Position numbers and translations under genes: made by a program | Shown: one piece after another, positions 1 through 64,000 of the stretch | Numbering within the stretch: position 1 is the first letter of the stretch | Layout of the letters: each line of letters starts with the position of its first letter | Assembly: GCF_009451885.1 (NCBI RefSeq) | Contig: NZ_WIAO01000007.1 | Span: 62,001-126,000, forward strand | DNA from: Glycomyces albidus | GTDB taxonomy: Bacteria > Actinomycetota > Actinomycetes > Mycobacteriales > Micromonosporaceae | Length of the DNA: 64,000 nucleotides | Direction of reading: 5' to 3' | The notes under the pieces: model-generated | The model's database searches: none | Told to the model about the DNA's origin: nothing | The model's input: only the letters and a program-made list of their open reading frames with translations

Positions 1-48
1 TGATGCGCGTCGTGTGCGGGTTGCGTGTGCTGTTGCGTTGGTGTGCAT
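1..48 (-). CDS. N-terminus of a gene running off the left edge
   Basis: Only the first 16 codons are inside the window (ATG at 48-46, reading MHTNATAHATRTRRAS). The start is supported by a strong Shine-Dalgarno on the minus strand (AAGGAGG, about 53-60 on the plus strand), 6-7 bases before the ATG. The residues seen are polar and Thr/Ala/Arg-rich and do not form a signal peptide. I do not recognise the product. The whole 49-508 stretch upstream could hold its promoter. Confidence 0.45.
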   Translation of the reverse strand, partial: MHTNATAHATRTRRAS

Positions 49-508
49 GGATTTCCTCCTTGCTCCTGTCCGGCGGCCCTCTCATGAGGGGGCGCCGCTT
101 TCCACCTACGCTGGCGCGGGCACAAGGCGTTCGGACGAGTTCTTGGAAGATCGATACATTGGACTCCGGCCGACGTATGGTGATCCGGTTTGCCCCCTTC
201 GCCATTCGCACGTCCGCTTCGCACGCCGTTGCGATCGGTAAGCGCCTCTTGCGCTTCTGGCCCGGCGTTCGCGAGGATCCCTTGTAGTACGAGTGAGTAG
301 TCGCGACTGAATCTCTCATTCAGCCGGCGACAGCGGCGGTGGGACACGCAGCCGCGGCGCCGGTACGGTACCGGCGCGCTCGCGGCACGGATCAGCGGTG
401 CAGCGACCGGCCGAAGCGTCAACGCGCTGGGGCGCAACGCAACAGCGCCGCCGCAGCGGGTGCTGCGACGGCATCGTCAGTGTCCTCGAACGTCACCGCA
501 TCGCGCGG
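49..508. other. gene-free stretch with a palindrome
   Basis: About 460 bases between the divergently placed left-edge gene and the 3' end of the reductase gene. Open frames here lack ribosome sites and GC-rich third positions, so I call none. Base composition at 150-320 is more AT-rich than the surroundings. The stretch contains the palindrome listed at 357-377. Nothing else was recognised. Confidence 0.5.
357..377. repeat. 21-bp palindrome GCGCCGGTAC-g-GTACCGGCGC
   Basis: Two perfect 10-base arms around a single G, downstream of the minus-strand reductase gene and upstream of the left-edge minus-strand gene. It could be an operator for the left-edge gene or part of a terminator for the reductase. 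There is no T tract, and the sequence alone does not decide. Confidence 0.4.
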
Positions 509-1120
509 TCACCGGCGGACCTTGTACCGCAGGTGCAGGACCCGTTCGCCCTGAACGACTTCGTGCGGGTCCTCGAGGAAGTGCTGTCCGTCGATGCCGC
601 CGAAGTAGCGCTTGCCCGAGCCGAACACGACCGGCACCACGTCGATCGCCACCTCGTCGATGAGTCCCGCGGCGAGCATCTGCCCGCCGACTTCGCCCGC
701 GGCGACGCTGACGACCCGGTCGCCGGCGAGGTGCTGCGCCTTGTCGACGGCGGCGGACAGGCCGTCGACGAAGTGGTACGACGCTTCGGGGTGCCAGCCT
801 TCGGGCTTGGGCCGGTGCGACACGACGACCACGTGGTCGCCGACCGGCGGGCGGCCCTCCCAGCCGTTGACCAGGTCGAAGAAGCGGCGGCCCATCACGA
901 TCACGCCGATCGAGTCCCACATCGGCCGGACGTACGCCGCCGACGCCTTCGAGACCCGGAACCCGCTCCCGCTCCCCGAGTGGTCGAACTCGGGGTCGTC
1001 GCCGCCGGTGATCGGGGTGTCCCCGCTGAAGTACCAGTCGTGAAGCGGTCCGACGTCGTCCTGCTCGTCGGCGATGAAGCCGTCAACCGACATCACGTTG
1101 TGCATGATCACTGCGCCCAC
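509..1120 (-). CDS. RibD C-terminal/dihydrofolate-reductase-like family reductase
   Basis: 203 aa. It opens with the family pattern M(H)NVMSVDGFIA (about residues 6-16), followed by a GV-IVMGRRFFD segment (about 71-80) and a late GGQMLAAGLIDEVAIDVVPV segment, as in YyaP/YwjB-type NADPH-binding reductases. These are stand-alone RibD_C domains related to DHFR, usually of unknown physiological substrate. The GTG at 1120 is preceded by GAGGAG at a normal distance; an in-frame ATG at 1105 is the alternative. No signal peptide, so cytosolic. It lies downstream of an AraC-type regulator on the same strand with a 72-base gap, so shared regulation is possible but not shown. Confidence 0.85.
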   Translation of the reverse strand: MGAVIMHNVMSVDGFIADEQDDVGPLHDWYFSGDTPITGGDDPEFDHSGSGSGFRVSKASAAYVRPMWDSIGVIVMGRRFFDLVNGWEGRPPVGDHVVVVSHRPKPEGWHPEASYHFVDGLSAAVDKAQHLAGDRVVSVAAGEVGGQMLAAGLIDEVAIDVVPVVFGSGKRYFGGIDGQHFLEDPHEVVQGERVLHLRYKVRR

Positions 1121-1192
1121 GGTCGCTCCTCGATGCTCGTGTTTGATTCGAGCCGACGGTATCGGCTCCCGGGCGGCCGGTCTTGTAGAAAA

Positions 1193-2035
1193 TCACTCGG
1201 CGGGCATCGGGCCGGCGTCGGGCGGGAAGTCCCGCGCCGCCGGCAGTCGGCGCCGCAGGGCGAGGTACTCGGACGGCGTGTGGCCGGTGAAGTCCTTGAA
1301 CTCCCTGCTGAAGTGCGCCTGGTCGTAGAATCCGGCCAGGTTCGCGAGGCCGGCCCAGTCCGCCGGGCGCAGCGCGTCGACGGAGAGGATCAGCCGCGCG
1401 AACCGGTAGATCCGGGCCACCCGCTTCGGCGTGACCCCGACATGGCGCCTGAACTGCGCGGTCAGGTGGTTGGGGCTGACTCCCGCCGCCTCGGCGAGCC
1501 CGGCGATCGGGAGCGCGCCGAACTCGGTCTCGAGGCGGAGGCCGGTGTGTCGGACCAGGTCGAGCCCTTGCGGCGGCGCTTCGGCGAGCCGTGCCCGCAG
1601 TTCCTCCTCCAGCGCCCGCAGCGCGTCGTCGGGGGACGCGGCGCCGCCGACCCGGTTGCGGATGCGGTCCAGCGAGCGCCGCCAGACGGCGTCGACCGGC
1701 ACCCAGCGGTCCCGCAGCTCGTCCGCGGGCAGGCCGGCGAACGGCGACATCCCCCACGGCTTGAAGTGGACGCCGACCAGGTGTACGAACGCGGGGTATT
1801 CGACGGTGAAGCGCCTGGTCCACAATCCCATGAACCAGCCGTCGGCCATCGTCGCCGGCGGGACCGCCGGGTCGGAGTCGCACAGCCTGGCCGGTCCGCC
1901 CAGGTTGAGGAACAGGTGCGCCGAGGGCATCGGCGGGACGTTCACGCGGTGGTGCCGCGGCGTGCCGATGAGGCAGTAGAGGTCGTCGATGTACCGGTCG
2001 AGCGGCGGCGCCGGTACGCGGGCGACGTAATCCAT
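1193..2035 (-). CDS. AraC-family transcriptional regulator
   Basis: 280 aa. The N-terminal half is a ligand-binding-like domain with a conserved HLFLNLGGPARL segment (about 40-51) and FKPWGMSPFAGLPADEL (about 93-109), typical of the actinobacterial DUF6597/AraC group. The C-terminal half has two helix-turn-helices: GLAEAAGVSPNHLTAQFRRHVG and the conserved FYDQAHFSREFKDFTGHTPSEYL. Cytosolic DNA-binding protein. The effector is unknown. Its position just upstream of the reductase gene (72-base gap, same strand) makes that gene one candidate target. Confidence 0.9.
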   Translation of the reverse strand: MDYVARVPAPPLDRYIDDLYCLIGTPRHHRVNVPPMPSAHLFLNLGGPARLCDSDPAVPPATMADGWFMGLWTRRFTVEYPAFVHLVGVHFKPWGMSPFAGLPADELRDRWVPVDAVWRRSLDRIRNRVGGAASPDDALRALEEELRARLAEAPPQGLDLVRHTGLRLETEFGALPIAGLAEAAGVSPNHLTAQFRRHVGVTPKRVARIYRFARLILSVDALRPADWAGLANLAGFYDQAHFSREFKDFTGHTPSEYLALRRRLPAARDFPPDAGPMPAE

Positions 2036-2162
2036 GGCTCCAGTGTCACCGCCGGCGACGCCGATGCGCAGCCTGGTCAGCGGTTTGCACCGGGCCGTCG
2101 GCGGCGACCCGTGCTCGGACGCGGAGGCGCGGCGCCGGTCGAGTGCTCCGCGTCCGAGCGGG

Positions 2163-3071
2163 TCAGAAGGTGATCAGGAGGGTCGCCGTCTGGTTTCGGC
2201 GGCGGTCGGCGTCGGTGGTGTTGGGGTAGGGCGGGTCGTCGTCGCCGCTGGTCGCGATGGCGATCTCGTCGAGCGGGAGCGCGCCTTGGGCGGCGAGGGA
2301 CTCCGCGGCGGCCAGGGCGCGGGCCAGGCCGAGTTCGGTGTTGTCGGCGTATCGGCTGCCCTCGCCGGTGGGGATGTCGTTGGTGTGCCCGACGACGGTG
2401 ACCCGGGCGCCTTCGAGTCCGGCGATGCGCGCGGCGGCGTCGGCGAGCACGTCCTGCGCGGATTCGGGCAGGTCGGTCCCGCCGTCGGGGAAGATCGCCT
2501 CGTCGAAGGTGACCGTGACGCCGGCGCCGTCGATCCCGGTGGTCCAGCGGGGGTCTTCCAGCGCCGCTTGGACGGTGCTCAGTGCCGCCTCGGGGTTCTC
2601 GCTCGGAGTCGCCTCCGGTTCGGCGGGGGACCGCAGGGCGTCGAGTTCGTCGGCGAGCCGGTCGAGTTCGGCGGCGACGTCCTGGTCGCTCGACGGCTCC
2701 GGCGGCGCCGGCACGAGCGCTTCGCCGGCCACCGCTCCGGCACCCGCCACGAGCAGCACGGCCACTCCGAGACCGACGCCCCGGGCCGTGCGCCCGCGGG
2801 AGCCGGACCAGATCCGGTGGATGCGGCGGCGGCCCTCCCGCGCGCCGGCGTGGTCGCCGTCGAGCGCCTGGACGCGGGCCCAGCACGCGTCGGCGGCGGC
2901 GAGGTCGCCCTGCTGCGCGTGGATGCGGGCGAGCAGGTCGAGCGCGGCGACGTCCTCTCCGAGCCCGGCGAGGGCGCGGCGGGCGTCGTCGTAGCGCCCG
3001 GCCCGGGCGAGCCCGGTCGCCTCGGCGAGGGCCGATCGGGCGGCATGGCGGTTCGCGGTCCCGGTGCTCAT
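2163..3071 (-). CDS. TPR-membrane-OmpA-like protein, last gene of the Hsp70 operon
   Basis: 302 aa. Residues 1-90 form two TPR-like helical pairs (repeated A-x-A-L-A-x-A patterns). A single membrane segment (GVGLGVAVLLVAGAGAVAG) sits near residues 103-121, then an acidic linker and an OmpA-like C-terminus: VTVTFDEAIFPDGG, VTVVGHTND and DADRRRN, with positions equivalent to the peptidoglycan-contacting D and R. Predicted topology is TPR inside and OmpA-like domain outside. Its ATG overlaps the Hsp70 stop by 4 bases (ATGA), so the two are translationally coupled. In the family, OmpA-like domains bind the wall peptide; here that is inferred. It may link the cytosolic chaperone set to the envelope. 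Confidence 0.8.
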   Translation of the reverse strand: MSTGTANRHAARSALAEATGLARAGRYDDARRALAGLGEDVAALDLLARIHAQQGDLAAADACWARVQALDGDHAGAREGRRRIHRIWSGSRGRTARGVGLGVAVLLVAGAGAVAGEALVPAPPEPSSDQDVAAELDRLADELDALRSPAEPEATPSENPEAALSTVQAALEDPRWTTGIDGAGVTVTFDEAIFPDGGTDLPESAQDVLADAAARIAGLEGARVTVVGHTNDIPTGEGSRYADNTELGLARALAAAESLAAQGALPLDEIAIATSGDDDPPYPNTTDADRRRNQTATLLITF

Positions 3072-5587
3072 CGCCGGTCACCCCCGCGGACGGTGCTGGC
3101 CTGGCCCTCGAGGTCGAGTCCGGAGCCCTCGTCGGGCAGGTGGGAGCGCAGCTTCGCGTTCACGGCCGCCAGCTGGTGGACGGTGCCGTCGTTGATCGAG
3201 CGGCGGCCTTCGGCGAGCAGGCGCTGCACCTGCGGGCTCGGGTGGTCGGCCAGGTCGTGCTCCAAGGACGCGAAGACCACCACCGGGAGCCGTCCGCTCT
3301 CGTCGAGCACGCGCACGGCGATCGTCCGGAGCTCGTCGGTCTGCCTGCGGATGAGCGCCTGGTCGCGCTCCTCGACGGCCGCGTCCAGTTCCGCCTCGGC
3401 CCGGCGCAGGTCGGCGCGGTGCTCGGCCTGCCCGGCCTGCTGGACGATCTCCTTGGCCATGCTCAGCGACTCCTTGGCCTCCTCGATGATCTGCGGGAGC
3501 TCCAGGTGCTCCTCGACCCCGTCGAGGACGGTCTGGGCCTCACGCAGCCGCACCAGGCAGGTCGCGGTGGCGTCGGGGTCGATCTCGGCCTGCCGCAGCA
3601 GTCGATCCACTTCGGACAGGGTGTCCTGCGAGTCGAACCGGTCCAGCAGCGCACGGGCCTCGGGCGCGTCGACCTCGGAGGCGCGCTCGCGCAGGTCGTC
3701 GTAGCGGTGCTCGAGTTCGGCGCGGTCGGCGCGCAGATCGGCGAGGCCGGGCGCGGTCGACCTGGCGAGGTCGACGTCGATCTCGATCTCCTCGTCGAGG
3801 ATCGGCACGTACGCCTCGGCGGTGGCCCGGAAGCTGGTGTCGATGCTGACGGTCACCTCGACCTCGCTGCCGGCCGGGACGTCGCGCCTGACCTCGGCGG
3901 GCCGCAGTTCGAGCCGGCCGATGACGGTGTTGCGGTCGACCCGCGGGTGCTCCCCGGACACCAGGGGCACCCGGATGAGGCCGGTCCCGGCGTGCTTGTT
4001 CACGGCCACGGTGGTGAACGTGACGGTCCGCTTGCGCGCGGGCAGCTCGGTGCCCTTGGCCAGCACCGTCTCGATCGAGTTGTCGGAGAGGCCGATGCCG
4101 ATGGAGTGGCTCAGGGTCGGGGCCGCCCCGATGAGGCCCGTGTGGCGGTAGGTCAGGCTCGTCGGATCGGTCGCCACGGGCGTGCCATGCCGGTCGCGCA
4201 GCACGATCGCGAACGTGTTCTTGGTGTTCTCCTCGGCGCGCAGCCGCAGGGTGAAGCCGCCGTCGGGGCGCAGCGCGACGGTGCCGCTGGTCCACGGCGG
4301 CTTCGACTCCCGGTTGGCGAACTCGACGGTGCAGCCCGTCCAGTCCTGGACGGCGTCGTCCCGTGCGCGGCCGCCCACGAGCGGGTCGGTGTCCTGGCCG
4401 ACCGCCGCGTACTCCAGCTCGAGGGCCGCCGTCCCGGGGGCCGCTGTCGGCTTGGATTTGAGCGACCTGGGGATCCGCTGCGTGCCCGCGAAGATGGCCG
4501 CCCCGCGGGCGACGACCGTGACCGGGTCGAGGGAGTGGTCGAGCGGGATGCCGAGGCCCTCGGTCGGATCGGCGAGCATCTCCCGCAGCACGGGTGACTG
4601 GGACATGCCGCCGACGAGGAGGACGCGTTCGATGTCGCCGGCCTTGGTGCGGCTCTCGGCGAGCGCGCGGCGGCACAGCGCGATCGAGGTCTCGACCAGC
4701 GGGCGCGTGACGGCTTCGACGTCGGCCCGGGTGAGCTCGTGGTGGAAGTCGACGAGTTCGCCGTCCTCGCGGCGCAGGTCGACCAGGACGTCCGTCGCCT
4801 CCGATTGCGACAGTTCGATCTTGGCGTTCTCGGCCGCGGCCTTGAGCTTCGCGATGTTGCCCGCCGCGCGGCGGTTGTCCCGGGACAGGTTCCGCAGGCC
4901 GTACTCCCGTTCGGCCTTGGGGATCAGGATCTCCTCCACCAGCGCCCAGTCGGCCCGCTTGCCGCCCAGGAAGTTGTCGCCCGCGTGGTTGACGACCGTG
5001 AACTCGCCGTCCTCGATCTTCACCACCGCGGCGTCGAAGGTGCCGCCGCCGAAGTCGTAGACGAGCCAGAACGCCTTGGACGGCGCATCCCGGACGCTGT
5101 AGGCCCAGGCCGCCGCGGTCGGCTCCTGCAGCAGCGGCGCGAACTCGAGCCCGGCGAGGGCGGCGGCCCGGCTGGTGGCGTCGCACTGGTCGAGCGAGAA
5201 CGCGGCGGGGACGGTGATGACGGCGGCCTCGATGGACTCGCCGGTCCCGGCCGTCACGTTGCCGCGCAGCGACTTGAGGACTTCGGCCGAGAGGTCCTCG
5301 GGTGTCATCGAGCGACCGGAGGCCTTGAACCGCATGTGCTCGCCGCGCTCGCCCATGCGCAGCTTGAACTCGGCGCAGGCGTTGTCGGGGTCGGCCTCCA
5401 CCCGGGCTCGGGCGGCGTCGCCGACGTGGACGTTGCCCGATGCGCTCATGTAGACCGCCGAGGGCGTGAACTCCCGCTGGCGGTTGTTGCGGATGACGAC
5501 CGCGTCGGCCCCTTCGGCCTTCGCGATCGCGCTGTTGGTGGTGCCCAGGTCGATCCCGAAGTCGACGGTTTCACGCTGCGTCGCCAT
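3068..5587 (-). CDS. Long Hsp70 (DnaK-like) chaperone
   Basis: 839 aa, about 200 longer than housekeeping DnaK. The ATPase domain is intact: phosphate-1 loop DLGTTNS at 13-19, phosphate-2 YDFGGGTFD at 177-185, and adenosine motif VLLVGGMSQSP at 322-332. The canonical DVTPLSLG linker is absent. A roughly 100-residue insert follows the ATPase domain before a beta domain (TGLIGAAPTLSHSIGIGL onwards) and a long helical C-terminus (about 620-810) rich in Glu/Arg heptads. No EEVD-type tail. The ATG overlaps the GrpE-like gene by 17 bases. Given its divergence and operon, it is probably a specialised partner of the neighbouring kinase and J-like proteins rather than the general DnaK. Confidence 0.9.
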   Translation of the reverse strand: MATQRETVDFGIDLGTTNSAIAKAEGADAVVIRNNRQREFTPSAVYMSASGNVHVGDAARARVEADPDNACAEFKLRMGERGEHMRFKASGRSMTPEDLSAEVLKSLRGNVTAGTGESIEAAVITVPAAFSLDQCDATSRAAALAGLEFAPLLQEPTAAAWAYSVRDAPSKAFWLVYDFGGGTFDAAVVKIEDGEFTVVNHAGDNFLGGKRADWALVEEILIPKAEREYGLRNLSRDNRRAAGNIAKLKAAAENAKIELSQSEATDVLVDLRREDGELVDFHHELTRADVEAVTRPLVETSIALCRRALAESRTKAGDIERVLLVGGMSQSPVLREMLADPTEGLGIPLDHSLDPVTVVARGAAIFAGTQRIPRSLKSKPTAAPGTAALELEYAAVGQDTDPLVGGRARDDAVQDWTGCTVEFANRESKPPWTSGTVALRPDGGFTLRLRAEENTKNTFAIVLRDRHGTPVATDPTSLTYRHTGLIGAAPTLSHSIGIGLSDNSIETVLAKGTELPARKRTVTFTTVAVNKHAGTGLIRVPLVSGEHPRVDRNTVIGRLELRPAEVRRDVPAGSEVEVTVSIDTSFRATAEAYVPILDEEIEIDVDLARSTAPGLADLRADRAELEHRYDDLRERASEVDAPEARALLDRFDSQDTLSEVDRLLRQAEIDPDATATCLVRLREAQTVLDGVEEHLELPQIIEEAKESLSMAKEIVQQAGQAEHRADLRRAEAELDAAVEERDQALIRRQTDELRTIAVRVLDESGRLPVVVFASLEHDLADHPSPQVQRLLAEGRRSINDGTVHQLAAVNAKLRSHLPDEGSGLDLEGQASTVRGGDRR

Positions 5588-6080
5588 GTGCGGCCTCCTT
5601 GCTCGGTATTGCCACGATCACTTGCCCGGTCTGGATGCGCCGGCCGTCGCGGTACACGGACGGCCGGATCGTTTCGAGGACTTGCTGTTCGAGGACGTTC
5701 GGGTCGTCCTGATAGGTCAGGACGTCCAGGTCGAGTCCGGCGTCGAACCGCATGCCGTCGTGCCCTTGCGCCTCGATGCCGGCCTCCTGCAACCGGTCCC
5801 AGGCGGCGTCGAGGTGGCGGCCCGCCTGCCGCTGCGAACGGGGAACCTCGGCGGTGCCGCCCCGGTCGCCGATCTTGCGGCTCGTGCGCCACAGCTCGGT
5901 GACGATGTCGGCCACGGCCCGGTCGGTGAGGCCGGCCGGGTCCGGGACCGGCTCCGGTGGTGCGGCGGCCGCCGGCTCCGGTTCGGGTGCCGCCGCCGGG
6001 ACGGGCGGCCCGATGCGGAATTCGGCCGGGAAGCGGCGCTGCCGCAGCCGGGCGCCGATCCCGTTCACGTTCGCGGTCAC
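5571..6080 (-). CDS. Small GrpE-like nucleotide-exchange factor candidate
   Basis: 169 aa from a GTG that overlaps the preceding stop (GTGA, 6077-6080). After a Pro/Ala/Glu-rich stretch (about 24-48) comes a short helix, and then a C-terminal module (about 105-160) that resembles the GrpE beta-wing: GMRFDAGLDLDVLTYQ, ETIRPSVYRDGRRIQTG and QVIVAIP. This matches the GrpE order F-D-P / V-x-R-P-G-Y / G-x-V-x-R-P-A-x-V-x-V. The long N-terminal coiled coil of true GrpE is missing. The location directly before Hsp70 supports an exchange-factor role. The assignment is by pattern only and needs a profile search or fold prediction. Confidence 0.6.
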   Translation of the reverse strand: MTANVNGIGARLRQRRFPAEFRIGPPVPAAAPEPEPAAAAPPEPVPDPAGLTDRAVADIVTELWRTSRKIGDRGGTAEVPRSQRQAGRHLDAAWDRLQEAGIEAQGHDGMRFDAGLDLDVLTYQDDPNVLEQQVLETIRPSVYRDGRRIQTGQVIVAIPSKEAAHGDAA

Positions 6081-7642
6081 GCTGCTTCCTCTCGTTTCTT
6101 GGCCCAGGAGCGGAGGTACTCGCGGCGCAGCACCAGGCATACGGTCGCGATCGAGGCGGCCACGGCGCCCACGTAGACGCCCGGCAGCGCGCCCGCGATC
6201 ATGGCGGTGAGCAGGGCCGGCAGCCCGACCAGTGCGACCACGCGGTAGATCCGGGCGGCCTCGCTGAGGGGGACGCGCCCTCCGAAGACCCGCTCCCATG
6301 TGGCGGGGTCGTGGCCGACCAGGTGGGCGCTCAACGGCACCAGCGGGATCCACAGGAAGGTCAGGTACAGGGTCGCGATGTGGGTCTGGACCGACGATCC
6401 GGGCTCGGACCGCTCGTCCCGGTTGCCGTACTGGTGCGCGCCGATGAAGAAGATGCAGCCGGGATTGCTGTTGTAGGGCTTGGAGGCCAGGCGCCGGGGG
6501 TCGTCGAGGATCTTCTTCAGGGCCGCTTCGCGGTCCGGGTCGGTGGTCAACCGGTGCCAGGCCCGCAGTCGCGCGGCGGCCGCGTCGATCCTGCCGCGGT
6601 CGAGGAGCGGCTGGACCTCGCGGATCAGCGGTTCGCTCTCGACGACCGCGAGGTTCTCGTCGATGAGCTCGATCGTGGCCTTGGCGACGGCGACCTTGCG
6701 CGCCACCTGGAGGACGCGTGCGATGCCGGTGCCTTTGCGCCGCTGGTTGAAGTAGCCGACGGCGCAGCGGTTGGCGGTCTTCGCGACCTCCTCGCGGCAG
6801 GCGCGGTTGAGCGGGTCGTCGAAGCCCATCAAAGCCTCGACGACCCGGATCGGCTCGGCCGTCTCGAGCAGGAGGGTCCGGGCCGCTTTGAGGCCCTGCG
6901 AGTCGGACGCCTCCTTCGCGGTCTCGCAGGCGGTCTTGATGCGGGTCTCGGGGCCGTGGACCGCGTTCCTCGCGGCCTTGCGCACCAGGTCCTTCCCGAA
7001 CGGCGACTCGTTCAGCACGCGCATGTGGCGCTCGGCCGCCGCGGTGCGGCGGTCGGCGGCGGCGCTCGCCGCGAGGGCGAGGCTGACGCCGAGGAGGTGC
7101 TCGGGGAGGCGTTCGCGCAGCGCCCGGACGGCGGCCAGCGTCAGGCGCGGATCGTCGATCGCACGCACCCTCGCCTTGGCCCACGTCCAGGTCGCCTCCG
7201 CGTCCAGGACCGCCGCCCAGGCGCGGAGCGCGTCGGTCCACATCGTCTCGAAGTGGTCGCCCGCCTCTTCTGCTTCCATTGCGGCGCAGTGCGTCCGCAC
7301 GGCGACGTTGTGCGGGTCGCCGGCGTCGGCGTCGGGGCGCAGCCACAGCAGTTCGTGGGTGAGGCGCAGGAGCGGGTCGCGCAGCCCTTCGAAGGCGTGG
7401 TGGAGTTCGTCGGGGTCGGCGGAGGGCGGCAGGGGCGCCGCGTCGGCGCCGGCCGGCGGTTCGAAGTACGGGTTCAGGCGCTCCTCCCGGCCGCGGCGCA
7501 CCTGGCGCGGTGAGGCGTCCCCGGGCAGGCCGGTGATCCGGAAGACGTTGCCGCGGTAGAGGGAGCGGCCGGAGAGCGATCCGAGGACGCGGTCCAGTTC
7601 GCTCTTGACCGCGTCGGTCGACAGGGGTTTGGATGTGACCAT
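6077..7642 (-). CDS. Degenerate J-domain membrane protein of the Hsp70 operon
   Basis: 521 aa. Residues about 30-110 look like a J-type helical domain (NVFRITGLPGDASPRQVRRG, then a DPLLRLTHELLWL helix), but no HPD tripeptide is present. The middle is a long helical repeat region. The C-terminus has at least two or three membrane segments: TLYLTFLWIPLVPL (about 430), VVALVGLPALLTAMIAGALPG and VGAVAASIATVCLVL. The ATG at 7642 lies 8 bases after the kinase stop and the stop overlaps the next start by 4. It probably anchors Hsp70 at the membrane. The lack of HPD means stimulation of ATP hydrolysis cannot be assumed. Confidence 0.65.
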   Translation of the reverse strand: MVTSKPLSTDAVKSELDRVLGSLSGRSLYRGNVFRITGLPGDASPRQVRRGREERLNPYFEPPAGADAAPLPPSADPDELHHAFEGLRDPLLRLTHELLWLRPDADAGDPHNVAVRTHCAAMEAEEAGDHFETMWTDALRAWAAVLDAEATWTWAKARVRAIDDPRLTLAAVRALRERLPEHLLGVSLALAASAAADRRTAAAERHMRVLNESPFGKDLVRKAARNAVHGPETRIKTACETAKEASDSQGLKAARTLLLETAEPIRVVEALMGFDDPLNRACREEVAKTANRCAVGYFNQRRKGTGIARVLQVARKVAVAKATIELIDENLAVVESEPLIREVQPLLDRGRIDAAAARLRAWHRLTTDPDREAALKKILDDPRRLASKPYNSNPGCIFFIGAHQYGNRDERSEPGSSVQTHIATLYLTFLWIPLVPLSAHLVGHDPATWERVFGGRVPLSEAARIYRVVALVGLPALLTAMIAGALPGVYVGAVAASIATVCLVLRREYLRSWAKKREEAA

Positions 7643-7650
7643 GCGGGGGA

Positions 7651-8514
7651 CTACCTCGCGTTTCCGTTGGGCCAGTGCCGGAGTCGCTCGCCCAGGCGGG
7701 CGGCGTCGGGGATGCGGCGGCTCGGGTTCGGTTCCAGGGCGCCGAGGACGATGTCCGCCAGCTCGTCGTCGACCTCGGGGTTGAGCAGTTGCGGCGAGGG
7801 CGGGGGCTCGCGGCGCGGGGTGCCGAAGAACGCGACGGGGGAGCTCGTGTCGTGGAACGGCAGCGTGTCGGTGAGCATGAGGTAGGCGATGACGCCGACC
7901 GCCCACACGTCGCCCGCGGGCGAGTCGCCCTTCCGGTAGCGCAGGGCCTCAGGGGCTTTGAACGCGATCGTGCCCTTGGCGCTCGCCAGCCCGGTCAGGA
8001 GGTCCGTGCGCTTGGCGAGGCCGAAGTCGCTGATGCGCACCCGCAGCTCGTCGTGGTGGTAGCCGATGAGGATGTTCTGCGGGGTGAGGTCGCGGTGGAC
8101 GATCGGCGGGCGCTCTCCGTGCGCGACCGCGAGGCCGTCGCAGATCTGCCGGAGGATCTCGACCGCGTCGCCGATGCGGGTGAACCGGTCGCCGTGGGCG
8201 TGCCAGAAGTCGTCGAGGTTCCCGCCGGGGACGTACTCCATCGTGAAGAACCCGAACCGGCCGGCGTCGGTCTCGACGATGTCCGCGTTGAAGACCCGCA
8301 CGATGTTCGGGTGCCCGATCCTCGACAGGAGGATCGCCTCGCCGAGCAGCTCCTCCGTGGCCTCGCGGCTGCCGACGTGCTTGAAGACCTTCATGGCCTG
8401 GCGGCCGAGGAACCGGTGCCGGACGCGGTAGACCTCGGCGAAGGCGCCCTGCCCGAGGAAGCGCTCGACCTCGTAGTGGTCGCCGATCGCCTGGCCTTCG
8501 CTGAGCATGCCCAC
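7651..8514 (-). CDS. Soluble Ser/Thr protein kinase
   Basis: 287 aa, essentially a kinase domain alone. Gly-loop GQGAFAEV 21-28, VAIK-type lysine K42, helix C E59, catalytic loop HRDLTPQN 140-147 (D142), DFG 163-165, and APE 187-189. The loop reads DLTPQN where most bacterial kinases have DLKPxN, so the catalytic-loop Lys is Thr; activity should be tested. No transmembrane or PASTA region, unlike PknB, so it is cytosolic. First gene of a five-gene chaperone operon, 8 bases before the J-like gene. It may phosphorylate the chaperone components or be scaffolded by them; that is inference from linkage. Confidence 0.9.
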   Translation of the reverse strand: MGMLSEGQAIGDHYEVERFLGQGAFAEVYRVRHRFLGRQAMKVFKHVGSREATEELLGEAILLSRIGHPNIVRVFNADIVETDAGRFGFFTMEYVPGGNLDDFWHAHGDRFTRIGDAVEILRQICDGLAVAHGERPPIVHRDLTPQNILIGYHHDELRVRISDFGLAKRTDLLTGLASAKGTIAFKAPEALRYRKGDSPAGDVWAVGVIAYLMLTDTLPFHDTSSPVAFFGTPRREPPPSPQLLNPEVDDELADIVLGALEPNPSRRIPDAARLGERLRHWPNGNAR

Positions 8515-8688
8515 GTGACCGCCTCCCTTCGGTTCTCGGCGTCGCGCTCATGTGTAACCCGGAGGGCGCGGGAGGGGTCCCGGAAGCGGGCGCCGCGCAC
8601 GCCGGCGGACGCGGTGCCGCCGATCAGCGGCGGGTCGAATGCGGATGCGCGACGGCGGATCCTGCGGATTCGGGTGTGCGGAGTCCGG
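8515..8688. other. intergenic, upstream of the chaperone operon
   Basis: 174 bases between the kinase start and the end of the DUF1801 gene. It must contain the promoter of the kinase-Hsp70 operon if that is not read through from upstream. I see no clear HAIR/HrcA-type (CIRCE) or HspR inverted repeat, so classic heat-shock repression is not evident. Confidence 0.4.
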
Positions 8689-9093
8689 TCAGTCCGCGTC
8701 GTGGGCGAGCCGGACGAGCGTCTTCAGGACATCGAGGTCGACGTCGTCGAGGTACTTGATGTACAAGCAGCCCTTGCCGGTCGAGTAGGTGCCGAGGCGC
8801 TCGAACAGGTCCCGGTGCTCGAAGTCCTCTGTGCCGGTGCCGTAGCGCCGGATGAGTCCGTACAGGACCAGCGCCGAGGCGCGCGGGGCGAAGCCGACCT
8901 TGACCGTGTCGCCTTCGCGGCCGGTCGCGTAGCGGTAGTGGTAGGTGCCGAACCCGATGATGCTCCCGGGCCAGAGCGCCGGTTCTTCTCCGGTGACCTC
9001 CTGCATGATCTGCAGGAGTCGGGCGGCGTCCGCTCGCCGGCGCGGCACGGTCACGCGGTCGAACAGCTCGTCGAAGTCCTGCTGCGCGGTCAT
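8689..9093 (-). CDS. DUF1801 domain protein
   Basis: 134 aa, full length for the family. It contains the typical core ALWPGSIIGFGTYHYRYATGREGD (in family terms W-x-x-x-I-I-G-F-G-x-Y-x-Y), VKVGFAPRASALVLY and the C-terminal GKGCLYIKYLDDVDLDVLKTLV. These small cytosolic proteins share the YdhG/SRPBCC-like fold and have no established enzymatic role. Single-gene transcription unit; the opposite-strand secreted protein gene starts 180 bases upstream. Confidence 0.85.
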   Translation of the reverse strand: MTAQQDFDELFDRVTVPRRRADAARLLQIMQEVTGEEPALWPGSIIGFGTYHYRYATGREGDTVKVGFAPRASALVLYGLIRRYGTGTEDFEHRDLFERLGTYSTGKGCLYIKYLDDVDLDVLKTLVRLAHDAD

Positions 9094-9166
9094 GGCTCGA
9101 TCCTATGACGGTCCGCCGGGGGCCGGGCCCGGCTCGCTCGAGGCCCCCTGGATCGGCGCGGAAACG

Positions 9167-9180
9167 TTGGCGCGCTCCCA
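9167..9180. promoter_or_regulatory. CebR-like box TTGGCGCGCTCCCA
   Basis: Matches 12 of 14 bases of the streptomycete CebR operator TGGGAGCGCTCCCA, which represses cellulolytic genes until cello-oligosaccharides are present. It lies 93 bases upstream of a gene for a secreted cellulose-binding-type protein, which makes the match biologically sensible. No CebR gene is in this window. Confidence 0.5.
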
Positions 9181-9196
9181 CGGACTGCCGAATCAT

Positions 9197-9212
9197 GATA
9201 TTTATTAATATC
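9197..9212. promoter_or_regulatory. AT-rich palindrome in promoter of the CBM2 gene
   Basis: GATATT-tatt-AATATC: 6-base arms around 4 bases in one of the few AT-rich tracts of the window, between the CebR-like box and the ATG at 9273. It could be a promoter element or a second operator. No convincing -35/-10 pair could be fixed. Confidence 0.35.
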
Positions 9213-9272
9213 GATAGATTGTCCGTCCGCGGCGGGTTGGGTGATGCGGATTCCGAGCAGAGGAGAACCTGC

Positions 9273-10463
9273 ATGGCTTCCATACCGACCCGGCCGCGGC
9301 GCCTCGCCGCGGCCGTCGCCTTGTCAGCGGCGGTCGCCGCCGGAGCGATCGCGACCGTCGCGGCGGGCCCGGCGCACGCCGTCGGCTGCCAAGCGCTCGA
9401 CTACCGGGTCGTCAGCGACTGGGGCGGCGGCCACCAGGCCGCCGTCTCGCTCACCGCCGAGGACGGCGCCGTGAACGGCTGGACGATCGAGTTCCACCTC
9501 AAGCCGGGCGCGCAGGTCCAGAGCGCCTGGAACGTCGATTGGAGCCAGTCCGGCACCGCCTTCACCGGCTCCGACGTCGGCTGGAACGCGGCCGTCGCGG
9601 CCGGGCAGACCCGGGAGCTGTTCGGGCTCGTCGTCTCCGGCTCGGGCGCCCCGCCCGCGACGTTCAAGCTCAACGGCGTCGACTGCGGCCCGATGGAGGA
9701 CCCCACCGACACGCCGAGCGAAGACCCGACGGACGACCCGACGGACGACCCGACGGACGACCCGACGGACGACCCGACCGACCCGCCCGGCGACTGCCCG
9801 GCCGGGGCGGTCTGCGACGGCTTCGAGGACCAGACCGGCACCGTCCCCGGCGGCGAATGGACCGTCGGCGCCCAGGACTGCACCGGCACCGGTACGGCTA
9901 CAGTGGACAGTTCGGTGGCGAACGGCGGCGACCGCTCCATCCGCGTCGACGGCGGCGCCACCTACTGCAACCACGTCTTCGTCGGCCGCGACCTGCCCGC
10001 GGACGCCGAATGGTTCCGCGTCTACATGCGGCACACCACTCCGCAGCCCGCGACCCACACCACCATGATCGCCATGCACGACCGCAACGACGCCGGCACC
10101 GACCTGCGCCTGGGCGGCCAGAACGCGATGCTCCAGTGGAACCGCGAGTCCGACGACGCGACCCTGCCCGCCCAGAGCCCCGCCGGCGTCGCCCTCAGCG
10201 AGCCCTTCCCGGTCGGCACCTGGATCTGCGTCGAGTACCGGATCGCCGGCGGCGAACTCGCCACCTGGGTCGACGGCCGAGCGGTCGAGGGGCTCACCGT
10301 CGACGGCGTCCCGACCCACGACGTGGACGCGCAGTGGCTCTCCAAGCCCTCCTGGAACCCCGACCTCGCCGACCTCCGGCTCGGCTGGGAGAGCTACGGC
10401 AACGACGCCGACACCGTCTGGTACGACGACGTCGCCTTCGGCCCCGAGCGGATCGGCTGTTGA
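9273..10463 (+). CDS. Secreted CBM2 protein with Cip1-like C-terminal domain
   Basis: 396 aa. Sec signal peptide (RPRRLAAAVALSAAVAAGAIA..AHA, cleavage near residue 36), then a family 2 carbohydrate-binding module of about 100 aa bounded by Cys (VGCQALDYRV ... LNGVDCG), with conserved Trp residues for cellulose or chitin binding. A DPTD repeat linker follows, then a roughly 220-aa domain (CDGFEDQTG ... GWESYGNDADTVWYDDVAFG) resembling the Cip1-type beta-jelly-roll found with CBMs in fungi and actinomycetes. AGGAGA ribosome site at 9261-9266. Exported and probably polysaccharide-bound. Cip1-type domains have debated catalytic activity, so I do not name a reaction. Confidence 0.8.
   Translation: MASIPTRPRRLAAAVALSAAVAAGAIATVAAGPAHAVGCQALDYRVVSDWGGGHQAAVSLTAEDGAVNGWTIEFHLKPGAQVQSAWNVDWSQSGTAFTGSDVGWNAAVAAGQTRELFGLVVSGSGAPPATFKLNGVDCGPMEDPTDTPSEDPTDDPTDDPTDDPTDDPTDPPGDCPAGAVCDGFEDQTGTVPGGEWTVGAQDCTGTGTATVDSSVANGGDRSIRVDGGATYCNHVFVGRDLPADAEWFRVYMRHTTPQPATHTTMIAMHDRNDAGTDLRLGGQNAMLQWNRESDDATLPAQSPAGVALSEPFPVGTWICVEYRIAGGELATWVDGRAVEGLTVDGVPTHDVDAQWLSKPSWNPDLADLRLGWESYGNDADTVWYDDVAFGPERIGC
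9723..9782 (+). repeat. 12-bp tandem repeat encoding the DPTD linker
   Basis: Four perfect copies of gacccgacggac (9723-9770) and a fifth with one change, giving D-P-T-D repeats between the CBM2 and the C-terminal domain. Copy number is expected to vary among strains by slippage without breaking the frame. Confidence 0.9.
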
Positions 10464-10466
10464 ACC

Positions 10467-10502
10467 CGGTCGCCCGCCTTCGGGTCCGGAGGCGGGCGAC
10501 CG
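10467..10502 (+). terminator. hairpin after the CBM2 gene
   Basis: Perfect 13-base arms (CGGTCGCCCGCCT / AGGCGGGCGACCG) with a 10-base loop, beginning 4 bases after the stop codon. No U tract, as is common in high-GC actinobacteria. It could also stop antisense transcription. Confidence 0.7.
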
Positions 10503-10562
10503 CCAGGGCCGCCGGCCGGCCGCGGCGGAGCCGGCACGCTACTCGGGCTGACGGGCCGCCCG

Positions 10563-11081
10563 TCAGCCCGAGAGCGGGACGACCGGTTCGAGGAGCCGGC
10601 GCGGGCGGTTCATGGCCTGGCTGACCGGGTCGCTGCGCTTGGGACCGGGACCGGGGTACATCTCGACGTCGCCCGGGGGGACCGGCCCGCATTCGGGGCA
10701 GTCGCTCGTCGGCAGCAGCCCGCTGCCGCACTCGGCGTGGCGGAACAGCCGCGGCGGCTCGCCGCCGATGTGGCGGTGGCTCCAGACGCTGAGGGTGTAC
10801 ACCACCGGCCACAGCTCGACCCCGGCGTCGGTGAGCAGGTACTCGTACCGCGGCGGCGACGGCTGGTACTGGCGCTTCTCCAGCACCCCGCCCGCGGTCA
10901 AGCGGCCCAGGCGGTCGGAGAGGACCGCCTTCGGGATGTCAAGGCGGACTTGGAAGTCGCTGAAGCGCCGCACCCCGTAGAGCGCGTTCTGCACCACCAG
11001 CAGGGTCCACCGCTCGCCGAGCAGCTCGAGCGCGCGCGAGAGCGAGCAGTCCTGTCCGACGTAGTCCTTGCCGAGTGCCAT
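10563..11081 (-). CDS. HxlR-family transcriptional regulator
   Basis: 172 aa. The winged-helix core is typical: CSLSRALELLGERWTLLVVQNALYGVRRFSDFQ (about 12-44), LSDRLGRLTAGGVLEKRQY, PPRYEYLLTDAG. The N-terminal Cys of the YodB/HxlR type is present (C12). The extra C-terminal 70 residues hold a Cys cluster (CGSGLL..DCPECGP) of unknown use, perhaps metal binding. It is divergent from an MFS exporter gene with an 81-base gap carrying two matching palindromes, so it very likely represses that exporter and itself. Confidence 0.92.
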   Translation of the reverse strand: MALGKDYVGQDCSLSRALELLGERWTLLVVQNALYGVRRFSDFQVRLDIPKAVLSDRLGRLTAGGVLEKRQYQPSPPRYEYLLTDAGVELWPVVYTLSVWSHRHIGGEPPRLFRHAECGSGLLPTSDCPECGPVPPGDVEMYPGPGPKRSDPVSQAMNRPRRLLEPVVPLSG

Positions 11082-11097
11082 GCCCGCATCCTACCCC

Positions 11098-11150
11098 GGT
11101 TCAATGACTGAACCAACACTGCTACGCTCCGATGGTTCAATGAACGAACC
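11098..11150. promoter_or_regulatory. twin operators between HxlR and MFS genes
   Basis: Site 1 GGTTCAATGACTGAACC (11098-11114) has perfect 6-base arms. Site 2 GGTTCAATGAACGAACC (11134-11150) keeps 5-base arms. They are 36 bases apart centre to centre. Site 2 abuts the MFS ribosome site and site 1 lies 17 bases upstream of the HxlR start, so binding would block both genes. Confidence 0.8.
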
Positions 11151-11162
11151 TAGGAGTCCCCC

Positions 11163-12503
11163 ATGACGACGACACTCGCCCGGCCCCGGGCCGGGACCGG
11201 CGCCGCTCTGGCCGTCCTCTGCGCCGCCCCGCTGCTGGTGATCCTCAACTACTCGACGCCCCTGATCCTCGCCCCGCAGACCGCCGCGCACTTCGACGCC
11301 GGCGCCACCGGTCAGACCTGGATCATCAACGCCGTCTCCCTCGGACTGGCCGTCCCGCTGCTCACCTCCGGCAGCCTCGCCGACAACCACGGCCGCCGCA
11401 AGGTCCTCGTCATCGGCGCCTGGCTCTTCGCCGCCGCCGTCCTGCTCGCGGCGCTGGCCCCGAACACGGTCGTCTTCGCCGCCGCGCGCGTGGTCCAGGG
11501 CGCGGCCAGCGCCGCGCTGCTGACCTCGAGCCTGGGCATCACCGGCGCGATCTTCACCGGCGCCGCCGAACGGCGCCGGGCCACCTCCCTCTACGGCGCG
11601 ATGATGGGCCTCGGCGTCGGCGCGGGCGCGATCCTCGCCGCCCTCCTCGACGCCGCCCTGGGCTGGAACGGCCCGTACTGGCTGTACGCGGCGTCCGCGG
11701 CGGGCCTGGCCCTGGCCGCCCCCGCGATCCTCCCCGAGTCGCGGGCCGAGCGCCCGCGCCGGGCCGACGCGGCCGGGACGGTCACCCTGGGACTCGGCGT
11801 CGCCGCACTCATGTCGGGGCTGACGCTCGGCCGCCAGGACTGGTCGGACCCGGTGGTCATCGCGCTCCTCGCCGCCGCGGCCGGGTTCACGGCCGCGTTC
11901 GTCCTCGTCGAACTGCGCGGCCGCGAGCCGATGCTCGACCCAGCGCTGTTCGCGCGTCCGGCGTTCCTGGTGGCCTCGCTCGGCGCGCTGGTCACGGGCG
12001 TCGCGGTCATCAGCATGATGAGCTATCTGCCGACGGTGCTCCAGCACGAGCGGACCGTGGGGCCGGTGGCGACGGCCGTGGTGGTCACGATCTGGTCGGT
12101 CTCGGCGTTCGCGGTCTCGTTGCAGGTCAAGCGGATCAGGCTCTCCGCCGGGGGTCTCCTGGTGGCCGCGCTGGTCGTCGCGGGCGCCGGTTCGGCGCTG
12201 CTGGTGGGGCTGGTCGACGGCTGGTCCTGGTGGCACGCGGTCCCGGCGCTCCTCGTCGCCGGGGCGGGTTACGGCGCCGTCAACCCCGCGCTGACCCGCT
12301 TGAGCATCGACAGCGTCCCGGCCGACCGCGGCGGGATGGGCTCGGGCGTGAACAACACCATGCGCTACATCGGCACCGCCGCGGGCATCCCGATCGTCGC
12401 GACCCTGGTGGACGCCATCGGCACCGACGGTGCACTGTGGATCTGCGCGGCACTCGCGGCCGCCGCGGCGGCGGCGTTCGCGGCCCTGAACCGCCGCGCC
12501 TGA
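11163..12503 (+). CDS. MFS transporter (drug-efflux type)
   Basis: 446 aa with about 12-14 hydrophobic segments. The first loop carries the MFS signature GSLADNHGRRKVLV (about 78-91), a form of G-x-L-a-D-r-x-G-r-k. Proton-driven export through the cytoplasmic membrane is the family role and the substrate is not evident. TAGGAG lies 6 bases before the ATG. Control by the divergent HxlR regulator suggests induction by a toxic small molecule, as in many HxlR-efflux pairs. Confidence 0.88.
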   Translation: MTTTLARPRAGTGAALAVLCAAPLLVILNYSTPLILAPQTAAHFDAGATGQTWIINAVSLGLAVPLLTSGSLADNHGRRKVLVIGAWLFAAAVLLAALAPNTVVFAAARVVQGAASAALLTSSLGITGAIFTGAAERRRATSLYGAMMGLGVGAGAILAALLDAALGWNGPYWLYAASAAGLALAAPAILPESRAERPRRADAAGTVTLGLGVAALMSGLTLGRQDWSDPVVIALLAAAAGFTAAFVLVELRGREPMLDPALFARPAFLVASLGALVTGVAVISMMSYLPTVLQHERTVGPVATAVVVTIWSVSAFAVSLQVKRIRLSAGGLLVAALVVAGAGSALLVGLVDGWSWWHAVPALLVAGAGYGAVNPALTRLSIDSVPADRGGMGSGVNNTMRYIGTAAGIPIVATLVDAIGTDGALWICAALAAAAAAAFAALNRRA

Positions 12504-12524
12504 GCGCCCGGCCGCATGGGACCG

Positions 12525-12559
12525 CCGCACCCGCCCCGCACTCGTGGGTGCGGGTGCGG
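12525..12559 (+). terminator. hairpin after the MFS gene
   Basis: 10-base arms CCGCACCCGC (12525-12534) and GCGGGTGCGG (12550-12559), with alternative inner pairing, 22 bases after the MFS stop codon. It separates the MFS gene from the DoxX promoter. Confidence 0.6.
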
Positions 12560-12578
12560 TCCTTCCGATGCCGGGCCG

Positions 12579-12609
12579 GTGTCCTTCCGGGCCGCCTCCG
12601 TTCGTCTCC
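12579..12609 (+). promoter_or_regulatory. ECF-type promoter GTGTCCT-N17-CGTCTCC before doxX-like gene
   Basis: The same two blocks with the same 17-base spacer recur before the YCII gene at 13125-13155. The blocks resemble the TGTC / CGTC promoters described for ECF42 sigma factors, and an ECF42-type sigma gene lies immediately downstream. Expected transcription start is about 8 bases past the -10, roughly 30 bases before the ATG. Confidence 0.7.
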
Positions 12610-12649
12610 ACTGCGACATCCGCAAGACGAGACCTTCAGAGGAGACCAC

Positions 12650-13093
12650 ATGGCGACTCGATCGCGGCCCCGGTGGCCGCTCACCGTTCTGTACTGGGCC
12701 CTGGCGGCCGAGTTCCTGCTCGGCGCCGCCACCAAGTTCTGGCAGGGCCCTACCTTCGTCGGCCCCGACTACGGGGACCGGTTCGTCGCATGGGGCTATC
12801 CGGCCTGGTTCGCGATCGTCGTCGGCGCCGTCGAGCTCGGGTGCGCGGTGCTGCTGGTGATCCCGCGCCGGCGGTCGAGGTTCCTCGCCTCGGCGGCGAT
12901 GGTCCTGCTGCTCACCGGCGCGGTGACCACGCACATCGTCAACCACATGGCGGCCGTCGACAACATCGCGGTGTCCGCGCACCTGGTGGTCATGGCGATG
13001 CTCGCGCTGGCGAACTGGCCGGGAGACTGGAAGGAGCTGCTGCGGCCGTGGCGCGCCGATGCGCGGGAGCGCGGGTTCGGCGCCGCCGCCTGA
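12650..13093 (+). CDS. DoxX-family membrane protein
   Basis: 147 aa with four hydrophobic segments (LTVLYWALAAEFLLGAATKFW; WFAIVVGAVELGCAVLLVI; FLASAAMVLLLTGAVTTHIV; LVVMAMLALANW). The first helix ends in the DoxX-like A-x-K-F/W pattern. These small four-helix proteins sit in the cytoplasmic membrane; some act in thiol/oxidative stress complexes, and the function here is unknown. AGAGGAGA lies before the ATG. It shares its promoter motif with the YCII/sigma operon, so it is probably in the regulon of that sigma factor. Confidence 0.85.
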   Translation: MATRSRPRWPLTVLYWALAAEFLLGAATKFWQGPTFVGPDYGDRFVAWGYPAWFAIVVGAVELGCAVLLVIPRRRSRFLASAAMVLLLTGAVTTHIVNHMAAVDNIAVSAHLVVMAMLALANWPGDWKELLRPWRADARERGFGAAA

Positions 13094-13124
13094 CGGCGGT
13101 AGGCGCCGGATCTCCCGGCCGCGG

Positions 13125-13155
13125 GTGTCCTGTACGCCCGGTCCCGTTCGTCTCC
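13125..13155 (+). promoter_or_regulatory. ECF-type promoter GTGTCCT-N17-CGTCTCC before the YCII-sigma operon
   Basis: Blocks at 13125-13131 and 13149-13155 are identical to those before the DoxX gene, with the same 17-base spacing and unrelated spacer sequence. That rules out simple local duplication of the whole region and suggests autoregulation by the downstream sigma factor. Confidence 0.7.
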
Positions 13156-13184
13156 CATGTGACAATCCGGCAGAGGAGGAGACC

Positions 13185-13523
13185 ATGAAGTACATGCTGC
13201 TGATCCACCACGGGGACACCGAGTGGGACGCGCTGACCGACGAGGAGCGGCAGGAGGTCGCCGCGGGCTACCAGGCGATCAACGACACCCCCGGCGTCAC
13301 CCCCGGCCCGTGGATGGGCTCGCCCGAGACGGCCACGACCGTCCGCGTCCAGGACGGCGCCGCGCTGATCACCGACGGGCCGTTCGTCACCGTCAAGGAA
13401 GCGCTCGGCGGGACGCTCGTCTACGAGGCCGACGACCTCGACGCGGCCATCGAACTCGCCTCGCGCATCCCCGCGGCCCGCATGGGCGGCGCGGTCGAGG
13501 TGCGCCCGCTCGTCGGGGGCTAG
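13185..13523 (+). CDS. YCII-related (DGPF) protein
   Basis: 112 aa. [11 protein letters not shown] start and the diagnostic [16 protein letters not shown] motif (about 63-78), followed by [12 protein letters not shown]-x-R-I-P. DGPF/YCII proteins are small cytosolic dimeric alpha/beta-barrel proteins whose genes are characteristically next to ECF42 sigma factors; biochemical activity is unproven. AGGAGGAGA ribosome site. It lies 2 bases before the sigma start, forming a translationally coupled pair. Confidence 0.93.
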
Positions 13524-13525
13524 CC

Positions 13526-14695
13526 GTGCTCGAGCAGGTGTTCCGCGACGAGTGGGGCGGGATCCTGGCCAACCTGGTCGGTTTCCTCGGCGACTTCGAC
13601 CTCGCCGAGGAGGCCGCCCAGGAGGCGTTCGCGATCGCCGCCGAACGCTGGGCCCGCGACGGCGAGCCGCGCAGCCCCCGGGCCTGGCTGCTGACCACCG
13701 CCCGCAACCGCGCGGTCGACCGCATCCGCCGCGACCGCACGCTCGCGGCCAAGCTCCCGCTGCTCGCGGTCCCCGGGCCGGCGGAGGAGGACACCATGGA
13801 CGCGACGGCGATCCCGGACGAGCGGCTCGAACTCGTCTTCACCTGCTGCCACCCGGCGCTCGCGCTCGAAGCCCAGGTCGCGCTCACGCTGCGCACGCTC
13901 GGCGGCCTGACCACCGCCGAGATCGCCCGCGGGTTCGTCGTCCCCGAGGCGACCATGGCGAAGCGGCTCGTCCGCGCCAAGCGCAAGATCCGGGAGGCCG
14001 GCATCCCCTTCCGCGTGCCCGCCGCGCATCTGCTGCCCGACCGGCTCGCGGCGGTGCTCGCGGTCGTGTACCTGATCTTCAACCAGGGGTACGACCGCGG
14101 GGACGGCGGCTTCGCCGGCGACGCGATCCGGCTGGGCCGCGCCCTGGCCGACCTCATGCCCGACGAGGCCGAGGTCCACGGCCTGCTGGCGCTCATGCTG
14201 CTGGGCGACGGCCGCCGCGCGGCCCGGTTCCGCGACGGCGAGGTCGTCCTCCTCGCCGACCAGGACCGTTCACTGTGGAACACCGACCGGATCGCGGCCG
14301 GCCGCGCCGCCCTCGACCGCGCCCGGCGTCCCGGCGCCGGCCCGTACGTCCTCCAGGCCGAGATCGCCGCGCTGCACCTGGCCGACGTCCCGGACTGGCC
14401 GCGGATCGCCGCCCGCTACGGCGAGCTGGCCCGGCTCACCGGCTCCCCGGTGGTCGAGCTCAACCGGGCCGCCGCCATCGCCGAAGCGGGCGACCTCGAA
14501 GGCGCCCTGGGGATCCTGGACGGCATCGACCTCGCCGGCTACCACTATCTGCCCGCCGTGCGCGCCGACCTCCTGCGCCGGCTCGACCGCGCCGAGGAGG
14601 CCCGCGCCGAGTACGACCGCGCGCTGGCCCTGGTGCGTTCGCCCGCCGAACACCGGTTCCTCGAACGCCGGGTCGCGGAGCTGCGGAGGCCCTGA
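13526..14695 (+). CDS. ECF42-type RNA polymerase sigma factor
   Basis: 389 aa from GTG at 13526. Region 2 ([31 protein letters not shown], then [19 protein letters not shown]) and region 4 ([37 protein letters not shown]) are followed by the long TPR-like C-terminal extension that defines the SigJ-like/ECF42 group (DUF6596: [45 protein letters not shown]). No anti-sigma gene is adjacent, as usual for this group; the C-terminal extension is thought to control activity. Likely targets are its own operon and the DoxX gene. Confidence 0.93.
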
Positions 14696-16475
14696 ACCGC
14701 GCCACGACGACCGGCAGCGGCGGGGGCCGGCCCGAGCCACGGGGCGGCCCCCCCCCGGGTGACGCGAGCCCGGAGGGGGCGGGGTAGGCGTAGCCGGTGC
14801 CGCCGGCGAAGTTCGGCGAACCCTTGGCCAGGCGGATCACGTTGTACCCGGCCTTGAGGGTGACGGTGACCGTGACCGTGCCGAACTGGCCCCAGCCGGC
14901 GGTCGGCGGATAGGAGACCGTCGACCAGGCCCCGCCGTTGTAGGCGAGGCCGTGGGTCGAGGCGGCTCCCGTCCCGTTGGCGTACCGGATCGTCATCGTG
15001 TAGCTGCGCGCGGTCGGAACGTTGACGGTGAAGTCGACGAAGGAGTCCGAGCGCATGTCGGTGTCGTTGTCGATGCCGCCGACGTAGAAGCCGTTCGACG
15101 CGCTGGACGAGGAGCGGGTCTGGGCGTTGACGACGGTGTTGTTCTCGGCCTCGTACACCTGCTGCCAAGTGCTGGTCGGGCCGCCCGCGGGCGTGACGAC
15201 GAGCTGGTAGGCGCCCTCGGCGTTCATGCCGGCCACCGGGACCGAGATCGAGCCGCCGCTGGTCGTCATCGTGGTGCTGGAGACGAGGGTCGGCGCGGTG
15301 ACCGCGGTGTGGCGGCCGGAGCCGGGCGTGTACAGGACCTCGACCTTGACGCTGGTGCCGAGGGCGCCGAGGCCGTTGACGCGCACGGTGTTGTCGCCCC
15401 AGTCGCCGCCGAAGACGACGCTCACGCGGCGGAGGGTGGAGTCGTAGGAGGCGACGCCGTCGAGCCAGGAGTGCGGCGTGGTCTTGACGATGTTGCCGGT
15501 CATCGCGCCGTACCAGCGGTAGAGCCAGTACGAGGCGGTCGGCTGGTTCTGGAGGGTGAACAGGCCGTCGAAGGTGCCGGCCTCGAACCAGTACGCGCGG
15601 TGGGCCTCGCGGGCGCCGTGGCGCTCCAGCACGGCCATCCAGTGCAGGGCCACGCTCGGGATGTCCATCTGGTCGAAGCTGTTGTACTCGTTGATCGCGA
15701 TCGGCCGCGGCGAGATGCCCAGGGAGCGCTCGATCGCCCGGTAGTCGGCGACATGGTCGTCGAAGTTGTCCCAGTCCATGTTCCCGAGCTCGTGCCAGAC
15801 GATCACGTCCGGAACGGTGTTCGTGCTCTTGGCGTGCGTCATGAACGACAGCATGCGGTCGTGGTCGTACCACGACCAGCTCGGGCCGACGATCGGCGTG
15901 ACCGGATCGAGCGAGTCCACCAGCCGGTAGGTGCGCGTCCAACCGTCGTTGAACGAGCCGGCCTCGGCGGTGTCCCAGGTCCAGTCGGGCTCGTTCCACA
16001 GCTCCCAGCCGTGGATGTTCGTCGTGCCGGTCGCGGCCAGGCGCTCGTTGACCATGGTGCGGACCTTGGTCTCCCAGTCGGTCCAGCCCTGCCAGTCGTA
16101 GGGGAACGTCGGGTAGATGTCCGGCATGCGGATGAACTGCTGGGCGCCGGCCCGGGTGATGTTGTTCGCGACGTCGAGGGAGTCGCAGCACGGCTCGGTC
16201 GCGCCGTTGCCGAGGTGGGTGGTGCCGGGGGCGGGCTGGGTGAAGCTGGTGGGGTTGAGCGGCAGGAGCATCGCCGTGGTCGGCTGGCCGTCCGAGCCGA
16301 CGCCGTAGAGGCCGCCCGAGGCGACCTGGGTCGCCGGCCGCACGACCTGGCCGACGTCGACGGTCAGGGTCAGGCCCGCGGCACTGGCCGGGACGGCGGC
16401 CCCGGCCACCGCGGCCCCGACGATCAGCACGACCGCGCAGGCCCGCGCGACCGTCCGTTTCAAGGGAAGGTGCAT
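14460..16475 (-). CDS. Secreted GH39-like (clan A) glycoside hydrolase with CBM6/35-like domain; 3' end disrupted
   Basis: Signal peptide ([24 protein letters not shown], cleavage near 33), then a TIM-barrel region with acid/base WELWNEPDW (E162), VIVWHEL (224-230) and nucleophile strand IAINEYNSF (E263), the layout of GH39 and other clan-A families. A CBM6/35-like domain follows from [10 protein letters not shown] (about 440). Family-like sequence ends at about residue 563 (GGTGYA, near 14786). The frame then runs 330 bases without a stop, antisense through the sigma gene, into Arg/Pro-rich nonsense. A paralogue is at 52791. Probable role: extracellular cleavage of a plant heteropolysaccharide side chain. 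The exact substrate is unknown. Confidence 0.75.
14749..14779. terminator. C9-containing hairpin between convergent genes
   Basis: 11-base arms (14749-14759 and 14769-14779) with one C-A mismatch and a 9-base loop, at the junction of the sigma gene and the convergent glycoside hydrolase. The left arm includes a C9 run (14748-14756), a typical site of sequencing error, and coincides with loss of homology of the hydrolase C-terminus. Confidence 0.5.
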
Positions 16476-16493
16476 GTCGTCTCCTCATTGAGG

Positions 16494-16551
16494 GTTCGAA
16501 CCGGTTCGACGGTTCTCTGTTCCGCAGAGGCTAGTTTCGAACTTCGTTCGA
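16494..16551. promoter_or_regulatory. LacI operator(s) before the GH39-like gene
   Basis: A 14-base perfect palindrome TCGAACCGGTTCGA at 16496-16509, and a weaker site TCGAAC-ttc-GTTCGA at 16537-16551 (3-base instead of 2-base centre). Both are just upstream of the hydrolase start at 16475, the position expected for repression by the divergent LacI protein. Confidence 0.8.
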
Positions 16552-16635
16552 TGCAAGTCCTTCGATATATACGGCTCTTGTGCTGGCAGATCTCTCCAAG
16601 GCCCCGGTTGCATTCTCAAAACGCGAGGGCTATGC

Positions 16636-16651
16636 TTCGAACCGGTTCGAA
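16636..16651. promoter_or_regulatory. LacI operator TTCGAACCGGTTCGAA
   Basis: 16-base perfect palindrome 26 bases upstream of the LacI gene. It shares the 14-base core with the site at 16496-16509 at 147 bases centre to centre (14 helical turns), which would suit looping between the divergent promoters. Confidence 0.85.
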
Positions 16652-16677
16652 TGACGATGGACACATGAGGAGCTTCG

Positions 16678-17700
16678 ATGGTCAACATCGGCGATGTCGC
16701 CCGCGCCGCGGGCGTCGCCCGGTCCACGGCGTCGTACGCGTTGAGCGGCAAGCGGTCCGTGTCCGACGAGGTACGCCGGCGGGTCGCCGAGGTCGCGGCC
16801 GAACTGGGCTACACCCCGAACGCCGGCGCCCGCGCCCTGGCCACCTCGCGCGCCATGGTCATCGGCCTGCTCGCCCAGTTCCTGCCCGACGAGTTCGCCC
16901 CCGCGATGCTCCAGTACATCCAGGGCGTCGCGAACACCGCCCGCGACCTGGGATACGACATCCTCCTCAGCTCCGACCCCGACGGACCCGCGGCGCTCAA
17001 GCGCCTCACCGACTCCCGCATGGTCGACGGCGTCGTGCTCCTCAACGTCGCCGAGCACGACGAGCGCCTCCCCGTCCTGCGCGCCGCGCCGCAGCCCGGC
17101 GCGCTCGTGGGCCTCCCCGGCGACTGCACCGGCGTCGACGTGTTCGACCTCGACTTCGAGGAGGCCGGCCGCGCCATGGTCGAGCACCTCGCCGGCCTGG
17201 GCCACCGCGAACTGCTCCTGGTCTCCCAGCCGGAGCACGTCATCGAACGCGGCGGCGCCTACGTCTGGCGCCTCCAGAACGCCGCGCTCGAAACCGCCGC
17301 CGTCCGCGGCGTCCACCTGCGCGTCGTCCACGGCTCGTCCTCGCAACCCGACATCGGACGCGACCTGCACGCCCTGCTCGACGCCCACCCCGAGACGACC
17401 GGCCTGCTGCTCAACAACGAAGCCGCCGCCGCGGCCCTGCCCACCGTGATGCACGAGCGGCGCCTCACCGCCCCCGCCGACCTCTCGGTCATCGGCCGCT
17501 ACTCCGACGAGTTCGCCCGGACCTTCTCGCTCCCGTTCTCCTCGATCGAGAGCGCCCCCGACCGGCTCGGCCGCATGGCCGTCCGGCAGCTCGTGCGCCG
17601 CATCGAGAAGGAACTCACCGACGACGCCCCCCACGTCGTCCGCTTCGTCGCACCGGAACTGGTCGACCGGGGCTCCACGGCCCCGCCGCCCGCGCGGTGA
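16678..17700 (+). CDS. LacI-family repressor of glycan locus A
   Basis: 340 aa. N-terminal helix-turn-helix and hinge: NIGDVARAAGVARSTASYALSGKRSVSDEVRRRV, then AAELGYTPNAGARALATSR. A periplasmic-binding-like effector domain follows (VIGLLAQFLPDEFAP, DGVVLLN, LLLNNEAAAAALP, LSVIGRYSDEFA). GAGGAG ribosome site. Divergent from the GH39-like gene with palindromic operators between, and 74 bases before the sugar ABC genes. It probably represses the locus until a pentose-containing oligosaccharide binds. Confidence 0.93.
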   Translation: MVNIGDVARAAGVARSTASYALSGKRSVSDEVRRRVAEVAAELGYTPNAGARALATSRAMVIGLLAQFLPDEFAPAMLQYIQGVANTARDLGYDILLSSDPDGPAALKRLTDSRMVDGVVLLNVAEHDERLPVLRAAPQPGALVGLPGDCTGVDVFDLDFEEAGRAMVEHLAGLGHRELLLVSQPEHVIERGGAYVWRLQNAALETAAVRGVHLRVVHGSSSQPDIGRDLHALLDAHPETTGLLLNNEAAAAALPTVMHERRLTAPADLSVIGRYSDEFARTFSLPFSSIESAPDRLGRMAVRQLVRRIEKELTDDAPHVVRFVAPELVDRGSTAPPPAR

Positions 17701-17774
17701 CGCCCGTGCCGAGCACCGCCCCTCACCCCGGCAGGCGACGCCGCCGACCGGGAACCGTTCAAGGAGGAACAACC

Positions 17775-19031
17775 ATGAAGTACCGATCCCTGCCCCTCGC
17801 CAGGTCGGCCGGGGCCCTCGCCGCGGCCGCCGCCCTGGCCGTCGTCGCCGCCTGCTCCTCCGGGGGCGGCAGCGGCAGCGGCGGAGACGCCGACACCTAC
17901 ACCTGGTGGGACCCCTACCCCCAGCACGACGAGAGCTCCGCGTGGGCCGAGCGCGTCAACGCCTGCGGGGAGGAGGCCGGGGTGACCATCGAGCGCACCG
18001 CGTCCGACACCACCGACCTGACCAACCGCGCCCTGCTGGCCGCCCAGGAGGGCACCAGCCCGGACATCATCCTGCTCGACAACCCCGCGGTGTCCACACT
18101 GGCCGACACCGAGATGCTCACCACCGTCGACGAACTCGGCCTCGACGTCTCGGGCGTCGACGAGAACCTGCTCGCCGCCGGCGTCGTGGACGACCAGGCG
18201 TACGGCATCCCGATCGGCGCCAACACGCTGGCGATCTACTACAACGCCGACATCCTCGCCGCCGCCGGCGTGGACCCCGCCTCGATCACCGACTGGGACT
18301 CCCTGACCTCGGCGCTCGCCCAAGTTACCGGTAACGGCGACCAGGGGATCACCTTCGCCGCCATCGGCACCGAAGAAGGCTCCTTCCAGTTCCTGCCCTG
18401 GTTCTGGGGCGCCGGCGCCGACCTGCGCGACCTCGACTCGCCCGAAGCCGTCGCGGCCCTGGAGCTGTGGAAGGGCTGGCTCGACGCCGGCTACGCCCCC
18501 AACTCGGTCCTCACCAACTCCCAGAACACCACCTGGGAGGAGTTCCTCACCGGCGAGTTCGCCTTCGCCGTCAACGGCACCTGGCAGGTCAACAGCGCCG
18601 CCGAAGCCGAGTTCGCGACCGGGCTCGTCCAGATCCCGGCCATGAACGGCGGCGCCGCGCCCGCACCCACCGGCGGCGAGTTCATCGTCGCCCCCGCCCA
18701 GTCCGACACCGACCGGTACGACGTGACCCGCCAGATCGTGGAGTGCATGACCACCCCCGAGGGCTTCGTCGAGACCGCGACCACCTTCGCCTACTACATC
18801 CCGCCGACCGCCGAAGGCCAGGACGCGCTGCTGACGGCCGAGCCCGAACTCGAACCGTGGGTCGCCGCCGTCCGCGAAGCCAAGGGCCGCACCAGCGACA
18901 ACCTCGGCACCGACTACCCGAAGATCTCCGAGGCACTGTGGACCGCGGTCCAGAACGCGCTCTCGGGATCCGCGACCCCCGCCGACGCGCTCGCCCAGGC
19001 CCAGGCCGACGCCGAAGCCGCGCTCGGCTGA
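17775..19031 (+). CDS. Sugar ABC transporter substrate-binding lipoprotein (locus A)
   Basis: 418 aa. Lipoprotein signal peptide with lipobox AVVAACSS (Cys about 30) and a Gly/Ser tether. Then a family 1 (CUT1-type) solute-binding fold: YTWWDPY, TSPDIILLDNPAVSTLAD, AYGIPIGANTLAIYYNADILAAAGVDP, WEEFLTGEFAFAVNGTW. Extracellular, membrane-anchored capture of oligosaccharides for the two permeases that follow. AAGGAGG ribosome site. A degenerate operator-like GGGAACC-GTTCAA lies just before it (about 17750-17762). Confidence 0.92.
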   Translation: MKYRSLPLARSAGALAAAAALAVVAACSSGGGSGSGGDADTYTWWDPYPQHDESSAWAERVNACGEEAGVTIERTASDTTDLTNRALLAAQEGTSPDIILLDNPAVSTLADTEMLTTVDELGLDVSGVDENLLAAGVVDDQAYGIPIGANTLAIYYNADILAAAGVDPASITDWDSLTSALAQVTGNGDQGITFAAIGTEEGSFQFLPWFWGAGADLRDLDSPEAVAALELWKGWLDAGYAPNSVLTNSQNTTWEEFLTGEFAFAVNGTWQVNSAAEAEFATGLVQIPAMNGGAAPAPTGGEFIVAPAQSDTDRYDVTRQIVECMTTPEGFVETATTFAYYIPPTAEGQDALLTAEPELEPWVAAVREAKGRTSDNLGTDYPKISEALWTAVQNALSGSATPADALAQAQADAEAALG

Positions 19032-19047
19032 TCGGAGCACACTCACC

Positions 19048-20034
19048 ATGACCACGACCTCGGTCCACCGGACCGGCCGTGCGTCCGACGGTGCGGCGGG
19101 CCCCCGGCCCGCCGCACCGGCTCCCGAACGGCGCGCCCGCAAGCGGGCGCCCGGCTCGGCGAGCACCTGGACCGCGATCGGCTTCGCCGCACCGCTCCTC
19201 GCCTACCTCGCGGTGTTCTACGCCTACCCGCTGTGGCGCAACATCGAACTGAGTCTCCACGACTACACCGTGCGCTCCTTCGTCCTCGGCGACCCCGCGT
19301 TCGTCGGCTTCGAGAAGTACGCCGAAGTGTTCACCGCGAACGCCTTCCCCACCGCCCTGGTCAACACCGCCCTGTTCACCCTGGTCTCCATCGCCTTCCA
19401 GTACGCGATCGGCCTGGGACTCGCGCGGTTCTTCCACGCGAACTTCCGCCTCTCCGCCGTCCTGCGCGCCCTGTTCCTGGTGCCGTGGCTCCTGCCGCTG
19501 ATCGTCTCGTCCTCCACGTGGGCGTGGATGCTCAACTCCGACCACGGCATCGTCAACTCGGTCGTCCAGGCCTTCGGCGGCGAGCAGATCAACTGGCTCA
19601 CCTCGCCCGACACCGCGCTGACCGCCGTCATCATCGCGAACATCTGGCTCGGCATCCCGTTCAACCTCGTGATCCTCCACGCCGGACTCCAGCAGATCCC
19701 CGGCGAGGTCTACGAGGCCGCCGCCCTCGACGGCGCGAGCCCGCGACAGCAGTTCTGGCGCATCACCTTCCCGCTCCTGCGGCCGGTCTCGGCGATCACG
19801 CTGCTCCTCGGATTCATCTACACGCTCAAGGTCGTCGACGTCATCTGGATCATGACCACCGGCGGCCCCGGCAACGCCTCGCTGACCCTGGCGGTCTGGT
19901 CCTACCGGGAGGCGTTCGGCACCGGCCAGCCGGACTTCTCGCCGGCCGCCGCCATCGGCAACCTGCTCATCGTCATCGCCCTCGTCTTCGGATTCATCCA
20001 CGTGCGGATGCAGCGCTCCTGGGAGAAGTCATGA
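19048..20034 (+). CDS. Sugar ABC transporter permease 1 (MalF type, locus A)
   Basis: 328 aa, six membrane helices after a basic N-terminus (KRAPGSASTWTAIGFAAPLLAYLAVFYAYPL). The EAA loop that contacts the ATPase is YEAAALDGASPRQQFWRITFPLLRP (about 228-252). Starts 17 bases after the binding-protein gene and overlaps the next permease by 4 bases (ATGA). Forms the translocation pore with the downstream permease. Confidence 0.92.
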   Translation: MTTTSVHRTGRASDGAAGPRPAAPAPERRARKRAPGSASTWTAIGFAAPLLAYLAVFYAYPLWRNIELSLHDYTVRSFVLGDPAFVGFEKYAEVFTANAFPTALVNTALFTLVSIAFQYAIGLGLARFFHANFRLSAVLRALFLVPWLLPLIVSSSTWAWMLNSDHGIVNSVVQAFGGEQINWLTSPDTALTAVIIANIWLGIPFNLVILHAGLQQIPGEVYEAAALDGASPRQQFWRITFPLLRPVSAITLLLGFIYTLKVVDVIWIMTTGGPGNASLTLAVWSYREAFGTGQPDFSPAAAIGNLLIVIALVFGFIHVRMQRSWEKS

Positions 20035-20846
20035 CCGACCGTCCATGGTGGAAGACCGCCCTCGGCGTCGTCTTCACCGCCGTCATGCTCTTCCCGGTCT
20101 ACTGGATGGTGAACGTCTCGCTCACCGACGCCAGCGACCTGCGCCGCAGCTCGCCGAGCTGGTTCCCCGCCGACCCGACCTTCGAGGGCTACACCGCGGC
20201 GTTCTCGCAGCAGCTCCCCTCGCTCGGCACCAGCCTCGGCATCGGACTCGGCTGCGTCGCCCTCACCGTCGCGATCGCCGCGCCCGCCGCGTACGCGCTG
20301 GCGATCCTGAACCTCAAGGGCGGCAGGTCGCTGAACTTCCTGCTGCTGGTGGCCCAGATGATCCCGGCCGTGGTCATGGCCATGGGCTTCTACGCGATCT
20401 ACGTGCGGCTCGGCCTGCTCAACTCGGTGTGGGGCCTGATCGTGGCCGACTCGACCGTGGCGGTCCCGTTCGCGGTCCTGCTGTACTCGACGTTCATGGC
20501 GGGCATCCCGCGCGAACTCGTGCACGCCGCCCGCATGGACGGCGCGAGCGCATGGGGGACCTTCACCAAGGTCGTCCTGCCGCTGTGCCGCAACTCGACC
20601 CTGACGGTGGCGCTGTTCGCGTTCCTGTGGGCCTGGTCGGACTTCATCTTCGCGTCCACGCTCAGCCGCTCCGGGGAGTACATCCCCATCACCCTCGGCA
20701 TCTACCAGTACATCGGCAACAACACGACCCAGTGGAACGCGATCATGGCCACCGCCGTCATCGCCTCCCTCCCCGCGGCGATCCTCCTGGTCGTCGCCCA
20801 GCGCTATGTGGCCGCCGGCGTGACCGCCGGGGCCGTGAAGGACTGA
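20031..20846 (+). CDS. Sugar ABC transporter permease 2 (MalG type, locus A)
   Basis: 271 aa, six helices (TALGVVFTAVMLFPVYWMVNVSLT first). The coupling loop is VHAARMDGASAWGTFTKVVLPLCRN (about 163-187), where the family has EAA. The ATG is inside the preceding stop (ATGA). No ATPase gene follows, as expected for actinobacterial CUT1 systems that use a shared MsiK-type ATPase encoded elsewhere. Confidence 0.92.
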   Translation: MTDRPWWKTALGVVFTAVMLFPVYWMVNVSLTDASDLRRSSPSWFPADPTFEGYTAAFSQQLPSLGTSLGIGLGCVALTVAIAAPAAYALAILNLKGGRSLNFLLLVAQMIPAVVMAMGFYAIYVRLGLLNSVWGLIVADSTVAVPFAVLLYSTFMAGIPRELVHAARMDGASAWGTFTKVVLPLCRNSTLTVALFAFLWAWSDFIFASTLSRSGEYIPITLGIYQYIGNNTTQWNAIMATAVIASLPAAILLVVAQRYVAAGVTAGAVKD

Positions 20847-20849
20847 ACC

Positions 20850-22766
20850 TTGAAGCCCGGCACCACCACCAGGTCCCTGCCCGTCGCCCCGACCGCGAAC
20901 CGCCTGCGCGGCATCGCACTCGATGAATACCGCCTCGCCGGCGGGTTCTGGGGCGGCCTCCAGGAGACGAACTCGACCGCGACCCTGCGCCACTGCCTGG
21001 AGTGGATGGAGCGCCTCGGCTGGATCGCGAACTTCGACCGCACGGCCGACGGCGACACCGCCGGGCCGCGGCCGGGCTGGCAGTTCTCCGACTCGGAGAT
21101 CTACAAGCTCGTCGAAGCGCTCGCGTGGGAGCACGGCCGCACCGGCGACGCCTGGGCGAACGAGACCCTCGAGGCGCTCACCGACCGGATCGCGGCGGCC
21201 CAGGACGACGACGGCTACCTCAACACCTGCTACGGGCACCCCGGACAGGCCGACCGGTACTCGGACCTCTCCTCGGGGCACGAGCTGTACTGCACCGGCC
21301 ACCTGCTCCAGGCGGCCGTCGCCCGAGTGCGCACCACCGGCGAGGACAAGCTCGTCGACGTGGCCCGCCGCGCCGCCGACCACGTGTGCCGCGAATTCGG
21401 AGCCGAAGGGCGCCAAGGCATCTGCGGCCACCCCGAGATCGAGGTCGGCCTCGCCGAGTTCGGCCGCGCGCTCGGCGAGCCGCGCTACCTCGAACAGGCG
21501 CGCCGGTTCGTCGAACGCCGCGGCCACGGCACGCTCGAACCCGTCGCGCTGCTGGACGCCTCCTACTTCCAGGACGACGTCCCGGTGATCGAGGCCGACG
21601 CCTGGCGCGGCCACGCCGTCCGCGCCCTGTACCTCGCCGCCGGCGCCGTCGACGTCGCCGTCGACACCGGATGGACCGACCTCCTCCGGGCCCTCGAACG
21701 CCAATGGGCCCGGACCGTCGAGCGGCGCACCTACCTGACCGGCGGCATGGGCTCGCGCCACCAGGACGAGGGCTTCGGCGAGGACTGGGAGCTGCCCCCG
21801 GACCGCGCCTACTGCGAGACCTGCGCCGGCATCGCCTCGAACATGGTCTCCTGGCGGCTCTACCTCGCCACCGGCCGCGTCGAGTACGCCGACCTCATGG
21901 AACGCACCTTCTACAACGTCATCGCCGCGTCGCCGAGCGAGGACGGCCGCTCCTTCTTCTACGCCAACCCGCTCCACCAGCGGACCGCGGCGGCCGACGT
22001 CAAGCCCGGCGAGGTCAACCCGCGCGCCGAAGGCGGCGTCCGGGCCCCGTGGTTCGACGTCTCCTGCTGCCCGACGAACCTGGCCCGCACGCTCGCCTCC
22101 TGGCAGGCGTACGCGGCCGCGGTCGACGGGGACGCCCTCACCCTCCTCCAGTACGCGCCCGGCCAGATCCGCGTCGAGCTCGACGGCGGACCGCTCGCCC
22201 TGCGGGTCGACACGACCTACCCGCTCGAAGGCACCGTCCGCATCGAAGTGCTCGAGGCGCCCGACCGCGAAGTCGAACTGCGCCTGCGCATCCCGGACTG
22301 GGCCGCCGGCGCGGCCGTGACCGGCCCGCACGGCCGGCGCGCCGCCGAGCCCGGCTGGGCATCGGTGCGGGGCGTGCTCGCACCCGGCGCCGCCGTCGTC
22401 CTCGAACTGCCGATGGGGCCGCGCCTGACCTGGCCGGACGAGCGCATCGACGCCGTACGCGGATGCGTCGCGGTCGAACGCGGGCCGGTGGTGCTGTGCG
22501 CCGAGACCGTCGACCTCCCGGACGACCTGCCGATCGACCGGCTCCGCATCGACACCCGGGCGGCGCCGCGCGCCGAAGGCGACGGTGCCGTCGTCCGCAT
22601 GACCGCCCGCACCGCGCCGGACGTCGCCGAAGGCGGCGTCCCGTTCCGGGCCCGTCCGCAGCGCTCCGGCTGGGACTTCCCGCCGCAGGAGGTGCGGCTC
22701 GTGCCCTACCACCGGTGGGCCCAGCGCGGCGGCTCCGCGATGCGCGTCTTCCTCCCGGTCGCGTAG
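20850..22766 (+). CDS. GH127 beta-L-arabinofuranosidase
   Basis: 638 aa, no signal peptide, so it acts in the cytosol on imported oligosaccharides. Family landmarks: GGFWGGLQETN (31-41), DDGYLNTCYG (120-129), GHELYCTGHL (143-152), DWELPPDRAYCETCAGI (312-328, with E323 and C325) and WFDVSCCPTNLAR (401-413, with C406/C407). In characterised GH127 enzymes these Glu and Cys residues bind zinc and one Cys is the nucleophile. TTG start 4 bases after the permease stop, with AAGGA upstream; a small coupled gap. Releases L-arabinofuranose from beta-linked arabino-oligosaccharides. Confidence 0.93.
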   Translation: MKPGTTTRSLPVAPTANRLRGIALDEYRLAGGFWGGLQETNSTATLRHCLEWMERLGWIANFDRTADGDTAGPRPGWQFSDSEIYKLVEALAWEHGRTGDAWANETLEALTDRIAAAQDDDGYLNTCYGHPGQADRYSDLSSGHELYCTGHLLQAAVARVRTTGEDKLVDVARRAADHVCREFGAEGRQGICGHPEIEVGLAEFGRALGEPRYLEQARRFVERRGHGTLEPVALLDASYFQDDVPVIEADAWRGHAVRALYLAAGAVDVAVDTGWTDLLRALERQWARTVERRTYLTGGMGSRHQDEGFGEDWELPPDRAYCETCAGIASNMVSWRLYLATGRVEYADLMERTFYNVIAASPSEDGRSFFYANPLHQRTAAADVKPGEVNPRAEGGVRAPWFDVSCCPTNLARTLASWQAYAAAVDGDALTLLQYAPGQIRVELDGGPLALRVDTTYPLEGTVRIEVLEAPDREVELRLRIPDWAAGAAVTGPHGRRAAEPGWASVRGVLAPGAAVVLELPMGPRLTWPDERIDAVRGCVAVERGPVVLCAETVDLPDDLPIDRLRIDTRAAPRAEGDGAVVRMTARTAPDVAEGGVPFRARPQRSGWDFPPQEVRLVPYHRWAQRGGSAMRVFLPVA

Positions 22767-22801
22767 CGGCGCGGTGTGCGCCGGCGCGTTATGGTGCGAC
22801 C

Positions 22802-23245
22802 GTGGAGGAACGATGGACCGCGTTCGTGGACGGCCGGGTCGCCGAACGGATCGTCGAGGTCGTGTCGGTCGCGGCGTTCCTCGATCCCGCGTGCAGTTGC
22901 GGACGCTTGTGCATGGGCCGGTACCGGTTCTGGTACGAGCGGGGAGGGTCGCTCTCCATTGTGGACGTGGACCGGATCCGGTTGGACTGGGCGATCGAGG
23001 AGGTCCTGGAAGCGGCTCCGGCGGACGGATACGCCGCGCTGCCGCGGCTGGTCCGGGACTGGAACGAGGACCGGGGATGGTGCGGCGCCGACGAGCACTT
23101 CGGCGCGGCGGTGGCCGCGGCCGACGTCGCCGCATTTGCCGACGTGCTCGGACCCCACATCGACGATGCGTTCACCGCGGCGCTGCACGGCCTCGTCCGC
23201 GAAGCCGTCGCCTTGCGTGCGCCGATGAAGGCGATGACCGACTGA
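22802..23245 (+). CDS. Conserved-looking protein of unknown function
   Basis: 147 aa from GTG at 22802. Third codon positions are strongly G/C, which supports real coding. It has a Cys-containing motif FLDPACSCGRLCMGRYRFWYE (about 26-46), perhaps a metal site or disulfides, then an acidic helical half ending ALRAPMKAMTD. No signal peptide or membrane segment. It is 36 bases after the GH127 gene and may be the last gene of that operon. I do not recognise the family. Confidence 0.6.
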   Translation: MEERWTAFVDGRVAERIVEVVSVAAFLDPACSCGRLCMGRYRFWYERGGSLSIVDVDRIRLDWAIEEVLEAAPADGYAALPRLVRDWNEDRGWCGADEHFGAAVAAADVAAFADVLGPHIDDAFTAALHGLVREAVALRAPMKAMTD

Positions 23246-23300
23246 TCGAGCGGCGGTCGCTTCCCCCGACGGTCCTGTCATCCGCTGTCGGGCGTGAAGT

Positions 23301-23328
23301 CCCGGCCCCGGCGCGGGCCGGGGCCGGG
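23301..23328. terminator. bidirectional hairpin
   Basis: Perfect 12-base arms CCCGGCCCCGGC / GCCGGGGCCGGG with a 4-base loop, between the convergent 22802-23245 gene and the small peptide gene ending at 23401. A strong stem that could end transcription from both sides. Confidence 0.75.
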
Positions 23329-23400
23329 ACGCGCCGGCGGCGCGGCAGCGGGGTGCGCCGCATGCCGCGCTCCGGCCGCTCCGCGGTTGCTCGCGGACCG

Positions 23401-23544
23401 TCAGCAGCAGCCCACTTCGCTGTGCGTGCCGATCGAGCCGGAACCCGGCCAGGTGTTGCCCGCGGCGGCGGGCGCGGCGGACGCGAAGGTGAGCGCCGCC
23501 GCGGCGGCGAGGGCGAGCAGGACGGCGGCGATTCGTTTGCGCAT
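23401..23544 (-). CDS. 47-residue secreted peptide ending in Cys-Cys
   Basis: ATG at 23544 with GGAGA ribosome site just upstream. It encodes MRKRIAAVLLALAAAAALTF, ending the signal region at about residue 28 (SAAPAAA), then GNTWPGSGSIGTHSEVGCC. Positively charged n-region, long Ala/Leu h-region and A-x-A cleavage motif. The mature part is about 19 residues, Gly/Ser-rich, with a terminal pair of Cys. Monocistronic between two hairpins. It could be a secreted signalling peptide, toxin or small structural peptide. No modification enzymes are adjacent, so I make no functional claim. Confidence 0.65.
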   Translation of the reverse strand: MRKRIAAVLLALAAAAALTFASAAPAAAGNTWPGSGSIGTHSEVGCC

Positions 23545-23629
23545 CGGATTCTCCACTTCTTCGGAGGGTGCTCGAGACAGCGCCTCTCAGAAGTCAGACG
23601 AGTTCCCGCCGCGAATCGATGCGGCGCCT

Positions 23630-23654
23630 CCTGTCCCGGACGAATCGGGACAGG
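23630..23654. terminator. hairpin CCTGTCCCG-7-CGGGACAGG
   Basis: Perfect 9-base arms with a 7-base loop, about 120 bases past the end of the minus-strand fructosamine-kinase-like gene and about 85 bases upstream of the small peptide gene. Terminator of the former or an operator for the latter. Confidence 0.45.
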
Positions 23655-23774
23655 GCGTTCGACCCCGCTGCACGGTCGGCCGACGCGGTTCGACGCGCTG
23701 AGCGCCAGCCCGACCGTCTGAAGAGGACGATGCCGGGCCGACCGATCGTCCGCGGGCACGCCCGCCCTCGGCCG

Positions 23775-24668
23775 TCAGCTCTCGCTGCGGCGCTTGAACG
23801 GCGCGATGACGGTCCGGACGGCTTCCGCTGCGCCCCAGTCGTCGTCATCATGGGCGATGATGCTGAGCAGCTCCCGGAGATGCAGGATCGGCATCCGCTC
23901 CTCCCAGCCGTCGTGGAGACCCGCGATCTCCCGGTACACGGCGAAGAACCGCTCGGAGGCGGGCGGGCGCGGCGAGCTCCACAGCATGCTGAGGTCGGCC
24001 TCGGGCCAGCAGTAGGACACGGCCGGGTCGATCAGCACCGGGTCGCCGTCACCGGTGGCGACGATGTTCTCCCGCCAGAGGTCGCCATGGGTCAGGCACG
24101 GCGGCTGCGGCGGGATGAGGTCCGGCAGGGCGGCGCACAGCCGTTCGAGCGCCCGGCGCTCCTCACGGTCGAATGCCGCCTCGACCGGCGGCTCGGTCAG
24201 CCAGCGCAGGACGCGCCGTTCGGCGAAGAACCTGTGGCCGTTCCGGTCCCAGGTGTTGTCCTGGCGCAGCCGGCCGAGCCGGCCGTCGCGGTGCCACCCG
24301 AACCGGTCGCCGGCGGTCGACGTGTGCAGCGCGGCCACCATGTGCGCGAGCCGCTCCCAGAAGTCCTCGTCGTCGCGGCGCGGCTCCATCTTCTCGAGCA
24401 CGAGCAGCCGTTCGGAGGCGTGCAGGACGTCGGGAGTGTTCGAGCCGCCGACATCGCGAAGCGCTGCGAGGCCGGCGGCTTCGACGACGAACACGTCCAG
24501 GGCCGGACCGGGCAGCGTCTTGGCGAAGACCTGCGAGCCGTCTTGAAGCGTGACCAGCCCGGCGACCGCGACCACTCCGCCGACGGCCTGCTCCACTCTC
24601 ATTGCGGCATAACCTGCTTCACGGAGCCGTTCCGTGAGGATCTCCTCATCTGACACGCTCTGATCCAA
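23775..24668 (-). CDS. Fructosamine-3-kinase-like protein
   Basis: 297 aa with an APH/FN3K kinase fold. GSQVFAKTLPG (nucleotide-binding Lys), EAAGLAALRDVGGSNTPDVL, catalytic LTHGDLWRENIV (about 194-205) and metal-binding LIDPAVSYCWPEADLSML (about 213-230), all in family order. The family phosphorylates the sugar of glycated amines, leading to deglycation. Cytosolic. Single gene, divergent from nothing nearby; the previous gene on the strand ends 85 bases upstream. Confidence 0.88.
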   Translation of the reverse strand: MDQSVSDEEILTERLREAGYAAMRVEQAVGGVVAVAGLVTLQDGSQVFAKTLPGPALDVFVVEAAGLAALRDVGGSNTPDVLHASERLLVLEKMEPRRDDEDFWERLAHMVAALHTSTAGDRFGWHRDGRLGRLRQDNTWDRNGHRFFAERRVLRWLTEPPVEAAFDREERRALERLCAALPDLIPPQPPCLTHGDLWRENIVATGDGDPVLIDPAVSYCWPEADLSMLWSSPRPPASERFFAVYREIAGLHDGWEERMPILHLRELLSIIAHDDDDWGAAEAVRTVIAPFKRRSES

Positions 24669-24753
24669 ACACGCCTCCGTCGGTTCCGCATAGCAGCCCG
24701 CGGCCTCCCGGCCCGACCGGTCGGCATAGGCCCCGGCGGCCTCACCCCGCGGT

Positions 24754-26088
24754 TCAGTCGAGCAGGGTGCTCGGACCGGTGGCGGCGAGGTAGGCGATCG
24801 CGTCGAACGTCCCGATCAGCGGGTCGGTGGACATGACGTACTGCGCGCCGTCCTGCCCCGCTTCGAGGTCGGGGTGGATCATCCGGGTCGTCACCGGCCC
24901 TTCGCGCCACCGGCGCACCGGCTCGGGCGCGTCGGCGTGCAGGTCGAGCAGGTAGTGCTCCCGCTTCGCCCTGCCCAGGGTCGCGTCGAGGAGGCCCTCC
25001 GGAGGCGGCCCGACCGGGACTTCGACGACCGGGAAGTACTGGGCGTTGACGACGCCTTCGCCGAAGACCGTGCCGATCGAGCGGTACGCGCGCCCCATCC
25101 GATGCCGCAGGTGCCCTCCGGCGTACCGGAACGTCGTCGTCTCGGCGGGCGTCGCGTACGTGGTCGAGGCCGCGGCGCTGGTGTGGATGTTGGCCGCCCA
25201 GTAGGCGGTCCGGCCGCCTTCCACCCGCTGCCACCACTGGATCGCGTCGGCGATGAACACCTCGCGCACGTCGCGGGGGAGTCCCGGGTCGACCGCGTAG
25301 TACTCGTGCCAGCCGATCACGGCGCGGGCGTGCTGCTCGGCGTATTCGCGTTCCTGTGCATCCACTTCGGACGGCAGCTCCTCGATGAGTGCGAGCGCGG
25401 CCTTGGCGTCGGCGATCATGGACTGCTGCGTCTCCTCGTCGAGGCCGAGGTACCACTGGATCTGGTTCGGCCGGGTGGGCCGGATCGGGTCGAGGTGCGC
25501 GGTGAGTTCGTCCAGGCAGTCGGGGGCGGCGGCCTCGACGTATGCGGTCATGGCCGTGAAGCTCGACTCGCGCAGGCTGAGCAGGTCGGCGCCGAAGAAC
25601 CGGACCTTCCGGTGGGGGTGTGCGTCGTTGCGGGCGCGCATCCATTCGATGAGGTCCACGATCTCCTGCGTGGCCCACAGAGGCGAGGACATGCCGCGCA
25701 CGAGTGCGGCCGCGTCGCCGTCGCCGCCGCGGACGTACCGGTCGATCTCGATGCCGTGGGCGAAGTCCTGTTCGAACGCGATGGTGCGGAACCCCATGCG
25801 CTCCACCAGGAACCGCACCATGCGGTGCTTGATGCGGAACTGCTCGCGCGAGCCGTGGCTCCACTCGCCGAGGCCCACGACCGGCGCGGCGCCGACGACG
25901 CGCCGCAGCGGCTCCAGGTCGTCGAGTCCGGCGGCCGGGTCGGTGGTGTCGATCGCCCGCGACCGGCGGTCGATCCAGGCGACGACCGGGTCGTCGGCGC
26001 CTTGGGCCGCGGACGGGAGGCCCGCCGCGAGCGCGGCTGCGGCGGCGGAGGAGAGGAGGACTCTGCGGGAGAGGCGCGTGCGTGACAT
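24754..26088 (-). CDS. Tat-exported erythromycin-esterase-family protein
   Basis: 444 aa from ATG at 26088. Twin-arginine leader SRTRLSRRVLLSSAAAAALAAG, cleaved near 30. The body has the EreA/SpaN-like landmarks VVGLGEWSHGSREQF (E75, H78), FEQDF (E106) and the later RKVRFFGADLLSLRES and YWAANIHTSAA. Known members hydrolyse macrolide lactones, but most homologues have other or unknown substrates, and an exported form is unusual for a resistance enzyme. Monocistronic. Confidence 0.85.
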   Translation of the reverse strand: MSRTRLSRRVLLSSAAAAALAAGLPSAAQGADDPVVAWIDRRSRAIDTTDPAAGLDDLEPLRRVVGAAPVVGLGEWSHGSREQFRIKHRMVRFLVERMGFRTIAFEQDFAHGIEIDRYVRGGDGDAAALVRGMSSPLWATQEIVDLIEWMRARNDAHPHRKVRFFGADLLSLRESSFTAMTAYVEAAAPDCLDELTAHLDPIRPTRPNQIQWYLGLDEETQQSMIADAKAALALIEELPSEVDAQEREYAEQHARAVIGWHEYYAVDPGLPRDVREVFIADAIQWWQRVEGGRTAYWAANIHTSAAASTTYATPAETTTFRYAGGHLRHRMGRAYRSIGTVFGEGVVNAQYFPVVEVPVGPPPEGLLDATLGRAKREHYLLDLHADAPEPVRRWREGPVTTRMIHPDLEAGQDGAQYVMSTDPLIGTFDAIAYLAATGPSTLLD

Positions 26089-26216
26089 CGGATCATCCTG
26101 TTCGGTCGGAGAGTGTTGCTCCTTCGATCCTCGACCGCCGCGGGATCGGGCGCATGCGCTCGAATGCTGATATCCCGCTACGTCCCGCCGCGTACCCGGG
26201 CGACGCCTCGGGGGCC

Positions 26217-26921
26217 TCACTCCTCGATGGCGCCGCCGATCGCGCGCAGGTGCTGCCGGAAGGTCGCGCCGTGGAGGTCGCGTGCGGCGAGGTAGTCCGC
26301 GAAGGCGACCTGGGCCCGGAGTCCGGTGCCCAGGCGCATGCGGGCGGCCTGGCGGCGTTCGGTGTCGCGGATCGCGGCCGCCGCGGCGGCGAGGTCGGCG
26401 GCGCGGGCGAGCGGGACGAACAGGACGCCGTCGTCGTCGGCGAGGACCACATCGTCGGCGGTGACCAGGTGTTCGCCGACTCTCGCCGAGGTGAGCGCTT
26501 CGGGCTCTTGAGGATCGAGCCGCTGCGGCCCGGCGGGGAGGGCGCCTTGGCTGAACACGGGCAGGCCGATGGCGCGCAGTTCGGCGGTGTCGCGGTGCAG
26601 GCCCCAGATCACGATGCCGCCCAGGCCGGCCTGGCGGGCTTCGAGGGCCATGAGGTCGCCGACGCAGGACTCGTCGGCGCGGCCGGCGTTGTCGACGACG
26701 AGGACCTCACCGGGCGCGGCTCGTTCGAGGGCTTCGAGGAAGACGTCGACGCTGCCGTAGTGGCGGGCGGGCCGGGCGCGTCCGACCAGGTGGACGCCGT
26801 CCCAGAGCGGCCGGACGGTCGCGGGCGCGCACCGGAGCGGGACGCCGAGGCGCAGGGCCGCGTCGGCGACGTGCGCGGTGGTGAGGTCCTGGTAGGTCTG
26901 CTGCAGCTCGAGCGCTTCCAT
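26217..26921 (-). CDS. RraA-like / 4-hydroxy-4-methyl-2-oxoglutarate aldolase family protein
   Basis: 234 aa. RraA fold features: TTAHVADAALRLGVPLR (about 14-30), RARPARHYGSVDVFLEAL, GEVLVVDNAGRADESCVGDLMALEARQAGLGGIVIWGLHRDT (about 71-112, with the Arg-Asp pair R111-D112 that binds metal and substrate in HMG/CHA aldolases). It may be a metal-dependent oxoacid aldolase or decarboxylase; regulation of RNase E is unlikely in this organism. Cytosolic, monocistronic. Confidence 0.85.
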   Translation of the reverse strand: MEALELQQTYQDLTTAHVADAALRLGVPLRCAPATVRPLWDGVHLVGRARPARHYGSVDVFLEALERAAPGEVLVVDNAGRADESCVGDLMALEARQAGLGGIVIWGLHRDTAELRAIGLPVFSQGALPAGPQRLDPQEPEALTSARVGEHLVTADDVVLADDDGVLFVPLARAADLAAAAAAIRDTERRQAARMRLGTGLRAQVAFADYLAARDLHGATFRQHLRAIGGAIEE

Positions 26922-27188
26922 CGGCTTCTCCTCGGTTCCGGCGCCCCGCTCCCCGAGAGCGGCGCTCGGTCAATAGTGCGGCAGCGGCCGCCTCGATCCC
27001 GCTCCCGGAGGGGCCTGGGCGGCGCGGAGCACGCGCCTCCGCAGACTCCGGGTCGCATTTGCCGATCAACGGACCGGCGTGTCGGGGACTCGCCGGTGAT
27101 CTGCGCGACGTTCGGGTTGCATCCGGTACCGGGGTACGGGTTTACGGTTGTGGTCTACCCGGCCCATGACCTGCAGGAGGCGAGCGAC

Positions 27189-27578
27189 ATGACCGCATTC
27201 TCGACCGCCGCGGCCGGTGACGCCGGCGGCTTCCCGACCCGGGGTGTGCCGACGTGGATCGCCGACGACGCGTGCCTCCTGCCCGCGGCCGACCGGGCCG
27301 CGCGGCTGGCCGCGTTCGACGACCTGTTCGCCGCGGCGGTGCGGTCGGTCGAACGACTCGAGCCGACCCGGCTGCGACTCGGCCTCTCCCCGGATCCGGC
27401 GGTGGCCGCGCGCGCCGCCGACCTGTCGCTGCGCGAGGCCGACTGCTGCGGCTTCTTCACGTTCCAGCTCACCGCCGGCACCGGACGGCTCGAACTCGAC
27501 ATCGCCGTCCCCGAGCACCGCGCCGGCGTCCTGGACGGCATCGCCGCCCAGGCCGAAGCCGCGCGGACGTCCTCGTGA
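27189..27578 (+). CDS. Small protein with DCCGFF motif, coupled to MerR regulator
   Basis: 129 aa. AGGAGG lies 8 bases before the ATG. Helical, with a vicinal-Cys motif LREADCCGFFTFQL (about 90-103) and otherwise Ala/Arg-rich. I recognise the arrangement (small DCCGFF protein followed by a Cys-rich MerR) from actinobacterial genomes but not a proven function. Vicinal cysteines next to a MerR regulator suggest thiophilic metal binding. Its stop overlaps the MerR start (GTGA). Confidence 0.7.
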   Translation: MTAFSTAAAGDAGGFPTRGVPTWIADDACLLPAADRAARLAAFDDLFAAAVRSVERLEPTRLRLGLSPDPAVAARAADLSLREADCCGFFTFQLTAGTGRLELDIAVPEHRAGVLDGIAAQAEAARTSS

Positions 27579-28003
27579 CCGCGTCGATGCGGCCCGGGCA
27601 GGTCGCCGAGGCGGCAGGGGTCGGCCGGGAGACACTGCGCTACTACGAGCGTCGCGGGCTCATCGCCCCCGCCGCCCGAACCCTCGGCGGCCATCGCCTG
27701 TACCCCGCCGAGGCCGTCGACCGGCTGCGAGCGATCAAGGCCGCGCAGCGGCTCGGATTCAGCCTCGACGAGATCGCGGCGCTGACCGGTCGGCGCCGCG
27801 GTCCCGACGGCGGCCTGCAGCACGGCGCCCGCGTCAAGCTCGACCAGGTCAAGGCGCGCATCGCCGAACTCGAGGCCGTCGCCGCCCTCCTGGAGGAGGC
27901 CCTGACCGCCGGGTGCGACGACCTCGAGACCTGCGCGCACACCCCCGCGTGCCCGCTGCCCTTCCCCGGCGCCGCGGCGCCGACCCGCGCCGACCGGGGC
28001 TGA
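27575..28003 (+). CDS. MerR-family regulator with Cys-rich C-terminus
   Basis: 142 aa from GTG at 27575, which overlaps the upstream stop by 4 bases; ATG at 27587 is the alternative. Winged helix [38 protein letters not shown], dimer helix, then a metal-loop-like tail [17 protein letters not shown]. The placement of three Cys plus His is like Zn/Hg/Cd-responsive members. It probably controls its own operon, including the 129-aa DCCGFF protein. Confidence 0.88.
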
Positions 28004-28016
28004 TAGGTTCGCGCGC

Positions 28017-28349
28017 ATGGACACCGCCCGGTCGATCAGCCTGTTCCTGCTCGCCGCCCTCGCCGAGATCGGCGGGGCCTGGCTGATCTGGCAGGGTCTG
28101 CGCGAGCACCGCGGGATGCTCTGGATCGCCGCCGGGATCGTTGCCCTCGGCGCCTACGGGTTCGTCGCCGCATTCCAGCCCGACCCGAACTTCGGCCGGG
28201 TCCTCGCCGCGTACGGCGGGATCTTCGTCGCGGGATCGCTCGCCTGGGGCATGGTCGTGGACGGGTTCCGCCCCGACCGGTGGGACCTCGTCGGCGCCGG
28301 CATCTGCCTGCTCGGCGTCGCGGTCATCATGTACGCCCCGCGCGGATAG
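28017..28349 (+). CDS. YnfA-family membrane protein
   Basis: 110 aa, four membrane helices. Signature [23 protein letters not shown] (7-29), [33 protein letters not shown] (46-78) and [22 protein letters not shown]. YnfA proteins are related to small multidrug-resistance transporters; some mediate efflux. It is 13 bases after the MerR gene, so probably the third gene of this presumptive metal/thiol-response operon. Confidence 0.93.
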
Positions 28350-28388
28350 GCGGCCTCGCCGCGCCGTCGGAAGAGGTGCGCGCCTCGG

Positions 28389-29789
28389 TCACCGGCGCGC
28401 TCCGGCCGCGGCCGGATAACGCCGGTTCGCGTCGCAGGGCGCGTCGGATCCGGTCGCGGGCCAGTGCGCGTGCAGGCCGTCGATGACGAAGTCGTGCTCG
28501 TGGCGCCAGCCGCCCGGCGCGGGCCGGGCGCCGGCCAGGTGGGGGTCGTCGGGGTCCAACCGGGCGTGGACGTGCGGGACGGTGGCGGCGTCCCGCTTCG
28601 GCCAGCAGACGAGCCCGGTGATCGCGGCGGCCCCGGCGAGGACGGCGAGCACGGTCGCGGCCGAAGCCAGGTCCGCTTGGGCGGCAAGCCATCCCGCGGC
28701 GGGATAGGTGACGAGGAACCAGCCGTGCGAGAGCGAGAACTGGGCGGCGAAGGCCGCGGGCCGGTCGTTCGGGGCCGAGGAGGCCGCGACCACGCGTCCG
28801 GTCGGGGTCAGGATCGCACCGGTGGCGGCGCCGAGCAGCGACCACAGGGCGAGGAGCCCGGCCCACCCGAGGGTGCCCGTTGCGAGCGCCGCGGCGAGCG
28901 CGGCCTGGCCGGCCCCGAGCGCGAATGCGGCCGGGAGCATGACCTGCCGGTCCGTGAGGCGCTTCAGGAGCCGCGGCAGCAGCAGCGCGGCGGTCATCGA
29001 GCCGATGCCGAAGGCCCCCAACGCGACGGCGACGGCACCGCCGCCGCGACCGAGCCCGTCATGGACGAGGACGACCGTGTTGACGACGACCATCGCGGTC
29101 GCGGCGGCCACGGCCAGGTGCATCAGCAGCAGGGCCCGGAGCCGGGGCGTGGCGAGGTACAGCCGGAACCCGCGCGTGGTGGCGGCCCACCGTCCGCCGG
29201 CCCCCGGAGGCGGGGCGGGCTTCGGGAGGACCACCGAGACGACCAGGACCGCCGAGGCGAGGAACCCGATGGCGGTCCCGGTGAACAGCCACTGGTAGCC
29301 GACCAGGGCGAGGAGCACGGCCGCGACCGCGGGACTGCACAGGCTCTCCAGGTCGTACGCGAGCCGCGACAGCGACAGGGCCTTCGTGTAGTCGTCCTCG
29401 CGGGGGAGGACCTCCGGGATGGCCGCCTGGAACGTCGGCGTGAAGGCCGCCGACGCCGACTGGAGCACCAGGACGAGGACGTACACCTGCCAGACCTCGG
29501 TCACGAACGGCAGCGCCAGCGCGACCGCGGCGCGCGCGATGTCCATGGCGACGAGGAGGGTGCGGCGGGAGAGGCGTTCGGCGAGCGCCGTCGCGACGGG
29601 TCCGATGAGGAGGTAGGCGAGCATCTTGATCGCGAGGGCGGTGCCGAGCACGGCTCCGGCGTCGGCCCCGGCGAGGTCGTATGCGAGCAGGCTGAGCGCC
29701 ACCGTCGCCAGGCCGGTGCCGACGAGGGCGATGGCCTGGGCGGCGAACAGGCGGCGGTAGGTGCGGTCGCGCAGTACGGAGAACGGCAT
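28389..29789 (-). CDS. MFS exporter with His-rich C-terminus
   Basis: 466 aa, about 12 helices (LFAAQAIALVGTGLATVALSLLAYDLAG first; then AERLSRRTLLVAMDIAR, where the family has R-x-x-R in loop 2-3). The last 75 residues are soluble and His-rich (VPHVHARLDPDDPHLAG, HEHDFVIDGLHAHW), suggesting metal binding. The ATG at 29789 has an ArsR-type operator 45-70 bases upstream. The adjacent ArsR regulator points to efflux of a divalent metal; the substrate is inferred. Confidence 0.85.
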   Translation of the reverse strand: MPFSVLRDRTYRRLFAAQAIALVGTGLATVALSLLAYDLAGADAGAVLGTALAIKMLAYLLIGPVATALAERLSRRTLLVAMDIARAAVALALPFVTEVWQVYVLVLVLQSASAAFTPTFQAAIPEVLPREDDYTKALSLSRLAYDLESLCSPAVAAVLLALVGYQWLFTGTAIGFLASAVLVVSVVLPKPAPPPGAGGRWAATTRGFRLYLATPRLRALLLMHLAVAAATAMVVVNTVVLVHDGLGRGGGAVAVALGAFGIGSMTAALLLPRLLKRLTDRQVMLPAAFALGAGQAALAAALATGTLGWAGLLALWSLLGAATGAILTPTGRVVAASSAPNDRPAAFAAQFSLSHGWFLVTYPAAGWLAAQADLASAATVLAVLAGAAAITGLVCWPKRDAATVPHVHARLDPDDPHLAGARPAPGGWRHEHDFVIDGLHAHWPATGSDAPCDANRRYPAAAGARR

Positions 29790-29834
29790 GCGGTCCTCGG
29801 GCAGGGGACGGTGATGACCCCGCGACCGTAACAT

Positions 29835-29858
29835 ACATGTGCGCACCTGCGCACATGT
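29835..29858. promoter_or_regulatory. ArsR operator upstream of the MFS gene
   Basis: Perfect 11-base arms ACATGTGCGCA / TGCGCACATGT around CC. The core GTGCGCACC(T/C)GCGCAC is repeated before the ArsR gene at 30248-30265. Confidence 0.85.
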
Positions 29859-29875
29859 CTAGCGTATTTCAGGTG

Positions 29876-30235
29876 TCAGCCGTGCCAGGGCTTGCCGCTG
29901 ACCTGGTGGTCGGCGCGGCTCAACGCCTCGAGCACGAGACGGCGCAGGTGCCCGTCGGTCATCGAGTAGACCGCGCGCCGGCCCTCCCGGCGCGCCTGGA
30001 CGAGCCCGGCGAGCCGCAGCTTCGCCAGGTGCTGGCTCACCGCCGTCCGCGCCGCCCCCGTCGCCGCGGCCAGCGCGGTCACGTCCGCCTCGCCTTCGGC
30101 CAGCACCCAAAGCAGGTGCAGCCGGGTCTGATCGGCCATCAAGGCGAAGACCCCCGCCGCGGCGGCGAGCTGCTCGGCATTGGGCGCGACATGATGCAAG
30201 CCGTCTGCAGGAGCCGGTTCTTCGCGTTCGGGCAT
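29876..30235 (-). CDS. ArsR-family metal-responsive repressor
   Basis: 119 aa. Winged helix LMADQTRLHLLWVLAEGEADVTALAAATGAARTAVSQHLAKLRLAGLVQARREGRRAVYSM. The alpha-3 ELCxC arsenic motif is absent. C-terminal helix with DGHLRRLVLEALSRADHQ and tail KPWHG resembles alpha-5 sites of CzrA/NmtR sensors (D..H / H). Probably a zinc, nickel or cobalt sensor. Operators precede both itself and the MFS gene, so it autoregulates and controls export. Confidence 0.92.
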   Translation of the reverse strand: MPEREEPAPADGLHHVAPNAEQLAAAAGVFALMADQTRLHLLWVLAEGEADVTALAAATGAARTAVSQHLAKLRLAGLVQARREGRRAVYSMTDGHLRRLVLEALSRADHQVSGKPWHG

Positions 30236-30247
30236 GCGGCAATCCTA

Positions 30248-30265
30248 CGTGCGCACCCGCGCACG
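30248..30265. promoter_or_regulatory. ArsR operator upstream of arsR-like gene
   Basis: CGTGCGCA-cc-CGCGCACG, a near-palindrome matching the core of the site at 29835-29858, 13 bases upstream of the ArsR start. One arm mismatch suggests weaker binding. Confidence 0.75.
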
Positions 30266-30451
30266 ACGCCCTGCCCGGACCCGGGCCGCGCCCGCCGGCT
30301 CTGCCGGTCCGGGGCCCGCGCGGACGGTCGCTCTCCAGCCCGTTCGCCCTCGCCGCGTTGCCGAACGACCCGGCCGCCACGGGGAGCCGGGTCGCCCGCC
30401 TTGCGGGCGAACGGACTCGGAGCCCCCTCGCCCTGGTTCACCCGACCGGCC

Positions 30452-31267
30452 CTAGTCTCCGCTCGCTCGCAGCGAGGCGCGGTACTGGCCGGGGCTCGTG
30501 CCGGCGAGCTTCGCGAACTGGGCGTAGAAGGTGCTGCCGGAACCGAAGCCGGCCGCGTACCCGACCGCGGAGCAGTCGAGGTCGGTGGTGGCCAGGAGCC
30601 GCTGCGCCTCGGCCACGCGCCGGCGCAGCAGGAAGTCGCCGATGGTCATGCTCCAGGTCCGCCGGAACAGCGTCATCGCGTACTCGGTGTTCAGATGGGC
30701 CACCGCCGCGACGTCCGACGCGGTGATCGGGTCGCGGAACCGTTCCATGATGAACGCCGCCATCTCGAGCGGACGCGAGCTCGGGCCGGTGCCGGACGGC
30801 CGCGCCCGCGCCGCGCGCAGGGTCCGGCGCATCAGGGCCTGCACCTCCAACAGGGCGGCGTCCGCGTCGCGGCCGGCGAAGTCCTGCTCCCAGCGCCGCC
30901 ACACCCGGCTCGCATCCACATCGGACGGCAAGGCCGCGAGGGCCGGCCGGCCCTCCAGGAGGGAGCGCATGTCGGCCGCGGGCAGGTCCCACGCCAGCAC
31001 CGCCGAGAGCGGGACGTGCACCCAGCAGACCTCGGCCGGCGCACCGGCGGGCGCCAGCAGCCGGTGCGGCAGGCTCGCCCAGAACACCGCCGACTGGCCC
31101 TGCTCGACGCGGACGCGGCGCTCGCCCATCAGGTACTCGATCGCCCCGCTGGTGACGACGTTCAACTCGATGTCGTCGTGGCTGTGCGGGCGGGCCATCT
31201 CCGGGGCGGTCCCCTGGGCGACCCAGATCCCGGCGGGCGCGAGCTCCACCACCGCTTCGTACTTCAC
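30452..31267 (-). CDS. AraC-family regulator, divergent from GH27
   Basis: 271 aa from GTG at 31267 (in-frame TTG at 31312 is the alternative; the GTG aligns with the start of the paralogue at 35737). N-terminal cupin PHSHDDIELNVVTSGAIEYLMG, then VFWASLPHRL. C-terminal double helix-turn-helix (ITASDVAAVAHLNTEYAMTLFRRTWSMTIGDFLLRRRVAEAQRLLATTDLDCSAVGYAAGFGSGSTFYAQFAKLAGTSPGQYR shown here in outline only by its start and end). Likely activates the GH27 gene 89 bases away in response to a sugar. Confidence 0.9.
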   Translation of the reverse strand: MKYEAVVELAPAGIWVAQGTAPEMARPHSHDDIELNVVTSGAIEYLMGERRVRVEQGQSAVFWASLPHRLLAPAGAPAEVCWVHVPLSAVLAWDLPAADMRSLLEGRPALAALPSDVDASRVWRRWEQDFAGRDADAALLEVQALMRRTLRAARARPSGTGPSSRPLEMAAFIMERFRDPITASDVAAVAHLNTEYAMTLFRRTWSMTIGDFLLRRRVAEAQRLLATTDLDCSAVGYAAGFGSGSTFYAQFAKLAGTSPGQYRASLRASGD

Positions 31268-31356
31268 GAGGGGCGATGCTAGCCGAACAAAGGATCCCGG
31301 AGGAACGGCCAAGCGGGCCGGATTCGCATCCGCCCGGCCGCGGATACGGTGGTGCC

Positions 31357-32628
31357 ATGACGTCGACTTCCGCGAGAAAGCACGCTGCGCAGCGCCCGCC
31401 CATGGGATGGAACAGCTGGGACTGCTTCGGCGGCTCGGTGACCGAGGACCAGGTCATCGCCAACGCCGAGTTCATGGCCGCCGAGCTCAAGCCCTACGGC
31501 TGGGACACCATCGTCGTCGACATCCAGTGGTACGAGCCGAACCCAGGGGCGCACGGGTACAACCCGGTCGCCGACCCGGTGCTCGACGCCTGGGGACGGC
31601 AGCTCCCGGCGCCGAACCGGTTCCCCTCGGCATCGGACGGGTCGTTCAAGGCCCTCGCCGACCGCGTGCACGCGCTGGGCCTGCGGTTCGGCGTGCACAT
31701 GATGCGGGGCATCCCGAAGAAGGCCGTCGAACTGGACCTCCCGGTGCTCGGGGCCGACACGACGGCGTCGCGGATCGCCGACCGCGGCAACGCGTGCACC
31801 TGGAACCCGGACAACTTCGGGATCGACCACGCCGCGCCCGGCGCGCAGGCCTACTACGACTCGCAGGTCGCGCAGTTCGCCGACTGGGGCGTCGACTTCG
31901 TCAAGCTCGACGACGTCCTCCACCCGCCGACGCAGAGCGCCGACATCGCCGCGTACTCGCGCGCGATCGACCGGTGCGGGCGGCCGATCGTGCTGAGCCT
32001 GTCCCCCGGGAAGGCCCTGTCCTTCGCGCACCTCGACGAGCTCCGGCGGCACTCGGAGATGTGGCGGATCTCCGACGACCTCTGGGACGACTGGAGCGCG
32101 CTGCTGGAGATGTTCCAGCGGGCGGCGCGCTGGGCGCCGCATCAGGTGCCGGGCGCCTGGGGCGACGCCGACATGCTGCCGCTCGGGCGCATCGGCATCA
32201 GCGCGCACGTCGGCGAGGACCGGCTCTCGCGGTTGACGCTCGAGGAGCAGCGCACGATGCTGACGCTCTGGTGCATGATGCGGTCGCCGCTGATGTTCGG
32301 CGGGCACCTCCCGGACACGCCGGCCGACACGCTCGAGCTGCTCCGCAATCCCGAGGTCCTCGCGCTGCTGTCGAGCCGGAGCAGCCGCGAGATCGTCCGC
32401 GACCACTCGCTGGTGGTCTGGACCGCCGACCTGGGCGACGCGCAGGCGTGCGCGGTCTTCTGGCTCGGGGACGAACCGGCCGACCTCGACGTCCACCTCG
32501 CCGACCTCGGCGAGGCGCGCCCCGACCGCGTCCGCGACCTCTGGAGCGGCACCGACATCCAGGTCGAGGACGCGCGGGTCCGCCTCCGGGTCCCGGCCCA
32601 CGGCACCCGGCTGTTCCGGTTGGGATAG
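31357..32628 (+). CDS. GH27 alpha-galactosidase-like glycoside hydrolase
   Basis: 423 aa, no signal peptide, so cytosolic. PPMGWNSWDCFGG (14-26) is the GH27 opening. Nucleophile motif DFVKLDDV (D185 by position) and acid/base MWRISDDLWDDW (D240). Then MRSPLMFGGHLPD. The usual K-Y-D-x-C is K-L-D-D-V, so specificity may differ; some GH27 enzymes are beta-L-arabinopyranosidases. C-terminal beta-sandwich ends HGTRLFRLG. Controlled presumably by the divergent AraC protein. Confidence 0.88.
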   Translation: MTSTSARKHAAQRPPMGWNSWDCFGGSVTEDQVIANAEFMAAELKPYGWDTIVVDIQWYEPNPGAHGYNPVADPVLDAWGRQLPAPNRFPSASDGSFKALADRVHALGLRFGVHMMRGIPKKAVELDLPVLGADTTASRIADRGNACTWNPDNFGIDHAAPGAQAYYDSQVAQFADWGVDFVKLDDVLHPPTQSADIAAYSRAIDRCGRPIVLSLSPGKALSFAHLDELRRHSEMWRISDDLWDDWSALLEMFQRAARWAPHQVPGAWGDADMLPLGRIGISAHVGEDRLSRLTLEEQRTMLTLWCMMRSPLMFGGHLPDTPADTLELLRNPEVLALLSSRSSREIVRDHSLVVWTADLGDAQACAVFWLGDEPADLDVHLADLGEARPDRVRDLWSGTDIQVEDARVRLRVPAHGTRLFRLG

Positions 32629-32639
32629 CCGGCGTTCAC

Positions 32640-32685
32640 GGCCGGAGCACGGCGGCCCGGGCCGGGCGCCGACCGTGCTCCGGCC
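32640..32685. terminator. bidirectional hairpin
   Basis: Perfect 13-base arms GGCCGGAGCACGG / CCGTGCTCCGGCC with a 20-base loop between the convergent GH27 and alpha/beta-hydrolase genes. Confidence 0.75.
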
Positions 32686-32689
32686 GGTT

Positions 32690-33610
32690 TCACCGGTGCA
32701 GCAGGTCGCCGCAGAACGCGGTGACGGCCCGGTCGACCGTTCGCGGGCGCTCCCAGGGCATGAAGTGGCCGGCGCCCTTGACCCAGAACGGGCCGACCGC
32801 CGCGGGGAAGGCGATCGCGGCCTTCTCCTCGATGTGGTCGCCGACGGTCACCTGGTCCTCGCCGATGAGCAGGAGCGCCGGCTGCGCCACCGGGCGGTCG
32901 ATCATCTCGGGGGCCGACAGCGGCCGGGTGCCCATGACGACCTCGTAGTCGGCGAACGAGGCGCGCAGTCGGGCCGCGTCGCCGTACGGCTCGGTGAGGA
33001 ACGCCAGGTCGTCCTCGTCGAACGCGTCGGGCGGGCACCACATGCGGTGGCCGTAGAACTCGCCGACGTAGCGGCGGCGCCGTTCGGGGGTGTCGAGCTC
33101 GGCGACCAGCGCATCGGCGTGGCGGCCCTGGCGCCGCTGGTAGTCGTAGACGGCGGGCTTGGGCCTGCCCGGCGGGATGCCGGCCGCGGTGAACGCCTCG
33201 CCGAGGTCGGGCATGGAGTCGTCGAGGATCACGAGGCGGTCGACCCGGTCGGGGTGGCGGTTGGCCATGTCGATGGCGATCATCGCGCCGAGGTCGTGCG
33301 CGGCGACGACGGCGCGGTCCCAGCCGAGGGCGTCGAACAGGCCGACGAGGTCGGTGTTGAACGCGTTGAAGTCGTAGTAGCCGTCGGGCGCGAAGTCCGA
33401 GTCGCCGTAGCCGCGCAGATCGGGCGCGGCGACGTCGAATCCCGCTGCGGCCAGCGGTGCGAGGTTGTGCGACCAGATCCGGCTCGTGCACGGGAAGCCG
33501 TGGACCAGCAGCAGCGGCACGCCGCCGTGCCCGAGGCGGCGCACGGCGAGTCGGTGCCCGCCGTCGACGGGGACCATGACCGGTTCGATGATTTCAGCGG
33601 GAAGCACCAC
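32690..33610 (-). CDS. Alpha/beta hydrolase, epoxide hydrolase/haloacetate dehalogenase type
   Basis: 306 aa from tandem GTG codons at 33610/33607; ATG at 33577 is the alternative. LLLVHGFPCTSRIWSHNL holds the oxyanion HG, DLRGYGDSD the family RGxGxS-like strand, and VVAAHDLGAM the elbow with nucleophile D106 in place of Ser, which marks epoxide hydrolases and dehalogenases rather than esterases. The catalytic His is in GAGHFMPWE near the C-terminus. Cytosolic. Substrate unknown. Confidence 0.85.
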   Translation of the reverse strand: MVLPAEIIEPVMVPVDGGHRLAVRRLGHGGVPLLLVHGFPCTSRIWSHNLAPLAAAGFDVAAPDLRGYGDSDFAPDGYYDFNAFNTDLVGLFDALGWDRAVVAAHDLGAMIAIDMANRHPDRVDRLVILDDSMPDLGEAFTAAGIPPGRPKPAVYDYQRRQGRHADALVAELDTPERRRRYVGEFYGHRMWCPPDAFDEDDLAFLTEPYGDAARLRASFADYEVVMGTRPLSAPEMIDRPVAQPALLLIGEDQVTVGDHIEEKAAIAFPAAVGPFWVKGAGHFMPWERPRTVDRAVTAFCGDLLHR

Positions 33611-33793
33611 GCCGCCAGGTCTACACCATGCCGCGCCCCGGCCGGAACCTGGCACCGGTGAAGCCGCGCCTCCGCTCAGCGGGTGCCGGTCGGGCCGGTG
33701 ACGCTGCGGCCGGGTCGCCGGCTCCCGCCCGCCGACCGGCCGGCGAGTCGGCGTTCTAAGCTGGTGCCGCCGACTGGAAGGGGTTGCGTGTTC

Positions 33794-34351
33794 ATGCCGC
33801 TGGAGGAACTGATCGCGTCGGGGACGCCGAGGCCCATCACCAGGTGGGGCGCTCCGGTCCTGCACCGGCCCAGCGAGCCGGTCACCGAGTTCGGGCCCGA
33901 GCTGTGGAACCTGCTGTGCGACATGTTCGCCACGAACGCCGCGGCCGACGGCGCGGGCCTGGCCGCCCCGCAGATCGGCGTCGACCTCGCCGTCTTCGTC
34001 TACGACTGCCACGACATCTGGGGCCGGCGCCACCAGGGCCTGGTCTGCAACCCGCGCATCGAACTCGCCGCCTCGCCGGTGGAGGAGGACATGCTGGAAG
34101 GCTGCCTGTCCCTCCCCGGCGCGTACCTGCCCGTCTCGCGCCCGGACTTCGCGGTCTGCCACGGGCAGGACCAGTTCGGGCAGCCGATCACGGTCAAGGG
34201 GACCGGCGTCCTCGGCCGCTGCCTCCAGCACGAGACCGATCACCTCAACGGCGTCGTCATGGAAGACCACCTCACGGCGGCCGAACGCCGAGACCTGCGG
34301 CGCCAGCACCGCAAGGCCGCCAAGCGGTACCCGGACACCTGGCCCGCCTGA
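33794..34351 (+). CDS. def: Peptide deformylase
   Basis: 185 aa. All three motifs are intact: GAGLAAPQIG (53-62), EGCLSLPG (102-109, metal ligand C104) and QHETDHLNG (145-153, H146, E147, H150). Removes the formyl group from nascent proteins using Fe or Zn. ATG at 33794 with GAAGGGG upstream; in-frame GTG at 33788. Not next to fmt, so it may be a second, non-housekeeping copy. Confidence 0.95.
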   Translation: MPLEELIASGTPRPITRWGAPVLHRPSEPVTEFGPELWNLLCDMFATNAAADGAGLAAPQIGVDLAVFVYDCHDIWGRRHQGLVCNPRIELAASPVEEDMLEGCLSLPGAYLPVSRPDFAVCHGQDQFGQPITVKGTGVLGRCLQHETDHLNGVVMEDHLTAAERRDLRRQHRKAAKRYPDTWPA

Positions 34352-34389
34352 CGCCTGCGGGACCGGCCCGCGGTCTCGGCGCCGGGCCG

Positions 34390-35622
34390 CTAGAGCGCCT
34401 CTGAAGCGAGGGCCGGGGCCGGCGCGACGCCCGGCGCGTCGCCGAAGTCGTCGATCCGGAGGCGCTCGCCGCCGCGCAGCGCGGACTCGTGGGCCACGAT
34501 GCCCGGGAGGGTGTACCGCGCCGCCACCCAGGCGTTGACGCTCGGGAGCCGCTGCTCGTTCACGGCGGTCACGAAGTCGTGCACGAGGAGCTGGTGGCTG
34601 CCCATGTGCCCGTTGCCGAGCCCCTTGAACTCGACCGGGAGCCCGGACGTGTCGTGCACGGGCGCGTGCCCGGAGATGAAGGAGTCGTGCAGCTTCGGGT
34701 CCACATTGGCCAGCACGGGGTCGTCGGCGCCGCTCGCCCAGCCGGGCCTCACCAGGTCGGAGCAGTCCTGCAGCGGACCGGACCGCTCGTGCCACAGCGT
34801 CGACCGGGCGCCCTGCTCGAGGATCGCCTCGGTGCCGTAGAAGGTGAACCGCGACTCGGGGACCCCGCCGGCGAGGCCGACGCGGCGGAACTCGTTGGTC
34901 CGCATGCTGCCGCCGTCCGCCGTCTCGAACAGCGCGGTGGCGTTGGAGAAGTCGTTGGCGAACATGCTCACGGCCTTGTCGAAGACGCCGTCGCCGCGCC
35001 GATCGGGCACCCCGATGGCGCTGACGCTGACGGCGTGGGTGTTCCACGCGCCGAGCACGCCGCCGATGGCGTGGGTCGGGTACTTCATCGGCGGGAAGCT
35101 GGCGGTGCGCTTCCAGTCGGTGCCGCCGCTGTACTGGTAGGCGGCGTAGAACCCGTGGTCCATGTCGTGCACGTAGTCGCCCTCGGCGTAGAAGAGCCGG
35201 CCGAACGCGCCTTCGCCGGCCTTCTGCCGGGCGAGCACGGTGGTGGGGTTGTAGTAGCTGGTCTCGCCCATCATGTAGGTCAGACCGGTCTCCTTGACGG
35301 CGTCGATGATCTCGCCGATCTCTTCGACGGTGAACGCCATCGGCACCGCGGAGTAGACGTGCTTGCCCGCGCGCAGCGCCGCCACCACGAGCGGCCCGTG
35401 GGTCCACCGCTGCGTGAAGATCGCGACGGCGTCCGCATCGGAGGCGAGCATCGCGTCGAAGCCGTCCTCCGCCCCGGCCAGGCCGAGCTCGCCGACCAGG
35501 TTCGCGGCGCGCTCGGGGAGCAGATCGGTGACGGTGACGCGCGAGACCCCTGGGTGGGCGTTGAACAGCTTCGCGAACGCGCCGGCGAACTGCCCGGCGC
35601 CGACGATACCGAGAGAGAACAA
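34390..35622 (-). CDS. Gfo/Idh/MocA-family oxidoreductase
   Basis: 410 aa from TTG at 35622, chosen because AAGGAG lies 5 bases upstream; ATG at 35640 has no ribosome site. Rossmann start SLGIVGAGQFAGAFAKLF, conserved SAVPMAFTVEEIGEII where the family has EKP, and a C-terminal alpha/beta domain beginning GETSYYNP. The EKP Lys is replaced (A-V-P), a departure from the dehydrogenase motif. NAD(P)-dependent sugar or inositol oxidation is the family role. Divergent from an AraC regulator that probably controls it. Confidence 0.88.
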   Translation of the reverse strand: MFSLGIVGAGQFAGAFAKLFNAHPGVSRVTVTDLLPERAANLVGELGLAGAEDGFDAMLASDADAVAIFTQRWTHGPLVVAALRAGKHVYSAVPMAFTVEEIGEIIDAVKETGLTYMMGETSYYNPTTVLARQKAGEGAFGRLFYAEGDYVHDMDHGFYAAYQYSGGTDWKRTASFPPMKYPTHAIGGVLGAWNTHAVSVSAIGVPDRRGDGVFDKAVSMFANDFSNATALFETADGGSMRTNEFRRVGLAGGVPESRFTFYGTEAILEQGARSTLWHERSGPLQDCSDLVRPGWASGADDPVLANVDPKLHDSFISGHAPVHDTSGLPVEFKGLGNGHMGSHQLLVHDFVTAVNEQRLPSVNAWVAARYTLPGIVAHESALRGGERLRIDDFGDAPGVAPAPALASEAL

Positions 35623-35647
35623 GAAGACTCCTTGAGACATGCGATCA

Positions 35648-35660
35648 GCGATCGGATCGC
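35648..35660. promoter_or_regulatory. palindrome GCGATC-g-GATCGC
   Basis: 13-base palindrome in the divergent promoter of the Gfo/Idh and AraC genes, with an extra GCGATC half-site at 35641-35646. A TATAAG -10-like hexamer lies at 35690-35695 on the plus strand. Candidate AraC binding region. Confidence 0.4.
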
Positions 35661-35736
35661 GACCGGTGCCGGCCGCTGGGCCATCACCGTATAAGTTCTG
35701 ATCGGAGAATTCTTCATTGAAAAGAGCGAGTGTCTC

Positions 35737-36558
35737 TTGGATCCTCAGATCGAGATCGCCCCGACGGCGCTGGTGGGGTGGGCCGGGCGCCCCATCCTCA
35801 TGGACACCGCGCATCAGCACGACGACCTGGAGATCAACTTCGTCGCCGAGGGCGGCTCGATGCTCTACCTGTTCGGCGGCGAGCCGGTCGAGATCGGGCC
35901 GGGGTCGGTCGCCGCGTTCTGGGCCGCCGTCCCGCACCAGCTCGTCGCGAACGCCGCGACGCGGGCGCACTGGGTCCACGTGCCGTTCGCGACCTTCCTC
36001 GGCTGGGGCCTGCCGACGGCGCTCGTCGGCCGCCTGCTGTCGGGGATGCCCCTCATCGCACCGCCTTCGGCCGCAATGGAATCCGACACCGCGAGCTTCA
36101 CCCGGTGGGCCGCCGACCTGGACAGCGCCCAACCCGAGCGCCGCCGCATCCTGCTGCTGGAGGTCGAGGCGCGGGTCCGCCGCCTCGCGCTGGACGCACC
36201 GCAGGAGCCGGACCGCCAGTACACCGGGGGCGATCCGGCGCTGCGCCACGCCGTCGCCATGGTCCGGCACATCGCCCGGCACTTCCGGGAGCCGCTGACG
36301 GTCGCCGACGTCGCGGGCGCGGCGCGGCTCCACCCGAATTACGCGATGACGCACTTCCGCAGGATCGTGCGCACGACGATCTGGGAGTACCTCACCAGGT
36401 GCCGTCTCGCGGAGGGCCGCCGCCTGCTCATCACGACCGATCTGCCGATCGCGGACGTGGCGGCCGAATCGGGCTTCAGCTCGGTCAGCCGCTTCTACAG
36501 CGCCTTCAAGCGCGAATGCGGCCTGCCGCCGGCGGCCTACCGCCGCCTGCACCGGTAG
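35737..36558 (+). CDS. AraC-family regulator, divergent from Gfo/Idh
   Basis: 273 aa, TTG start. Cupin half AHQHDDLEINFVAEGGSMLYLFGG and FWAAVPHQLVAN; helix-turn-helix half LTVADVAGAARLHPNYAMTHFRR and IADVAAESGFSSVSRFYSAFKRECGLPPAAYRR. Clear paralogue of the regulator at 30452-31267 (same H-x-H-D-D-x-E-x-N and FWA.LPH motifs), so both may sense related sugars. Confidence 0.9.
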   Translation: MDPQIEIAPTALVGWAGRPILMDTAHQHDDLEINFVAEGGSMLYLFGGEPVEIGPGSVAAFWAAVPHQLVANAATRAHWVHVPFATFLGWGLPTALVGRLLSGMPLIAPPSAAMESDTASFTRWAADLDSAQPERRRILLLEVEARVRRLALDAPQEPDRQYTGGDPALRHAVAMVRHIARHFREPLTVADVAGAARLHPNYAMTHFRRIVRTTIWEYLTRCRLAEGRRLLITTDLPIADVAAESGFSSVSRFYSAFKRECGLPPAAYRRLHR

Positions 36559-36743
36559 CGCCGCTCGACGCCGCCTGTCCGAGAACGCCCGCGCCGGCGT
36601 ACCGCGGCACCCGCGGTCCGCAATCGTCCTCGGCCGGCGGCGACATCGCCCGTGATCCCCGGATCGCCTGAGGCCGGTGGCGAGGCGGGGCACCCCTGGA
36701 GCCGCCGTTCGCCGTTCGAGCCGGACTCGGGTTGAATCACGGC

Positions 36744-37430
36744 ATGAGCGTTCACTCCTTCCACCTCGCGGCGATGCCCCTTCACACGGCCACCGGTGCC
36801 CTGCTGCGTCCGCCTTCGGCGCCGGGGCTGCGGCACATCGAAGTCCTCGCCGGGATGGAACTGGGCGCACCGGTGGTGTCGCCGAGCCGCATGCAGATCC
36901 GACGCCTCGCCGTGTTCGCGGAGTGGGCCGACGAGGCCGCGCTCGAGGAGTACCTCGCGCAGCGGCCCTTCGGCCGCCGGCTCGCCGCCGGATGGCATGT
37001 GCGGCTCGAGTTCCTGCGCCGCTGGGGCACGGTGCGGGAACTGGCGCACCTCCCCGTCGAAGCCGAGCGCACGGATCCCGGTGCACCGGTCGTCGCGGTG
37101 ACGCTCGCCCGGGTCCGCCTGCCCGAGCTGCCGCGCTTCATCCGCTGGGGCAGACCGGTCGAACGCCAGGTCCGGGACCACCCCGAGACGACGCTCGCGC
37201 TCGCGGCGATGCGCCCGCCCCGGTCCGTCGCCACGTTCTCGGTCTGGACCAGCGCCCGCGCGATGACGGGCATGGTCTTCGGACGCGGCGACGGCGACAC
37301 CGCGCGCCGCCACAGCGACGCGATGAAGGAGCGGGACCGGAGGGACTTCCACCACGAGTTCACCACGCTCCGGTTCCGGCCGCTGTCCGAACACGGCTCG
37401 TGGGACGGAAGGTCGAACATCATCCCCTGA
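36744..37430 (+). CDS. CrtA (spheroidene monooxygenase)-like protein
   Basis: 228 aa. Distinctive blocks: VHSFHLAAMPLHTATGALLRPP, AGWHVRLEFLRRWG, VVAVTLARVRLPELPRFIRWG and RRDFHHEFTTLRFRPLSEHG. This pattern belongs to actinobacterial proteins named after CrtA but not shown to act on carotenoids; no carotenoid genes are nearby. His-rich positions may bind heme as in CrtA. Cytosolic, monocistronic. Confidence 0.65.
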   Translation: MSVHSFHLAAMPLHTATGALLRPPSAPGLRHIEVLAGMELGAPVVSPSRMQIRRLAVFAEWADEAALEEYLAQRPFGRRLAAGWHVRLEFLRRWGTVRELAHLPVEAERTDPGAPVVAVTLARVRLPELPRFIRWGRPVERQVRDHPETTLALAAMRPPRSVATFSVWTSARAMTGMVFGRGDGDTARRHSDAMKERDRRDFHHEFTTLRFRPLSEHGSWDGRSNIIP

Positions 37431-37568
37431 CGCGACCGGACGAGCCCGAACCGATCGTCCGAACCCGTCCCGGCCCTCATCCGGCCGAACGGCCGCATCC
37501 GCGGTCCGGCAGGCCGCGTAGAGGATCCGCCCGCAGCCGGTCTCCGCAGCGAGCCCGCCGCACGCGGA

Positions 37569-38662
37569 TCAGCCCTCGCCGCAGACGGCGCACGCGCTGC
37601 GCCGCCGCCGGTGGTAGGCCATCGCCGCGGTGAACAGGGCCGCCCCCCACAGCACCCAGAGCGTCTCGGGCAGTTCGAGCGGCCACGTGCTCGCCGTGAC
37701 ACCGCCCCTGGCGGCCACCATCCTGATGTACATCCCGCCGGCCGATGCGACCAGGACCGCGACGAGCGTCGCCGGGACGACCGCGAGCATCGGCGGAACC
37801 GCTTGCCGCGCAGGCCGATCATCCAGCGCGGGAACACTTCGCCCCACCGCTGGATCAGCCCGAGCGTCAGCACCGCGCCGCCGGCGCCGAGCGTCGCCAG
37901 TGCGGCGCCGGCCAGCCACAGCCCGTACTCGCGTCCCTCCCGGTAGAACGCCGGATCGATGCCGAGACTGAAACCGAGCGCCCAGGCCCAGCGGGTCACG
38001 CAGTACAGCAGCGGGATCGCGAACGCGACCCATGCAGCCGGGCGGCCCCACCGCTGCAGCGCCCCCGACCGGTCCTCGCCGTTGCGACCGCAGTGGACGC
38101 ACGCGCCGGTGACCTTGCGCCGGTATGCGACCGCGGTCAGCGCCCAGGCCACCCCGGCGAGCAGCAGCATGAGGAGGTTGAGCCGTTCGGGGTGGTAGAG
38201 CTCGGCGAACCCCGCGTTCTCAGGCCAGCCGAAGAGCGGCTTGGTGACGAGCAGGACCGGCGTGTACGCCACGACGATCAGCGTGCGGTAGTCCTGGACG
38301 GCCACCGTGAGCCCCAAGGCGACCGCCCACCCGTAGGTGGGCAGGAGCGCGTGAAGCGGCCCGGTCCGGACGCCGCGGGCCATGAGCACCCCCGCGGCGG
38401 CGCCGAGTGCGCCGAGCGCCGCGATGACGGGTCCGGCCGCCTCCGGCGTCGCGAGGCCCAGCAGCGAGACCTTGAACGCGAACGCGGGCTCGGCCATGAG
38501 TTCTTCGTCGCCCGTTCCGAACGGGAAGCCCGCACCCCCGAGCGCCCAGTAGACCCCGAGCGCACCGTACAGGAACGACCATGCTCCGGTCGCGTATCCG
38601 ATCCACTGATGCCAGTGCCGCCAGGTGCTGACGGCCGTACCGATTGCCGTTTCGTTTGCCAT
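37569..38662 (-). pseudogene. Multi-pass membrane protein, frameshifted near 37800
   Basis: ATG at 38662 opens a protein with about eight membrane segments (WIGYATGAWSFLYGALGVYWALGG; TPEAAGPVIAALGALGAAAG; LNLLMLLLAGVAWALTAVAY; AAWVAFAIPLLYCVTRWAWAL; others). After GEVFPRWMIGLRGKR the frame turns to Arg/Ser nonsense, while the next frame continues the membrane protein: VPPMLAVVPATLVAVLVASAGG, TLWVLWGAALFTAAMAYHRR and CAVCGEG to a stop at 37569. One missing base near 37799-37801 explains it. Restored length would be 364 aa, with C-x-x-C motifs GACVHCGRNG and CAVCGEG. Function unknown; either a sequencing indel or a fresh pseudogene. Confidence 0.8.
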
Positions 38663-38806
38663 ACAACGATCCTCGGGCGAACCGGCGGACGCGCACAGGT
38701 GCCGATCGGCGGGTTCGGCCCCGCCGCGGCGGCTCGGATGGGCCGAACGGCACATGCGCGGGCCGAACCGCGGACCGTCCCGGTCGACCGTCCTAGGCTT
38801 GCGCCC

Positions 38807-39976
38807 ATGAGTTCTGCTCGGGTGCTGGTCGCGGTGTGCGGCGCGCTCGCCCTCGGCTACGGGGCGGTGTGGTCGCCTCCCCGGCCCGCGGCGCACCTGC
38901 TCGGAGCGGTCACGGCCGGCCTCGTGCTCGTCGCACTGGCCGCCTGGTGGCCGCGGCTGCGCGGTTTCGCCGCGGCCGGCGCCCTCGTCGCGGCGTCGGG
39001 GTCCCTCGCCGCGACCTGGCTCGTGCGCGACGCCTTCCCGGGCGGCCGTGCCGAACCGGCTGCGGCGACGTCCGTCTGGGTCTTCGCGGAGGCGGCCGCG
39101 CTGACGGTGCTGGTCTACCTCGCGGTCCGCTGGGCGCGAAGCGCTGCGGGAATGGCCGTCGCGGTCGCGCCGGCGCTGGCGGCGGCACTGCTCTGGCAGC
39201 GGTTCGGGCTGGGCGGGGGCCTGTCGGGGGCCGCGATGGTGAGCGCGGTCTGGCTCCTGCCCGGTGCCGGGGCGGCGATCACGGCGGGATATCTGCGGTT
39301 CCTGGCGGCCGCGCGCGGCCGCGCCGTCGCCGAGGCCCGGAGGCGCCAGCGCCTCGATCTCGCGAACGACCTGCACGACTTCGTCGCCCACGACATCAGC
39401 GAGATCATCGCGCAGGCCCAGGCGGGCCGCATCGTCTTCGCCGACGGTCGGCCCGAGCTCGCGGCACTGCTGGAGCGCATCGAGACCGCGGGCGTGCGGG
39501 CCCTCGGGTCGATGGACCGTACCCTCGCGCTGCTGCATGATCCCGGCGAGGCGTCCCGCAACCCCGTCGGCGGGGTGGACGATCTCGCGACGCTCGTGGC
39601 GAGGTTCAACGACGGCGACGGCCCGCGGGCCGAACTCGCCCTGCGGCTCGATGCGCCGGTGCCCCGCGAGGCGGGTGCGGTCGTCCACCGCGCGGTCACC
39701 GAGGCGCTCACCAACGTCCGCCGCCACGCGCCCACCGCGACCGTCGTCGCCGTCAGTCTGTCCGAAGCGGACGGGATGCTGGTGCTCGCCGTGGAGGACG
39801 ACGGCCGCGGAGCCCCGGCCCGTCCGCGGACCTCGTCGGGCCTGGGCCTGGCCGGGATGGCCGAACGGGCCGAGGGCCTGGGCGGCCGCCTCACCGCCGG
39901 CCCCCGCGAGCCCGCCGGTTGGCGGACCGAGCTGCGTCTCCCGTTGCAGCCGAACCCGAAGGAGGCACCCCTGTGA
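38807..39976 (+). CDS. NarL-type sensor histidine kinase
   Basis: 389 aa. About five membrane helices in residues 1-165 with little extracellular loop, so it may sense within the membrane. HisKA_3 H-box [17 protein letters not shown] (phospho-acceptor H190), N-box [12 protein letters not shown], and G-boxes VEDDGRGAP and [12 protein letters not shown]. Signals to the response regulator encoded next, whose GTG overlaps its stop (GTGA). Confidence 0.93.
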
Positions 39977-40620
39977 CCATCAGAGTCCTCGTGGCGGACG
40001 ACCAGGGCGGCATCCGCGACGCCTTCCGCATGGTGATCGACGCGCAGCCGGACATGAGGGTGGTCGCGGAGGCGGCCGACGGGGCGAGCGCCCTCGCCCA
40101 GGCCGAGCTCCTCCGCCCCGACGTGGTGCTCGCCGACATCCGCATGCCCGTCATGGACGGCCTCGAGCTGACCCGGCGCCTGGCGGGCCCGGATGCGGCC
40201 GACCCCCTGAAGGTGGTCGTGGTGACCACCTTCGACCTCGACGAGTACGTCTACACCGCATTGCGCGAGGGCGCCTGCGGGTACCTGCTCAAACGCTCGG
40301 GCCCGATGCTCGTCGTCGAGGCCGTCCGCGCCGCCGTCGCCGGCGACGCCCTCATCAGCCCGCAGATCACCGTCAAGCTGCTGCACAAGTTGGTGCCGAG
40401 CAGGCCCGCGACCGCTTCCGGTGAGCCGCTGAGCGAACGCGAGCTCGAGGTGGCCCGCCTGGTCGCCCGCGGCCGCACCAACGCCGAGATCGCCGCCGAG
40501 CTGTTCATCAGCGCCGGGACGGTGAAGAACCACCTGGCCAACGTGCAGCGCCGCCTGGGGGTCCGCAACCGCGTCGAGATCGCCGCCTGGGCCTGGTCCA
40601 CCGGCCAGGTGAGCGACTGA
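39973..40620 (+). CDS. NarL/FixJ-family response regulator
   Basis: 215 aa. Receiver with acidic pair DD (9-10), phospho-acceptor D55 in [12 protein letters not shown] in [10 protein letters not shown] and K in YLLKRSGP. LuxR-type helix-turn-helix [56 protein letters not shown]. Coupled to the kinase. Nothing adjacent identifies its regulon; the neighbouring frameshifted membrane protein, transcribed divergently from the kinase, is a candidate. Confidence 0.94.
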
Positions 40621-40748
40621 GGGGAGCCCTGCGCGGCACGGTTCCCCGCCGCGCCGGCCGCCGGCCTCGCGGGCTTCCGCGCGGCGCCGGAATGGACTGA
40701 AGCGCGCCTGAGACGACGGTCGAACCGGCGAGCCCCCGCCGGCCCGCG

Positions 40749-41399
40749 TCAGTCCGATTCGGCGCCGAGGGCGTCGACGGTGTGCAGCGCGATGGCGGCG
40801 GCCCGCCGCATCGCCTCCGAAACGGCTTCCGGCCCTTCACCGTTCTCGAGACTCGCGATGGCGGCGGCGCACACGGCGCCCACGACGGCGCCGACGACGC
40901 CTGCGGCGGTCACCCGGTCCAGCGTCTCCGGGTAGGCGCCGCGCAGGGCTTCGGCGATGCGTGCCTGCGCGGTGAAGACCGCGCGCAGGACCCGGGCCTG
41001 GACCGCGGGGGAGTCGACCATGAGCCGGGCCCGCAAGGCGGCCATGCCGTTCGGCAGGTCCCCGGAGGCGGTGTCGGCGATCATCGCGTGCACCGCTTCG
41101 GCGAGGACCTCGCGCAGCGGCGCCTGCGGCGCCTGCTCGCCGATCACCCGCAGGGCCAGCTCGACCCGCGCGGGCCCGTCGCTCAGGAGCACGTCCTCTT
41201 TGGTGGCGAAGTGCAGGAAGAACGTCCGCTTGGTGACATCGGCGGCCTCGGCGACGTCGGCCACGCTCGTCGCGTCGTACCCTCGCTCGCCGAACAGCCT
41301 GGCGGCCGTCTCGATCAGGGCCCGCCTGGTCTGCTGCTTCTTGCGCTCGCGGCGCCCGGGTTCCTCCACCACGCCCCGAGCATAATGCATCCGGATCAT
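40749..41399 (-). CDS. TetR-family regulator
   Basis: 216 aa from ATG at 41399. Later in-frame starts (ATG 41390, GTG 41372) are possible, and a CATTAT/TATGCT -10-like sequence inside codons 4-7 hints at a leaderless GTG start. Helix-turn-helix [48 protein letters not shown]. Ligand domain [14 protein letters not shown] onwards. Divergent from an SDR gene with a repeat-rich, AT-rich 97-base gap, so it probably represses that gene. Confidence 0.9.
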
Positions 41400-41449
41400 G
41401 AATACACCTGGTATAGTAATATTCTCGGTATATCAGTATTCTGGGTGTA
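41400..41449. promoter_or_regulatory. operator region with tandem and inverted repeats
   Basis: Direct repeats GGTATAGTAATATTCT (41410-41425) and GGTATATCAGTATTCT (41427-41442), period 17, nested in inverted repeats GAATAC...GTATTC (41400-41405 / 41436-41441) and TACACC...GGTGTA (41403-41408 / 41444-41449). Unusually AT-rich for this genome. Likely TetR-binding and divergent promoter DNA. Confidence 0.65.
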
Positions 41450-41496
41450 CTGAGTTGCGCCGTCCAAGGCGCGACATCGAGAGGGAGGCCGCCGCA

Positions 41497-42474
41497 ATGG
41501 GCGAACTGACAGGGCGAACGGTGCTGGTGACCGGTGCCGGCAGAGGGATCGGACGGGCGGAGGCGCTGCACCTCGCCTCGCTCGGCGCAAACGTCGTCGT
41601 GAACGACCCGGGCGTGGCCATCGACGGCCGCGGCGGCGACGAACGGGTCGCCGAAGCAGTGGTGGAGGAGATCCACGCGCTCGGCGGCCGGGCGGTCGCC
41701 GACATCGGCAGCGTCACCGACTGGGACGCGGCCGCCCGCATGGTCGAGCGGGCAGTCGACGCGTTCGGCGACCTGCACGCGGTGGTCAACAACGCCGCCA
41801 CCGAGGTCAACAAGGGTCTGGAGCGGCTCACCGAGGCCGAGTTCGACGATGTGGTGGCCGTGAAGCTCAAGGGCACGTTCGCGGTGAGCCACTGGGCCGC
41901 CGCGCACTGGCGGCGGCGCACCGATGCGGGCGAGAACGCCGATCGCGCCATCGTGAACACCGCCTCGGGATCGGGGCTGTACAACCCGCTGCCGGGCCAG
42001 TCGAACTACGCGGCGGCCAACGCCGCGGTCGCCGCCATGACCACGGTGCACGCACTCGAGCTGGGGCGCTTGGGTGTCCGCGTCAACTGCATCGTCCCGT
42101 CCATGGTCCGCACCCGGCTGACCCTGGCCGTGCCGGGCATGGACCAGTCCCCGCCGGCCGGCGGACCCGACCCGAAGGACCCCGCCGTCGTCGCGCCGCT
42201 GGTGTCCTATCTGGTCAGTGACGGCTGCCCGCTCACCGGGCAGGTCATGTCGGTGCGCGGCGGCACCGTGAGCACCTGCCGCGGATGGACGCTCGGCGAG
42301 CGGGTCCGCAAGGACGGCGAACCGTGGACGGTGCCCGAGTTGGCGCGGGAACTGGAGGCCCTGCCGATCGAGGACCCGTTCGAGCGGCTCGCGGCCGCCC
42401 TCGGCACCGCCCTCGGCGCACAGGGACGCGAAGCGCTGGAGGCGATGATCAGCGCGGAACTCGACCGGCTCTGA
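41497..42474 (+). CDS. SDR-family oxidoreductase with altered catalytic motif
   Basis: 325 aa, GAGGGAGG before the ATG. Cofactor loop TGAGRGIG (12-19), NNAA (98-101) and Ser157 in NTASGSGLY. The active-site motif is NYAAAN: Tyr171 present but the Lys of YxxxK is Asn175. The C-terminal 80 residues extend past a normal 250-aa SDR ([27 protein letters not shown]), as in HSD17B4-type hydroxyacyl-CoA dehydrogenases. Cytosolic. Probably regulated by the divergent TetR protein. Confidence 0.85.
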
Positions 42475-42584
42475 AAGGCCGGCCGCCCGCGCGCGGCCGG
42501 GTCCGTTCGGGCGCACGGCGGTTCGGGCGGCCGTGTCTTCGTGTCTATTGGGCCGCATTGCCGGAGTCGCACGACTGCGTCGAG

Positions 42585-42627
42585 CCGCGATCCGGTGGCG
42601 CACCTCCAGTGCGCCACCGGATCGCGG
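42585..42627. terminator. very strong 19-bp-stem hairpin
   Basis: Perfect 19-base arms starting CCGCGATCCGGTGG and ending CCACCGGATCGCGG, 5-base loop, between the convergent SDR and tautomerase genes. A weaker stem CCGGCCGC/GCGGCCGG lies at 42479-42500. It would stop transcription from both directions. Confidence 0.8.
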
Positions 42628-42633
42628 CATCGG

Positions 42634-43050
42634 CTACCGCTCGTTCAGGCGCTTGACCGCCTCGACGACGGCCGGGTCGTCGGACTGGAGCCGGCCCTGG
42701 AATCCCGCGTGCTGCAGCGGGTAGTGGTTCATGAGGATCAGCGTCTCCTCGGTGTTGGCGATGCCGCGGTAGGCGACCTCGATCGCGTCGTTGATCCGCT
42801 TGGTCATCGTCCGGCTGGCGTCCTCGTCGGCGAGCTCGGGCGCTTCGAGGAAGCACACCGGCCGCATCGGCTCGTCGCCGTAGAGGCGCCCGTCGAAGGC
42901 GACGTCGTCGCCGGAGTACTCGCGGAGCCAGACCTGGATGTCCGGACGCATGCGGTACGCCTCCTCGATGGCGTCGGTGACCTCGCTCATCAACTGCTGC
43001 TTGGCTTCGTGGCCGATGCCCTTCGGCGCTTCGATGAAGAACTGCGGCAT
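42634..43050 (-). CDS. Tautomerase-superfamily protein (cis-CaaD/MSAD-like, fused 4-OT length)
   Basis: 138 aa. Starts MPQFFIEAPKG, so Met removal exposes the catalytic Pro1. Two roughly 60-residue beta-alpha-beta halves (GIGHEAKQQLMSEVTDAIEEAY, then EDASRTMTKRINDAIEVAY). Family reactions are keto-enol tautomerisation or dehalogenation; substrate unknown. Shares a symmetric promoter with the divergent ECF sigma gene, so probably a member of that regulon. Confidence 0.85.
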   Translation of the reverse strand: MPQFFIEAPKGIGHEAKQQLMSEVTDAIEEAYRMRPDIQVWLREYSGDDVAFDGRLYGDEPMRPVCFLEAPELADEDASRTMTKRINDAIEVAYRGIANTEETLILMNHYPLQHAGFQGRLQSDDPAVVEAVKRLNER

Positions 43051-43099
43051 TGGGAACTCCTGGTTCTGTTCTCGAGCGATCTCGGACGTCGCCCGCTGC

Positions 43100-43177
43100 C
43101 CAGTACTGATACGAGGGCCGGTGAAAACTCATCGCGGATCGCCGATGAGTTTTCACCGGCCGGGGGATCTGTACTGG
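43100..43177. promoter_or_regulatory. 78-bp symmetric divergent promoter
   Basis: Perfect 19-base inner arms at 43116-43134 and 43143-43161 (outward strand begins CGATGAGTTTTCACCGGCC), loop of 8. Outer arms are CCAGTAC (43100-43106) and GTACTGG (43171-43177) on the same axis. Read outward, both genes have TTTTCACC-N13-GTACTGG, 28-49 bases before their starts: two mirror copies of one promoter or operator. Confidence 0.75.
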
Positions 43178-43205
43178 TGAGGAAACGACGAAGGGGGCAC
43201 CGGTC

Positions 43206-44222
43206 ATGGAGACCGTTCTGGCGAGGCCTGAGGCGGGGGAGTTCGCGCGGCTCACCGACCCGTACCGGCGCGAGCTGCTGGTGCACTGCTACCGGATGCT
43301 CGGGTCGGTCCACGACGCGGAGGACCTGGTCCAGGAGACGTACCTGCGCGCCTGGCGCGCGTTCGACCGGTTCGAGGGCCGGTCGTCGCTGCGGACCTGG
43401 CTGTACCGGATCGCGACGCACGCGTGCCTGCGCGCGCTGGAGAACCGCGGCCGCCGCCCGATGCCGTCGGGCCTCGGCGGACCCAGCGGCGATCCCGAGG
43501 GCGCCTTGGAGGCGCCGCCCCGCGAGGTGACGTGGCTGCAGCCGATCCCGGACGCGCTGCTGTCGGCCGATCCGGCGCAGATCGCGACGTCCCGCGAGGG
43601 CACCCGCCTCGCGTTCGCCGCGGCGCTCCAGCACCTGCCCGCCCGCCAGCGCGCCGTGCTGATCCTGCGCGACGTGCTCGGCTGGCGCGCCTCCGAGGTC
43701 GCCGAGCTGCTCGACACCTCGACGGCCGCGGTCAACAGCGCGCTCCAGCGGGCCCGCGCCCAGCTCGAACAGGCCGGCCTGGCCGAGGACACCCTGGTCG
43801 AGCCGTCCGACCCTGAGCGGCGGGAACTGCTGGACAGGTTCGTCGCGGCCTTCGAGAACGGCGACGCGGCGGCGCTCACCAGGATCCTGCGCGACGACGC
43901 GGTGCTGGAGATGCCGCCGTTCACGGCCTGGTTCGCCGGCCGTGACGCCATCGCCCGGTTCATGGCGTCGCAGGGGTTCGCCGCCTGCGGCGGCGCCCCG
44001 ATGATCCCGACCGCCGCGAACGGACAGCCCGCGCTCGCCTCGTATGAGCGCCACGGGGACGGCGTCCGCCGCGCCCACGGCATCCACGTGCTCACCTTGA
44101 CCGACTCGGGCATCGCCCGCATCCGGACGTTCCTCGACACGAGCCTGTTCGCGACGTTCGGGCTGCCGAGCAGCGTTCCCGATGCCGGCCGCGCCCGGAC
44201 CGGACTGCTCACGCGCGTCTGA
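43206..44222 (+). CDS. ECF sigma factor with SnoaL-like C-terminus (SigX5/TIGR02960-like)
   Basis: 338 aa. Region 2 FARLTDPYRRELLVHCYRMLGSVHDAEDLVQETYLRAW and RTWLYRIATHACLRAL; region 4 LQHLPARQRAVLILRDVLGWRASEVAELLDTSTAAVNSALQRAR. Then a SnoaL/NTF2-like domain (LLDRFVAAFENGDAAALTRILRDDAVLEMPPF ... IRTFLDTSLFATFGLP) that in this group modulates activity instead of an anti-sigma factor. Likely drives the tautomerase gene and itself from the mirrored promoter. Confidence 0.93.
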   Translation: METVLARPEAGEFARLTDPYRRELLVHCYRMLGSVHDAEDLVQETYLRAWRAFDRFEGRSSLRTWLYRIATHACLRALENRGRRPMPSGLGGPSGDPEGALEAPPREVTWLQPIPDALLSADPAQIATSREGTRLAFAAALQHLPARQRAVLILRDVLGWRASEVAELLDTSTAAVNSALQRARAQLEQAGLAEDTLVEPSDPERRELLDRFVAAFENGDAAALTRILRDDAVLEMPPFTAWFAGRDAIARFMASQGFAACGGAPMIPTAANGQPALASYERHGDGVRRAHGIHVLTLTDSGIARIRTFLDTSLFATFGLPSSVPDAGRARTGLLTRV

Positions 44223-44342
44223 ACCTCTGGCGCGGGATCGGCGGCTCGGGCGAGGGACGCCGGGGCCGCTGAGCCTCCCGCGCCCGGGACCGCCGGCGTG
44301 CGGAATGCTGCCGACGGCCGGGCCGCGCCGGACCGGAGGGGA

Positions 44343-45233
44343 TCAGGAGCGCACGGACACCGCCCGAGCGCTGCCGACGCGGTGGACGGCGGACCGGAGC
44401 ATGAAGCGCACGAAGACGCGGTGGAAGGGCTTGATGAGCGCGAATCGCTTCGGGCCCAGGCCGTTGCGGAACCGCACGACCGTCGACATGGTCAGCCGTC
44501 CCTCCTCCACGAGCACCGAGACCCGGAAGTCCATGTCCCGCAGCGACTCGCCGATCAGGGCCTCGTCGCCGGAGCGGTCGAGGAGCCCGAACGGCCGGTG
44601 GAAGAAGATCACCCGCGCCCACTCGTACGGATCGGTCGGCATCCCCGGCCGCAGGCGGATCCGGAACGAGTCGGCGTAGTCGACGCGGTCGAAGGCCCCG
44701 CGCGCGAGCACCGCGTCCCGGGGCGTCTCGACGGCCCGGGGCCGCTCGCTCATGACCGCGCGCAGCAGCCGCACCCAGGGTGAGCGCTTGGCGGGCCGGC
44801 GCACGGACCCGGTGGCGGCGCGTTCGGCGTTGTCGAGCAGATCCTCGATCAGGGCGTCGTGCAGCCACCGGATCGCCAACGGCCACAGGACGATCGCGGT
44901 TCCCTCCGTCCGTCCGCCCATGTCGTGCGCGAGCATGCAGGCGTCGGGGCCGTCCGGTGTCACCGAGAACTCGTGGAAGCCCGCCAGGCCGCTGCCCGGG
45001 CCGAACGCGAAGCGGACCCGGCGGCCCGGCTCGTACTCGTCGACACGGTAGCGGATCGAGGCGTGCCCGCCGTCCGCGCCGACGCCAAGGGGCCGGTCGA
45101 GGAGCAGCGGCCACCAGGCCGGGGTCGGCCAGAGCCGGTCGCCGGGACCGGCCAGACCGTCGATGAGGGCGCCGACGGCCGAGGCGGGGGCGTCGATCCG
45201 GCGCGAGTGCGTGTTCTCCACGGAAACCTCCAT
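44343..45233 (-). CDS. SRPBCC-type protein with DUF2867-like C-terminus
   Basis: 296 aa. N-terminal polyketide-cyclase/SRPBCC-like half (SRRIDAPASAVGALIDGLAG, RYRVDEYEPGRRVRFAFGPG, GFHEFSVTPDG) and a C-terminal DUF2867-like half (DPYEWARVIFFHRPFGLLDRSGDEALIGESLRDMDF, TVVRFRNGLGPKRFALIKPFHR). Cytosolic, substrate unknown. Divergent from a TetR gene with palindromes covering both starts. Confidence 0.75.
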   Translation of the reverse strand: MEVSVENTHSRRIDAPASAVGALIDGLAGPGDRLWPTPAWWPLLLDRPLGVGADGGHASIRYRVDEYEPGRRVRFAFGPGSGLAGFHEFSVTPDGPDACMLAHDMGGRTEGTAIVLWPLAIRWLHDALIEDLLDNAERAATGSVRRPAKRSPWVRLLRAVMSERPRAVETPRDAVLARGAFDRVDYADSFRIRLRPGMPTDPYEWARVIFFHRPFGLLDRSGDEALIGESLRDMDFRVSVLVEEGRLTMSTVVRFRNGLGPKRFALIKPFHRVFVRFMLRSAVHRVGSARAVSVRS

Positions 45234-45270
45234 ACGGTGGCGTATGGTTTTACCATACGCTAGCGTATGG
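45230..45270. promoter_or_regulatory. two TetR operators
   Basis: CCATACGGTGGCGTATGG (45230-45247, 7-base arms) and CCATACGCTAGCGTATGG (45253-45270, perfect 18-base palindrome), 23 bases apart centre to centre. They overlap the start codons of both divergent genes; the right palindrome includes the TetR ATG, which suggests a leaderless mRNA. Confidence 0.88.
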
Positions 45271-45845
45271 ACATGGTGCGCGCAAGCAATCGACTCACCG
45301 CCGACGACTGGGCCGACGCGGCGCTCGTGGCGCTGGAGGCCGGCGGCCTGGCCGCCGTCGCGGTCGAGCCCCTGGCGCGCGACCTCGGCGCCACGAAGGG
45401 CAGCTTCTACTGGCATTTCAAGAACCGCGAGGCCCTCATCGAAGCGGCGGTGCTCCGCTGGGAGCGCCGCGGCACCGAAGAGGTCATCGCCGCCATCGAG
45501 GACGCGCGCCTCGACGACCCGGTCGAACGGCTGCGCCGCCTGTTCGAGAAGGTGATCGAGCACGGGGCCACCCACCGGATCGAGACGGCGCTGGCGGCTT
45601 CGGCCGACCACCCGACGGTGGCCGCCGTCCTCGCGCGCGTGGGCAGGCGGCGCATCGAGTACGTCACCGCGCTGTTCGAGGCCGCCGGGTTCGCACCCGC
45701 ACCGGCCCGCCATCGGGCCGTGATCTCCGTGAGCATGTACTACGGCATGACCCACCTCGCCGCCACCGCCGCCGAAGCCCTGCCGCGGACCCGCGAGGAA
45801 CGCAAGGCACTGGTCGCCGCGGCCCTCGAAAGCCTGCTCGCCTAG
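45267..45845 (+). CDS. TetR-family regulator
   Basis: 192 aa from ATG 45267 (ATG 45273 is the next in frame). Helix-turn-helix DDWADAALVALEAGGLAAVAVEPLARDLGATKGSFYWHFKNREALIEAAV, with the G-S-F-Y-W-H-F-K recognition helix. C-terminal domain TetR_C-like (VERLRRLFEKVIEHG, ALAASADHPTVAAVLARVGRRR). Represses itself and the SRPBCC gene through the two palindromes. Confidence 0.92.
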   Translation: MDMVRASNRLTADDWADAALVALEAGGLAAVAVEPLARDLGATKGSFYWHFKNREALIEAAVLRWERRGTEEVIAAIEDARLDDPVERLRRLFEKVIEHGATHRIETALAASADHPTVAAVLARVGRRRIEYVTALFEAAGFAPAPARHRAVISVSMYYGMTHLAATAAEALPRTREERKALVAAALESLLA

Positions 45846-45872
45846 CGAGCCGGTGCCGGCCGCCCGGCGACG

Positions 45873-46112
45873 TCACGTCTCACTGCTCGGTCCCGTCACC
45901 GACACGGTCGCGCGGTAGACGATGGCCTGGGCGATCGCCGACCTGCCTTCGGGCGAGCCGGGCCGCGCGTCCACGTCCCACGCGGCGGGGGCCTGCCGCA
46001 CTGCGTTCGGGTCGGCGGTGCCGGTGTCCTCGTCGGCGATCCGGGTGAGGCGGGCGGGCGATGAAGCGCGCATCCTCGCCGCCGTCGGGCATGCGCGCGA
46101 GCCGGTACAGTG
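45873..46112 (-). pseudogene. possible gene remnant with a 4-base duplication
   Basis: One frame reads RLARMPDGGEDARFIAR and a shifted frame continues sensibly LTRIADEDTGTADPNAVRQA ... AIAQAIVYRATVSVTG to a stop at 45873. The switch is at a CCCG CCCG tandem near 46055-46062, consistent with a 4-base insertion. No start is evident upstream, so the 5' part is missing too. The family is not recognised. It may instead be non-coding. Confidence 0.35.
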
Positions 46113-46117
46113 CCGCG

Positions 46118-47005
46118 TCAGTTCTCCGCGCCGGCCGGGTTCACGGGGGCGTCGGTGCCGGTCCAGCTCGCGAGGAGTCGGAGCCGCTCGTCGGAGGGCG
46201 AGGCCGGCTCGGCGGTGTAGACCAGGAGGGACAGTCCGGGTTCGGCGGTGAGTTCCAGTCCCTCGTAGACGAGGTCGAGTTCGCCGACGACCGGGTGGCG
46301 CACGATCTTGCCGCCGCTGCCGTGGATGCGCACGTTCCTTGCGGCCCAACGGGTCCGGAACTCCTCCGAGCGGGTGGACAGTTCGCCGATGAGGTCCTGG
46401 AGGCCCTTGTCGCGGGGGTCGCGCCCGGCCTCGGTGCGCAGGATCGCGACGCTCACCTCGGCCGCGTGGTCCCAGTCGGCGAAGAACCGCTGGGAGCGTT
46501 CGAGGTCGAGGAAGCAGAACCGGGCGAGGTTCGGGGTCCCCTCGGCGCCGTCGTACACGTCAGCGAACAGCGCGCGCCCGAGCCGGTTGGCGGCCAGGAG
46601 GTCGGTGCGGCCGTTGCGGACGACGGCCGGAGCGTCGATCGCGTCGAGCATCTGCGCCAGGCTCCGGCGCGGCGACCAGCGGTTGCTGCCGCGGCGGCGG
46701 GGACGCGTCTGCGGGGCGCGGCCGGCGGCCTTGGCCAGGTCGAACAGGTACGACCGTTCGGCCTCGTCGAGCCGGAGCGCGCGGGCGAGGGCGTCGAGGA
46801 CCGCGTCGGAGGCCCCGGCGATGCCGCCGCGCTCCAGCCGTGCGTAGTACTCGACGCTGATGTTCGCCAGGACCGCCACTTCGGCGCGCCGCAGTCCGGG
46901 CACGCGCCGGTTGGCCCCGTAGGGCAGGCCCGCCTGCTCTGGAGTGAGTTTCGCGCGGCGCGACGTCAGGAACTCGCGCACTTCGTCCCGGTAGTCCACG
47001 CTCAC
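46118..47005 (-). CDS. XRE-family regulator with MmyB-like ligand domain
   Basis: 295 aa from GTG 47005 (GAGGGG upstream). Helix-turn-helix VREFLTSRRAKLTPEQAGLPYGANRRVPGLRREEVA-type block, here RRAEVAVLANISVEYYARLERG. Then the MmyB-like domain LAQMLDAIDAPAVVRNGRTDLLAANRLGRALFADVY and FFADWDHAAEVSVAILRTEAGRDP, which in homologues binds fatty acid-like ligands. Divergent from the zinc alcohol dehydrogenase gene (180-base gap), its likely target. Confidence 0.92.
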   Translation of the reverse strand: MSVDYRDEVREFLTSRRAKLTPEQAGLPYGANRRVPGLRRAEVAVLANISVEYYARLERGGIAGASDAVLDALARALRLDEAERSYLFDLAKAAGRAPQTRPRRRGSNRWSPRRSLAQMLDAIDAPAVVRNGRTDLLAANRLGRALFADVYDGAEGTPNLARFCFLDLERSQRFFADWDHAAEVSVAILRTEAGRDPRDKGLQDLIGELSTRSEEFRTRWAARNVRIHGSGGKIVRHPVVGELDLVYEGLELTAEPGLSLLVYTAEPASPSDERLRLLASWTGTDAPVNPAGAEN

Positions 47006-47185
47006 GACGGTACGCCCCTCGCCGAGTTCGAGGGATGCCCTCCGAGTACACCCCTCAGCAGAGTGTTTTCCCAGGTCCGTGGGTGCGCTTTGATCGGTGG
47101 TGAGCGGGACGGCCCGGTGCCGGCCCGCACACGGCCAGGTCTCCGTCACCGCGCCTCAAGGCGCGCCGTTCAGGAAGTGCATCCC

Positions 47186-48202
47186 ATGCGAGGAACGATC
47201 ATCTACGCCCCCGGCGACATCCGCTCCGAGGAGCGCCCCGACGCGGCGGTCACCGCGCCGACCGACGCGGTCGTCCGCCTCAGCGCGACCTGCATCTGCG
47301 GCACCGACCTGTGGGCGTACCGCGGCATGGAGCCGATCGCCGAACCCCGGCCGATCGGCCACGAGTACGTCGGCGTCGTCGAACAGGTCGGCGACGGCGT
47401 GCGGAACGTCGAGGTCGGACAGTTCGTCGTCGGCTCCTTCGCGACCTCGGACAACACCTGCGAGATCTGCCGGGCCGGCTACCAGTCCCACTGCGTGCAC
47501 CGGGAGTTCGTCGGCACCGCGCAGGCCGAGCTGCTGCGCGTGCCGAACGCGGACGGCACCCTCGTCGCCGTTCCCGGGCCGCCCGATCCCGACCTCGTCC
47601 CGCACCTGCTGGCCGCTTCGGACGTGCTCGGCACGGGCTGGTTCGCCGCCGACGCGGCCCAGGCCGGTCCCGGGAGGACCGTGGTCGTCGTCGGCGACGG
47701 CGCGGTCGGCCTGCTCGGCGTCCTGTCGGCGAAGCAGATGGGCGCCGAGCGCATCATCGTCATGTCCCGCAACGAGTCCCGCCAGAAGCTCGCCCTCGGC
47801 TTCGGCGCCACCGACATCGTCACCGAGCGCGGCGACGACGGCGTCGCGAGGATCAAGGAGCTCACCGGCGGGCTCGGCGCCCACTCCGTGATCGAAGCCG
47901 TCGGGACGCAGGAGTCGATGGCGCAGGCCGTCCGCTCCGCCCGCGTCGGCGGCCACGTCGGCTACGTCGGCATCTCCCACGGGGTCGAACTGTCCGGCCG
48001 GGAGCTGTTCTTCTCGGGCGTCCACCTCCACGGCGGCCCGGCCCCGGTCCGGCGGTACCTGCCGGACCTCGTCGACCGCATCTGGCGGCGCGAGATCGAG
48101 CCGGGCAAGGTCTTCGACCTGACCCTCCCGCTCGCCGACGTCGCCGAGGGCTACCGGGCCATGGACGAGCGCCGCGCCGTGAAAGTGCTCCTCCAGCCGT
48201 AG
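47186..48202 (+). CDS. Zinc-dependent alcohol dehydrogenase family protein
   Basis: 338 aa. Catalytic zinc ligands C38 (TCICGTDLW) and H59-E60 (IGHEYVG); a structural-zinc-like Cys set in SDNTCEICRAGYQSHC; Rossmann GDGAVGLLGVLSAKQMGAERII. NAD(P)-dependent oxidation of an alcohol or aldehyde. Such genes next to MmyB-type XRE regulators are common in actinobacteria and are probably induced by a reactive aldehyde or alcohol. Cytosolic. Confidence 0.9.
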   Translation: MRGTIIYAPGDIRSEERPDAAVTAPTDAVVRLSATCICGTDLWAYRGMEPIAEPRPIGHEYVGVVEQVGDGVRNVEVGQFVVGSFATSDNTCEICRAGYQSHCVHREFVGTAQAELLRVPNADGTLVAVPGPPDPDLVPHLLAASDVLGTGWFAADAAQAGPGRTVVVVGDGAVGLLGVLSAKQMGAERIIVMSRNESRQKLALGFGATDIVTERGDDGVARIKELTGGLGAHSVIEAVGTQESMAQAVRSARVGGHVGYVGISHGVELSGRELFFSGVHLHGGPAPVRRYLPDLVDRIWRREIEPGKVFDLTLPLADVAEGYRAMDERRAVKVLLQP

Positions 48203-48254
48203 CGGCAACGGGTCGACGAGGACGAGGGGCCGCGTCCCCATCCTCGGCGCCGGA

Positions 48255-48285
48255 CTCGCCGCGATGGGACTCCCATCGCGGCGAG
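48255..48285. terminator. 31-bp palindromic hairpin
   Basis: CTCGCCGCGATGGGA and its reverse complement, separated by one base, 53 bases after the alcohol dehydrogenase stop. As RNA it forms a stem of about 13 pairs with a short loop. Confidence 0.65.
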
Positions 48286-48313
48286 GAACCCCCACGCGAA
48301 TCGCGCCCCTTCT

Positions 48314-48325
48314 GTGAGCGCTAAC
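48314..48325. promoter_or_regulatory. LacI-type box GTGAGCGCTAAC
   Basis: Imperfect palindrome centred on AGCGCT, identical to the box at 48466-48477, 152 bases apart centre to centre. Both precede the locus C sugar-uptake operon, whose own LacI gene is at 51754. Confidence 0.65.
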
Positions 48326-48449
48326 GGAGGTCCGGCGACGAACGACCTCCGGTCGAGCGCCGGTCCGGCGTCAGTGCTGCACCACCTTCTGGCCTGAGCT
48401 GGGTCTCCGCCGCCTCGACCGTGAAGATCGAGAATCCATCGGGCATGTC

Positions 48450-48479
48450 TTGACTCGTGGTGACCGTGAGCGCTAACAT
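48450..48479 (+). promoter_or_regulatory. promoter of the locus C operon with overlapping operator
   Basis: TTGACT (48450-48455), 18-base spacer, TAACAT (48474-48479). The operator GTGAGCGCTAAC (48466-48477) overlaps the -10, a standard repression geometry. The transcription start would be near 48486, about 34 bases before the ATG. Confidence 0.65.
48466..48477. promoter_or_regulatory. LacI-type box GTGAGCGCTAAC overlapping the -10
   Basis: Second copy of the 12-base box; see the promoter at 48450-48479. Most likely bound by the LacI protein encoded at 51754. Confidence 0.7.
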
Positions 48480-48519
48480 TCATGCGCATCACTGCCCCCC
48501 ACGTGACAGGCCAGGTGCC

Positions 48520-49473
48520 ATGCGAACCCTTCCCGTTGCGGAGCCGCGCTCCGAGACCGAGACCGCCCGGCGAGCGGCCCCCCGAGCCGGCCGGCGGCGG
48601 AACCTGAGGACCGCGGTCGAGGCGTACGGCATGCTCGCGCCGAGCCTCATCGGCTTCGCGGTCTTCCTCATCGCGCCGATCGTCGTGGTCGTCGTCCTGA
48701 GCTTCTTCGACTGGAACCTGCTCTCCGATCCCGAGTTCATCGGCCTCGAGAACTACCGCGAGCTCGCGGGGGACGAGCGGGCGCTCCGGTCGATCGGCAA
48801 CACGTTCTACTACGTGCTGCTCAACATCCCCGCCCAGACCGTGCTCGCCCTCCTGCTCGCGCTGGCGCTCAACGCGAAGATCAAGGCCCGCAACACCTTC
48901 CGCGTGCTGTACGTGCTGCCGTGGATGGCCATGCCGGTCGCGCTCGGCGTCATCTGGCGCTGGGTCTTCGACCCCGCCTACGGGGCGCTGAACCGCTTCC
49001 TGGACCTGTTCGGGATCGACGGCGCGGCCTGGCTGACCAGCTCCGCCTGGGCGATGCCCGTCATCGCCTCGGTCAACGTCTGGCAGTACACCGGCTACAC
49101 GATGCTGTTCTTCCTCGCCGGTCTCCAGGCCATCCCCGCGCAGCTCTACGAGGCGGCCGATGTGGACGGCGCCTCGCCCGTGCACCGGTTCTTCGCGATC
49201 ACGCTGCCGCTGCTGCGGCCGGCGATGCTGTTCGTGCTCATCACCAGCGTCATCGGCTCGTTCCAGGTCTTCGACACCATCCACGTGATGACCGCCGGAG
49301 GCCCGGCCGGCTCCACCGCGACGCTGAACTACCAGATCTACCTGGAGTCCTTCACCCAGCGCAACGCCGGCTACGCCTCGATGCTCGCGGTGATCCTCTT
49401 CGCGATCATCGCGCTCATCACCCTCACGCAGGCCGCCCTGTTCCGCAAGCGCACCGTCTACGACTTCAGCTAG
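48520..49473 (+). CDS. Sugar ABC transporter permease 1 (locus C)
   Basis: 317 aa. Basic N-terminus then six membrane helices (AYGMLAPSLIGFAVFLIAPIVVVVVLSF first). EAA loop YEAADVDGASPVHRFFAITLPLLRP (about 207-231). First gene of the operon; ATG 48520 (an in-frame ATG at 48457 lies upstream of the proposed transcription start and is rejected). 10 bases to the next gene. Confidence 0.92.
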   Translation: MRTLPVAEPRSETETARRAAPRAGRRRNLRTAVEAYGMLAPSLIGFAVFLIAPIVVVVVLSFFDWNLLSDPEFIGLENYRELAGDERALRSIGNTFYYVLLNIPAQTVLALLLALALNAKIKARNTFRVLYVLPWMAMPVALGVIWRWVFDPAYGALNRFLDLFGIDGAAWLTSSAWAMPVIASVNVWQYTGYTMLFFLAGLQAIPAQLYEAADVDGASPVHRFFAITLPLLRPAMLFVLITSVIGSFQVFDTIHVMTAGGPAGSTATLNYQIYLESFTQRNAGYASMLAVILFAIIALITLTQAALFRKRTVYDFS

Positions 49474-49483
49474 GAGCACGCCG

Positions 49484-50299
49484 ATGAAGAAGATCCCGCT
49501 CTACCTGGTGCTCGTGGCCGGCGCGCTGCTCTCGGTCGCGCCCTATCTCATGACCGTGAACGCCGCGTTCAAGTCCAAACAGGAGATCCTGACCTCGGAG
49601 CCGTGGGCGCCGCCGGCGAACCCGGTCCTCTCGAACTTCGCGGAGGTCTGGAGCCGCTACGACTTCGCGACCTTCGTCGTCAACTCGCTCGTCGTCGCCG
49701 TGGCCGTCACCGTCGGGCAGCTCGTGTTCTCCACCCTCGCCGCCTACGCGTTCGCGCGCCTCGACTTCCCCGGCCGCGACGCCCTGTTCTGGGCCTACAT
49801 CGCGACCCTCATGGTCCCGCAGATCGTGACCCTCGTGCCCACGTTCATCATCGTGCGCGAGCTCGGCCTGGTCGACACCCACGTGGGGCTGATCCTCCCG
49901 TTCGTGTTCGGCTTCCTCATGCCCTACGGGGTGTTCCTGGTCCGCCAGTACTTCAAGACCATCCCCGCCTCCATCGAGGACGCGGCCCGCATCGACGGGG
50001 CCGGGACGTTCACGATCCTGTGGCGCGTCATGGTCCCCATGGCCAAGCCGATCCTCGGGACGCTCGCGATCATCAGCTTCGTCAACACCTGGAACAACCT
50101 CCTGTGGCCGCTGATCATCACCCACTCGGAGTCGACCAGGGTCATCACGCGCGGCATCGCGCAGATGCAGAGCCAGTTCAACCAGGAGTACCACCTCATC
50201 CTGGCCGCCTCCACCATGGCGCTGCTCCCGCTGGTCGCCGTCTTCCTGGTCTTCCAGCGCCACATCGTCCGCTCCATCGCCCTCAGCGGCATGAAGTGA
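49484..50299 (+). CDS. Sugar ABC transporter permease 2 (locus C)
   Basis: 271 aa, six helices. EAA loop IEDAARIDGAGTFTILWRVMVPMAKP (about 164-189). GGAG before the ATG. Pairs with the preceding permease to form the import channel. No ATPase gene in the operon, so it depends on a shared MsiK-type ATPase elsewhere. Confidence 0.93.
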   Translation: MKKIPLYLVLVAGALLSVAPYLMTVNAAFKSKQEILTSEPWAPPANPVLSNFAEVWSRYDFATFVVNSLVVAVAVTVGQLVFSTLAAYAFARLDFPGRDALFWAYIATLMVPQIVTLVPTFIIVRELGLVDTHVGLILPFVFGFLMPYGVFLVRQYFKTIPASIEDAARIDGAGTFTILWRVMVPMAKPILGTLAIISFVNTWNNLLWPLIITHSESTRVITRGIAQMQSQFNQEYHLILAASTMALLPLVAVFLVFQRHIVRSIALSGMK

Positions 50300-50348
50300 C
50301 GCCGGCACCCGGCGACCGGACCCGCAACCGATCCGGCAACCGACCTCG

Positions 50349-50384
50349 ACCGACCTCTCAACCGACCTCTCAACCGACCTCTCA
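50349..50384 (+). repeat. three perfect copies of accgacctctca
   Basis: 12-base tandem repeat between the permease and binding-protein genes, with a degenerate fourth copy before it (50337-50348). It sits in the untranslated spacer just upstream of the binding-protein ribosome site, where it could tune mRNA processing or translation, or just be slippage. Confidence 0.85.
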
Positions 50385-50405
50385 ATGATGAGAAAGGCAC
50401 GAAGG

Positions 50406-51725
50406 ATGAACAAGACGCGCACGGCGGCCCTCGCCTCGCTCGCGCTCGCCCTCCCCGCACTCGCCGCCTGCGGCGGCGACGACGACGGAGCGGTGACCCT
50501 GCGCTACGCCTTCTGGGACGACAACCAGCGGCCCGCGCTGGAGGCCATGATCGCGGCCTTCAACGAGGACCACCCCGACATCGAGATCGAACTCGAGCAG
50601 AACCCGTGGGACGACTACTGGCCCGGCCTCGACAGCCGGTTCGCGGCCGAGGACGCGCCCGACGTCTTCTGGAACCACGTCTCCCGCTTCCCGACCTACG
50701 CCGACAACGGCGTCCTGCTGCCCCTCACCGACTACATCGAGGAAGACGGCCTCGACCCGTCGGTATACCCCGAGAACCTCTACGACTCATGGCGGTTCGA
50801 GGACGACCAGTACGGCCTGCCGAAGGACTGGGACTCCATCGCCCTCGTCTACCGCATCGACGCGCTCGAAGCCGCCGGGATCGACCCGGCCACCGTCGGC
50901 GACCTCGAATGGAACCCCGTCGACGGCGGCACCTACGTGGAGTTCCTGCAGAAGCTCACGATCGACGCGAACGGCAACAACGCCCTCAGCCCGGACTTCG
51001 ATCCCGAGAACGTGGTCCAGTACGGAACCGCCATGGCCTCCTCCACCGGCCAGACCGACTGGTGGAACTACGCGGTCCAGAACGGCTGCTCGCTCCAGAC
51101 GGAACCCTGGGGCGACTACGCCATCGACGCCCCCGAATGCGTCGAGGCCATCCAGTTCACCGCCGACCTCTACAACAAATGGGGCGTGGCCGTGCCCGCC
51201 GAGTCGACCAACCAGCCCAACGGCGGCGTCCCCGGCGACTACGTCGTCGCCGGCCAGGCCGCGACCGCGCTCGACGGCTCCTGGATGCTCAGCTTCTACC
51301 GCGACGGCCTCGAGCCGGGCACCTGGGCGGTCGCCGACAACCCGTCCGGACCCGTCGGCTCAGGCACCGTCATCAACGGCCTGTCCAACGCGGTCTACGC
51401 CGGCACCGACCACCCCGACGAGGCATGGGAGTTCGTCAAGTTCCTCGGCTCCGAGGAGGCGCAGGCCATCGCCACCGGCATGGGCTCCGTATGGCCGGGC
51501 GTGTCCTCCCTCAACCAGGACTTCGCCGACTACTGGGCCGGCGAGGGCATCGACGTGACCGGCTTCCAGACCGCCGCCGAGGGCACCACCATCGGCTACC
51601 CGCTGTCGATGAACGACGCCGCCTTCGGCACCGCGGCCCTCGACGAGTTCAATCAGGTCTGGCTGGGCCAGAAGGACGCCCAGGAAGCGGCGGAGGCGGT
51701 CGTCGAACTCGCCAACGCCGAATAG
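50406..51725 (+). CDS. Sugar ABC transporter substrate-binding lipoprotein (locus C)
   Basis: 439 aa. Lipobox ALPALAACGG (Cys about 22), acidic tether GDDDG, and a CUT1 family 1 binding fold: RYAFWDDNQRPALEAMIAAFNEDHPDIEIEL, DAPDVFWNHVSRFPTYADNGVLLPLTDY, GLPKDWDSIALVYRIDAL, ATALDGSWMLSFY. ATG 50406 chosen for AAAGG 9 bases upstream (ATG at 50385 is the alternative). Captures oligosaccharide outside the cell for the two permeases. Confidence 0.92.
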   Translation: MNKTRTAALASLALALPALAACGGDDDGAVTLRYAFWDDNQRPALEAMIAAFNEDHPDIEIELEQNPWDDYWPGLDSRFAAEDAPDVFWNHVSRFPTYADNGVLLPLTDYIEEDGLDPSVYPENLYDSWRFEDDQYGLPKDWDSIALVYRIDALEAAGIDPATVGDLEWNPVDGGTYVEFLQKLTIDANGNNALSPDFDPENVVQYGTAMASSTGQTDWWNYAVQNGCSLQTEPWGDYAIDAPECVEAIQFTADLYNKWGVAVPAESTNQPNGGVPGDYVVAGQAATALDGSWMLSFYRDGLEPGTWAVADNPSGPVGSGTVINGLSNAVYAGTDHPDEAWEFVKFLGSEEAQAIATGMGSVWPGVSSLNQDFADYWAGEGIDVTGFQTAAEGTTIGYPLSMNDAAFGTAALDEFNQVWLGQKDAQEAAEAVVELANAE

Positions 51726-51753
51726 CAGCCGACTCGAGAGGTGACCGACCGCG

Positions 51754-52777
51754 ATGAGCGCCGAATCCAAGCCCGTCAGCATCTTCGACGTGGCGAAGCA
51801 CGCAGGGGTGTCGCACCAGACCGTCTCGCGCGTCATCAACGACGCGCCGATGGTCGCCGCCGCCACCCGCGCCAAAGTGAAGGCCGCGATCAGCGAACTG
51901 GGCTACCGGCCCAACCGCTCGGCGCGCGCCCTCGCCGGAGGCGCCGTGCGGTCGGTCACCGTCCTCACCACCGACACCTCGCTCTACGGGACCGCCGAGA
52001 CCATCCGCGGCATCGAGGACGCCGCCCGGGCCGCCGGGTTCACCATCCTCATCTCGGTCCTCGACCCAGGCGAGACGTACTCCGAATCCGACGTCCTCGG
52101 GCGGCTCCCGCAGGACGGCGCCCCCGCGATCGTCATCGCCCACGACGAGACCACGTCGAACGCCGTGCGGGCGCTGCGCAGGCGGCAGCCCCGCGCCACC
52201 GTCGCCACCGGCGGCGAGCACCTCGACGAGGTGTCGGACGCGGCCGACTGGCTCGTCTCGCTCGACGACCGCACCGTCGCCGCCCGCGCCACCCGGTACC
52301 TGCTCTCCATGGGCCACGACACCGTCCACCACCTGGCCATCCCGTCCGAAGCCGGCCGGCAGGACGGCTGGGCCGACGCGCTCGCCGACGCCGGGATCGA
52401 CGCCCCCGCGGTCGTCCACTCCGGATGGTCGATCGGATCGGCGGCCGAAGCGGCCGCCGGCCTCGTCGCCGACCCCTCGGTGACGGCGATCCTCTGCGGC
52501 AACGACGACCTCGCCTTCGGGGTGCTCCACGCCGCCGACCGCGCCGGCCGCACCGTCCCCGGCGACCTGAGCGTCATCGGCTTCGACGACTGCCCGCTCG
52601 CCGCCTACAACGTCCCGCCACTGACCACTGTCGACCTCGACTTCCGCGGCGTCGGCCGCGGCGCCTTCGAACTGCTGCGACACAAGCTCGAAGGCGGTCC
52701 CGAACCCCGACCCTCCTGGCGGTCGCCCGAACTCATCGTTCGGGAGACCTCCGGGCCTCCCCGTCAACGACGATTAG
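51754..52777 (+). CDS. LacI-family regulator of locus C; normal stop missing
   Basis: Helix-turn-helix VSIFDVAKHAGVSHQTVSRVINDAPMVAAATRAKVKAAI, hinge GYRPNRSARALAGG, effector domain DLSVIGFDDCPLAAYNVPPLTTVDLD and the usual tail LLRHKLEGG...SPELIVRETSG at residue about 335. There the gene should end, but the frame stays open for about 990 more bases to 53754, overlapping the next gene out of frame with Arg/Ser/Pro-rich nonsense. A TAG in the +1 frame (52775-52777) would give a normal 341-aa protein, so a single-base indel near 52750-52770 is likely. Binds probably at 48314 and 48466. Confidence 0.85.
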
Positions 52778-52790
52778 CGAAAGGCCTGCA

Positions 52791-55355
52791 ATGCATCCAC
52801 TCCTCCGCAGAGGACTCACGGCCGCCGCGGCGACCGGCCTGGTCGCCGGACTCGCGGCCGCGCCGGCCGGCGCCCAGGACCTCCCGGTCCTCTCCGTCGA
52901 CTTCGGACAGCTCACGGGCGAGCCGACCCACGGCGCGGTCGGCTCCCTGTACGGGATCTCCGAGAACGGCGTGCCCGGCGACAACCTCCTCGACGCACTC
53001 CACCTCGCCTCCATGGCCCCCAAGCCGACCGGCGGCCTCCAGCACCCCAACGGCGACGCGAACGACGTCCTCGCGGTCCTCGCCGAGCACGACGGCGGCG
53101 ACGCCTTCGTCAACCTCCAGGACTGGTACCCCGACTGGCCCTACCAGAACGACGGCATCGACGCCTACCTCGCCGAGATCGAGGAGATGGTCCCGGTCAT
53201 GGAGGCGTCCGAGCACGCCGACCGGCTCGTCTACGTGCCCTTCAACGAACCGAACTGGATCTGGTACAACCGCGGCGCCGACTACGAGGGCACCACCGCC
53301 CGCTTCTTCCACGACTGGGACCTCGCCTACCGGCGCCTCCGCGAGATCGCCCCCGACACGCCGATCGCCGGCCCCAACGAATCCCACTACGACGCCCGGT
53401 TCATGCGCGACTTCATGGAGCACACCGCCGCGGCCGGCACCGTCCCCGACGTCATCACCTGGCACGAGCTCTCGCCGGACTCCCTGCGCTACTACGAAGG
53501 CAACCACGACCACTACCGCGCCCTCGAAGCCGAACTCGGCATCGAGCCGCGGCAGATCAACATCAACGAGTACGGCAACAACCGGGACTTCGGCATGCCC
53601 GGCCAGATGGTCCAGTGGGCCGCCATGTTCGAGGACACCGACGCCCTCGCCGACATGGCGTACTGGACCGCGGCGGGCGGCCTCTCCGGCAACGCCCCGC
53701 AGACCAACGTCCCCAACGGCGGCTGGTGGTTCCTCAAGACCTACTCGCAGATGACCGGCCAGACCGCGCTCGTCACGCCGCCGCAGGACAACGCCGTGGA
53801 CACCCTCCAGGGCATCGCCACCTACGACGAGGCGAAGGGCCAGGCGCAGATCCTGCTCGGCGGCGGCTCCGGCGACACCGCCGTCGACCTGACCGGACTC
53901 GGCGCCGCCGGCATCGACCTCGGCCGCAAGATCACCGCCACCGTCCACGAGATCGCCTGGACCGGCAACGAGGGCTCCTCGCCCGCACCGCAGGTCGTCG
54001 ACCGCATCGCGCTCCGCCCCGACCGCGGCGCCGCCACGATCGAACTCGCCGGCCTCGACCCCATGTCCGCCTACTGGATCACCCTCACCCCGGGCACCGG
54101 CCGGGTCGACGAGGTCGAACTGCCGTGGACCGGCACCTGGGAAGCCGAGGACGCCGCGATCACCGCCGGCACCGTCTACGACGAAGGCGGCCCCGCGAGG
54201 CCGTTCTCCTTCCCCGCCTCCGGCGGCAAGAGCGTCGGCTCGCTGATCCAGCCCGACAGCCGCGTCGAGTTCGACGTCGACGTCCCCGAGGCCGGCGTCT
54301 ACGACCTCACCGTCACCTACGGGAACACCTACGGCCGCAACCTCCCCGAAGGCGCCTCGCCCACCGAGCAGTTCCTCACCGTCAACGGCGGCCCCGCCGA
54401 GACCATCACCTACCCGTCGACCATGCAATGGGGCTCCCGAGGCCAGGTCACCGTCCAGGTCGAACTCGAGGCCGGCGCGAACACGATCGCGCTCGCCAAG
54501 TCCGACCCCGAGGCCGGGACCGCCTACGGCGAGGCCGGACTCGACAAGATCGACCTCACGCCCTCCACCGTCGACACGCACACCTACCCGGCCGTCTTCG
54601 CCCGCACCGAAGGCGACGCCGACTACGACTACGGCCACCGGGAAGGCGTCGAAGTCCGCGGCGACGAGCGGATCGTCTTCGACGTCTACGCGCCCGCCGA
54701 CGGCTACTACGAGGTCGCCGTCGACGCCGACGGCAAGGGCGAGCTCACCGTGCTCGGCCCCCACGGCGAGGACATCGCCTTCGACCTCGAGGACGAGCAG
54801 ACCCTCGCCCTCCACGAAGGCGTCAACCGCATCGCCCTGAACGCCGCCGGCCGACGCGCCCTCGACGTCCACTCCCTCACCGTCACCGCCGACGGCGGCA
54901 CCGAGGGCTTCACCGAGATCGCGGCCGCCGACGCCGACCTGTCCGGCACCGCCGCCCTGACCGACAACCCGTGGGCGACCGGCGGCCAGGCCATCACCGG
55001 CGTGGGCGGCGGCGACGGCAACACCGCCACCCTCACCGTCGAAGCCGACCAGGCCGGACCGCACCTGCTCCTCGTCCACTACGCCAACGACGAACGCAAG
55101 AGCGGCCACGACTACAACATCGACATCATCTCCCGCTACGCCGAGTTCACCGTCAACGGCGAAACGGTCCGCACCGTCCCCATGCGGGGCACCTGGAGCT
55201 GGAACGACTTCTGGTCCTACCCGCTCATCGTCGACCTCGACGCCGGAACCAACACCATCGAGATCGGCAACCCCGGCCTGTTCACCGACATCGGCGACCG
55301 CGAAGGCCGCGCCGCCGACTTCGACCGCTTCGCGATCGCGCCGCTCCTAGAATGA
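52791..55355 (+). CDS. Secreted GH39-like (clan A) hydrolase with CBM35-like modules
   Basis: 854 aa. Signal peptide RRGLTAAAATGLVAGLAAAPAGA, cleaved near 28. Catalytic barrel with YVPFNEPNW (acid/base E153), VITWHELSPD and ININEYGNN (nucleophile E260), matching the paralogue at 16475. A beta domain follows (to about 440), then a CBM35-like module WTGTWEAEDAAITAGTVYDEGG ... GLDKIDL, and two further beta modules ending NTIEIGNPGL. Extracellular. Last gene of the transporter operon, so it presumably releases the transported sugar. Substrate unknown. Confidence 0.8.
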   Translation: MHPLLRRGLTAAAATGLVAGLAAAPAGAQDLPVLSVDFGQLTGEPTHGAVGSLYGISENGVPGDNLLDALHLASMAPKPTGGLQHPNGDANDVLAVLAEHDGGDAFVNLQDWYPDWPYQNDGIDAYLAEIEEMVPVMEASEHADRLVYVPFNEPNWIWYNRGADYEGTTARFFHDWDLAYRRLREIAPDTPIAGPNESHYDARFMRDFMEHTAAAGTVPDVITWHELSPDSLRYYEGNHDHYRALEAELGIEPRQININEYGNNRDFGMPGQMVQWAAMFEDTDALADMAYWTAAGGLSGNAPQTNVPNGGWWFLKTYSQMTGQTALVTPPQDNAVDTLQGIATYDEAKGQAQILLGGGSGDTAVDLTGLGAAGIDLGRKITATVHEIAWTGNEGSSPAPQVVDRIALRPDRGAATIELAGLDPMSAYWITLTPGTGRVDEVELPWTGTWEAEDAAITAGTVYDEGGPARPFSFPASGGKSVGSLIQPDSRVEFDVDVPEAGVYDLTVTYGNTYGRNLPEGASPTEQFLTVNGGPAETITYPSTMQWGSRGQVTVQVELEAGANTIALAKSDPEAGTAYGEAGLDKIDLTPSTVDTHTYPAVFARTEGDADYDYGHREGVEVRGDERIVFDVYAPADGYYEVAVDADGKGELTVLGPHGEDIAFDLEDEQTLALHEGVNRIALNAAGRRALDVHSLTVTADGGTEGFTEIAAADADLSGTAALTDNPWATGGQAITGVGGGDGNTATLTVEADQAGPHLLLVHYANDERKSGHDYNIDIISRYAEFTVNGETVRTVPMRGTWSWNDFWSYPLIVDLDAGTNTIEIGNPGLFTDIGDREGRAADFDRFAIAPLLE

Positions 55356-55370
55356 CCCGCCGGCGCCGAT

Positions 55371-55405
55371 GAGAGCCCGCCCCCGATCCCACGGGGCGGG
55401 CTCTC
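55371..55405 (+). terminator. hairpin ending the locus C operon
   Basis: Perfect 13-base arms GAGAGCCCGCCCC / GGGGCGGGCTCTC with a 9-base loop, 15 bases after the GH39-like stop. Confidence 0.85.
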
Positions 55406-55456
55406 ACCGCGACACCGCACACCACAGCACCACCGACACCCGTGAAAGGACGCCGC

Positions 55457-57532
55457 ATGACCGCGCGCGAACCCCGCCTCTGGACCATCGACACGCCGAA
55501 CACCAGCTACGTCGTGGCCCTGGACGACGACGACCGGCTCCGCGGTCTCCACTGGGGACCCCGGCTGAGCGCCGAGCAGGCGCTGGCCCTCCTCGACCTG
55601 CCCGAGTCCCCGTTCCGGCCCGTCATCGGCCGCGAGCCACGCTTCGAGCTCACCGCCGCATCGGCGTTCCAATACGGCCACAACGGCCTCCAGGTCCGCT
55701 TCGCCGACGGCACACGCGACCTCGAACTCGCCTTCGCCGAGGCGATCGCGGACGACGGCGACCTGACCTTCGTCTTCACCGACCGGCACTACCCGCTCGA
55801 AGTGCGCACCACCTACCGGACCCACCCCGGCACCGACGTCATCGAACGCTCGATCAGGCTGCACAACAGCGGCACCGAGGACATCGAAGTGATCCGCGCC
55901 GACTCGGCGACCTGGGTCGTGCCCGGACTCGACGCCCCGCGCCTGAGCCAGCTTCACGGCGAGTGGGGCGCCGAAACGCAGCTCACCCGGACCACGATCC
56001 CCTACGGCGAAACGGTGATCGGCTCCCGCCGCGGCGTCACGAGCCACCAGGCGAACCCGTGGGTCGCCATCGACGACGGCGAAGCCACCGAGACGTCCGG
56101 CCGGGTCTGGTCGACCGCCCTCGCCTGGAGCGGCACCTGGCGGATCACCGTGGAGAAGGGCCCCACCGGCAGCGTCGTCGTCTCCGCCGGCTTCGGCCAC
56201 GACCCGATCGCGATCCGCCTGGGCGGCGGCCGGACCCTCGAGACCCCGATCGCGGCCGGACTGCACACCGAGGGCGGGTTCGCCTCGGCCGCGGCCGCCT
56301 GGCACGACTACGCGCGCGCACACGTCCTGCCGCACCCCGACGAGCTCCGCCCGGTCCTCTACAACTCCTGGGAGGCCACGGAGTTCGACTTCACCGCCGA
56401 AGACCAGATGCGGCTGGCCGACCGGGCGGCGGCGATGGGCTGCGAGCTGTTCGTCATGGACGACGGCTGGTTCGGCGCGCGCGTCAACGACCGGGCCGGG
56501 CTCGGCGACTGGACCCCGAACCCCGACCGGTTCCCCGACGGCCTGGGGCCGCTGATCAAGCACGTCCACGAGCGCGGCATGCGGTTCGGGATCTGGGTCG
56601 AGCCGGAGATGGTGAACCCCGACTCCGACCTGTACCGCGCCCACCCCGACTGGGTCTACCACCAGCCGCACCGCCGCCGCAGCGAAGTGCGCCAGCAGCT
56701 CGTGCTCAACCTGGCCCGCCCGGACGTGGCCGAGCACCTCCACGCCCGCCTCGACGAACTGCTCAGCGCCAACGAGATCGACTTCGTCAAATGGGACATG
56801 AACCGCCCCTTCACCGAGGCCGGCTGGCCCGGCGAGCCGGACCCGGACCGGCTGTGGTTCGACCACACCCGCAACCTCTACGCGATCCTCGACCGGCTCC
56901 GCGCCGACCACCCCTCCCTGCGGATCGAGTCCTGCTCGTCCGGCGGCGGCCGCGTCGACTTCGGCATCCTGCGCCGCACCGACCAGGTGTGGACCTCGGA
57001 CAACACCGACGCCGTCGACCGCATCGCGATCCAGGAGGGCTTCGCGCAGGTGTACCCGGCGCGGGTCATGGGCGCATGGGTCACCGACTCGCCGAACCCG
57101 CTGACCCGCAGGGAGGTACCGCTCGACTTCCGCTTCCACGTCGCCATGGCGGGCGTCCTCGCCGTCGGCGGCGACCTGCGGATCTGGAGCGACGAGGAGC
57201 AGGCCCGCGGCGCCGAGCTGGTGGCGGACTACAAGCGGATCCGGCCCGTGGTCCAGCTCGGACGCCGCCATCCGCTCCGGGCCGGCGGCGTGTCGGGCGT
57301 CCAGTACGTGAAGGACGACGCGGTCGTGGTCCTGGCCTGGCGCAAGGCCCGCTCCTTCGCCTACCCCGACCCGCTGCTCAAGCTCCACGGGCTCGACCCG
57401 GACGCCCGGTACCGCGACGGCCGCACCGGCCGCGTCCACCACGGCGCCGTCCTCGCCGCCCACGGGATCGAACTGGGCCTCGACCCGGCCGACTACGCCT
57501 CGACGATGATCGAGCTCACCATGGTGCGGTGA
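55457..57532 (+). CDS. GH36 alpha-galactosidase
   Basis: 691 aa, no signal peptide, so cytosolic. Beta-sandwich N-domain, then the barrel: VMDDGWFGAR (333-342), GIWVEPEMVNPDSDL (378-392), FVKWDMNR with nucleophile D447, ESCSSGGGRVDFGIL (491-505) and TSDNTDA with acid/base D515. All catalytic residues of GH36 (and those seen in the few beta-L-arabinopyranosidases of this family) are present. GAAAGGAC before the ATG. Behind the operon terminator but only 51 bases away, so read-through is possible. Confidence 0.94.
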   Translation: MTAREPRLWTIDTPNTSYVVALDDDDRLRGLHWGPRLSAEQALALLDLPESPFRPVIGREPRFELTAASAFQYGHNGLQVRFADGTRDLELAFAEAIADDGDLTFVFTDRHYPLEVRTTYRTHPGTDVIERSIRLHNSGTEDIEVIRADSATWVVPGLDAPRLSQLHGEWGAETQLTRTTIPYGETVIGSRRGVTSHQANPWVAIDDGEATETSGRVWSTALAWSGTWRITVEKGPTGSVVVSAGFGHDPIAIRLGGGRTLETPIAAGLHTEGGFASAAAAWHDYARAHVLPHPDELRPVLYNSWEATEFDFTAEDQMRLADRAAAMGCELFVMDDGWFGARVNDRAGLGDWTPNPDRFPDGLGPLIKHVHERGMRFGIWVEPEMVNPDSDLYRAHPDWVYHQPHRRRSEVRQQLVLNLARPDVAEHLHARLDELLSANEIDFVKWDMNRPFTEAGWPGEPDPDRLWFDHTRNLYAILDRLRADHPSLRIESCSSGGGRVDFGILRRTDQVWTSDNTDAVDRIAIQEGFAQVYPARVMGAWVTDSPNPLTRREVPLDFRFHVAMAGVLAVGGDLRIWSDEEQARGAELVADYKRIRPVVQLGRRHPLRAGGVSGVQYVKDDAVVVLAWRKARSFAYPDPLLKLHGLDPDARYRDGRTGRVHHGAVLAAHGIELGLDPADYASTMIELTMVR

Positions 57533-57553
57533 GCACGGCCGAGGTCCGCGGTC

Positions 57554-58405
57554 CTACCCGGCGAGGTCGGCCAGCCGGCGCACCAGCAGCTCGGCCTCGT
57601 CGGGACCGGTGCGGATGCCGAAGACGTCGTCGAGGAGCTTGGGGACCTCGTGCGGCTGGACGGTCTCCTGCTTCCGGTCCCGGCCGGGGTGCTCGGTCGT
57701 CCAGGTGAGCGCGTCGAGCGTGTCGTACCGGTCGGTGCGCAGCCGCTGGACGTACGGGCGGATGACGAACGGGGAGCGGTCGTTCGAGGCCACGAAGTGG
57801 TTCCCGACCGCGTAGTCGACGGGGTACTGCGGGTTCTCGGTGAAGACCTGCCGCACCTGCCAGCCCTCGGGTCCGTCGGCGCCGTCGCCGGGCTGGTGCA
57901 CGGCCCAGCCCGGCGACCCGTGGGTGATCTCCTGCCAGCGCAGCAGGTACGGCCAGGGGCCCGCGTTGCTCCGGGCGCCGTCCACCAGCTCGATGGGCTC
58001 CAGCGGGCTGGCGCCGAAGCCGACGTCGCTGAGCCAGCGCGTGCCCTCCAGCTCCACGAGCAGCATCGCGTGGGTCGCGGGGCGCGGCCTGCTCGAGTCC
58101 GCGCCGAGCTGCACGCGGCCCGAGACGGCCGTGAAGCGGAACCCGAGCTTCTCCAGCGCGGCGGCGAAGAGCGTGACGTGCTCGAAGCAGTAGCCGCCGC
58201 GGCCGCGCCGGATCAGCTTGTCCTGGAGCGCGGGGAGGTCGAGCCGCACCTCGCGGTACAGGAAGCTGTCGAGCGTGTCCCACCGCACGGTCAGCACGTG
58301 CGCGCGCTGGAGGGCCCGCAGCGTCTCGAGCGTGGGGGCGCGGTCGCCCTCGTAGGCGAGGAAGGCGAGGTAGGAGTCGAGGTCGAGGTCGTCGCTGTTC
58401 CACAT
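57554..58405 (-). CDS. nat: Arylamine N-acetyltransferase
   Basis: 283 aa, the family's usual length. Triad visible: C73 in RGRGGYCFEHV, H112 in PATHAMLLVEL, D127 in LSDVGFGASPLEPI. Transfers acetyl from acetyl-CoA to arylamines, hydrazides or related acceptors; homologues also serve in ansamycin biosynthesis, but no such cluster is here. Convergent with the GH36 gene (21-base gap). Cytosolic. Confidence 0.95.
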   Translation of the reverse strand: MWNSDDLDLDSYLAFLAYEGDRAPTLETLRALQRAHVLTVRWDTLDSFLYREVRLDLPALQDKLIRRGRGGYCFEHVTLFAAALEKLGFRFTAVSGRVQLGADSSRPRPATHAMLLVELEGTRWLSDVGFGASPLEPIELVDGARSNAGPWPYLLRWQEITHGSPGWAVHQPGDGADGPEGWQVRQVFTENPQYPVDYAVGNHFVASNDRSPFVIRPYVQRLRTDRYDTLDALTWTTEHPGRDRKQETVQPHEVPKLLDDVFGIRTGPDEAELLVRRLADLAG

Positions 58406-58448
58406 GTCCGAGGCAACATCGTTGCCGCGGACCGTATTCCGGACCGGG

Positions 58449-59654
58449 TCAGGCGGTGTCGGGGGACTCCAGGAGGTCGCGGAGGACGACCGCCGCGGCT
58501 CCGACGGCCGCCGCCTGGGTGACGTCGGAGGCGAGTTCGACCTGGACGGGGTGGACGTGCCGCATGAACACCGCCCGGTCGAGCACGGTCTGGAGGGCGT
58601 CGCGGTAGACCGGCCCGATGTCGGTGAACGCCTTGCCCGCGAGGACGACCCGGCCGATGTCGAAGAGGTTCACGAGTGTGACGGTGGCGACGGCGAGCCG
58701 CTGCGCGGAGGTGTCGATGAGGCCGGCGGCGACCGGGTCGCCGTCGAGGGCGGCGAGGGCGACGGCGAGGAAGCCCGCGAGCGGGTCCGCGCCGGGGGCG
58801 ATGCGGTGGGCGAGCGCCGGATCGGCGCGGGCCTGCGCCGTGGTGGTGATCGGTCCGGCGATCTCGTCGAGGCAGCCGCGGTTGCCGCAGTGGCACGGCG
58901 GCCCGAGCGCGTCGACCGAGATGTGCCCGAGTTCGAGCCCGTTCGAGGTCACGCCCCGGTAGGGCTGCCCGTCGAGGATGAGGCCGGCGCCGATGCCGCC
59001 GGACATGTAGACGACGGCGAAGCTCGATGCGGAACTCGAGGCGGAGCCGCCGAGGGTCTGGACGCCGATGCCCGCCGCGGTGGCGTCGTTCTCGACGGCC
59101 ACCGGGAAGCCGGTGGCCGCGGACAGCGAGGTCGCGAGCGGGTGCCCCTGCCATTCGGGGGTCGGCTGGGGTGTGAGCAGGACGCCGGCCTCCCGGTCCT
59201 GGGGCCCGTAGGTCGCCAGGCCGATCCCGAGCACCCGCTCGCGCGGTACCGCGGCGTCCTTCAGCAGGAGGCGGACCCCCTCCGCGAGGTCGGCGACGAC
59301 CTCCTGCGGGGGCCGCTGGCCGGGTGCGGGGAGTTCCCGCTGCGCCACGACCGTCCCGGCGGGGTCGACGACGACGCCGGTCGCCGAGTACGTGTCGAAC
59401 TGGATGCCGACCATGGAGCAGGCGTCGGCCTTGATCCCGAGCAGCCGCCGGGGCGTGCCCCGGCTGGCGGGCGCGGTGCCGACCTCGTGGACGAGGCCGA
59501 GCTGCATGAGCTTGCGGACGGCGTGCGTCATGGTCGCCTGGGTCAGGCCGGTGGCCTCGGCCAGTTCGACGCGGCTCGCCGATCCGCGGGCGCGGATGAG
59601 GTCGAGGACGACGGCCAGGGTCGGCATGCGGGTGTCGGCCCCGAACGATCGCAC
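58449..59654 (-). CDS. ROK-family transcriptional regulator
   Basis: 401 aa. Winged helix MPTLAVVLDLIRARGSASRVELAEATGLTQATMTHAVRKLMQLGLV, sugar-binding ROK domain with GIGLATYGPQDREAGVL, FAVVYMSGGIGAGLILDG, LELGHISVDALGPPCHCGNRGCLDEIAG (the zinc motif H-x11-C-x-C-x4-C). Lacks the kinase-type catalytic setting as a regulator. Senses a sugar and likely controls one of the adjacent GH36 genes. Paralogue of the ROK protein at 61904. Confidence 0.92.
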   Translation of the reverse strand: MRSFGADTRMPTLAVVLDLIRARGSASRVELAEATGLTQATMTHAVRKLMQLGLVHEVGTAPASRGTPRRLLGIKADACSMVGIQFDTYSATGVVVDPAGTVVAQRELPAPGQRPPQEVVADLAEGVRLLLKDAAVPRERVLGIGLATYGPQDREAGVLLTPQPTPEWQGHPLATSLSAATGFPVAVENDATAAGIGVQTLGGSASSSASSFAVVYMSGGIGAGLILDGQPYRGVTSNGLELGHISVDALGPPCHCGNRGCLDEIAGPITTTAQARADPALAHRIAPGADPLAGFLAVALAALDGDPVAAGLIDTSAQRLAVATVTLVNLFDIGRVVLAGKAFTDIGPVYRDALQTVLDRAVFMRHVHPVQVELASDVTQAAAVGAAAVVLRDLLESPDTA

Positions 59655-59735
59655 TTGGCCTCCTGAGCTGTCGATGGGCGGGCGGCTGGGATCACGATAC
59701 TGGATCGGTCCGGTTCCGTCGCCGCGGAATTTGCG

Positions 59736-59759
59736 GGGGCGCCCGTCTCCGGGCGCCCC
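59736..59759 (-). terminator. hairpin after the minus-strand GH36 gene
   Basis: Perfect 10-base arms GGGGCGCCCG / CGGGCGCCCC with a TCTC loop, 12 bases past the GH36 stop on the minus strand. Confidence 0.8.
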
Positions 59760-59771
59760 GAGCGGTCGCCC

Positions 59772-61907
59772 TCACACGGCGGTGAGGTGCAGGAGCAGCG
59801 CCTGGACGGGCCAGAGCGTCGGCAGTTGGAGGCCGACCTCGGCCAGCGCGCGTCCGGAGAGGACGGGCGGTTCGCCGCCGAGCCATGCCGGTGTGACCCA
59901 GCCCCAGCGTGCGGCGCCGATCTCGTCGCGCACTCGGACGGCGTACCGCCGGCCGGGGTCGAGGCCGTCGATCCGCAGCCGTTCGGCCAGCGCGTCTTCG
60001 AGGCTCGCGACCGTGGCGACGGTGAACACGGCCTCGGTCCGGTCGGGTGCGACGACGCCGCGGATGCGCAGCGCCGGATCCGCGGTGTCGGGCCGGATGA
60101 CGGTGCCGGTGTGCAGGAGTCCCCGGAGTTCCTTGTAGAGCGCGGCGAACGCCTTGACTTGGAGGAGTTCGTCTTCGGTGCAGGCGAGCAGGTCCCATTC
60201 GAATCCGGCGGAGCCCTGGAGTGCGGTGGCGATGCGGTAGTGGAGCGGCGTGGCCCGGCCGGAGGAGTGGGCGGGGGAGGGGCCGACGTGGGCGCCGACG
60301 AGTTCGGGCGGGAGCACGAGCTCGGTCCAGCGCTGGATGTCCTGGCGTTCGACCGGGTCGTTGGAGTCCGAGGCCCAGACGCGGTCGGTGCGGGCGAGGA
60401 TGCCGAGGTCGGTGCGGGCGCCGCCGGAGGAGCAGGACTCGATCTCGAGGCCGGGGTGGTCGGTCTTGAGCCGTTCGATCAGCCGGTAGGCGGCGAGGGT
60501 CTGGGCGTGCGTGCCGGGCGCGCCCGCGTGGACCGGTTCGACGAGGTCCCGGTTGTGGTCCCATTTGATGAAGTCGATGCCGAGGGATTCGACGAGCGCG
60601 TCCATCTGGGCCCGGACGTGCTCGAACGCGTCGGGGTTCGCGAGGTCGAGGACGTACTGGGTCCGGAAGGACAGGCCCTCGGGGGCGGGCACGGACGCCG
60701 GGTTGGCGAGCAGCCAGTCGGGGTGGGCGCGGGCGAGTTCGGAGTCCAGGTTGACCATCTCGGGTTCGAACCAGAGGCCGAACTGCATGCCGAGGGAGTG
60801 CACGAGGCCGGCGAGCGGTTCGAGGCCGTCGGGCCACACGTCCCGGTCGACGGTCCAGTCGCCGAGTCCCCTGGTGTCGTCGCGGCGGGCCCGGAACCAG
60901 CCGTCGTCGAGGACGAACCGTTCGACGCCGACTTCGGCGGCGCGGCGCGCGAGCGCCGCGAGGCGTTCGGGGTCGTGGTCGAAGTAGACCGCCTCCCAGG
61001 TGTTGAGGACGAGCGGCCGGGGTGTGCGCGGATGCCGGGGCCGGGAGCGCAGGAACGTGTGGAACCGTTCGGCGATGCCGTCGAGACCGGTTGCGGACCA
61101 AGCGAAGTAGGCGGTGGGCGTGCGGTAGGTCGCGCCCGGTGCGAGGCGGATCTCGCCGGGGCGGAGCAGTTCGCCGGCGCCGATGAGCGTGCGGTGCTCG
61201 GTGTGGCGGTCGGTGCGGTGGCGGACGTCGGCGCTCCAGCCGAGGTGCACGGCCCAGACGTCGCCGGTGCGCGAGCGCGGCTCGCCCACCGAGGCGAGCG
61301 TGACCCACGGCGAGTCGTGGCCGCCGCGGCCGCGGCGCGATTCGCGCACGCCGGCGCCGTGCGGCATCGTGGCCGTCAGCGGCGACTTCTCGCGCGTCCA
61401 CCGGCCGCCGAACGCGGTGAGCCGGTCGGCGTGCTTCGGGACCGGCAGGGTCGCCTCGAGCCACGCCACCTCCACCTCCGATTCGCCCTCATTGGACAGT
61501 TCGTACTCGACCTCCACCAGGCCGCCGGCGTTGACCGCGATCCGCGTCCGCAGGACGAGCCCTTCGCGGTCGTCGGTGGACGCGAACCGCACCTGGGCGC
61601 CGTCGGCGCTCTCGAGGGCGGTGGTCCACCGCGGGTAGACCGGCGTCCCGCCGCGGGTCGCGAGGAGGCCCGGCCTGCCGGCCCAGCCGTCCGACTCCTG
61701 CGGCACGAGCGGCACGCGCCAGGCGGCGTCCAGGGTGGCGGGTGCGGTCTGGCGGCTCGCGGCCCGGTCGAGGGACGCGAGCTCGGCCTCGTCGAGCGGC
61801 CCGAGGTCGGCTCCCCAGTGCAGCACCGAGGGCAGGCCGGTCTCGGCGGCGGCGAGCACGAGCGCGACGCCGTCGCGGCGGAGCACGGTCCAGGTCGTGG
61901 TGTTCAC
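59772..61907 (-). CDS. GH36 alpha-galactosidase (second)
   Basis: 711 aa from GTG 61907, which overlaps the ROK stop by 4 bases (GTGA) and has AAGGAG upstream. Same architecture as the 55457 enzyme: VLDDGWFRARRDD (332-344), GLWFEPEMVNLDSEL (377-391), FIKWDHNR with nucleophile D450, ESCSSGGARTDLGIL (490-504) and ASDSNDP with acid/base D514. Cytosolic. Co-transcribed with and probably controlled by the upstream ROK regulator. Confidence 0.94.
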   Translation of the reverse strand: MNTTTWTVLRRDGVALVLAAAETGLPSVLHWGADLGPLDEAELASLDRAASRQTAPATLDAAWRVPLVPQESDGWAGRPGLLATRGGTPVYPRWTTALESADGAQVRFASTDDREGLVLRTRIAVNAGGLVEVEYELSNEGESEVEVAWLEATLPVPKHADRLTAFGGRWTREKSPLTATMPHGAGVRESRRGRGGHDSPWVTLASVGEPRSRTGDVWAVHLGWSADVRHRTDRHTEHRTLIGAGELLRPGEIRLAPGATYRTPTAYFAWSATGLDGIAERFHTFLRSRPRHPRTPRPLVLNTWEAVYFDHDPERLAALARRAAEVGVERFVLDDGWFRARRDDTRGLGDWTVDRDVWPDGLEPLAGLVHSLGMQFGLWFEPEMVNLDSELARAHPDWLLANPASVPAPEGLSFRTQYVLDLANPDAFEHVRAQMDALVESLGIDFIKWDHNRDLVEPVHAGAPGTHAQTLAAYRLIERLKTDHPGLEIESCSSGGARTDLGILARTDRVWASDSNDPVERQDIQRWTELVLPPELVGAHVGPSPAHSSGRATPLHYRIATALQGSAGFEWDLLACTEDELLQVKAFAALYKELRGLLHTGTVIRPDTADPALRIRGVVAPDRTEAVFTVATVASLEDALAERLRIDGLDPGRRYAVRVRDEIGAARWGWVTPAWLGGEPPVLSGRALAEVGLQLPTLWPVQALLLHLTAV

Positions 61908-63154
61908 GGTTCTCCTTGGAGGGTGAGAGTGGATTCGGTGGTCGCGGGGAGGGCGGGCGGCGCCTCCACGGGCAGGGTGCGCAGGACGTGCAGGGCCGCG
62001 CCGATCGCGGCGGCCGTCCCGGCGTTCGAGGAGACCAGCACTCGCGGCCGGCTGAGGGAGCGGCCGAGCGCGTGCCGTTCGAGTTCGGCCGCGATGCGGT
62101 CGCGGTAGACCGGACCGGCGACGGTGAACGCGGGGCCGGCGAGGATCACGGTGTCGAGGTCGAACAGGTTGACGAGGGTGACGGCGGCCTGCCCGATCCA
62201 GGCCGCCGACGCCTCGAGCAGGCCGGCGGCGGCGGTGTCGCCGGTGCGCCAGGCGCGTGCGATGCGGTGGAAGTCGGCGAGGGTCCGGTCCGGCGTGCCG
62301 GCGACGCCGAGGCGCTCGGCGAGCGCGCGGTCCTCCAACGCCCTCGCCACGACGGCTTCCGGGCCGGCCTCGGCCTGGGTGCAGCCGGAGCCGCCGCAGA
62401 CGCACGGCGTGCGGCCGCCGTTGAGGGAGACGTGGCCGATCTCGACCGCGTTCGAGGCCCGGCCGCGGTAGACCTCGCCGTCGACGACGACGCCGCCGCC
62501 GATGCCCGAGGCCATGTAGACCAGCCCGAACGTGTCCGTGGGCGGGCTGCCGGCCCAGAGTTCGCCGAACGCGGCGGCGCTCGCGTCGTTCTCGAGCAGG
62601 ACCGGGAGGCCGAGGTCCCCGGCGAGGGCGTCGGCGAGCGGATACTCCAGCCAGTCGGGGCCGGGCTGGGCCGTGAGCAGCATGCCGCGTTCGAGGTCCT
62701 GCGGGCCGTGGGTGACCAGGCCGGTGCCGAGGACGCGGCCGCGCGGGACCAGGGACCGGTCGAGGAGCGCCGTCGTGTGCTCCGCGAGCGTGCGGACCGT
62801 GGCATGGGGGCCGCGCCCGGCCGTGCCGGGCAGGGCGGCGCTCGCGACGCGGCCGCCCGCGAAGTCGAGCACGACGATCGTGGTGGTGGTCCGGTCCACC
62901 TGGATGCCGACGGCGTACCAGGCCTCGGGGTCGAGCCGGAGGAGCCGTCGCGGCTGGCCGCGGTCGTGCTGCCGGTCGACGCCGGCTTCGCGCACGAGGC
63001 CGGCGTCGAGCAGGGGCCGCATGGTGTTCGTGATCGTGGCGGCGGTGAGGCCCGTGCGCTCGGCGAGTTCCACGCGGCTCAGCGTGCCTCGGGATCGCAG
63101 CAGGTCGAGCACGCGACCGGTGGCCGAGCCGCGCGATGCGGCGGGTCGGGGCAT
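61904..63154 (-). CDS. ROK-family transcriptional regulator of locus D
   Basis: 416 aa. Winged helix VLDLLRSRGTLSRVELAERTGLTAATITNTMRPLLDAGLV, ROK domain FGLVYMASGIGGGVVVDGEVYRG, VEIGHVSLNGGRTPCVCGGSGCTQAEAG (zinc motif, with C-x-C and a third C). First gene of a two-gene operon with GH36. Divergent from the family 5 binding-protein gene; the AT-rich promoter between them is its probable target. Confidence 0.93.
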   Translation of the reverse strand: MPRPAASRGSATGRVLDLLRSRGTLSRVELAERTGLTAATITNTMRPLLDAGLVREAGVDRQHDRGQPRRLLRLDPEAWYAVGIQVDRTTTTIVVLDFAGGRVASAALPGTAGRGPHATVRTLAEHTTALLDRSLVPRGRVLGTGLVTHGPQDLERGMLLTAQPGPDWLEYPLADALAGDLGLPVLLENDASAAAFGELWAGSPPTDTFGLVYMASGIGGGVVVDGEVYRGRASNAVEIGHVSLNGGRTPCVCGGSGCTQAEAGPEAVVARALEDRALAERLGVAGTPDRTLADFHRIARAWRTGDTAAAGLLEASAAWIGQAAVTLVNLFDLDTVILAGPAFTVAGPVYRDRIAAELERHALGRSLSRPRVLVSSNAGTAAAIGAALHVLRTLPVEAPPALPATTESTLTLQGEP

Positions 63155-63191
63155 CGTGCGTGCCTCCAGGAAACGATTCGGACATCAATTC

Positions 63192-63220
63192 TTGACAGCT
63201 TAAATTTATCAGGTTAATAA
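63192..63220 (+). promoter_or_regulatory. near-consensus promoter TTGACA-N17-TAATAA
   Basis: Consensus -35 at 63192-63197, 17-base spacer, TAATAA at 63215-63220, in the most AT-rich tract of this end. The tract also holds TTAA...GTTAA half-sites that could bind the divergent ROK protein. The long leader (about 70 bases) runs to the ATG at 63297. Confidence 0.75.
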
Positions 63221-63296
63221 TTGGCGGGACGTCCGAGCGGGCGTCACCCCTCCCGTTCCGCGAGGCGACGGCGCCTCCGGACCCGAAAGGACGAAG

Positions 63297-64000
63297 ATGT
63301 CTTCCAACCACGGCATGCGCCGCCGCACGGCCCTCTCCCTCATGGGCACCGCGGCGATCGGCGCCACCCTCGCGGCCTGCTCGGGCGACGGCGACGGCGG
63401 CGGCTCCGGCAACTCGATGATGGTCGTCTACACCGGACAGGCCGGCGACTACCAGGTCAACTTCAACCCGTTCTCGCCCTCCCGCATCGGCGGGCTCGGG
63501 ACGATCTACGAGACCCTGTTCTTCCACAACAAGGCCCAGGTCGCCGACCCGGTGCCGCTGCTCGGCACCGAGTTCGCGTGGAACGAGGACGGCACGGAGC
63601 TGACCGTGACCCTCCGCGAGGGCGTCAAGTGGAGCGACGGCGAGGCGTTCACCGCCGAGGACGTCGCCTTCACCTTCGAGATGCTCCAGGCGAACCCGTC
63701 CATCAACGGCTCCGGCTGGGAGGGCACCGTCGCCGCGACCGACGACACCCACGTCGTCTTCACCTTCACGGCGCCCGCCTTCGTCAAGGGCCCGGACCTG
63801 ATGAACACCGCGATCGTCCCGCAGCACATCTGGAAGGACCTCAACCCGGTCGAGGACGTCATCGAGAACCCGATCGGCACGGGCGCGTTCACGCTCAAGG
63901 AGTTCAAGCCCCAGGCGTACATGCTCGAGGCGAACCCCGACTACTGGGGCGGCGAGCCGAAGCTCAAGCAGGTCCGCTGGGACGCCCTCGGCGGCAACCA
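63297..64000 (+). CDS. Family 5 ABC substrate-binding lipoprotein, truncated by the window end
   Basis: About 234 codons are present and the frame is open at the right edge. Leader MSSNHGMRRRTALSLMGTAA with both an RRR-T-A-L Tat-like stretch and lipobox GATLAACSG (Cys about 27). Then an SBP_bac_5 fold: YQVNFNPFSPSRIGGLGTIYETLFF, LTVTLREGVKWSDGEAFTAEDVAFTFEML, and NPDYWGGEPKLKQVRWDAL. The family binds peptides, but several members import cello- or galacto-oligosaccharides; linkage to GH36 and ROK favours a sugar. Permeases probably follow outside the window. Confidence 0.9.
   Translation, partial: MSSNHGMRRRTALSLMGTAAIGATLAACSGDGDGGGSGNSMMVVYTGQAGDYQVNFNPFSPSRIGGLGTIYETLFFHNKAQVADPVPLLGTEFAWNEDGTELTVTLREGVKWSDGEAFTAEDVAFTFEMLQANPSINGSGWEGTVAATDDTHVVFTFTAPAFVKGPDLMNTAIVPQHIWKDLNPVEDVIENPIGTGAFTLKEFKPQAYMLEANPDYWGGEPKLKQVRWDALGGN

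Follow-up and report, generated by a model that had tools for sequence, protein, structure and literature searches.

The 64,000-nucleotide stretch of the Glycomyces albidus genome analysed here (the window) carries five minus-strand genes that encode, in this order, a kinase, a J-like membrane protein, a GrpE-like protein, an Hsp70 and an OmpA-like protein, and this five-gene set recurs in about eight phyla, far beyond close relatives. Sequence comparison and structure prediction indicate that a stalk-less GrpE homologue and an HPD-less J-domain membrane protein are co-encoded and co-inherited with the Hsp70. We favour, as the somewhat probable reading, a membrane-tethered Hsp70 remodelling machine that acts independently of HPD, with phosphorylation as the gate on its activity or assembly. 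At roughly even odds, the operon would represent an undescribed class of Hsp70 system spanning about eight phyla, whose J-protein and Hsp70 have both lost the universal HPD-Arg167 switch in favour of other control, probably phosphorylation together with an inserted linker domain, and whose members are membrane-tethered and have their own GrpE and, in many phyla, their own ClpB. A literature search, with preprints and most subscription papers outside its reach, found no description of the five-gene set.

The genes lie exactly at the coordinates given in the initial annotation, with the gap and overlaps that it reported (Table 1). Eight bases (7643-7650) separate the kinase and J-like genes, and the following genes overlap by 4 bases (J-like/GrpE-like), 17 bases (GrpE-like/Hsp70) and 4 bases (Hsp70/OmpA-like). 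The kinase may start at the ATG at 8508 instead of the GTG at 8514. Among relatives, the GrpE-like and Hsp70 genes overlap in 68% of the cases and the Hsp70 and OmpA-like genes in 66%, with a median of -4 bp; the order and overlaps of the five genes are far beyond chance. The strong hairpin at the end of the last gene is consistent with a single transcription unit. The domains of the kinase, the Hsp70 and the OmpA-like protein passed the Pfam cut-offs. Divergent from the operon, at 9273-10463 on the plus strand, lies a gene for a probable secreted protein with a DPTD-repeat linker and, by eye, a cellulose-binding-like domain. At positions 48000-56000 the GC skew is strongly negative (-0.12 to -0.19), which sets this stretch apart from most of the window.

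Table 1. Genes, predicted domains and terminal hairpin of the operon, in window coordinates.
Feature	Position	Strand	Basis
Hanks-type Ser/Thr kinase, 287 aa	7651..8514	-	PF00069 2.6e-41
J-like membrane protein, 521 aa: degenerate J-domain, alpha-solenoid, C-terminal TM helices	6077..7642	-	AF2 model; profile vs DnaJ; TM 468-486
Degenerate J-domain, residues 32-98, without HPD	7349..7549	-	Profile comparison
C-terminal hydrophobic helices, residues 461-505, one or two TM segments	6128..6262	-	Hydropathy; AF2 helices 461-482, 487-520
GrpE-like protein, 169 aa, GTG start	5571..6080	-	AF2 model, Foldseek, family PF01025 matches
GrpE head and beta-wing, residues 52-162, long dimer stalk absent	5595..5927	-	Alignment to GrpEL1 104-219
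Hsp70, 839 aa	3068..5587	-	PF00012 4e-80; PDB DnaK 3e-55
Hsp70 nucleotide-binding domain (NBD); catalytic residues intact, R167>P, N170>Q, Q378>F	4475..5560	-	Alignment
NBD-SBD linker region, expanded by conserved inserted domain	4100..4480	-	127 residues vs 18 in own DnaK; family alignment
Hsp70 substrate-binding beta domain (SBD-beta)	3788..4102	-	Weak collinear second match to DnaK 392-464; alignment to own DnaK
TPR-like/TM/OmpA-like protein, 302 aa	2163..3071	-	PF00691 7.5e-11; MotB/PomB/Rv0899 structures; TM 98-116
OmpA/MotB-like C-terminal domain	2193..2492	-	PF00691 7.5e-11; MotB-like structures
RNA hairpin directly 3' of last stop codon, probable operon terminator	2095..2165	-	-41.7 kcal/mol, z -2.72

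The homology of the J-like protein to the J-domain rests on profiles, since single-sequence scans miss it: Pfam, NCBIfam and PADLOC gave nothing relevant for the window protein, and no Pfam DnaJ match was listed for any member in the family-wide scan. When its N-terminal 70 residues were compared with the DnaJ J-domain by hhalign, 58 of 66 columns were aligned with a score of 28.9, against 14.6 for the highest-scoring of 60 column shuffles and 8.6 when reversed. A PDB search with a 28-sequence profile gave a DnaJ J-domain as best match (E 0.017), and 16 of the 28 matches up to E 10 were J-domains over the same residues, the rest being mostly designed armadillo repeats. The helices predicted at residues 33-37, 45-55, 77-87 and 90-98 in the AF2 model (pLDDT 84.8) fit the J-domain order. 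A fold search with the whole model returned alpha-solenoids and no J-domains; as the solenoid that follows the J-domain fills the match list, this absence is not evidence either way. Beyond this solenoid, the C-terminal hydrophobic helices would place the protein in the membrane, and a TM segment was predicted in 74 of 89 J-like proteins. The HPD motif is absent in all 80 rows of the J-like alignment; to our knowledge, this motif has been described as invariant and critical for the action of J-proteins on Hsp70. The J-like partner proposed at the outset is thus retained, by sequence, as a J-domain homologue, and a canonical J function is not supported, the HPD being absent and the HPD-receiving residues of the Hsp70 lost (see below). 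Tandem J-like genes were seen in one unit at several loci (L086, L095, L124, L125 and L026), as would fit a pairing of two J proteins that lack HPD.

The GrpE-like protein also escaped the single-sequence scans (Pfam, NCBIfam and PADLOC, nothing relevant), and 21 of the 64 members of its family match PF01025. Its AF2 model (pLDDT 88) retrieved GrpE structures as all of the top 12 Foldseek hits, with a VIA Z of 10.5 over 110 residues, so that the GrpE-like assignment was borne out and an unrelated fold set aside. A five-member profile run over 396 genomes of the phylum recovered only the window protein and six genuine grpE genes, most of them with an adjoining dnaJ. The long N-terminal dimerisation helix is missing from the model, in which a short helix (residues 7-14) is followed by helices 53-72 and 81-99 before the wing.

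The HSP70 Pfam match (PF00012, 4e-80) covers only the NBD of the operon Hsp70; sequence and prediction describe a full chaperone, with NBD, SBD-beta and helical C-terminus, and an intact ATPase site. The equivalents of D8, T11, K70, E171, D194, T199 and D201 are invariant in 69 of 69 family members. In DnaK, Asp35 of the J-protein HPD bonds to R167 and Q378 (PMC8215388; for R167 also PMC7289447). The R167 position is occupied by Pro in 61 of the 69 proteins, including that of the window, and by Arg in one; the Q378 position is Phe or Tyr in 68 (Phe in the window) and Gln in none, and the N170 position is Gln in 63. Judged from these alignments, both faces of the J-protein/Hsp70 contact are changed together. 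The loss of R167 alone is not unique, as it is also absent in 2 of 6 other Hsp70 paralogues of the same genome; what matters is the reciprocal pattern in the J-like protein and the Hsp70. The segment between NBD and SBD-beta is likewise altered: it measures 110-140 residues in 69 of 69 family members, against 18 residues with the allosteric linker in DnaK, and the short hydrophobic interdomain linker (VLLLD) is not seen in the window Hsp70. The insert, of about 110 residues, is well conserved across the family alignment and gave no convincing PDB sequence match. A separate standard dnaK-grpE-dnaJ set is located on another contig of the same genome. A PF00012 search located Hsp70 genes at about 14 separate places in this 5.8 Mb genome, many of them with domains added or absent. 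One of them, on the window's own contig about 11 kb before the window start (L023:3385-5964), encodes an 859-aa protein (PF00012, 5.7e-92) with a caspase-like N-terminus by eye; it is preceded by a small protein and looks like another specialised Hsp70.

The kinase consists of the kinase domain only, with no TM segment, and presents the G-loop, the VAIK Lys, HRDLTPQN and DFG; the catalytic residues are kept in essentially all 43 operon kinases (one alignment gap). Its best PADLOC models were mad6 and PD-T4-6, among many generic models matched, and neither the J-like nor the GrpE-like protein matched any. The OmpA-like protein contains one TM segment (predicted in 42 of 49 family members) and a weak TPR_2 match (0.0054), and the best NCBIfam model for its OmpA domain is the TssL long form (3.4e-14, far below the cut-off). 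An Asp-Arg pair in OmpA-family domains binds peptidoglycan through diaminopimelate. The Arg is invariant in 40 of 40 members, and the Asp position is Asn in the window and Asp in 10 of the 40. The anchoring of this protein to the wall is therefore uncertain, and the suggestion of wall sensing through the OmpA-like domain is weak. Further genes join the set in relatives: FHA genes in 20 actinobacterial loci (one bacteroidal FHA call is weak), PP2C genes in 5 actinobacterial loci, and ClpB-like genes in 8 of the 18 loci outside the actinobacteria. One FHA family was confirmed by Pfam, as were the examples of PP2C and AAA+; the other two FHA-like families did not pass the Pfam cut-offs and are called from motifs only. 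Two ClpB-like variants carry a class III cyclase domain, and one of these is a short form without AAA+. In both, the adenylate/guanylate cyclase domain is inserted in a protein with a Clp-type N-domain (L115:6972-9926 and L135:15728-16864) next to the Hsp70 unit, and one of the two is fused to AAA+ modules. The TM segments, the intact kinases and the FHA and PP2C genes of relatives are consistent with the membrane tethering and phosphorylation control first proposed, which we infer on these grounds.

Relatives were recovered with a profile of the J-like N-terminal region built from 11 order-level sequences; a single-sequence J-like scan of the genome contigs recovered none. The profile matched in 20 of 399 genomes of the order, and gave 80 loci in 84,980 species genomes, 62 of them actinobacterial. 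The other 18 belong to Verrucomicrobiota with Lentisphaerae, Acidobacteriota, Bacteroidota, Nitrospirota (Magnetominusculus), Thermodesulfobacteriota, Pseudomonadota and one Methanothrix bin, taxon labels whose exact assignment calls for caution, these records being mostly metagenome bins. Binning errors were considered as the origin of the non-actinobacterial loci and rejected, since their Hsp70s cluster together in the tree and their G+C ranges from 0.38 to 0.73. The archaeal locus in the Methanothrix bin (L141) contains a J-like gene, two GrpE-like genes and two Hsp70s, one of them NBD-only in length (373 aa). With the window included, the J-like, GrpE-like and Hsp70 genes occur together in 71 of 81 loci, with the OmpA-like gene in 57 and with all five in 35. 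The kinase is missing from many loci, among them 14 with the J-like/GrpE-like/Hsp70/OmpA-like set and 9 with the J-like/GrpE-like/Hsp70 set. The window's gene order from kinase to OmpA-like protein is also found in verrucomicrobial, acidobacterial, nitrospirotal and bacteroidal loci. The outcome named beforehand as adverse to the initial annotation, a neighbourhood confined to close relatives, was thus not observed. Of the self-contained unit that this annotation described, the conserved set, the GrpE fold and the J-domain homology stand, and a canonical J function is not supported.

The members of the set appear to have evolved together. Tree distances of the J-like protein and the Hsp70 correlate at 0.91, a value reached in 0 of 200 permutations, and those of the GrpE-like protein at 0.71-0.76 within the set. 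The nearest relatives of the window's J-like protein, GrpE-like protein and Hsp70 are found in Promicromonospora, then in Streptomyces and Nocardia; the J-like gene is present in 7 of 22 congeners, and the sets of other Glycomyces are of a different type, ranking 18th or farther from that of the window. Most likely, to judge from these trees, the unit is co-inherited and moves between lineages as a block. With the queries used, searches of 72,556 plasmids and 50,697 phages did not find it. In three Glycomyces relatives without the operon, an AraC/RibD-type flank adjoins different genes, and the synteny is too disrupted to define a clean site of insertion. Outside the unit the neighbours vary between loci and are ordinary genes; the conserved neighbourhood stops at the operon. 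A defence-island setting was rejected on the window neighbours alone, which are ordinary genes with little PADLOC signal.

In the proposed machine, the J-like protein would dock the Hsp70 to the membrane on its cytoplasmic side and would drive or restrain hydrolysis without the HPD-Arg167 contact, through the inserted linker domain or the alpha-solenoid, and the GrpE-like protein would exchange nucleotide for the operon Hsp70. The kinase would switch the complex on, opposed by PP2C and read by FHA where these are present; its absence from many loci means that phosphorylation control is not universal and may be provided in trans or be an add-on. The OmpA-like protein may anchor or localise the complex in the envelope. 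The output would be the pulling apart or reshaping of a protein assembly at the membrane, with the help of a ClpB-like disaggregase in the non-actinobacterial versions.

The patchy presence of the unit and its horizontal movement, with a set nearer to other genera than to other Glycomyces, would also suit a conflict system, anti-phage or inter-bacterial. In such a system, an invader would be sensed by the kinase, and the Hsp70 machine would then act on complexes at the membrane, foreign or self, by unfolding, assembling or sequestering them. Themes combining Hsp70, GrpE and DnaJ, and kinase with PP2C, have been described in actinobacterial conflict systems (PMC7159879), and the best PADLOC models of the kinase point the same way. 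We regard this reading as unlikely: the kinase match is generic, patchiness alone is no proof of defence, no toxin-like effector gene is present in the unit, its neighbours are ordinary with little PADLOC signal, and the plasmid and phage searches gave no match.

An assembly or disassembly apparatus for an envelope or surface structure, functionally analogous to the accessory set of type VI secretion, is less probable still. That set comprises a kinase, PP2C, FHA, ClpV and an OmpA-bearing TssL, and the same combination of modules is met in relatives of the window's operon, whose OmpA domain resembles TssL below the cut-off. However, no structural genes of a secretion system or filament were seen in the units, and the conserved neighbours stop at the operon. 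The full ATPase site and substrate domain, and the ClpB-like partner in several phyla, could finally be taken for a second general stress chaperone, that is, an ordinary DnaK-like machine with diverged helpers. Such a role is very doubtful, given that HPD and its receiving residues are lost on both sides, that the linker carries an insert, that the unit has membrane anchors, its own kinase and a patchy presence, and that the same genome keeps its standard chaperone genes elsewhere.

Several known systems bear comparison with the tethered remodelling machine that we favour. The closest described gene sets are the GTPase-centric conflict systems of the GAP1-N2 class with an HSP70 theme (Kaur et al. 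2020, PMC7159879), which are actinobacterial and membrane-linked and combine Hsp70 with a co-encoded GrpE and a DnaJ-domain protein, kinase and PP2C occurring in another theme of the class. GTPases and GAP1 form their core, FNIII-DnaJ fusions accompany them, and they have not been described with the kinase, OmpA-like and ClpB-like partners of this set (PMC7159879); the operon is set apart by gene content and description, with its HPD-less J-domain and its kinase, OmpA-like and ClpB-like partners. No GTPase or GAP1 gene was found among the window's five genes, their immediate neighbours or the recurrent neighbours of relatives, and no FNIII-DnaJ fusion among the five genes or their immediate neighbours. 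A cluster on contig 62 of the same genome (L154, 885-7086) does resemble those systems (PMC7159879): it encodes a pair of dynamin-like GTPases together with a membrane GrpE and a DnaJ protein that bears the HPD, and no Hsp70 is present on that contig. The canonical DnaK-DnaJ-GrpE(-ClpB) system shares the logic of Hsp70, J protein and GrpE, with or without a ClpB-type partner, and an identical ATPase site, but differs in the HPD, R167 and Q378 that the operon lacks, and in the linker insert, stalk-less GrpE, membrane anchors and dedicated kinase that it has.

The closest working analogy, not a homology, is the mitochondrial import motor (mtHsp70, Pam18/Pam16 or Magmas, and Mge1), whose membrane-tethered Hsp70/GrpE machinery includes Pam16/Magmas, a J-like subunit that lacks HPD (PMC8605242). 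This motor needs an active HPD-bearing Pam18, whereas the operon encodes no such partner and no translocase. CoCoNuT systems associate the Hsp70-like CnuD with kinase/PP2C modules (TerY-P kinase/phosphatase); they differ in being McrBC-type restriction systems with nucleases, CnuD is predicted to be a very weak ATPase, and DnaJ is unmentioned (PMC11090510). Cyanobacterial DnaK1/DnaJ3 and Myxococcus StkA and SglK are likewise specialised Hsp70s at envelope machinery (PMC9239167, PMC4319316), but neither a kinase nor an OmpA gene has been reported among their components, and DnaK1 is served by standard J proteins and a shared GrpE.

The operon thus pairs a J-domain homologue with a partner Hsp70; between them the two have lost both halves of the HPD contact, and yet they stay together across many phyla with the ATPase intact. 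Which other triggers can drive the Hsp70 cycle is a long-standing question, now directly testable with a compact five-gene kit. The unit would extend the control of bacterial chaperones to kinase, FHA and PP2C modules, and it gives J-like and GrpE-like families of unknown function a defined context.
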